A DNA stretch of 31,326 bases from a virus, in the IMG/VR virus record IMGVR_UViG_3300032331_002140, positions 1 through 31,326 of that record; one strand, given 5' to 3'. Each line of letters begins with the position of its first letter. Position 1 is the first letter of the stretch. This document shows positions 1 to 31,326 of the stretch, one piece after another. A program made the position numbers and the translations under genes. The notes beneath the pieces are model-generated. The model did no database searches, was not told the origin of the DNA, and saw only the letters and a program-made list of their open reading frames with translations.

Positions 1-266
1 GTGGGTGCTGATCTTGATGTGAGTGTTGTTCCTGTTTGAGTTCCTGCTGTGGCCAAGGTGTTGACCAGGCTGGCCCATTGTGTTGCTGAGACTGTATTGG
101 ACACCGCAGTTACGTTTGTTATTGCTGTTTGCCCCCAACCTTTGTCTGTAGCGCCAACACCCCAGATATCATTTAAATTAGCACCAGCAGTGCCGCCATT
201 GGCCGTGGGTCCAACAAAACCATTGTAGTCTGCCGCTTGTATTAAACCTGCGCTTGAATATGTCAT
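1..266 (-). CDS. Structural protein, N-terminal part (cut by window edge)
   Basis: Reading leftward from an ATG at 264-266 gives 88 complete codons with no stop before the window edge, starting MTYSSAGLIQAADYNGFVG and continuing with NDIWGVGATDKGWGQ and ATQWASLVNTLATAG. From memory, this opening resembles small virion or tail-fibre-associated proteins found next to fibre genes in T4-like phages of aquatic bacteria; no domain of known function is visible. The start lies 13 bases after the stop of the fibre gene. TAGGAACA at 271-278 acts as ribosome-binding site, four A residues before the ATG. It is the last visible gene of the leftward late operon, so a role in the distal tail or fibre is inferred from position. 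The C-terminus lies outside the window. Confidence 0.75.
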   Translation of the reverse strand, partial: MTYSSAGLIQAADYNGFVGPTANGGTAGANLNDIWGVGATDKGWGQTAITNVTAVSNTVSATQWASLVNTLATAGTQTGTTLTSRSAP

Positions 267-279
267 TTTTTGTTCCTAA

Positions 280-2328
280 TTAGTTCTTGATGGTCACAAT
301 TGCTTCAATTGTACCCGATCCTGGGGTGGCCTTGTCAACTAGACTTCGTCCAATCACATTGAATGATGTAGCCTCACCAGGTTGGGCCGCTCTTGCAATA
401 CCTGCCCCTGCTGAAACCAATCTGTCGCCTTTGTGTACCACCCCTGTTACTTTAACTGGGACACGTCCGGTCATTGCAACTGGAGGATGTGTGTCGTTTT
501 CGCCGGCACCACCATTCATCAAGTATGCCGCTCTAGTACTTATCACACCAAATACGTTTTCGCTTAATTCTGTGAGCGATCGGGTAATTTCTTTAATGCC
601 ACCCAGTTCAACCACTGTACCTGCTTCTAGCACTTCATCTGCGGCAAAGCGTTCTGCAACGTCAGCATAAAGTGCTGTAGTTGCCTGTGCAAATACTTGG
701 TTAAAGTAACCGCTTGAACTTCCAATATTTCCGACTGCGTTTGCATTGGTATTAACAATATTGCCAACTCTGATGGTACCCGTTGATACGTTTAAATTGC
801 CACCGGTTACGTTACCGGTTGCTGAAATCAAGCCACCTGTTAAGATATTGCCACCGGTAATGTTACCGGCCGTAGTAACAGTTGTTGTTGCTGATATCAA
901 TCCACCTGTTAATATATTGCCGCCAGTTACATTGCCACTGGCTGACACAGTAGTGCCATTGGATGTCACAATGTATGCAGTCTGAAAATACCCACTTGGG
1001 CTACCAATATTTCCTACTGCATTTGTGCCACCTTTGGTAATGCTTTGCACATTGGCTACGTTGGCATATACTGTGGTTGTGTCAATTACCACCACGTTGG
1101 CAGTTCCGCCAATGTTGATTGTTGCGCTGCCGCCGGACCCGGTAAACTGTACGTTTGAAGTTCCGTTTTCAATTTTGGCAGCACTGGCTGCCGCGCTGAT
1201 ACCACTTAGTGTGGAACCGTTACCATAGATGTAATTTCCAGTGATGTTGCCAGAAGCACTAACTACGCCTGTAACGTATTCACCAGTTGAAGCAAACACA
1301 GCCACATTTGATGTGCCATTAACACTTACCGTTATGTTGGCGCCTGACGAGGCAATATTTACATTTGATGTGCCGTTGTTGATGTTGGCAACTGATGTAA
1401 TAATACCTGACAAGAAATAACCATTACCGTTGATATAATTACCGGTTACGTTACCGGTTGCTGAAATCAAGCCACCTGTTAAGATATTGCCACCGGTAAT
1501 GTTACCGGTTGTGCTAACTGCGCCGCCTGCTGGGGGGATTACGTTACCAATAAAGTTTGCGCCGGTCACGTTACCCGTTGCTGACACTTGTCCAGCAGTT
1601 AAAATATTGCCGCCAGTGATATTGCCGGTTACATTTCCGTACCCACTGATATTGGCACCGGTAGTAGTAAAGATGGCTCGTGTTGAGCCATTTGTGGTCA
1701 CAACCAAATTGCCGGCGCTAACAAGGTTACCAGCCATGTTGGTGCCGGTGGCATTGCTAAATGTAACGCCTTTGTAGACTGTGGGGAATAGTGACGAGAC
1801 AGGTGCGGCTGCACTGAAGTCAGCGTCGCTACTGAAAATAGCAACTCTCACGCTGTTAGAATACAGTGTAGTAACATAGTGTGGCGTGGCCGAGGTATCG
1901 TTAATTGTTTCTGGGATGGCACCTGTTGTGCCTTGACTGCTGGAATAGGCCGGGCCAACCACAATAAAACTACTACCAGTATAAACTTTAACCTGTTGGT
2001 TTGTGGTATCATACCACAAGTCACCAGTTACGTTTGATGTTGGTTGTGAAGAACTAGCAGTTGAAAACGAGACTGTTTTAAATATTGAACCGTTGTAAAC
2101 TTTTAGTAAACTATTGGTTTTATCCCACCAAATTTGTCCGGTTAATGGTGCGGTTGGGGCGGTGGTGTTTGAAAAGTTTTCCAGCATCTGGATAAAGTTT
2201 TCATCTAAAAATTCACCATAACCAGCATAATTTTTACCCACCAAGGTCACACTACTGGTTTGATTATATGTGCCATCTGATATGGTAGCAAAAACTGTGC
2301 CGTCTGTAAGATTAATTGTATATGCCAT
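280..2328 (-). CDS. Tail-fibre-type structural protein with Gly/Asn-rich repeats
   Basis: 682 aa. Residues 1-60 form a conserved-looking N-terminal module (TLVGKNYAGYGEFLDENF). Two copies of a short WxD-type repeat follow: GQIWWDKTNSLLKVYNGS near 64-81 and GDLWYDTTNQQVKVYTGSS near 102-120. The middle (about 220-540) is built of Gly/Asn/Thr repeats of the type GNITGGNILTGGLISATGN, plus two NAVGNIGSxSGYF units, suggesting a beta-rich trimeric shaft. The C-terminal 140 residues (ADVAERF, VFGVISTRAAYLMN, TGRVPVKVTG, KGDRLVSAG) are a domain I know from the ends of many T4-like cyanophage structural proteins; its function is not clear to me. The likely role is a fibre or receptor-contacting virion protein, inferred from composition and repeats. 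A perfect late-promoter box lies just upstream, so this gene probably has its own late transcript. Confidence 0.8.
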   Translation of the reverse strand: MAYTINLTDGTVFATISDGTYNQTSSVTLVGKNYAGYGEFLDENFIQMLENFSNTTAPTAPLTGQIWWDKTNSLLKVYNGSIFKTVSFSTASSSQPTSNVTGDLWYDTTNQQVKVYTGSSFIVVGPAYSSSQGTTGAIPETINDTSATPHYVTTLYSNSVRVAIFSSDADFSAAAPVSSLFPTVYKGVTFSNATGTNMAGNLVSAGNLVVTTNGSTRAIFTTTGANISGYGNVTGNITGGNILTAGQVSATGNVTGANFIGNVIPPAGGAVSTTGNITGGNILTGGLISATGNVTGNYINGNGYFLSGIITSVANINNGTSNVNIASSGANITVSVNGTSNVAVFASTGEYVTGVVSASGNITGNYIYGNGSTLSGISAAASAAKIENGTSNVQFTGSGGSATINIGGTANVVVIDTTTVYANVANVQSITKGGTNAVGNIGSPSGYFQTAYIVTSNGTTVSASGNVTGGNILTGGLISATTTVTTAGNITGGNILTGGLISATGNVTGGNLNVSTGTIRVGNIVNTNANAVGNIGSSSGYFNQVFAQATTALYADVAERFAADEVLEAGTVVELGGIKEITRSLTELSENVFGVISTRAAYLMNGGAGENDTHPPVAMTGRVPVKVTGVVHKGDRLVSAGAGIARAAQPGEATSFNVIGRSLVDKATPGSGTIEAIVTIKN
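802..869 (-). repeat. Perfect 68-bp direct repeat, copy A (in fibre gene)
   Basis: This 68-base stretch is identical to 1441-1508. It encodes one Gly/Asn-rich unit (GNITGGNILTGGLISATGN). The two copies are offset by 639 bases, exactly 213 codons, so recombination between them would keep the reading frame. A diverged third copy lies near 880-941 and a fourth near 1580-1630. Confidence 0.95.
1441..1508 (-). repeat. Perfect 68-bp direct repeat, copy B (in fibre gene)
   Basis: Identical to 802-869 over all 68 bases, in the same orientation and the same reading frame. Identity at every third codon position suggests recent duplication or ongoing gene conversion, because the other repeat units of the same fibre have diverged. 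Confidence 0.95.
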
Positions 2329-2346
2329 GTCGGTTACCTGTTCCTA

Positions 2347-2354
2347 TATTTATA
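2347..2354 (-). promoter_or_regulatory. Late promoter box TATAAATA (perfect)
   Basis: The minus strand reads TATAAATA here, the exact T4 late-promoter -10 box recognised by RNA polymerase carrying gp55. The TAA inside it is the stop codon of the upstream 201-aa gene. Transcription would start near 2341, giving a leader of about 13 bases (AACAGGTAACCGAC) before the ATG of the fibre gene, with AGG as a short ribosome-binding site. Because gp55 is encoded in the same window, this is functionally plausible. The start site itself is inferred. Confidence 0.75.
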
Positions 2355-2955
2355 CAGCATTGATGTTGCTTAGGGTCTGTATTCTAAGCGTGTAATCGAT
2401 TTGAATCTGTCGATTCAAACTCTTTTGCACCGGGTGAAAGATTACATGCGTGATCAAGCGCAGGTTATCAGCAGACCCGTTCCATGTTTTGAGTCCCAGT
2501 TCATCAAATACGTATTCACCGTTATAATTGGTAGAATTATCAAATGCCTGCTGTTCAGCCGGCTCGCCGTAGTCCAACAAACAAGTCACTAGAATATCAG
2601 TATACGCATTTCCGGTTGTGTGCAACACCGTCATTTTGTTGTTTTCTGGATCTGTATCTGCGGCAGAATTGTCGTCTACCACTTTTTGATAGGTTTGATT
2701 GTAAAGTGATGCACTTTGTCCTGTGGTATTTGGGGGCAAATATGTTATAACGCCCGTAGGATCTACGCTACTGCCACCGTTGCCAAACGCCATTTGATAG
2801 ATATAGCCCAGGTTACGATCTGACAGACTTTGGGCCATTGCTACACTGATATTTTCATAGTGGATAGCGTTATGATCATCATAGAATATTTCACCGCTTG
2901 CGGGGTCATGAATTTTGACATGCCCAGTGATTTTTGCCAGTCCTGGAGTTATCAT
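2350..2955 (-). CDS. Conserved virion-type protein of T4-like aquatic phages (unknown function)
   Basis: 201 aa, opening MITPGLAKITGHVKIHDPAS and containing MAFGNGGSSVDPTG, YLPPNTTGQSASLYNQTY, VFDELGLKTW and THVIFHPVQKSLNRQ. I recognise this pattern from a conserved hypothetical protein encoded among tail genes of T4-like cyanophages; the function is not established to my knowledge. The start ATG overlaps the stop of the 49-aa gene as ATGA, with GGAGGGA just upstream as a strong ribosome-binding site, so the two are probably translationally coupled. The N-terminal GHVKIHDP motif recurs in that small neighbour. No signal peptide or membrane segment is seen. A structural role in the baseplate or tail tip is inferred from location and late-gene context. 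Confidence 0.8.
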   Translation of the reverse strand: MITPGLAKITGHVKIHDPASGEIFYDDHNAIHYENISVAMAQSLSDRNLGYIYQMAFGNGGSSVDPTGVITYLPPNTTGQSASLYNQTYQKVVDDNSAADTDPENNKMTVLHTTGNAYTDILVTCLLDYGEPAEQQAFDNSTNYNGEYVFDELGLKTWNGSADNLRLITHVIFHPVQKSLNRQIQIDYTLRIQTLSNINAV

Positions 2956-3101
2956 GCTCGTCCCTCCACATAAGTTTTTTGAGTTGTTGGATCAAATACT
3001 CTAAAATGCCCTTGCACATTAACGGTACCGGTTTCGTTGGGTTTGCGAGGCTTTTCCTCTTTTTTGGGCTCAACTGTGTAATTTTGCTGTATATTTGACA
3101 T
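2952..3101 (-). CDS. Small 49-aa protein, conserved-looking, tail operon
   Basis: An ATG at 3099-3101 opens a 49-codon frame ending with a TGA that overlaps the next start (ATGA). The N-terminal half is charged and Lys/Pro/Glu-rich (VEPKKEEKPRKPNETG) and probably flexible. The C-terminal half, VNVQGHFRVFDPTTQKTYVE, resembles residues 9-27 of the downstream 201-aa protein, whose core is GHVKIHDP. The gene fills the space between the giant gene and the 201-aa gene, and coupling by overlap supports it being real. The ribosome-binding site is weak (AAGGT about 14 bases upstream). A TAAATA element at 3109-3116 (GGTAAATA on the minus strand) stands too close to the start for a normal leader. Function unknown; possibly an accessory or chaperone-like partner of the 201-aa protein. 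Confidence 0.72.
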   Translation of the reverse strand: MSNIQQNYTVEPKKEEKPRKPNETGTVNVQGHFRVFDPTTQKTYVEGRA

Positions 3102-3120
3102 GGTCTTTTATTTACCTTGT

Positions 3121-6100
3121 TTAAGTGCCACGCAAGAACCTTGCGGCTTGCGTTTCGGTATCTTGTAGTGCAACACCATTGCTGGCTGTGCCATCGCCGG
3201 GTGCGTACCAAGTAACTCCTTGACGCACTAGAATTGTAACTTCAGATCCAGCGGCTGGTGCTATATCAAACTCCACTGCTAATGGATCAAAATCAGTTAT
3301 AAACCAACGATACGTACTGTCAGCAGTAGTATCGCTAACTATGTACTGGCGTATTCCGCCTACATAGACTTCAATTGAGTCGGTTTCGACTGTGGAGTCT
3401 GCAAAGTCAGCAAATTCAATGCTGGGTGCGTAGAATATTGTGGTACTAGCATCACCCATGCTAGAGTCACTTACAATATAATCTTGGAACTGGGTGGGTA
3501 GTAAATTGCCACGACCCATATCGTATACATCAGCACCGGCGCTATGATCAGCCGCTCCAGTGCCTGCTGTGCCACGCATGAGTCCCAAAATAGTGTTTGC
3601 TACAGTATCGCGCTCACGATACATGATACGTTCGCCATCGATTGTAACTATACCAAAAATTCCAGCGGCCAAATCAGGATCGCTTAAGGCCTGTGCATTT
3701 GTCACATAAGCAATATTTGCAGTACTTGACAAATCTTGTGCCAGTGTGGTAGTTGTGGCTTCGGTAATTCTATAAGTGGCTTGTACGCCACGCATGTCTT
3801 GAAATATGCGGAATGCCATTGCTTCTGGTACCACGCTGTTGGTAAATGCTTCAACAACTAAAACGTCGCTGATGCCAATTACCCCGCTGGCCAGTATCAA
3901 GTAATCACCACTTACAGTATAATTCACGCCTTCAAATAGCCTGTAACCGTTTAATGTAACCCAAAGTCTGCTGGCACTGTTTATACTTCTTTCTAGATAA
4001 AAGTCGTTTACGTATATTGTGGTTCCTGCAGAATAGTCAAATGATCCGGGAGCATTATTTGCGGTATCTGGATATGAATAATTAGTTTCATCGTAACCTT
4101 CTGACACAGTCACACTATCTGTTACCGGGCCGTTAAACACCAAAGTCAAAGGCCATAGTTGGGCGGTATCGTTCCAAGTAGTCACTGCAAATAAATCATC
4201 CAAGACCACTGCAGATGATATTTGTAATTGGTTGGCAATAACTCTATATCCGGCCGCAGTGCTTACGGCAATTAAAATTCTTGCACCGCTAGTGGGAGGA
4301 GTTGTAAACACCACCTGGCGGCCTGGGGTATTACTACCAGTCCAGGCAGTCACGCTGTAGTTACCTGTGGTAGGGCCGACACTTTGTGTTTGTAAAATAT
4401 TATCTATCCATACTGTTATGTCTGTAGGAGCATAGATGGTTGATTGGCTGTATCCACCGCGTTGTGGCAATCCAAAACTCACGCTAGAATCGTCACCAAT
4501 CCATTCAATACCTTCCGGTGGCTGTAGTCTTAATCCGTTGCGTGTTACCACAAGGTTAGCAGGGTTGGTACCTTGAACACTGTTGGTCAGATAGATAATT
4601 CGGTTAGTCACAAGATCACTATCAGCCACTTGATATTGCACTTGTGGTGTACTCCATGAGTACACGGTACTTGCTTGTCCTGTTCCTGATCCAATTCCGG
4701 TGGCTGTGAAAGTAATGCCTAGTGTGTTTGACGCGGCACCAATTGAGGTCCAGTTGGTTGAGCCAACTGCGGTAATAGTGTATGACTTGCCAATAACAAA
4801 GTTGCCAGCATCAATTGTACAAGTTCCAAATACCACCATGGCAATACCATCTGTGGCGCCATAGTCAGTTCCAAAATCTACTAGACTTTGTGCGGTTGGC
4901 ACAAATTCAAACCAATACAGCACATTAGCAATGCTCACGCCAACTGGTACATCTTGTAGTGCTCTGTAGTAACTACCGCCATTGTTGACAATATCTAGTT
5001 TGTTGTAAGTGTTTAATATGTTCCAGTTAGTGCTGTCAACATATGGAGTCCAAGTTACGCTGTCAACATTGGTGCCGTTTACAAATACTGCAATGCTGGT
5101 AATTTCTGTTGATCCTACTGGAACCACTACTGTTTCGCCAAGTTCGCTGCCAATGTAGTTGGCACGATACAACTGACTGCCGCCACCCAATTCAAACACA
5201 TTGATCTGGAATTGATCTGCAAGATTTACTGCTGGTGGAGTCATTATCAATGTAACTGTTTGATTTACCCAATCAATAGTATAATTTGTGCCAAGTGCAA
5301 GATCACCGCCGGTGGTAATATTACTAACCAGCACTTGCACTGGATGCTCAGTTATGCCAGCCCAACTATATGCAGTTTCAAGTGTTGGATCATATGTGTA
5401 ACGAACACTGCTCCACTGGAATCCATGTCCATCTCTATTCCAATCTGCGCCCGGGCGTGTGTAAACACGGAAGTCTAGTGTGTCAAATTCTGCGCCATTG
5501 ACCAATTCTTCCGGAGCATGGCCTTCGTAGAGTCCAATAAACTGGCCACCTTCTACGTTGATATCTGTGGGTAATGTTCCTAGTGTAACATCTGTAAATT
5601 CGCTAGAATAGTTAGTATCTACTGCCAACGGATTGTTCAAGAAATAATCACCGTACACTTGTACACCAGGATAGCCAACTCCGTCAATTAATAATGGTAG
5701 TTCAAGACCAGGTTGATTAACCCCAGGCACATAATATCCCATGGTGCGATCAACACCAGTTAGTGTTCTAGCCGGGACCAAGGTCCAATCTTCAAGATTA
5801 AATGTCGGACCTACAATTGGTGCACCTGAAGAATCTGCAGGAGTTGCAATCCATACACGATTTTCATATCGTACCAACATGCCAGACAAGTAAGTTCCAC
5901 TCGGACGCCAAGTTAATATATCACTGAAATATTGGAAACGATCATATTTGATCACAGTGCGGAAACTACGCACAAGATCATTGGTCATTCGAGCATAGGC
6001 ACGAGCCGCAACACCATTGCCGCCATCAAATGTAATTGTAGGTGTTTGGCTGTATCCTGACCCTGAGTTAGTAACATTTACTGCCACCACCCGGCCTAAA

Positions 6101-9100
6101 CTGCTAATTACTGCGGTGGCTTCTGCCGGCGTCAATGCATCGCCAGTGATTATAACCACTGGTGGTTCAGTATACTCTGAACCACCGTCAATAATTTCCA
6201 CACTATCTAACACTAACAAATAGTTACTGTACCACTGATTGTATGGCCATGCAGACCAGACTGGACTAGTTGCTGGCAAATCGCTTTGTTCATTAGTTGT
6301 TGAATTAAATGCTGTGCCATGATCATATGGCAGCAAAATTGGACTTGTAAATTCAGGCACATCAAGCGATGTATTATAATATGCCGGCAAATCAAAGTCA
6401 GTTAAGTCACCAAAGAATTCGTCGAATCCATTGTACTTCAAGTTGAATTCACGAACACTGACATGGTATGGCTTGACCTCTTGAATATAGTCGCTGACAA
6501 ATTCTTGATTATCAACAACATAATTTTGGTAAGGGATCAACTGACGAATTCTATGGTCTACATCAATTAAACTGGTCTTGACCAACCATTCAGGCGCAGA
6601 GAATTCGCTTAATACAAAATTAAACATCAACACCAAGGCTTTGTTACGTTGGATTGCCAAATCATCAATTAGTAATTCTTCGTTGATGGCTTGAATAATT
6701 TTTCTAGTTTCGATCACCGGTTCTTGGTCGAAGTACTGTGCATCAAATACTTCAACGTCAAATCCAAAACGGCCTACTGCATAGTCCCAAAGTTCTACAG
6801 AAAATTCAATAGTTCCGTCTTGCAATGCCACACGATCCCAACCTAGAACGGTTTTTAAATATATTTCAAATTTACCTTGTGCATTAGCAGTGACTTTAAC
6901 ACTACTTCCAACAGTCACCGTGAGGGTGGACAATGCTGAGTAAGTAGATACCTCTGCTACAACTTTAGTGCTGGAATTGTATCCTGGGAGATACCAGTTA
7001 ATATAACTCCAGTAGTCTGGTGTATTGTATCCTTGTACCCGAGTCAATTTCAACACTCTTGTGCCGGGAGCGGTGTCACTTTCGACAACTGTATAAATTG
7101 TCCACAGACCGCGTTGACTGCTGTCAGTGGTCACAAGATATTTGTATCCTAGTGGGATAGAACCGCTTGGGTTGGACCAGAATGGCGTTTGAAATCCTAA
7201 TATTTCTAAGTTGGCCACTTGCAGATTCCAGTTGGTTACTGTAACCCCATTTACAATTTCAGTCTGCGATGGAATTGGTTCATTGCTGTTGAGCAAAGTA
7301 AAACTTCTACTTTCGCTAATAGGGTATTGTGCCAGTACTGCGTTTACACGTTTCAAGTAATTTTTCAGCGCCGCAAAACGATCCACGAACATTGATTGGC
7401 GTGGACGGAATTGTACTCCATAACGTTCTGCAGGACCAAGATTAGGGTCTGGCACTTTGTTACCAAATGTATCTACTCCGCAGAAACTATCCTGTAACTT
7501 ACGGTATAGACCGTCGCTCAAGAATCCATCAGCACGATCTTGTGGAATCAACTCATATTCAACGTGTACATTATCGTTGGTGTATTCGCGGTCGTACTCA
7601 ATACTGATAACAGTATCACTAGCAGAAATATAGTCAGCACTGTTGTATAATGCAATTGTACTGGCATTGATTGGTGCCATGTAAGGAATGCCGCTGGCCT
7701 TGGGATCAGCAATATAAGATGCAACTGTGCTTGCTGGCAATGTTTTGCCCAATTGAGTCGCGGTGACTGTGATACCACGCACCCAAAAATAGTAATAAGT
7801 AGCAAAGGTTCCATCTTGTGAAAGATTTGTATTGATGGTGTAAGATGCTGTGTTTAATGGAATTCCTTCTCCAGCATAAGATGCAGGAGGGGTTGTACTT
7901 TGTACCCATTGATATACGTCAACTTCGCTGCCTGGGAATAATTGTGCCCAACGTCGACTGGCATACACAATCGAATCTTGATTGGGATTAATAAATCTTA
8001 CTGTGCTAATATCCCACCAAATTTCTCCCACATGGTCAGCAAACCATGTGGTGCCTGTGATGTTTGTAGGGCCTGTATTATATGCGGCAGGATCTACTGC
8101 ACCAATGTAATCAATATTGGCACGTGACGCACCTAGTATCTTGCCTTGTAGTGGATTGATAAAGTCCAAGAACTCTGTTCGAGCACTGGTTATTCTATCG
8201 TACAGAAATACACTATTCAACAGTCGAATATCAACTGTGGGTTGTTGTATTTGTACTACAGACCATGCAGGTGAGTCTGAAGGGTTTTCAAACACAAACA
8301 CAGCGCCAAAGTTTGCGTCACTGTCGCCTGAATCATTCTTGGGGGCACCTATCATCAACACTCCGGAGGTGTAGTTCACTGCGGCCCCAAATGTGTCGTA
8401 TGGCCCTATTTGACTATTGTTAACCTGTTGTCCAAATACAAATTTACCAGGGTTGGTTATGGTCAATGAACTGCTGGGCAAATAATCAAATGTGTAAATT
8501 GCACCGCTTTGTACAACTACTGAGAAGAATGTGGTACTACCAGCATCAAATATTGTGGTGCCATCATCAAATACAGTTTCAAGATATATTGTACCTTGTG
8601 GTGCACCAACAACCAAGTTCACCGCTGAATCGTTGATGCTGATAGCACTACCAAATGCCGCGTACTGTACAGGGTACGGACTGATAATTGTTTGAGTCCA
8701 GGCAAAAGTTTCAAATCCCAAGTCAGTAAATGTTGTGCCCACTGTGCCTGGTGCTACCTGTACCTTGTTAAATGGAGCAGATGCCGCAGAATTTTTAACA
8801 CTAATTGTGAGATAACCAGTGGTGCTAACTGTGGCCAATATGTTTGGTACCGTGGTGTTAATTGCACTGGCCAAACTTGTTAATGTTGCGGCAACCGGAA
8901 CTTCAACGTCCTGGTTGTTGATTCTAATTGTGTTGCCAGCAGTGAGTGAGGGATTGGCCACGGTGGCAGTGATAATGCCATAGATACGACTTTGATTTAC
9001 AAAACGCTCAACTACACCACCTTTAAATATTTGTTGACTGCTTTGTGGTTCTCCCACATATAGGCTACAATTGTTGGCGCAGATGTCTACCGCTTGACCA

Positions 9101-12100
9101 AAGTTGCTGAATTCTGCAATCACATGCTGATCAACTTGTTGTACTTGCTGGAATTGATTGGTTTCAATTTCAACAATATCACCAATTTGCAGATCGCCAA
9201 GAATTGTGACAGTATCTCCAGATATAGTAAAGGAATCAGTTTCATTAATTACGCCGTTGGTTTGGTTGATGTAAAATTGATTGTTAACAATTACACTTAC
9301 TGGCGCAGGTGGGGTGCCGCCTAGCACTGTGAAACTCACACTAGAAGGATCTGTACCATAGATGAATTTTTGTACGTTTCGATCAAATATATAAACCGTA
9401 CCTGCTTCGACTTCGCCATCAATTGTACGATCAGGTGTGCCAATTAAAACTTGTCGGCCGTCTGTGGTACAAGAAACTGAATGTCCAAATCTGTCCCCAG
9501 CGGTTAACCCGCCTGTGACCATGCTAGAATCAATTGTGTCTACATATTCAAAGTAACCTTTTGCACTAACCACAATAATGTCTGACACAATATAAGACCC
9601 AGTAAATGTTATTGTAGTTCCAGCAAATGTGTAATCGATGTTGGGGCGCAGTAATACTTCGTTGACTTTGATGCTAAACGAATATATGTTTGTGGCTGTA
9701 AACAATCCGACTCTACGACCGTCGGCATTGATATCGTTGTTGAGATTGTAAGTGGTTGCAGTATAGGGAATTTGGAAACTGTTGTAACGTGCAAATTCAA
9801 TCAAGGTCGATGCCAATGCCGTACCCGTCCCAGATCCTACTCCAGTGGCAATAAATTCAACTCCTACTGTATTTGAACTGGCGCCAATGGCAACAAAGTC
9901 AGTGGTTCCGACACTTAGAATTGTATATGTTTGTCCTGATATAAAACTTCCAGCAGTGGCCACGCCTGGATTGTTTGTCAAGTTAACTGTGCTAAAATCA
10001 GAATTCACAGTATAATCAACATCAACTGTTTGCACCTGACCGTTTAGTGTTACTTTGAGTTGATATTTGTTATTGATTTGTATGGTGTTGTTGATATTAA
10101 ATGATTGGGTTGAACCATTAGCAGTAGTTCTGATAATTTGTTCTTGCCAATCAACATATCCATAGGCGTGTACGCTGTTCAGTCCTGGTGCCCCAATGTA
10201 CATCCAACGTTCGTCTAGGCTCATGGCCACACTATAACCAAACTCACCAGCGCCTGGAGTGGTTGATGTAGTTGTGCCTGGTTGTGTGAGCAACTGCCAC
10301 TGGCCATATGGAATAGATCCAGGTACACCTAACACTGGGTCACGATAGATTACGCAAACATATCCGTTATCGGGTTCACTATTTGGTCCTAAACTGGCAC
10401 TGGCACCAGCCACTGCCCATGTTTGATTACCAAAATCCACAGCATTACCATAGCCGCGTACCCCTGTGCCATCTAATGTTAAGATTGCATCGCCTGTGCC
10501 TAGCGGACTCACTGGTGTATATTGGTCACTGTAACTCTTGACATACACATACACCGCACCTTTAGCGGTACCACTACTAAAACCATATCGTGGACTGCCT
10601 ACCAAGGCGGCAATTTTATTTCTGGCCTGTGTTACACTGGCACCGTATTGTTCCCCGGCATCAAGCAACACTGGATTCAATGCAATAATGCTTGAAAATA
10701 CATTATTTTTTTGCAATACTTCCCAAAGTCCAGCACCGTTGTCATCTACCCAAACTTTGGCGCCAGGCAAAATATTCAAAGCATATGGCAAGGTGTCAAC
10801 ATCGCTGGCCTGAGACACTCGCATGGTTTGCAGAGTAAATCCAATTCCTGTGCCGTTGGCCACTGAACGGTTGCTGGTGAATGCAAATGCAATGTTTACC
10901 GTGTCAAGAGCCGGCACACTGAGTACTTGGTACACACCGTTTATTTCAGTGTCAAAGAATTTAATAATTAATTTGTCACCAACTACCAAGTTGTGATGAT
11001 CATTAAAAATCACACGGCTGGTGCCATTCAAGTTGTCACAAACGTGTTGGATCTGGCCTGGTACTGCTTGAGCACGATAAATGCCCCAGTCATAGTCGTT
11101 GATCTTGGCAACCCAGATACTTGTACCTACTTCAATTTTATCTATATTGGCTGCTAGACTGGCTGTGTTTGTGATATCAAATACTGTGATATCGGTGTCA
11201 TCAAGACTGACATATCCTGCTGAAGGTAAGCCAGCATCTGTAGGCAATTCAGTTGTGGTAGGAAGAATCTCAGTGCTGGTAAGGTTATAACTTGAGCGCC
11301 AGACATCTGTTAAGAAAATAGTTTGATCTGCTTCACTTGTTTGTTGTGGTACTACAACTTGTACTAGGCTAGGGTTGCTACTCAACAATGCACGATTTAA
11401 TCTCAATTCAAAGAAACTACGGTTGGCATTGGCACCGTACACCGCACGTTGCACCGCCCAGTTTTCATAAATTGAATAGTCAGCGGCTTCCTTGCCCAGG
11501 TTAGCGGCCTTGAACAATTCGGCAGCCAGTATAGTGCCTTTAGTTCCTAGGAATTGTCGATACACATTAACTTGGCTAACGTCATCTAAGTTCAATGCGG
11601 CTAGATATTGACGTGGTTTGAATCCAATTAATCCATATGATAATAAATCATTGTCTGTTTCGATATTGGCAGTATTAATATTGTAACTATTGGCCAACTG
11701 ATCGGCTTTGTTTGCCAAGTTTGGTAACAGACCAAGTTCAATTTGGCTGTAATTACTTTGTGTCCATGTGTTGAAGTCAAATTTTGCACTAGGTTGAACA
11801 ATAGTTAGGGCTTGCCAATACACATTTTTATATTTGACAATTTCTCCTTTAGGGTAAGTTTTTAGTCCAGTCCATTCCTGTACGTTATCTTGATTCAAGA
11901 TAAAACCAGGAGTATCCACACTTCCGTTCCAATCGCTAGTGGTCACTGCTACTAAAGTTAATCTATTTTGTCTTGCGCCAGTTACAGGATTGTAAATTAA
12001 ATCTCCAAACACACTCTTGTTGTTTAACACTATCATGTGTTCAAAGTTAGTAAATCTCAAGTTCACATAACTAATAGTTTGTGTAGTTAATGGTTCTATA

Positions 12101-15100
12101 GTAAAAGTGTTACCTAGACGAACTACATTTAGCGAACGTGTTGGTATTTCGTTTGAGTTTTGATCCAGCAACAAGTTTTCAGTAGTTTCAGTTACAATAC
12201 CATCAACCACCGCACCAGGGCGTGTGACTGTTAATCCTCCGGCCAGAGGATTCAAGTTGATAATAGCATTTGTTCCCCAGCCTTGTTGGCTCCAGTACAA
12301 AAACTCGTTGACCATTCTTGACCAGTCTAGAGTATACCCATCGGCTCTGTCAGTAAATGTTAGTCCTTGATTTTCTAACAGTTTGCCATAACTTAACAAG
12401 AAGTCGCTTACCGCAGTTTCATTAACAAATACAAAGCCATATGGTACTTGAGTTACATTGGTTGAATAGAATGTTGGTACCCGTACAGTAATGCCGCCCG
12501 AACTGTATTCTTGTAGTTTGCCCACGGCTTGACTTTGTAATATTTCAAAGTACGGTTGTGAGGTTCCGTAGCCAAATACTGCATAACCGCCACCATCGAC
12601 TTTTTGTATTGCGACACTACTATATTTGATTTGATCAAATGGCTGATTTTTATACAATAAAATGTTGTAACTTTCATCGGGAATTGTCAACGTAGTGTTT
12701 GTGCTGTTGGGACTGGACTTTTCAGTAATCAACTTGATATATTGTTTGTCTGAGTAACTGGCCATGCGATAGCAAAGTCTAACATCCAGGGCCGCAAGAT
12801 CGGCAGTCAACAAGTCAGTTGAATTGATCCCAGTTTGTCTATTATAATCCACAATCCAGTTGATGTAACTGGCTTTGCTAGTACCATTACCATATACTTC
12901 AACACCGTTGGCATCTAATCTGTAGCGACCATTGTAAAGATATTGATTGTAGTCAGTATCAAATTTATACAAATCTCTATCGGCAAATAGTGCAAAGAAT
13001 TCTGCCGGGCGAGTGACCGCCAACACATGCATCACCGAAAATGGATACGCAGAACTATTCCACCAAGAGGCTTCAACCGGGCCACCGTCGCCAATGACCC
13101 AACTCTTTTGGTATCTAGTACTAATGTTTTGATTGAATGGTACTCCACCTACCACGCTGTCTTGCGGGCTCAATAATTCGCCTTCGCTGCCTGTGGGGAT
13201 TACAGAAGTTAAACCTGATCTTGCATACTTAGGTTTGTAATAAGGCGCAACAGGATCTGCCACAAGGCCAGCGGCTAAGTCGTCCCACAACACCAGGTTG
13301 TCTGCGGTATATGGTGCTGGACCATAACGATCCTCCCACCAGGTTGGTTCAACAGTGAGTCCCAACATTTCCCAAGGTGTATAACTGGGTTGTTGTGTGT
13401 CGTAAAAATATCGATAGATACCGCGCCAGGCACCTAACAAATTCTCATTGTTGAGTCGATTAGTAGTGCCACTATAATTCCACGTAAATTCATTAGTAGC
13501 ACTAAATGTTTGAGATTTATAATCTAACTTGTTCCAACCACAGTAACTTAATAAATCTGTGGCAAAAATTGTATTAATTTCTTCAAAGGTATAACCAGTG
13601 TCACGGAATTGACCAGGTAACACATTTTCAATTGTGAGAGGTACTGGATTGCCATCTTGTTTGATGTTGCTGTAAATTCTAGTTTCAAATTCCAATAAAA
13701 CCTGGTCACGAATATCTCCAAACACCGGAGTCTCACTGCCATCGTGTCCAATAATAAACTCGCCTGTGCCATTACTGGTCACAAGAGTGGTAATTTCAGG
13801 TTGCCAAGTAGGATACAATCCCATCTTGCTAGGAGTATTAGGCACAAAATTTCCATAAGTGGCAGCATATTCATTGATGGTAACTGTGTCGCCAATGGCA
13901 AGTGTAACCCCAATGGTGAGTCTTGGTCCATTGGTGGCCACAACATAATCTCGATCGCGAGTTAGAATAACATCATTTAGATATACACAAAGTCCAAGAT
14001 AGTTTGCTGAGGTGTAATTGTAAACTTGTACAGTATCGAATGTGTCACGAGTGGTTGGTCCCACCGTATAGGTATTACTATAAGAAGTAACTCCCTGGGG
14101 AATCATGTCGCTCCAATAGAACGGTTGGGTATCTAATTTTCCTAATGTAATATCTGCTATGGCTTGATCAAGAATAGTAGCCGTGGTTTTAAATGCAATA
14201 TTGTTTTGAGTCAACACAGCATCTAACATTTGTGCTTTGAATTTAATATACTCACGACCATTGTATTGTAATGACGCAAATATATTGTAACTAGGACTAC
14301 GCATGAAATAACCGGCTAGAGTCAGCGGGCTACTTTGTTGTAAAATTTCTAATCCATAAGGAATAATATTGCCAAGGTCACGACTGTTATTTGAACCGTT
14401 AATGGGTCCAGTCAAGTCTAATAAGTTTTCACAAATACTTTCATAATGAGTACGTATGGTACCTAAAGTAAATGCCGGACTATTTGCATTAAGCGGGTTG
14501 CTTTGCAGATTGTTCGGCACTTGATAAAATCCCACGCTACTGGTTTGGTCGCTGAGTGCCAACACTTCAATAACATCTGTGGGCAAGTAAGTATTGGTCA
14601 ACGTAATAATTGTGCTATCTGTTCCAACAGTATAGGTGTACATACTAGGTTCAATAAAAACGCTACCAACATAAATTTTTATCACAGGCACTGCAATTGA
14701 TGTTTGTGAGTTCACTGCAATGTCAAGTTTGAGTGGTTGTCCTGTGTAGGTAAATTTAAATTGTTGATAAATTTGTTGTTCAACCACAGCAGTTTGCCAG
14801 CCTATCAATTTATGATAGGTCACACGATCTTCATACTCTCTTGCGGCGCCTGAACTGATAGGAGTGGTGGTACTGACATTATCTATAGTATAGGTAAAGG
14901 TATCAACATACAAGTTGTTGTCAAACACAATATCGCCAACGTTGTTGATGTTTAGATACTGTAATGGAAATTGCAACACCGGATCAAGAATAGTAGTATC
15001 GCCCACGGCGTAACTGAATAACTTTGAGCCTGTGAAGTCGCTGGATTGGTATTTTACTCGGTTGCCAAAACTCACACCGTCTACATCGTATATGTTGAAT

Positions 15101-17319
15101 AACGGTGCTTGTTGAACTGCTGTTTTTTGCTGTGCTTGAGTCCAGGTGGTACCATCAAACCAAAATGTTTTTCCAGCATAGGTACTGCCATTCAAGCATA
15201 CTGTACACTCATCAAGTTGAACCGCGCCATCTATGGCTTCTGTCAACACAATAATTGGTTGTGCAATTAACGGTGGTACAGTATCTGGAATTGCAAAACT
15301 CACAACATAGATTTTATCGCGCACACTTAAATCTATATCTGCGGCAAATATAACTCGAGAGCCTTCAACCAATGTATATCCATCAGTAGTATAGCCGGTA
15401 GAACCTTCTACATTTGAAAGTGCATCAGTTTCAGTAAAGTCAATGATATCAACTGGTGCTTTGCCCTGAGTGCCCATGTTCCAAAGACGAATGTCGGGAC
15501 GGAACTGTATGATTGGTCGTTTGGCTCGAAAATTGTTGTCAAGATTTACATTGGTGTTGTTGTATTTGGCCGTGTCATTGAGTACGCTGATATGAAACCA
15601 ACGATTACTTCTGGACCATGCATTTAAATCTTGACTGGCACGACTAATTGTTAGATAATCCAATTCTGTTGGTTCTATAGAAATAGTGCTGTCGTTGTAA
15701 TCAGTTACATACGTTTCTGGTATAACAAAATTTTCAACAGGTAGCAACTCAATGGCTGTACCAACGCCACTCACATAATATTCGTGATTGCTAATGGCAA
15801 TTGAATTCATGGTGCCTGTACCTGATTGCAAAGTTACTGCTGGACCGTTGGGTACTGCACTTACTGTAAACTTGATACCGTTGGCCGCAATTGATCTCAC
15901 ATAGTAAGTTGTTCCGGCTTCTAGTCCGCCTAGAGTTGGGGTTAAAAATACAACCTCTTGTCCCACATACAAATGCACAGCATCGTAATAGGTGATATAG
16001 TTTGTGCCGGCCTCTGTGGCAGTACATTGAAAACTGCTGGTTCCTGATTTGTATCTAGCCGGGATTATATCGCCAGTGAATCTTACTTTAAGACCATTTG
16101 AAAATGTCACGCCATTGGGACTTGTATATGTTGGTTGACCAATAATAGTATCAACATCAAGTACGCTACTATTTCCTGGATCAATTAAAACAATACGTCC
16201 AAAAATTTCTGAGTTTGTTCCAGATTGGTAGTACAATGTATCTTGTACTGCGCTTAATAGTGGAATACTGCGAATAACTCCGGCTGGGTCTTTGTACCAT
16301 TGGGTATTGCTGTAAACTGTGCCGTAACTGGTAGTCCACTTTTCCAAACTATTGATAGTAGATAATTCTGATAATTGCAGATAAATTACATCACCAACTG
16401 TGACATAAATTATTTGATATTTTTGTGTGAGTGCAGGATTATTAATAAAAACCAATGTGCGATTATTCAAATTGGTTGTTCCATCAATTCCACCAGTTGC
16501 AACAATAAAATCAAGTAAAGGTTGCCCATTGATATCATCATAGGCCAATTCGGTCACTAGATCAATTGTACCAATACTGGTTAAAGTTTCATAATAAAAA
16601 CTTTGTGCTGTTTTAAGTGGTGCATTAAAAAATACTGTGCCAGACGTTTCTCCATTGTTGGTCACGCCATAAACATCTCTACTGCTGATGTTTGGAGTTG
16701 CTGGTATCTGCCCCGAAATACCAGGAGCAGACTGTATCCAAAATTCATCAGTGACTTGGAAAGTATAACTTCCGCCACGTACTAATTCAATTACAGGATT
16801 GTTACCAATAACTCCTGAAAAATTATAAGCATTACTGCTGGTTGTCACTACAAAATTATCAGTGGTAGCAATTCCAGTGGCCGCAACATCTACTACATCA
16901 GGGCCACCAGGCACCCAGTAATACTGGCTGAAATTTATAAATGTATCAAAATCAACAAACGGATCCCAAGTATAATACTCACTTGAATAAAGTCTGTCTG
17001 GACGGTTACTATTGCCGCCTTGAAAGCCCACGGCATCATTTAGACCTGGGTAGGTAATGGCATTTTTAATAGTGTTAGTATCAGGCACAAGACTGACCAC
17101 ACCCGGTTCTAATTGATATTCGGCTCGAGTTTTTGTAGGTTCAACCACATACTTGTCGTTGGGATTTATACCTGGTCCCACTGTGCGGCCAATGAAGCCT
17201 TGAGTTTTTCTAAAGTTGGGTTCCTGGATCAGTTGATCAAGTGTGGCGGCCAAAAATTGCTTGTTGGCATCAGTTTGAAAAATCTCAGGAAGAAAATCTA
17301 CGCTACGTGTGTTGGCCAT
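3121..17319 (-). CDS. Giant modular baseplate/tail structural protein (4732 aa)
   Basis: The true start is the ATG at 17317-17319 (MANTRSVDFLPEIFQT); the TTG one codon upstream is unlikely. The stop of gp6 overlaps it as TGATG, and GGAG sits about 7 bases upstream. Residues 1-75 and a segment near 1311-1372 (PWEMLGLTVEPTWWEDRYG) resemble conserved parts of very large structural proteins of T4-like aquatic phages. Further modules: CBM5/12-like units at 1816-1852, 3804-3845 and 4099-4136; an FG-GAP-type propeller at about 2238-3012; a conserved block near 3516-3653 (DYIQEVKPYHVSVREFNLKY); GSGY repeats near 3710-3760; a YTI..IGA..GTG module at 2458-2501 and 4173-4217; many beta-sandwich units of the type VxLNGxxL...DYTV; and a GERIMYRE domain near 4560-4604. 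Directly after gene 6, it occupies the place of T4 gene 7. I infer a peripheral baseplate protein with surface-binding arms. No enzymatic motif was recognised. Confidence 0.85.
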   Translation of the reverse strand: MANTRSVDFLPEIFQTDANKQFLAATLDQLIQEPNFRKTQGFIGRTVGPGINPNDKYVVEPTKTRAEYQLEPGVVSLVPDTNTIKNAITYPGLNDAVGFQGGNSNRPDRLYSSEYYTWDPFVDFDTFINFSQYYWVPGGPDVVDVAATGIATTDNFVVTTSSNAYNFSGVIGNNPVIELVRGGSYTFQVTDEFWIQSAPGISGQIPATPNISSRDVYGVTNNGETSGTVFFNAPLKTAQSFYYETLTSIGTIDLVTELAYDDINGQPLLDFIVATGGIDGTTNLNNRTLVFINNPALTQKYQIIYVTVGDVIYLQLSELSTINSLEKWTTSYGTVYSNTQWYKDPAGVIRSIPLLSAVQDTLYYQSGTNSEIFGRIVLIDPGNSSVLDVDTIIGQPTYTSPNGVTFSNGLKVRFTGDIIPARYKSGTSSFQCTATEAGTNYITYYDAVHLYVGQEVVFLTPTLGGLEAGTTYYVRSIAANGIKFTVSAVPNGPAVTLQSGTGTMNSIAISNHEYYVSGVGTAIELLPVENFVIPETYVTDYNDSTISIEPTELDYLTISRASQDLNAWSRSNRWFHISVLNDTAKYNNTNVNLDNNFRAKRPIIQFRPDIRLWNMGTQGKAPVDIIDFTETDALSNVEGSTGYTTDGYTLVEGSRVIFAADIDLSVRDKIYVVSFAIPDTVPPLIAQPIIVLTEAIDGAVQLDECTVCLNGSTYAGKTFWFDGTTWTQAQQKTAVQQAPLFNIYDVDGVSFGNRVKYQSSDFTGSKLFSYAVGDTTILDPVLQFPLQYLNINNVGDIVFDNNLYVDTFTYTIDNVSTTTPISSGAAREYEDRVTYHKLIGWQTAVVEQQIYQQFKFTYTGQPLKLDIAVNSQTSIAVPVIKIYVGSVFIEPSMYTYTVGTDSTIITLTNTYLPTDVIEVLALSDQTSSVGFYQVPNNLQSNPLNANSPAFTLGTIRTHYESICENLLDLTGPINGSNNSRDLGNIIPYGLEILQQSSPLTLAGYFMRSPSYNIFASLQYNGREYIKFKAQMLDAVLTQNNIAFKTTATILDQAIADITLGKLDTQPFYWSDMIPQGVTSYSNTYTVGPTTRDTFDTVQVYNYTSANYLGLCVYLNDVILTRDRDYVVATNGPRLTIGVTLAIGDTVTINEYAATYGNFVPNTPSKMGLYPTWQPEITTLVTSNGTGEFIIGHDGSETPVFGDIRDQVLLEFETRIYSNIKQDGNPVPLTIENVLPGQFRDTGYTFEEINTIFATDLLSYCGWNKLDYKSQTFSATNEFTWNYSGTTNRLNNENLLGAWRGIYRYFYDTQQPSYTPWEMLGLTVEPTWWEDRYGPAPYTADNLVLWDDLAAGLVADPVAPYYKPKYARSGLTSVIPTGSEGELLSPQDSVVGGVPFNQNISTRYQKSWVIGDGGPVEASWWNSSAYPFSVMHVLAVTRPAEFFALFADRDLYKFDTDYNQYLYNGRYRLDANGVEVYGNGTSKASYINWIVDYNRQTGINSTDLLTADLAALDVRLCYRMASYSDKQYIKLITEKSSPNSTNTTLTIPDESYNILLYKNQPFDQIKYSSVAIQKVDGGGYAVFGYGTSQPYFEILQSQAVGKLQEYSSGGITVRVPTFYSTNVTQVPYGFVFVNETAVSDFLLSYGKLLENQGLTFTDRADGYTLDWSRMVNEFLYWSQQGWGTNAIINLNPLAGGLTVTRPGAVVDGIVTETTENLLLDQNSNEIPTRSLNVVRLGNTFTIEPLTTQTISYVNLRFTNFEHMIVLNNKSVFGDLIYNPVTGARQNRLTLVAVTTSDWNGSVDTPGFILNQDNVQEWTGLKTYPKGEIVKYKNVYWQALTIVQPSAKFDFNTWTQSNYSQIELGLLPNLANKADQLANSYNINTANIETDNDLLSYGLIGFKPRQYLAALNLDDVSQVNVYRQFLGTKGTILAAELFKAANLGKEAADYSIYENWAVQRAVYGANANRSFFELRLNRALLSSNPSLVQVVVPQQTSEADQTIFLTDVWRSSYNLTSTEILPTTTELPTDAGLPSAGYVSLDDTDITVFDITNTASLAANIDKIEVGTSIWVAKINDYDWGIYRAQAVPGQIQHVCDNLNGTSRVIFNDHHNLVVGDKLIIKFFDTEINGVYQVLSVPALDTVNIAFAFTSNRSVANGTGIGFTLQTMRVSQASDVDTLPYALNILPGAKVWVDDNGAGLWEVLQKNNVFSSIIALNPVLLDAGEQYGASVTQARNKIAALVGSPRYGFSSGTAKGAVYVYVKSYSDQYTPVSPLGTGDAILTLDGTGVRGYGNAVDFGNQTWAVAGASASLGPNSEPDNGYVCVIYRDPVLGVPGSIPYGQWQLLTQPGTTTSTTPGAGEFGYSVAMSLDERWMYIGAPGLNSVHAYGYVDWQEQIIRTTANGSTQSFNINNTIQINNKYQLKVTLNGQVQTVDVDYTVNSDFSTVNLTNNPGVATAGSFISGQTYTILSVGTTDFVAIGASSNTVGVEFIATGVGSGTGTALASTLIEFARYNSFQIPYTATTYNLNNDINADGRRVGLFTATNIYSFSIKVNEVLLRPNIDYTFAGTTITFTGSYIVSDIIVVSAKGYFEYVDTIDSSMVTGGLTAGDRFGHSVSCTTDGRQVLIGTPDRTIDGEVEAGTVYIFDRNVQKFIYGTDPSSVSFTVLGGTPPAPVSVIVNNQFYINQTNGVINETDSFTISGDTVTILGDLQIGDIVEIETNQFQQVQQVDQHVIAEFSNFGQAVDICANNCSLYVGEPQSSQQIFKGGVVERFVNQSRIYGIITATVANPSLTAGNTIRINNQDVEVPVAATLTSLASAINTTVPNILATVSTTGYLTISVKNSAASAPFNKVQVAPGTVGTTFTDLGFETFAWTQTIISPYPVQYAAFGSAISINDSAVNLVVGAPQGTIYLETVFDDGTTIFDAGSTTFFSVVVQSGAIYTFDYLPSSSLTITNPGKFVFGQQVNNSQIGPYDTFGAAVNYTSGVLMIGAPKNDSGDSDANFGAVFVFENPSDSPAWSVVQIQQPTVDIRLLNSVFLYDRITSARTEFLDFINPLQGKILGASRANIDYIGAVDPAAYNTGPTNITGTTWFADHVGEIWWDISTVRFINPNQDSIVYASRRWAQLFPGSEVDVYQWVQSTTPPASYAGEGIPLNTASYTINTNLSQDGTFATYYYFWVRGITVTATQLGKTLPASTVASYIADPKASGIPYMAPINASTIALYNSADYISASDTVISIEYDREYTNDNVHVEYELIPQDRADGFLSDGLYRKLQDSFCGVDTFGNKVPDPNLGPAERYGVQFRPRQSMFVDRFAALKNYLKRVNAVLAQYPISESRSFTLLNSNEPIPSQTEIVNGVTVTNWNLQVANLEILGFQTPFWSNPSGSIPLGYKYLVTTDSSQRGLWTIYTVVESDTAPGTRVLKLTRVQGYNTPDYWSYINWYLPGYNSSTKVVAEVSTYSALSTLTVTVGSSVKVTANAQGKFEIYLKTVLGWDRVALQDGTIEFSVELWDYAVGRFGFDVEVFDAQYFDQEPVIETRKIIQAINEELLIDDLAIQRNKALVLMFNFVLSEFSAPEWLVKTSLIDVDHRIRQLIPYQNYVVDNQEFVSDYIQEVKPYHVSVREFNLKYNGFDEFFGDLTDFDLPAYYNTSLDVPEFTSPILLPYDHGTAFNSTTNEQSDLPATSPVWSAWPYNQWYSNYLLVLDSVEIIDGGSEYTEPPVVIITGDALTPAEATAVISSLGRVVAVNVTNSGSGYSQTPTITFDGGNGVAARAYARMTNDLVRSFRTVIKYDRFQYFSDILTWRPSGTYLSGMLVRYENRVWIATPADSSGAPIVGPTFNLEDWTLVPARTLTGVDRTMGYYVPGVNQPGLELPLLIDGVGYPGVQVYGDYFLNNPLAVDTNYSSEFTDVTLGTLPTDINVEGGQFIGLYEGHAPEELVNGAEFDTLDFRVYTRPGADWNRDGHGFQWSSVRYTYDPTLETAYSWAGITEHPVQVLVSNITTGGDLALGTNYTIDWVNQTVTLIMTPPAVNLADQFQINVFELGGGSQLYRANYIGSELGETVVVPVGSTEITSIAVFVNGTNVDSVTWTPYVDSTNWNILNTYNKLDIVNNGGSYYRALQDVPVGVSIANVLYWFEFVPTAQSLVDFGTDYGATDGIAMVVFGTCTIDAGNFVIGKSYTITAVGSTNWTSIGAASNTLGITFTATGIGSGTGQASTVYSWSTPQVQYQVADSDLVTNRIIYLTNSVQGTNPANLVVTRNGLRLQPPEGIEWIGDDSSVSFGLPQRGGYSQSTIYAPTDITVWIDNILQTQSVGPTTGNYSVTAWTGSNTPGRQVVFTTPPTSGARILIAVSTAAGYRVIANQLQISSAVVLDDLFAVTTWNDTAQLWPLTLVFNGPVTDSVTVSEGYDETNYSYPDTANNAPGSFDYSAGTTIYVNDFYLERSINSASRLWVTLNGYRLFEGVNYTVSGDYLILASGVIGISDVLVVEAFTNSVVPEAMAFRIFQDMRGVQATYRITEATTTTLAQDLSSTANIAYVTNAQALSDPDLAAGIFGIVTIDGERIMYRERDTVANTILGLMRGTAGTGAADHSAGADVYDMGRGNLLPTQFQDYIVSDSSMGDASTTIFYAPSIEFADFADSTVETDSIEVYVGGIRQYIVSDTTADSTYRWFITDFDPLAVEFDIAPAAGSEVTILVRQGVTWYAPGDGTASNGVALQDTETQAARFLRGT
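4669..4803 (-). repeat. 45-residue YTI-IGA-GTG module, copy 2 in giant protein
   Basis: Encodes residues 4173-4217 of the giant protein: NFVIGKSYTITAVGSTNW, then SIGAASNTLGITFTATG and GSGTGQAS. It aligns without gaps to copy 1 (9817-9948) at YTI, VGxT, IGAxSNTxG, F.ATG.GSGTG. It appears inserted between a beta-sandwich region and a following strand-rich segment. I know this motif as a recurring module in phage structural proteins; its function is unknown to me. Confidence 0.8.
9817..9948 (-). repeat. 44-residue YTI-IGA-GTG module, copy 1 in giant protein
   Basis: Encodes residues 2458-2501: SFISGQTYTILSVGTTDF, then AIGASSNTVGVEFIATG and GSGTGTA. It sits inside the propeller region, between blade 2 and blade 3. 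Nucleotide similarity to copy 2 is partial, so the duplication is old or the copies were acquired separately. Confidence 0.8.
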
Positions 17320-20300
17320 CAAACTACTCCGCTACCTGGTGCGGTACGCAAGTTGGTACTGGTCAATGCTTCAATCACTTCAATGTTGTTGATTGTTGCA
17401 CCATTTACAAATATTTCGTTTGGTGCTGAACGGATCTCATACAAGTCGCCAAAATACTTTTGACTGTTTAGTGGCACTAGCACCACTGAACTAATAATTG
17501 TTCCGAGTTCTCTATGCAAATAAGCCGCAAGTTCTGAGAAGTAGAATGTATCTCCAAAGTTCCATTTGTCAATTGAAAAGTATGTGTTCATTGAAGCAAC
17601 CACACTACTCTTGATTTCGCTGGTGCTGGCTGTGGATCCTTGCGCACGAATCACTTTGATCGTGGCACGTAATTCTTGAGAGGCCTTTTGACCGAACAAG
17701 GGTTTGAATACAACTGAATTCAAAATAATGTTGTCGCTGATCATTTTGTAATTTTGTAAACCTTGGTACTCCGTTGATAATTGGTCAATGGTCGGTACTT
17801 CAGGTTCGGGAACAGTTCCTGTGGTATCGCGAATCCAGTTTTGATAAGCAGTATAATAACTCAATGTCACAACGTATAGGTCAATGATGTTGGTTGTACC
17901 TGGATCGATACGTGTGGTAAGTGGAGCGTTGTGGCGATATTGATAATACAACGCCTGGCGACCGGTACGTGCAATCCATTCGTTAGTGACATCTATCAAT
18001 GTTCTTGCTCCTGTAACACTAATAGACAATTGGTAGAATGCTAGATCAGTATAAGCATAGAAAACTTGTCCTGGTGTCCAGGCAGTTTTTTGCAATTCAA
18101 TTTCATCGTATGTGCCGTAATCACTTACAACTATGTTAGGCTCTACTAACAGATATCGTTGTAGGTTATCAAAGTCCACTGTTTTTTGCAGGTAAACATA
18201 TTTTTGTGTAGGGTTGACATTGGGTGCTACAATTTCATTGAAGAAATCTGGATTGTCAGGCACGCCGTCATTGTCGCTATCACGATAACCCACTAGAACC
18301 TGGAAGTCATCAACATATCCATCACTTTCAACTGGTTGTCCAGTAATAGTCATTGTAATATCACCGGGCAAATGATCTGTTGAATCAGGACGGGTATTAA
18401 CTGCCAGCACATTAATAAAATCTTTGATCACTGTGCCTGTGCGGCTGTCATAAATCTGACCATTGGAATAATAGAAAAAGCGTGTTTGTAGTACTGATCC
18501 AAAGTAATATGCTAGGCCACGGAAGGTGGTTGTGTAATTTTGATTTTGCACAACAAATTGTATCAGCCAAGATGCATCTAGATTTGTGCCTGATGTGTTG
18601 CCAGCATAAGTTTGACTCCAGGTAGAATCTTGTGCTAGATTGGTGCTGGTAATTAGATACCATGAATATGGGGTACCAGTAATATCACCATTGTTATCGT
18701 ATCCCAGGCCAAAATTACGATTCAACAAAATTTGTTCGGTAATACTTTGTTCTACAGATACAGGTAAGTCAGTAACAAATAATGGAATAATTGTGTCAAC
18801 TAATGCGCCTGTGGGTATAAAATTATTAAGTGCAACCGGACCTGCTCCTGAAGGTAGATTACCAAGGCCGTTGTTGTATCCTGAGCCTACAATGCTAATG
18901 GGACTTGCCCAAATTTCCAGTTTCTGATCTGCTGAAGTTGGCGTGCCTTGTTGTAGTTTATTGTTACGATCAAAATAGTAACCCACAGGAGGTACAAATT
19001 TAATTAAACTGCCCACTGCCACATACTTGAACGCTGTGGTTGTAGTTGACCCTACTGGGATTGGAGATCCAGTTGGCCAGGTGGTTGAATAAATTGCATT
19101 TTTAAAATAGCCAGTGGTCTCGTTGGCTAGTGTGGTACTTTGAGTCCAACTTGCTCCTGTTACCCATGTAGTAGCACCATATGTGGGTAATGTGGTGGCA
19201 GTGACTCTGGGAAAGTTTTCGTAATAAAACTGTCGCATGGTAGTTTGTGCAATAGCCGGTTGAACTTGATTGCCAACAAAATCAGCGATTTCATTACGGT
19301 TGGTCCACGAAAGCAAAATAGTGGGAAGAATATTTTGTTCCCACAAGCCACCATCGCTGCCAAAAGTGTTTGTGCTAGAATATTTGCCTGTATTGTCAAC
19401 TAAGTCAAGATAACGACTTGTACCAATGCTGGCACGATTCAGTGCCTTGCTTTTCACAATTGAATTGTACTGTGTGTATGGAAAGAGATTATAGTCTTCG
19501 CCATTGACCATGCGATCTTGTGTGTAGTAACGTGCAGGGGCACGTTGCTTGATAGCATCTATTGTTTCACGTGCCTGACTGTTGCTGACAGGTTGAGTAA
19601 TGCCGCAAGTGAATGTAAGCGTTTCAAGATTGCCTGCACGACTGATATAACTGATTGGAATAGTTACCGCCTGCATCTCTGCAGGATTAATAATGTATTG
19701 CAAACCATTTGATGCGCGAACATACGCACGGAATGTACCCACTGGAATTTCTGAAAACACCCCATCACCAAACACCATGGTAATTTGATCATTTGTTCTT
19801 GAAGTAACAGTATAGATGGGGCGCAGGTCTGTAGCCACTTGTTCTGCGCCAGCGGAATAAATGTTTTCAGTATATGCCCATTCGCGATTGATATTACCCA
19901 CATTGTCTAGTTGGAACAACCAACGGTCTTCGTTGTTGATCCCTTCAATGTTGATGTTGACTGTGCGATTACTAACTTTTTCACTCAAGTTAAAGTCTTG
20001 ATTTTGTAGTACGCCTTGCTTGAACATAAAGAAATAGCCAGTATTGGCTGACTGGAAGCCTAAACTGTCGTTACGAAATAGAACATTAAATGGTACATTG
20101 GCTTGAGGAGGAGGCTCATACAAATAAGTTTTGCCTGCTGATGTAGATGTCATGGCTTCAAATGGCATGCTTACCCCATCCACTGTGGCTGTGTACGGCA
20201 CCACCGGCAAGTACCCTGGCACTAGATTCATGCCATACTCACTGGTAACTACGCCTAGTATGGTTTGTTTATTGCCGGGACGACCAATTTTTTGGGTGTC

Positions 20301-20795
20301 AACTAGACTGGCATTGATAATTGCGGTGAACTGTTCTTGCCAGTCTGGATTGGTTTGATCGGCCCAGTTCACAGTAACATTAGAAAGATTTACACCTTGA
20401 TAATCTACAACATTTTCTGTGGTGTTAACTGAAAATACTTTGAGTAAACCTTGTGCGGCAATGTTTCGTTTGGCTGTGTAACTGACCAAGTTTGCTAAAC
20501 GAACTACTGAGTCACGACGTTCTGCCGTGTCCATGTAGTTTTCGCGAGTGTTTAAATCTGTACGGAACGCAAGTGCTTGCCCCATGAACGCAATAACGTC
20601 TAATAGAGCAATGTATTCTGACGATTCAATGTAGTCATTGAATGTTTCTGGATAGTACAAACGCAGGTAATCAACAAAACTTTTGCGCAGAGTTTCAAAG
20701 TCATAACTTTGAAAGTCGGCTTCGCGATAGGTTTGATAGATTTGTTTCCAATCCTGTACACCAAATATCGCCGTTTGTCTAGTTGTTTTTGCCAT
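17319..20795 (-). CDS. 6: Baseplate wedge protein gp6-like (Baseplate_J type)
   Basis: 1158 aa against about 660 in T4 gp6, so it carries large insertions. The N-terminal region (DWKQIYQTYREADFQSYDFE, LRLYYPETFNDYIESSEYIA, RTDLNTRENYMDTAERRDSV) and the C-terminal region (NFGDTFYFSELAAYLHRELG, ISSVVLVPLNSQKYFGDLYE) match the gp6 family of T4-like aquatic phages. In T4, gp6 dimers form the inner ring that joins the wedges around the hub. Around residues 836-850 is DSDNDGVPDNPDFF, a thrombospondin type 3-like calcium-binding loop. The ribosome-binding site AGAGG lies next to a GCUCAGU arm that can pair with a sequence just after the gp25 stop, and a CATAAATA late-type box lies in the loop. The stop overlaps the start of the giant gene (TGATG). 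Confidence 0.92.
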   Translation of the reverse strand: MAKTTRQTAIFGVQDWKQIYQTYREADFQSYDFETLRKSFVDYLRLYYPETFNDYIESSEYIALLDVIAFMGQALAFRTDLNTRENYMDTAERRDSVVRLANLVSYTAKRNIAAQGLLKVFSVNTTENVVDYQGVNLSNVTVNWADQTNPDWQEQFTAIINASLVDTQKIGRPGNKQTILGVVTSEYGMNLVPGYLPVVPYTATVDGVSMPFEAMTSTSAGKTYLYEPPPQANVPFNVLFRNDSLGFQSANTGYFFMFKQGVLQNQDFNLSEKVSNRTVNINIEGINNEDRWLFQLDNVGNINREWAYTENIYSAGAEQVATDLRPIYTVTSRTNDQITMVFGDGVFSEIPVGTFRAYVRASNGLQYIINPAEMQAVTIPISYISRAGNLETLTFTCGITQPVSNSQARETIDAIKQRAPARYYTQDRMVNGEDYNLFPYTQYNSIVKSKALNRASIGTSRYLDLVDNTGKYSSTNTFGSDGGLWEQNILPTILLSWTNRNEIADFVGNQVQPAIAQTTMRQFYYENFPRVTATTLPTYGATTWVTGASWTQSTTLANETTGYFKNAIYSTTWPTGSPIPVGSTTTTAFKYVAVGSLIKFVPPVGYYFDRNNKLQQGTPTSADQKLEIWASPISIVGSGYNNGLGNLPSGAGPVALNNFIPTGALVDTIIPLFVTDLPVSVEQSITEQILLNRNFGLGYDNNGDITGTPYSWYLITSTNLAQDSTWSQTYAGNTSGTNLDASWLIQFVVQNQNYTTTFRGLAYYFGSVLQTRFFYYSNGQIYDSRTGTVIKDFINVLAVNTRPDSTDHLPGDITMTITGQPVESDGYVDDFQVLVGYRDSDNDGVPDNPDFFNEIVAPNVNPTQKYVYLQKTVDFDNLQRYLLVEPNIVVSDYGTYDEIELQKTAWTPGQVFYAYTDLAFYQLSISVTGARTLIDVTNEWIARTGRQALYYQYRHNAPLTTRIDPGTTNIIDLYVVTLSYYTAYQNWIRDTTGTVPEPEVPTIDQLSTEYQGLQNYKMISDNIILNSVVFKPLFGQKASQELRATIKVIRAQGSTASTSEIKSSVVASMNTYFSIDKWNFGDTFYFSELAAYLHRELGTIISSVVLVPLNSQKYFGDLYEIRSAPNEIFVNGATINNIEVIEALTSTNLRTAPGSGVV

Positions 20796-20798
20796 TAT

Positions 20799-20843
20799 AC
20801 TGAGCCTCTATTGTTTATTTATGGATTTCAAAAACCGCTCAGT
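20799..20843 (-). promoter_or_regulatory. Inverted repeat around the gp6 ribosome-binding site
   Basis: On the minus-strand RNA, ACUGAGC (20843-20837), directly after the gp25 stop, is fully complementary to GCUCAGU (20805-20799), which begins at the last G of the gp6 AGAGG site and ends 3 bases before the AUG. The stem is 7 bp with a 31-base loop. In read-through RNA this stem would lie between the Shine-Dalgarno and the start codon and could hinder translation. RNA started from the CATAAATA box in the loop would lack the left arm. The pairing is visible; the regulatory effect is inferred. Confidence 0.5.
20816..20823 (-). promoter_or_regulatory. Late promoter candidate CATAAATA upstream of gp6
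   Basis: The minus strand reads CATAAATA, one mismatch from the T4 late box and a fit to the NATAAATA form described for T4-like cyanophages. With the usual spacing, transcription starts near 20810, giving the leader UAGAGGCUCAGUAUA before the gp6 AUG, which keeps the AGAGG site intact. It lies in the 48-base gap between gp25 and gp6. Confidence 0.55.
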
Positions 20844-21221
20844 TTATACATAACTCGCCGAACGTTGTTGTAAATCAAAGAAAATACTTAAACGTTGGGC
20901 ATTGTCACTTGGTATTACCTGCAATTCAATTTCAAGTAGTATGCCATTTTCTTGTGGATATACTTGTGTGTCGCTGATGTAGATCCGTGGATCGCCGCCA
21001 GCCACACGCTGAACCTCTGTTACTATACTGTTTTGTAATTCTTCTAATTGGTTTTCAAACAAGAAGTCCCATAACACAGTACCATAAGCAGGACGGCCAG
21101 GTAGTTGACCTTGACGTATGTTAAAAGCGTTCAAGAGATCGCGTTTGATCAAGGCAAAGTCCGTGAGAGTGAACTTTTTGTATTGTTTTTGTGTGTTGAA
21201 TCCAATGAATGTTTGTGCCAT
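20844..21221 (-). CDS. 25: Baseplate wedge protein gp25-like
   Basis: 125 aa, close to T4 gp25 (132 aa). The signature GQLPGRPAYGT (about residues 38-48), followed by WDFLFENQLEELQNSIVTEV and GGDPRIYISD, is typical of the gp25 family, which is related to TssE of type VI secretion and to sheath-initiator proteins of contractile systems. gp25 sits in the inner baseplate core with gp6 and gp53 and nucleates sheath polymerisation. It is encoded directly before gp6, as in many contractile systems. The 17-base gap to the upstream 540-aa gene has no Shine-Dalgarno sequence, but it carries CATAAATA ending 4 bases before the ATG. Translation may therefore depend on coupling or on a near-leaderless late transcript. 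Confidence 0.94.
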   Translation of the reverse strand: MAQTFIGFNTQKQYKKFTLTDFALIKRDLLNAFNIRQGQLPGRPAYGTVLWDFLFENQLEELQNSIVTEVQRVAGGDPRIYISDTQVYPQENGILLEIELQVIPSDNAQRLSIFFDLQQRSASYV

Positions 21222-21225
21222 ATGG

Positions 21226-21233
21226 TATTTATG
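21226..21233 (-). promoter_or_regulatory. CATAAATA box immediately upstream of gp25
   Basis: The minus strand reads CATAAATA, then CCAT, then the gp25 ATG. The match to the late-promoter box is as good as that ahead of gp6, but the usual spacing would place the start of transcription at or within one base of the AUG. Either this makes a leaderless message or the match is fortuitous. Confidence 0.35.
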
Positions 21234-21238
21234 GGTGC

Positions 21239-22861
21239 TTATTCGCCCTCTCCGCGCCCTTCGATCTTGGACTGCAATGCATATAATCTTTCTTTCTGTG
21301 AAGATGAGAATGCGGCAGCGGCTTGAATTTTTTGGGTTATGGAATTTATACTAAAATCAGATGCTTTGACTGTGGCTTGTCCTTCAGCATTTAAAGAATT
21401 ATAAATGTCAACTAACTCTAAGGCTTTGGGAAGACCATTGATGTTATAATTGTTGCGTATTGCATCACATTCAGCGTTGAGTGCGCTGTACTGCGCCTGT
21501 GTGATAGTCTGTTGATTTTCCAAAGTTGCAAATTTTGGATTTAACGCCTGTAGTTTCTGCAAGTTGGGATTTAACCAATCATTAAGAAAGATTGTTGCTT
21601 TGGCTATGTAATCTTGTGCCGATGCTGAACTAATCTTGGCAACATAACTAGGAACAGGTATTTTTGGATCACCAACGACTCTGGTGCTGGCCGCATCCAG
21701 GGTAGCACGATTCACTGTGTCTGACTTGGGCACAGGAATATCTTGTTCTTTAAATGCTGTGGGTATCTTGGTGTTAACCAAGTTAACCGCAAATGCACCG
21801 TCACGAACAGCACTCGAAAAGGACGCTTGTACTGCACCTGTGGCGTCACCCGGAATAGGTAATCCTTTGGCAAATGCTTCGGCGTTAGGCAGGCTTTTTG
21901 CCGCATTCAATGCCATGCCAGCAATACCTTGACTGGATAAGTTTTGTACTGGTACGCCCACTGCGCCCAGACCTGCCACACCTTTGGTCATAAGATCTTG
22001 TTGTATAAGACTTTGTTTGGTATCATTACCCAGTAGGTCAGTTACACTTTTGATTCCATCTTTACCAGTCCAAGCGGCTGGACTTTTGACCACACTTGAA
22101 AGTAAACTTCCAGCAGATGCTACCAATGCACTGGTTCCTGGTTTGACATATCCTGCTGTTTCTAATTGACTCACGCTGAATCCAAATGATCCAACTCCTT
22201 TGTCATTGCTAAACATATTTGATGCTTGTCCTGTTAAATTTTTTGCCTGTGCCAATACACCATTGACTTCTGGTACACCCATCGGGCCAATGCCACTTAC
22301 CGCACCGTCGCCAGTAACACTGCTGGCAACCTTTGTGAAGTCAGCAGTGTTGATAGGATTGCTTATAGGAAAACTGCTAATTGTCTTATTGATAATTTGT
22401 ATAGATGATACCGCAGTTGATCCTTGTATCACTGCCGCACTGACCAATGGATTACCTGCCCCCAAGGCGCCAGGAATAGAAGAAAGAGATCCAGTAGCCG
22501 CCGATACTGCAGGACCTATTGCCGCAGTTAAACCTGCGGCGGTGCTGGCCAACGATCCGCCTAACGCTCCGCCAGCACCGCCTAGAGAAGTACTAATTGA
22601 TCCTAACGGTGCAACACTACCTACACTGCCAAGAGCGCCTGCTAGTCCGCTCTGTGTTTGTTGAAGCGCACCTTGTGCGCCTGCAAGACCGTCGGCCGCT
22701 TGTGAGGCCGCAGAGAGACTATCGCCTGGTTTGAATCCCACTAGTGCGCCAGTTGAATCTTGTTTTTTAAAGATTGCTTCAGCCTGATCTCTAGTAAGGC
22801 TTTCGGGACCTTTTATACTAAATGGTTTGCCATCACTATTGGTAAATGAGAATTCAGCCAT
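21239..22861 (-). CDS. Gly/Ala-rich virion protein of unknown function between gp5 and gp25
   Basis: 540 aa. The N-terminus FSFTNSDGKPFSIKGPESL followed by TRDQAEAIFKKQDSTGALVG looks like a folded, conserved head of about 55 residues. Residues about 60-160 are strongly Gly/Ala/Ser/Leu-rich (GGAGGALGGSLASTAAGL, AAIGPAVSAATGSLSS), resembling amphipathic or membrane-active segments rather than a classic transmembrane helix. The C-terminal 130 residues (about 410-540) are polar and mostly helical (LNDWLNPNLQKLQALNPKF, QSKIEGRGEGE). No enzymatic motif was found. It is translated from an ATG one base after the gp5-like stop, with only a weak CAGG site, so coupling is likely. T4 places small hub-assembly genes (26, 51, 28) near 25. 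I infer a hub- or spike-associated virion protein; a membrane-contact role is speculative. Confidence 0.65.
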   Translation of the reverse strand: MAEFSFTNSDGKPFSIKGPESLTRDQAEAIFKKQDSTGALVGFKPGDSLSAASQAADGLAGAQGALQQTQSGLAGALGSVGSVAPLGSISTSLGGAGGALGGSLASTAAGLTAAIGPAVSAATGSLSSIPGALGAGNPLVSAAVIQGSTAVSSIQIINKTISSFPISNPINTADFTKVASSVTGDGAVSGIGPMGVPEVNGVLAQAKNLTGQASNMFSNDKGVGSFGFSVSQLETAGYVKPGTSALVASAGSLLSSVVKSPAAWTGKDGIKSVTDLLGNDTKQSLIQQDLMTKGVAGLGAVGVPVQNLSSQGIAGMALNAAKSLPNAEAFAKGLPIPGDATGAVQASFSSAVRDGAFAVNLVNTKIPTAFKEQDIPVPKSDTVNRATLDAASTRVVGDPKIPVPSYVAKISSASAQDYIAKATIFLNDWLNPNLQKLQALNPKFATLENQQTITQAQYSALNAECDAIRNNYNINGLPKALELVDIYNSLNAEGQATVKASDFSINSITQKIQAAAAFSSSQKERLYALQSKIEGRGEGE

Positions 22862-22862
22862 G

Positions 22863-24383
22863 TTATTTTGCCTGTATTTCTATGCCAGGAGGTACTGGCT
22901 CTGCACCTGGTGGTGGGCTAGGTTTGCCTTCTTCAAATGCAATTTCAACATCCACACCTTTGTTATGATACGGATAAGGTTCATGTGTGGGCGCACGACT
23001 TACTATGCTTTCAAGTGCCCCAGGATCAACAACCCAGCCCTTGCTTGTGTCCCATTTTGTATCATCTAGCAATGTTGTTGTCAATGGTTGCGGGTTGGTT
23101 ACTGTGCCGGCCGCTGGCCCGTTGAGATCAATACCTCCTGCTTGTAAGGCCAATGCAGATCCTGCACCCCACGAACCTGATGCGCTGTTTAGCGTAAGTG
23201 TGCCATCTGCTTTGACACCAATTGTGTTTTTACTATACAAAGTAATATCTTCTTGTGCTTGAATACTCAAAAATGTATCAGTTTCTAACTGCATGTCTTG
23301 TTTGCTTTTTACTTTAAAATATCGCCCAGCAAACATATTGATGTCACGGTCTGCATGAAAATTAATATCACCTTTGGTGCGCACGTTTACACTGTTTGTG
23401 GCATACACATCTACTGTGCCTTCTACTCCAAACTCTAACCAAGTTTGGCCATTAGCATGAATAATATAGAAAAAGTTTCCAGTGTCGCTCATGGTAATTT
23501 GATGACCGCTACTGGTACGTAATCTAAGCAGAGCATTGTTACCTTCAAGATCTCCGTCATCCATCACAAGACTGTGCCCACCGACTCGTCCAATTACTTT
23601 TGCATCGCCAGATTTGAGGGCGCCTTCATTTAATTTGTTTCTAATGTCATTGGGCTTCATGCCGCCTGAGTATATAGGGATACCAGGTGTACTAACACCA
23701 AATACTGCGCTTGGACTTTCACGTTGGCTGCTAGAGTTAATTGTGCCACGTTCGTTGTCAGTAATTAATCCTTGTTGAAGCAACGCTTGCGCCACAACAC
23801 TTTGTACAGGTTTTATACCATCAAAGAATCGTGGACTGTTGAAAAGATCTATATTATTGGTATTAATTTCTGTGACAGGTAACTGAGTTGCGTCAGCAAA
23901 ATATGTCTCTTGGTTTTTATTTTGTACTTTTGCTTGTGACTTGATCACTGAGCCCAGGGCCGGAACCATGCGACCTAGTCCTTGATCAGGTATAGTACCA
24001 ATGTAATAGCCTTGGCTGCGGTCGCCATTGACAAAAACACACATTACAGTAACTCCCACATCTGGTGGTGTGAACCACATGCCGTAACTGTTCTGGTTTC
24101 CGGGATAAGATCCAATGTTCTTTGAGTTGGCTGTGCCTTGCAGTGGGGTTGATCCATAGAAAGAAGGCATATAACTTACCGTGGTCCATGTGGCTTCGTC
24201 TTGCATGTTTTGATCAGTCCCTGCCGCAAATGCATCAATGTATACTCGCAGGCGGCCGGCACGTGTGGGGTCTACCGTGCTCATAACTATGCCAGCAAAT
24301 GGACCAAACTCTGCGGGCACTCCGCCGCGGTCTAATTTGTAATTACTGGAACGCCCTTTACTGCGTTGTACACTTTCTGCCAT
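22863..24383 (-). CDS. 5: gp5-like baseplate hub spike (OB-fold plus beta-helix)
   Basis: 506 aa. Residues about 25-135 form a gp5/VgrG-type OB-fold (FAGIVMSTVDPTRAGRLRVY, WFTPPDVGVTVMCVFVNGD, QGYYIGTIPDQ). A linker with RESPSAVFGVSTPG (221-234) follows. Residues about 262-425 are a strand-repeat region (GHSLVMDDGD, LRTSSGHQITMSD, INFHADRDINMFAG, QEDITLYSKNTIGVKADGTL), characteristic of the trimeric beta-helix spike. The tail has APTHEPYPYHNKGVDV (464-479), a motif I associate with hub proteins of this phage group. T4 gp5 (575 aa) carries a lysozyme domain between OB-fold and helix; here the 125-residue linker is too short for it and shows no lysozyme motif. GGAGGT just before the ATG lies inside the last codons of the 1027-aa gene. 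Role: central spike of the baseplate hub. Confidence 0.88.
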   Translation of the reverse strand: MAESVQRSKGRSSNYKLDRGGVPAEFGPFAGIVMSTVDPTRAGRLRVYIDAFAAGTDQNMQDEATWTTVSYMPSFYGSTPLQGTANSKNIGSYPGNQNSYGMWFTPPDVGVTVMCVFVNGDRSQGYYIGTIPDQGLGRMVPALGSVIKSQAKVQNKNQETYFADATQLPVTEINTNNIDLFNSPRFFDGIKPVQSVVAQALLQQGLITDNERGTINSSSQRESPSAVFGVSTPGIPIYSGGMKPNDIRNKLNEGALKSGDAKVIGRVGGHSLVMDDGDLEGNNALLRLRTSSGHQITMSDTGNFFYIIHANGQTWLEFGVEGTVDVYATNSVNVRTKGDINFHADRDINMFAGRYFKVKSKQDMQLETDTFLSIQAQEDITLYSKNTIGVKADGTLTLNSASGSWGAGSALALQAGGIDLNGPAAGTVTNPQPLTTTLLDDTKWDTSKGWVVDPGALESIVSRAPTHEPYPYHNKGVDVEIAFEEGKPSPPPGAEPVPPGIEIQAK

Positions 24384-24386
24384 GTA

Positions 24387-27300
24387 TTAACCTCCGTCTG
24401 TAGCAATATCTTGATTGCTGGGATTTGTTGAACTAGTTGGATTGTCTCCTCCAGGCGGTATGCCTTCTTCTAGTTGTGCTGTTTGCGTTTGTGTTAATCC
24501 AGTCTGCCCTGCACCTACTCCGGGTAATCTAGGTGGTCCAGCATTAATATTTGCTGTGACAGTAACAGGATTGCCGGCTCCGTCTGTAGCAGGTGTGGGT
24601 GGACTGGCTGTTCTTATGTTGATGCCTTCATTCTGTGGCAATATATCGGCATTGACTCCGGCATTGCTGGACGAAAGTCGAGTGGTAGGTTGTTGCCCAG
24701 ATGCTTGTTGTGCGCCTAGTATGCCTGCAGACGAGGCATTTTGTCGATTGAGTCTTGCTGTTTCGGCGTCAGTTTGATTGGCATCAGTTTGATTTCCTAG
24801 CCTTGATGTGATAGACGACCCGCTGCCTGGCGCTCTCTGTGCCGCGGCCAATTGTGCCTGAGTTAGTTTGCCTTGAGTGCCAACCGTGCGTCCTTGGTCT
24901 AGTGCATCGCTAGTCACAGCACCAGCACCAGCATTCACAGTGTTTTGTTTGTTGGGCAACGGGAATTGATACAATGTGCCTTCAACGGTTTGATAAAATG
25001 CACCTTGTCTAAATTCACTAATAATTTTAACAGCCTGATATACTCGGCTTTGTATAGGTTCTCTTGCTTTGTTAGCACGGCCACTATAGCCGCCACCATA
25101 GGGGTCTGCCACACCGGTGTTGAGATCATAATCTTCAGGACGTTGCCACACTATTTCAAACAACACATCACCTGTTTCGAAACTGATACTGCCATCTTCG
25201 CCAAACCCTGTGATGTCTGCCACCTGACTTTCACCTACTTTGATTTCTTTGAACAAACTGCCTTGTTGTATCCAATCAGGGTCACCAAGAATTTTTACTT
25301 TTGCATTGGCTAGGTCGCCGGGACTGAACAAATAATCAGCCGCATTGGCAGCGGTTTCGTTGAGTCTAGTGTCTGCTGATCCTTGTGTGCTTTGTCCGCT
25401 GGTTACTGCATAGTTGTATTTGGCAATGTCTCGCAGGCTTGACGTTGCGGCTTCGCGTATTTTTGCTGCCGCACTATTTTTAGGATCGCTACCACTCACA
25501 GTGATGCTATACAATGCATTCATGGTTTCTTGATATTCTACTACCGCAGTATTTTTTCCTGTAAACCAGTAAGGATAACTCTTGTGTACTCCGGCAAATC
25601 TACTGGGTGGAAAATACTTGCTGTTGAAGTTTTGCAATCTATAAGGTTTGATAGTGTATGTGATATCAAATGCATGATCATTACGCTTGGGATCAATTCC
25701 CCCGGGGCGAGGTACTGCATTCATAATGATGTTAAACCAGGTCATGGGAGAATTACGTTTATCAGGATTGGGAATCTGATATCCGTCGCTGTCTTGTCTT
25801 ACAAGTGCTTGGCCCAGGATATAACTACTGTTACGAATAGCAAGTTCAATGGCTTGTGTTATCATTTGTCCAGCGGTGATACTGAAACTACGAGACATAT
25901 TGTCTCGTGATTGCTTCAACGGATCTGGAACCTCGTCGTTCTTGCCAGCGGCAGCTTGTTTATTATCTTTTTTGGTATTTGGTAAAGTAATCTCAGCATT
26001 CTCAATTGCCGATGCTGGTATTACCTTGCCATCGTAGCCTATACCATCAACAAATTTAATAAAATATCTATCAGCAATGCTGAATACTGGTTCGCTTTGT
26101 CCCTTTTGTGGCACAGTTAATTCTTCTTGAAACTTAGTAAGTGCGCCCATTAAGCCTTGTGTGATAGACTTTTTAGAAGTTGGTGCGGCAATTGCTTTTG
26201 GTGGTGGGCGATTGGCAGCCGCAATTTGTTCAGCATCGCTTATATACCCTACAGAACTGTTTGTAGTTGAGGTAGTTGATTTACCAGGCGTAGCGGCGGC
26301 AGTATCAGTCCCTGTATATACTACATCACCACCCAGTAATTTCCCCACCGTGGTACTGGTAATCTGCATGTCGTGCGGAATAGACCCACGTGCTGTATAA
26401 CCAGCAATCAACTGCCCTTGCGGCACACAATCCCACTCATAGGTGACCATTTTGCTGCCAATGCTCCAGTTAATTGCGGCCAACTTGAATGGTATAAATT
26501 TTTCTATTGCGGCACCGCCACTGGCATGAACTTGCACAGGATTGCCATCAGCACCCTGGCCATAAAATCGTATCACTGCTAGATAGTCCGCCGCAGTATA
26601 GTTAACTTTGCCACTGCCATCTTTTTGTTGCAGATTGGCCACGGCTGAGTACAAGTTGTCAATTAGTGTGATACCGTTGGGTTCATTCACAACCAGTTTC
26701 ATTGTGGCTGTCATGTGACTGGCGCCAGTTGCCTTGCCTAGTGGACTAGTGTCCAGAGTCAATGAGTCGATGTAATAATCGTATGGGAAGAATGGATTGC
26801 GCCCACTATCACCCGCAGAGATGTCGGCGGTTCCCATTCCTTGTTTTTCGCCGCCACGGTTGACAGGTGCTCCGCCATCTTGAAACAATAGAAAATAACC
26901 ATCAATTTTTTTAGTTTTACTACGCAATAATCTTTCGTATTGTGTTGAACTCAACAAGTACACTGATATAGAATATGTATAACTAGCAAATTGATCTAGT
27001 GGATTAGGGCGCGGTTGAATCTTTAATGCGTTGCTTGCGGCGTTGGTATTGGCCTGCACAGTTGCGGTACTATTATTTTTAGCATCGTCTGGTGGCGCCG
27101 CGACCCCTGGTTCAGTTTTTAACTCAACACCCCCGGGCAAACCACTGGCATCATACAACTGACCTGTTTCGGGGTTTATCCTAGATTGAGATAGTGTGCC
27201 ATCTTCGGCTCTGACATTGATACCTTGGTCATATCCGTTGGTGGCCTGTGTTTGTTCTGTGGTTCTTGTTGGGGCGTCGGTTCCGGTAGTGCCACCAGTG

Positions 27301-27470
27301 TCTGACGTAGTAGGCGTTTCTGCATTAGACGGAGCAGTTGTGTCAGGCAGTGGTACTATCCGTCCATTAGTGCCAATTTTTGCTGGCGCTGGCGCATTAG
27401 GTCCCGTTGATGCATCGTCTTGTGCTGCCTGACTGGCTGTGGTTGGTGGTTGTGGTTGGATGTCCGCCAT
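24387..27470 (-). CDS. Baseplate hub candidate (gp27-like) with long disordered ends
   Basis: 1027 aa. Residues 1-150 and about 850-1027 are low-complexity, rich in Thr, Ala, Pro, Asn and Gln. The folded middle starts near 155 (DQFASYTYSISVYLLSSTQY), continues with NPFFPYDYYIDSLTLDTSPL and FKLAAINWSIGSKMVTYEWD, then a part with SYPYWFTGKNTAVVEYQETM and VKILGDPDWIQQGSLF, and ends near ISFETGDVLFEIVWQRPEDY and AVKIISEFRQGAFYQTVEGT. This order and its position directly before the gp5-like spike fit the T4 gp27 hub ring that carries gp5; sequence similarity to T4 gp27 itself is not evident to me. The repeat motif GIN[VI]R occurs in both tails, and the N-terminal tail shares an INxETGQxY module with the 863-aa protein. 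Role as hub is inference from context and pattern. Confidence 0.65.
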   Translation of the reverse strand: MADIQPQPPTTASQAAQDDASTGPNAPAPAKIGTNGRIVPLPDTTAPSNAETPTTSDTGGTTGTDAPTRTTEQTQATNGYDQGINVRAEDGTLSQSRINPETGQLYDASGLPGGVELKTEPGVAAPPDDAKNNSTATVQANTNAASNALKIQPRPNPLDQFASYTYSISVYLLSSTQYERLLRSKTKKIDGYFLLFQDGGAPVNRGGEKQGMGTADISAGDSGRNPFFPYDYYIDSLTLDTSPLGKATGASHMTATMKLVVNEPNGITLIDNLYSAVANLQQKDGSGKVNYTAADYLAVIRFYGQGADGNPVQVHASGGAAIEKFIPFKLAAINWSIGSKMVTYEWDCVPQGQLIAGYTARGSIPHDMQITSTTVGKLLGGDVVYTGTDTAAATPGKSTTSTTNSSVGYISDAEQIAAANRPPPKAIAAPTSKKSITQGLMGALTKFQEELTVPQKGQSEPVFSIADRYFIKFVDGIGYDGKVIPASAIENAEITLPNTKKDNKQAAAGKNDEVPDPLKQSRDNMSRSFSITAGQMITQAIELAIRNSSYILGQALVRQDSDGYQIPNPDKRNSPMTWFNIIMNAVPRPGGIDPKRNDHAFDITYTIKPYRLQNFNSKYFPPSRFAGVHKSYPYWFTGKNTAVVEYQETMNALYSITVSGSDPKNSAAAKIREAATSSLRDIAKYNYAVTSGQSTQGSADTRLNETAANAADYLFSPGDLANAKVKILGDPDWIQQGSLFKEIKVGESQVADITGFGEDGSISFETGDVLFEIVWQRPEDYDLNTGVADPYGGGYSGRANKAREPIQSRVYQAVKIISEFRQGAFYQTVEGTLYQFPLPNKQNTVNAGAGAVTSDALDQGRTVGTQGKLTQAQLAAAQRAPGSGSSITSRLGNQTDANQTDAETARLNRQNASSAGILGAQQASGQQPTTRLSSSNAGVNADILPQNEGINIRTASPPTPATDGAGNPVTVTANINAGPPRLPGVGAGQTGLTQTQTAQLEEGIPPGGDNPTSSTNPSNQDIATDGG

Positions 27471-27473
27471 GGG

Positions 27474-27773
27474 TTAGAACCCCAGGGCTGACTTCAGCGT
27501 TGTGATTTTTGGCAAGTAGATCAAAGTGCCCGGTTTAAAATCCATAGGCGGTGCTTGCAAAGTATTAGGATTGCGTTGATAAAATACCCACCATAGACCT
27601 GCAATACCGTATAAATCAAATGCCAACAAGTCTGGACGATACTGATAGGTGGTGTTGATAGTGAATGTTAGGTCATCACTTTCTTTAGGTATGGGACGAT
27701 TGACCATGGTGTCAAGAAAAAATTGACTGTAGGTAGTCTCAAAATATGGGCTGGTTGAATCGTATTGTGCCAT
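27474..27773 (-). CDS. 53: gp53-like baseplate wedge protein (LysM-type)
   Basis: 99 aa, against 196 in T4 gp53. The C-terminal half, LAFDLYGIAGLWWVFYQRN followed by DFKPGTLIYLPK, has the LysM-like pattern seen in gp53 and in LysM baseplate proteins of other contractile systems. The N-terminal part (FLDTMVNRPIPKESDD, TINTTYQYRPDLLA) matches short gp53-type wedge proteins of T4-like aquatic phages. In T4, gp53 clamps the gp6-gp25-hub junction. A strong AAAGGAGG site at 27783-27790 lies within the end of the preceding gene, and the start overlaps that gene's stop by one base (TAATG). Consistent with baseplate neighbours on both sides. Confidence 0.78.
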   Translation of the reverse strand: MAQYDSTSPYFETTYSQFFLDTMVNRPIPKESDDLTFTINTTYQYRPDLLAFDLYGIAGLWWVFYQRNPNTLQAPPMDFKPGTLIYLPKITTLKSALGF

Positions 27774-30364
27774 TACCAGAATCCTCCTTTGAGCAGGTCG
27801 CCGTTAGCAAAGCCTTTGAGACTGAACTGTTGACTAACTTGACTGCGTGATTGTATGGGTATTAATGTGACGTCTATTTCCATTTTGGTTGGTACATAAC
27901 TAGCAGGTACGTTGTTTGTGACACTACCTACCACTGTGTTTGGTGCCGGAGTTCTTGGCAGCCCACCTTTTGGTAATCCACCTGGTATGGCATTTAACAA
28001 TCTATTCAATCCGGCCAAGGCCCCACCGGCTGGCAAACTGGTTCCCGATGGATTGTATCGATTGTTTAAATTCAAACCAAAGTTGTTGGGGTTGGTTGTT
28101 CTTATGTAGTCCACATCGTTGGGCAAGGTGTAATTAAACGAACTTATGACCACTGGATGGTCTGAGAATTGGTATCCTCCGTAGCCGTTTAACAAACATA
28201 TTGGGGGAGGAGTGCCCCGCTCTGCATCTTGTCCGTAGAACATTTTGGTTGCACTTCTAAAGAAATGTATTACTGCCAATAGATAATTGGCTTCTGTAGT
28301 ATCTTGTGCGGTAAATGTGCCACGCAGTTGGATGTCACCCACACGTGAGTTTTTATAAAATAGACCACGATAGTTTGAGTGTATCAAATCATACTGTTCG
28401 TAGTTGGCACTGTATGTTGTGGTGATTGTTGGTGTGTAAGGAAATATCACACCGTCTGTTCCACCATTGGCTTTGAGTGGTGCCAGTACACCAGCCGGTG
28501 TGGCATTGTACAAATATTGTGCTCCTGGTCCAAGACTCAATCTCACACGCCAGTCTGAGTTGCCCGGTTGCTTGTAACGTGCCTGAACTGTGGCTTGTTT
28601 TTTGGCCTGTGCTATAATTGCGGCTTGTTGACTGCCTTCAAATTGACTACCTGTGCTGGCAATAAATTCATTGTCAGCGGAGACTGCGTTGTTGGCTCCT
28701 TGACCTATGCCTTGATCTTCATCGGGGTTTAATGCATAAGGCTCTTCTTGTGGTGGGCCATCGGGTTCGGCTCCGGGTGGTAATTCTAAACCGCCGTCAG
28801 CCGGATCGACATCCGGTGGCTGTTCGACAAAATTTTCTGTTGCCAGTTGATCTCTTTGGTCTTGCTGGTATGCTTCTTGCACTGCAAGTTCTTCATCAGT
28901 TAGTGGGTCAACATCTAAATTGGTATCAGCCGGGTCTTCGTTTGCTAGTTGTGCTTCAAATCTTGCTTGTTCAAAAGGATCTGTGTTAGGGTCGACATTA
29001 GCAGGATCAAACACACTTTCAGCGCCAGCGTTGATTGTTTGACCAGGGTCGAATACACTTTCGGCGGCACCGGCCGCAGGATCTGTCAGCGCACTGACTT
29101 GTGTTGGTGTTTGTCCATCGCCATCGTTGCCTCCGCCTGCCGCATATACGTTGGCATTCTGTTCAATAACGTTTTCTTGTATTGCTATATTTTCTGTGGC
29201 AACTTGAATGTATTCTTGTTGTGCTTGATTGTTGGCCAGCAACTCTGCTCGTCTAGCATCTGATATGTTAGGATCGGCTAGTTCAGCATCGTTCCTAGCA
29301 ACAATTTGTTCGGCGTTAGCAATACCAACTGTATTTTCAGCAATACGACCTGCACCAATATCAATTTGTCGTAGAGCCTCGTTATTTGATCCTGGATACA
29401 ATTTGGCAGCATCAGCGGCTGTTTGTTGATCTAATACCAGGCGTTGGTCAGCCGTTAGAGTTCCTGTGCCGTTGTAAAAAGCATCTGCTTGATCGGCATT
29501 CAATGTGGTTGTGTCAATTCCTTTGGCAGTGAGTGCTGATACTGTGGTATTTTCTCCAGCGGGTATTCCATCAAACGTGGCTGCGGTTTCTGTACCGGTT
29601 AGTGTAGTAGCAGAATCAGTTGTAGCAGGTCCTACTCCAGCATAGTATGGCTGGCCAGTTTCTTCGTTGATTTTAAATCCAGACTGTAAATTACCATTGT
29701 CATCGTAGGCAGGAAACTGACTTGGATCACTTGTTGGATTTACTGGTGTATCTGTTGTGCCGGGTGTGGTGGTTGCAACCAAGGCAGCAACTCCTGAGCC
29801 AGTGATTGCGGCTGTGGCTGATGCGGTGGGTTTGCTGCCAAACAAGCCTCCCACAGTGGCAGAAAAATTAGTAAACAGTGAACTTAGTCCTGCGCCACCG
29901 CCAGTACCGCCACCTAGTACGCCACTGAATAAACCTTTGATGGTTCCCAGTGCGCCATCTATGCTGGGCAAGTTTGTGGTAAGGTTACCAAACCCAAAGC
30001 CACTAGTAACATTGAGTGTGGATCCCGGCAATTGTGGTATGCCCAGTCTGGCACGAATGTAAGGGTCAGTAGGATCTGCTCCGCCGAGATCTTGCAATTG
30101 TGTTGGTGTTAGTCCAGCGAGAGGATCGTTAAGTTGGGCGGCTGTAGTAACCGCAGGATTAGGAAGTGCGGCATTAGGATTAAAAATATGTTCTTCGGGA
30201 TCTTGTCTTGGATCAAACACAGATTCGGTGGCAGCAGATTGGTACTGTACAGTCTTTGTGTCTGTTGTTGTATTAGGTACGGTGTTAGTCGTAGGAGGAT
30301 TAGGTGGGTTCGCTACCACTGTAGTTGTGCCACCGTTACTACCTGATCCTGTTGGGTCTGCCAT
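27773..30364 (-). CDS. Tail-tube-cap/baseplate protein (gp48/gp54-like core) with long disordered arm
   Basis: 863 aa. The C-terminal 280 residues (from about 580) form the folded core: SDWRVRLSLGPGAQYLYNA, GVIFPYTPTITTTYSANYEQ, LRGTFTAQDTTEANYLLAVI, FFRSATKMFYGQD and TLPNDVDYIRT. I associate this pattern with the tube-cap or tube-initiator proteins (gp48/gp54) of T4-like cyanophages; which of the two cannot be decided. T4 gp48 and gp54 have about 360 and 320 residues. The first 570 residues are extra: low-complexity, rich in Asp, Pro, Thr, Asn and Gln, with a Gly-rich patch near 150-180 and the motif ESVFDP three times (47, 435, 449). TAGGAACA (30370-30377) serves as ribosome-binding site. 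First gene of the leftward late block, divergent from gp55. Confidence 0.72.
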   Translation of the reverse strand: MADPTGSGSNGGTTTVVANPPNPPTTNTVPNTTTDTKTVQYQSAATESVFDPRQDPEEHIFNPNAALPNPAVTTAAQLNDPLAGLTPTQLQDLGGADPTDPYIRARLGIPQLPGSTLNVTSGFGFGNLTTNLPSIDGALGTIKGLFSGVLGGGTGGGAGLSSLFTNFSATVGGLFGSKPTASATAAITGSGVAALVATTTPGTTDTPVNPTSDPSQFPAYDDNGNLQSGFKINEETGQPYYAGVGPATTDSATTLTGTETAATFDGIPAGENTTVSALTAKGIDTTTLNADQADAFYNGTGTLTADQRLVLDQQTAADAAKLYPGSNNEALRQIDIGAGRIAENTVGIANAEQIVARNDAELADPNISDARRAELLANNQAQQEYIQVATENIAIQENVIEQNANVYAAGGGNDGDGQTPTQVSALTDPAAGAAESVFDPGQTINAGAESVFDPANVDPNTDPFEQARFEAQLANEDPADTNLDVDPLTDEELAVQEAYQQDQRDQLATENFVEQPPDVDPADGGLELPPGAEPDGPPQEEPYALNPDEDQGIGQGANNAVSADNEFIASTGSQFEGSQQAAIIAQAKKQATVQARYKQPGNSDWRVRLSLGPGAQYLYNATPAGVLAPLKANGGTDGVIFPYTPTITTTYSANYEQYDLIHSNYRGLFYKNSRVGDIQLRGTFTAQDTTEANYLLAVIHFFRSATKMFYGQDAERGTPPPICLLNGYGGYQFSDHPVVISSFNYTLPNDVDYIRTTNPNNFGLNLNNRYNPSGTSLPAGGALAGLNRLLNAIPGGLPKGGLPRTPAPNTVVGSVTNNVPASYVPTKMEIDVTLIPIQSRSQVSQQFSLKGFANGDLLKGGFW

Positions 30365-30382
30365 AATTATGTTCCTATTACT

Positions 30383-30390
30383 TATTTACC
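30383..30390 (-). promoter_or_regulatory. Weak late-promoter candidate GGTAAATA for the leftward operon
   Basis: The minus strand reads GGTAAATA, matching 6 of 8 positions of the late box. Its layout parallels the gp6 site: TAAATA, then a short A-rich spacer, then UAGG. A start near 30377 would give UAGGAACAUAAUU before the AUG of the 863-aa gene. The leftward operon must start in this divergent region or use internal promoters, and no better minus-strand candidate was seen between 30365 and 30478. Confidence 0.35.
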
Positions 30391-30422
30391 CATTTCTAAA
30401 ACCACGTATATTAACAAACAGG

Positions 30423-30450
30423 TTGACAACTGTTGTAAAAGTGCTACAAT
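30423..30450 (+). promoter_or_regulatory. Sigma70-type promoter for gp55
   Basis: TTGACA at 30423-30428 and TACAAT at 30445-30450 with a 16-base spacer form a near-consensus host-type promoter. The start would be near 30457. The palindrome ACAACTGTTGT (30426-30436) overlaps the -35 box and could be an operator. This is what an early or middle gene such as the late sigma factor would need, since it must be made before late promoters can fire. Confidence 0.85.
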
Positions 30451-30461
30451 AAGTACATATT

Positions 30462-30467
30462 AGGAGA
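30462..30467 (+). promoter_or_regulatory. Ribosome-binding site of gp55
   Basis: AGGAGA, 11 bases before the ATG at 30479. It fixes the start of gp55 and gives a short leader of about 22 bases from the predicted transcription start. Confidence 0.8.
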
Positions 30468-30478
30468 CCCGGTCACAC

Positions 30479-31326
30479 ATGACTTTACTACCAAAAGCGG
30501 CACCACGTGTCAATTATCTCAACAATAGAGACATTTTAAAAGAAATTCACCTTAGCAAAAACAACTACTGCTGGTTCCAAGATAGAGCAATGGATCATCA
30601 ATTTGATATTATTTTGCCGTCAATTGACAAGATAAATCAACGTACTATTGCTGAAGCAAGGCGTAACCGAGCAGATCGACTCAAGCGCGAAGGTACTATT
30701 ATAGACCCCAAAAAGATACCCAACACAGATGTTGTGTTCCGTATCACTTGCTGGGATCACATACCCAAGGCACCCAAAAAAATAACCAAGGCCGAAGCCA
30801 AACGTCGCAAACTAGAAGACATTCTGGACTTGGATGATGCCACAGAAGATGATCCACTAGCGGACATTGTGGATGTGCCGGTGTTAGATATGAACCATGT
30901 GCGTGTGAACTTTCCTCCGTTCGAACATTTTCGATTGGATGAAGAAAAGAAACCATTCATTGTGGGTCGTAGCCACTGGAAAGGTGATCTAGCCACAGGA
31001 GAGTTCTCAAAGGATCACGGCGACATGACAAAGAAGTTGGCCATGATGTTTATGAAACTTTGCGAAAGATATGCTACAAGGAGTAACTGGCGTGGATACA
31101 CATACAACGAAGAAATGCGGGGTCAAGCCTTGCTACAACTCAGTCAAATCGGATTGCAATTTGACGAGTCAAAATCGCAGAACCCTTTTGCGTATTATAC
31201 TGCCGCTATCACTAATAGTTTCACTCGTATCCTGAATATTGAGAAGAAAAATCAAAACATTCGAGACGACATACTAGAGATGAACGGGCTCAATCCTTCA
31301 TGGACTCGTCAGAACTCGGGCAAACA
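30479..31326 (+). CDS. 55: Late-transcription sigma factor gp55-like (C-terminus outside window)
   Basis: 282 complete codons from the ATG, open to the window edge. Residues 10-20 (RVNYLNNRDIL) resemble the N-terminal YNYVNNKELL of T4 gp55. Residues about 183-282 carry the sigma region-2-like core: MTKKLAMMFMKLCERYATRS, NWRGYTYNEEMRGQALLQLS, GLQFDESKSQNPFAYYTAAI and NSFTRILNIEKKNQNIRDDI, parallel to T4 gp55 ([30 protein letters not shown]). In T4, gp55 binds core RNA polymerase and recognises TATAAATA, activated by gp33 and the gp45 clamp. Between these parts lies a charged segment of about 150 residues absent from the 185-aa T4 protein; I believe related aquatic phages share it. The clamp-binding C-terminus is not visible. 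Driven by the sigma70-type promoter, divergent from the late genes. Confidence 0.92.
   Translation, partial: MTLLPKAAPRVNYLNNRDILKEIHLSKNNYCWFQDRAMDHQFDIILPSIDKINQRTIAEARRNRADRLKREGTIIDPKKIPNTDVVFRITCWDHIPKAPKKITKAEAKRRKLEDILDLDDATEDDPLADIVDVPVLDMNHVRVNFPPFEHFRLDEEKKPFIVGRSHWKGDLATGEFSKDHGDMTKKLAMMFMKLCERYATRSNWRGYTYNEEMRGQALLQLSQIGLQFDESKSQNPFAYYTAAITNSFTRILNIEKKNQNIRDDILEMNGLNPSWTRQNSGK

Follow-up and report, generated by a model that had tools for sequence, protein, structure and literature searches.

Two adjacent baseplate ring proteins of a giant phage, a predicted tube initiator of 863 aa and a predicted hub of 1027 aa, carry long arms in which small modules recur, are shared between the two genes, and, for one module, are held under strong selection on their amino acids. 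Both genes belong to a baseplate cassette on the minus strand of a 31,326-base virus record, the whole of which was analyzed and is called the window here (Table 1). In phage structural proteins, disordered arms are generally regarded as spacers. Here, such arms hold repeated mini-modules with strongly conserved amino acids, and neighboring ring proteins share modules more within a genome than across genomes. The reading that we favor, at a shade under an even chance, is that these beads are putative multivalent docking elements, copied between the two genes, held by selection, and directed at the same partner for both rings. Judged by sequence comparison, the modular, word-sharing arms appear to be what is new, whereas each core protein falls within a known class as an ordinary member. 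The shared modules offer a testable handle on how giant-phage baseplate hubs hold together, and they exemplify the exchange of modules by two genes that serve a single machine.

Table 1. Cassette genes, protein parts, and arm modules, with coordinates in the window (folds and parts assigned from AlphaFold2 models are predictions)
Feature	Residues	Window position	Strand	Basis
863-aa protein, arm plus tube-initiator core		27773..30364	-	PHROG 12050
863-aa protein, parts	arm ~1-600; core 604-863, T4 gp48/gp54-like			
Module A, PTSDPSQFPAYDDNGNLQSGFKINEETGQPYYAG	210-243 of 863-aa protein	29636..29737	-	Sequence; AlphaFold2
Predicted alpha-helical hairpin bead, 863 arm	329-408 of 863-aa protein	29141..29380	-	AlphaFold2
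ESVFDP copy 1	47-52 of 863-aa protein	30209..30226	-	Sequence
ESVFDP copy 2	435-440 of 863-aa protein	29045..29062	-	Sequence
ESVFDP copy 3	449-454 of 863-aa protein	29003..29020	-	Sequence
gp53-like wedge protein of the baseplate, 99 aa, separating the 863-aa and 1027-aa genes		27474..27773	-	PHROG 7145, E 6.9e-22
1027-aa protein, N arm plus hub core plus C arm		24387..27470	-	PHROG 11190
1027-aa protein, parts	N arm ~1-150; hub core ~155-840, T4 gp27/VgrG-like; C arm 841-1027			
Module B, QGINVRAEDGTLSQSRINPETGQLYDASGLPGG	82-114 of 1027-aa protein	27129..27227	-	Sequence; AlphaFold2
gp5-like spike/lysozyme-family protein, 506 aa, adjoining the hub gene		22863..24383	-	PHROG 13211, E 1.4e-39

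AlphaFold2 models of the two proteins, built with 65 and 67 sequences, place both cores in known fold classes. The modeled core of the 863-aa protein resembled 8kea_P (Foldseek E 8.7e-5), 6j0n_b (VIA-align Z 10.7, 153 aligned residues, 3.6 Å), and T4 5iv5_BE (VIA-align Z 9.2, 143 aligned residues, 3.7 Å), and as predicted it has the tube-initiator fold of the T4 gp48/gp54 class. The gene context expected of a tube initiator was also present, with gp53, hub, gp5, gp25, and gp6 genes nearby and synteny with phage RaK2. The core of the 1027-aa protein, compared by Foldseek and VIA-align, matched T4 gp27 (1k28_D; Z 11.9, 239 aligned residues, 4.0 Å) and as predicted has the gp27/VgrG hub fold. No PDB sequence matched the hub in a profile search that extended to E 0.1, and whole-protein alignments of both proteins found no convincing relative among PDB sequences. 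By their predicted folds, the two proteins are adjacent baseplate rings, tube initiator and hub. The folded parts had been thought unrelated, which is correct at the level of sequence, but as neighboring rings both fall in the tube/hub group. The 863-aa protein has its predicted core fold in common with T4 gp48/gp54 and the tube initiators of contractile injection systems (8kea, 6j0n, and 5iv5), as well as a gene position beside gp53-like, hub, and gp5-like genes, but adds a modular arm of ~600 residues. Similarly, the 1027-aa protein has the predicted core fold of the T4 gp27, Mu gp44, and VgrG hubs but adds large insertions and module-bearing N and C arms. If the rings have T4-like six-fold and three-fold symmetry, module copies would be multiplied.

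Among annotated phages, the closest are of the jumbo type (RaK2, PBECO4, and Atu_ph07, for example). Their relation to the window is confined to the last ~260 residues of the 863-aa protein, and the 1027-aa protein had no tblastn match in the phage collection. The cassette of RaK2 (Alcyoneusvirus) has the same order, gp55, then tube initiator, gp53-like, hub, and gp5, with a hub homologue of 777 aa. However, the RaK2 tube initiator is a 243-aa, essentially armless protein that starts about where the 863-aa core starts, and neither module A nor module B had a match below E 1 in the phage collection. The long arms are therefore dispensable in a relative. Searches of annotated phage genomes, with the sensitivity of tblastn, turned up no modular, word-sharing arms, and such arms belong to giant phages known from environmental DNA only. 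Relatives were collected in two scans of viral contigs that gave 59 and 80 loci (numbered with the prefix L), and their six-frame ORF set held 7,042 ORFs, 5,199 of them distinct.

The cassette also encodes gp25-like and gp6-like proteins and a 540-aa protein that matched no family; one open frame of 4733 aa (window 3121-17322) adjoins the gp6-like gene. Among relatives, an 85-residue domain is common to the 4733-aa and gp6-like families, and a domain of the 540-aa family recurs in the C-terminal part of gp5-like (506-type) proteins in L050, L119, and L131 (blastp E down to 2.8e-55). The hub gene is represented by two adjoining ORFs, an N half and a C half, in L126, L138, L112, L087, L090, L132, and L137, as either a split gene or a frameshift.

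The preliminary description had paired one peptide from each arm, and this motif pair is real, with both peptides encoded on the minus strand. EDGTLSQSRINPETGQLYDA occupies residues 89 to 108 of the 1027-aa protein (window 27147-27206), as first described, and DNGNLQSGFKINEETGQPYY occupies residues 222 to 241 of the 863-aa protein (window 29642-29701) rather than about 220 to 239. Their shared core is D/E-x-G-x-L, a few residues with one gap, and I-N-x-E-T-G-Q-x-Y; the core and single gap of the original consensus stand, but its serine does not keep one fixed spacing.

Each peptide lies within a larger unit. Module A spans 34 residues, most commonly in the form DPSQFPAYDDDGNLQPGFAINEETGQPYYxG, and has a single copy in the window. 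Relatives have one to nine copies per arm, with adjacent copies commonly 44 to 46 residues apart. In distant 863-family proteins, a broader form (YDDDGNLxPGxxLDENxNPVxVG) stands directly before the helix and core. An iterated A profile gave 53 matches with i-E under 5e-3. These were confined to 863-family ORFs apart from one in an unassigned ORF (L038) and an A-like module near the N terminus (residues 15 to 47) of a 540-family protein, L036:4282-5130, the latter a weaker case because L036 joined the profile during iteration. Module B has the form xGINxRAEDGTLSNLRxNPETGELYDxxGxPGG in 1027-family arms and occurs once near the C terminus (L048, residues 936 to 964, i-E 4.1e-7). Across 30 larger records, strong A matches were found in 10, in frames of 863-family size, and strong B matches in 11, in frames of 1027-family size; beyond these were two weak partial A matches elsewhere (E about 0.002) and one weak B match, at the position of module A in L119. 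In the window, the 1027-aa protein's C arm has EGINIR at residue 948 (window 24612-24629) and a predicted strand at residues 952 to 954, resembling the start of module B.

The shared motif had been described as a linear module in disordered arms. The arms fit this description, but AlphaFold2 predicts both modules as small ordered, hairpin-like islands. Module A has predicted strands at residues 230 to 232 and 239 to 241, with pLDDT of 81 to 82 in the blocks covering residues 221 to 240 and 36 to 39 in the flanks. Module B has predicted strands at residues 84 to 87, 93 to 98, and 105 to 107, with block pLDDT of 62 to 70 and flanks of 34 to 40, a fold of moderate prediction confidence. From the DSSP strings, we infer hairpin pairing in both. 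The alpha-helical hairpin of the 863 arm was predicted at pLDDT 89 to 98 over residues 331 to 400 and 84 at residues 401 to 410. The sequence led us to suspect a possible helical-hairpin module common to both arms; coiled coils match one another by composition.

Exact words are also shared between the arms of the two families. Comparing 93 863-family arms with 195 1027-family arms yielded 86 common 7-mers, versus 11 for reversed arms and a mean of 15.4 for local shuffles, and 49 common 8-mers, versus 1 and 1.1, respectively. Removing near-duplicates from 118 loci with both arms left 82 genomes, in which the shared words form 14 clusters of overlapping words (0 to 2 in ten shuffles and 0 in reversed arms). 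Examples include GQTDEFGGVDEAVA, TGFGDDDTSVFP, STGLNVLPED, AETARLxRQN, LELPPGAEPDE, NPETGE, NPMSQDP, and PRVEVNGVG, among others. A genome's own two arms had an exact word of at least 7 residues in common in 7 of 82 genomes, compared to 63 of 6,642 cross-genome pairs, and none of 2,000 permuted pairings was as high. Same-genome sharing recurred in a replication set of 47 new genomes that have little in common with the first set, taken from 123 new loci with both arms (5/47 versus 10/2,162 cross-genome pairs; 0/2,000 permuted pairings as high). These counts include L125/L136 and L261/L262, which look like close relatives and not independent cases, an L018 word, PTAAQQA(A), that is probably low complexity, and L352, which came from a scan with a query (L121) picked for holding such a word. 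No exact 7-residue word was common to the two arms in 75 of 82 and 42 of 47 genomes.

Control comparisons at k = 7 with the 506-, 540-, 1158-, 99-, 125-, and 4733-aa families gave 0, except for 1 of 62 between 1027 arms and the 540 family. The 1027 core scored in 3 of 82 genomes, all due to an insertion carrying ESVFDP, and three larger records had no excess of shared 6-mers among 457 ORFs outside the cassette. ESVFDP, present three times in the window's 863 arm, was found in 10 distinct 863-family proteins and in 4 distinct 1027-family proteins, where it lies within an insertion around residues 278 to 306, and was absent from all other ORFs and all reversed proteins of the set.

Codon comparisons indicate strong purifying selection on module A copies. 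Four proteins have six or nine A copies, enough for a pooled estimate, and in these dN/dS within one protein was 0.04 (L015, nine copies) or 0.07 (L070, L071, and L018, six copies each), at dS of 1.1 to 1.5. Single pairs gave 0.06 (L065) and 0.23 (L076), with L068 saturated; module A gave 0.06 between proteins, and module B gave 0.16 between orthologues. Evidence for copying came from L331, where a 90-base stretch common to both genes is identical at 84 bases and includes 17 residues with no codon change, by its DNA a clear recent copying event between the two genes. The earlier suggestion that the motif was either copied between arms or selected in both thus has support for each half, from the L331 copy and from the module A dN/dS values. 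Selection is also supported by several other words shared within a genome, which are identical as protein and differ in most codons, at 6 of 9 in L117, 5 of 9 in L118, and up to 11 of 15 in L352. Shared words differ in age, from 0 of 17 codon differences to 11 of 15. Between the window's modules A and B, 4 of the 7 codons for the matched residues (I, N, E, T, G, Q, and Y) differ.

Copying might also occur if the arms are spacers: the two genes are close together and both arms could tolerate insertions, so in-frame stretches could be copied between them by recombination or slippage and be shared without function. The L331 copy is what such an exchange would leave, and the shared words of L125, L136, and L199, almost identical in DNA, fit recent copying without selection. 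Within the cassette, these are the genes with long disordered arms, and most genomes share no word. We nevertheless consider functionless exchange unlikely, given the dN/dS of 0.04 to 0.07 at dS above 1 in module A and the words of L117, L118, and L352, which keep the same protein while most codons differ and, in L117, sit in unrelated flanks.

Whether modules A and B are related to each other is a separate matter. Within the window alone, the A/B match is not above chance, as the gapped arm-to-arm score was reached by 193 of 2,000 shuffles, the best ungapped arm match was a different, T-rich stretch, and direct comparison of the A and B profiles gave P = 0.013 and a probability of 3.3%. Once related phages were included, profile searches put the match above chance. 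A B profile was built from the 1027-type arms of other phages, with the window left out, and used to search the 5,199 distinct ORFs. Its first matches outside its own family were L117, L130, and L119, all 863-family arms. The L117 match, GLPIRNEEGQVVQGIRMNPETGETY, scored 18.7 bits (i-E 2.7e-4), a score reached by 0 of 200 column-shuffled decoys (maximum, 7.8). With L117 and L130 added to the profile, module A copies came next (L119, L068, L065, the window, L071, and L070), at individual E-values from 0.015 to about 1, and 0 of 200 decoys were as good at ranks 1, 3, and 5. The reverse search from A was weaker (9 of 200 decoys as good), and a broad A profile against the 1027 family was matched by 35 of 200 decoys, with top matches not at module B. 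Based on these searches, a common origin or common structure of A and B is probable, short of proof.

The concern that the motif is merely a frequent word of low complexity does not hold for the strict pattern, whose 14 occurrences among 7,042 ORFs are all in the 863 and 1027 families. The word R-I-N-P-E-T-G-E-x-Y is also found in adenylate kinase (LSGRRINPETGEVY, E 0.055), at a site that we take to be the LID, and part of the word is therefore a generic hairpin turn. Convergence, in which unrelated modules came to look alike since N-x-E-T-G-x closes beta-hairpins well, would account for this occurrence and for the hairpin that is module A's best PDB match (1e0n, E 0.79), and it agrees with the low A-to-B profile probability and the decoys in the search from A. 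It is an improbable explanation, as the copies in L117 and L130 stand directly upstream of the helix and core, the usual A position in 863-family proteins, yet agree with the B profile across 25 residues, GLPIR ahead of the turn among them, with no decoy as good. Convergence also leaves the other shared words unexplained.

In the docking reading that we favor, two neighboring rings would sit at the end of the tail tube, one made by the gp27-like hub and the other by the gp48/gp54-like tube initiator, and the long Ala/Thr/Pro/Gly-rich arms of each would work as strings of beads, namely, predicted beta-hairpins (A and B), the helical hairpin, and short words, with disordered spacers between. In-frame stretches would at times be copied from the arm of one gene into that of the other, with retained copies staying under strong amino-acid selection. 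The beads might dock both rings on the same partner surface, in hub assembly or in the virion, a surface that perhaps belongs to a wedge protein, the spike, or the end of the tape measure. If both rings hold the same partner, each phage lineage would maintain a matching set of its own across both arms. The stronger version, that hub and tube initiator carry a private, co-varying docking vocabulary, renewed by copying and held by selection, and that a single partner clamps both rings, is more doubtful, at roughly one chance in three.

A putative common binding partner for A and B, as first suggested, is plausible, and its direct prediction, co-occurrence of the two modules, is weakly borne out. 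Both were found in 9 of 82 genomes (21 with A and 22 with B; Fisher p 0.054, uncorrected for kinship), and 4 of the 30 larger records had both (10 with A and 11 with strong B), about the chance expectation. This weak co-occurrence, the armless RaK2 homologue, the many genomes without a shared word, the shared words of L331, L125, L136, and L199 that are almost identical in DNA, and the moderate prediction confidence of module B count against docking.

During T4 injection, the hub and tube tip get to the cell envelope. Arms placed outside the tail tip, with modules on both rings binding the same envelope or periplasmic component during injection, would suit that route and the high variability of arms between phages with conserved cores, but this too is improbable, because the T4 counterparts of both rings are inside the baseplate, as described in PMC3004832, and Pfam and PDB searches gave no annotated ligand similar to the modules.

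Searches of Pfam, PDB sequences, and INPHARED with the modules found no convincing relative: Pfam gave no match above cut-off and no annotated ligand, and the PDB gave generic hairpins and weak matches only. A WW domain, which we take the 1e0n hairpin to be, was rejected for module A, as the best match, at E 0.79 over 14 positions, is not significant. A CSDE1 cold-shock domain (PF23456) was likewise rejected, having reached 25.6 bits, versus a cut-off of 27, over the whole nine-repeat L015 protein, with no single stretch passing. Pfam matches at E up to 5 included no choline-binding or cell-wall-binding repeat, which the module repeats may resemble. NPATGK is reportedly the subject of hairpin design work. 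Searches of the open literature, PMC10253068, PMC9700779, and PMC3004832 included, found nothing on words shared by a hub and a tube initiator.

Like short linear motifs (SLiMs), the arm words are short, lie in disordered regions, have moved between proteins, and are conserved against a variable background. The disordered setting (flank pLDDT 34 to 40), the conservation seen in dN/dS, and the unrelated flanks in L117 all match that description. The other shared words are 7 to 21 residues long. Module A differs from SLiMs in being about 34 residues long and predicted to be ordered (pLDDT 81 to 82). In composition, the arms of both families have 0.0% Cys and 0.0% His (rounded), 0.1 to 0.2% Trp, and 1.8% Lys. 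The gp5-like protein ends with a stretch that contains PPGAEP (residue 491; also in 12 relatives), a word present in the 863 arm as well (residue 529), making the gp5-like protein a possible third member of the shared set.
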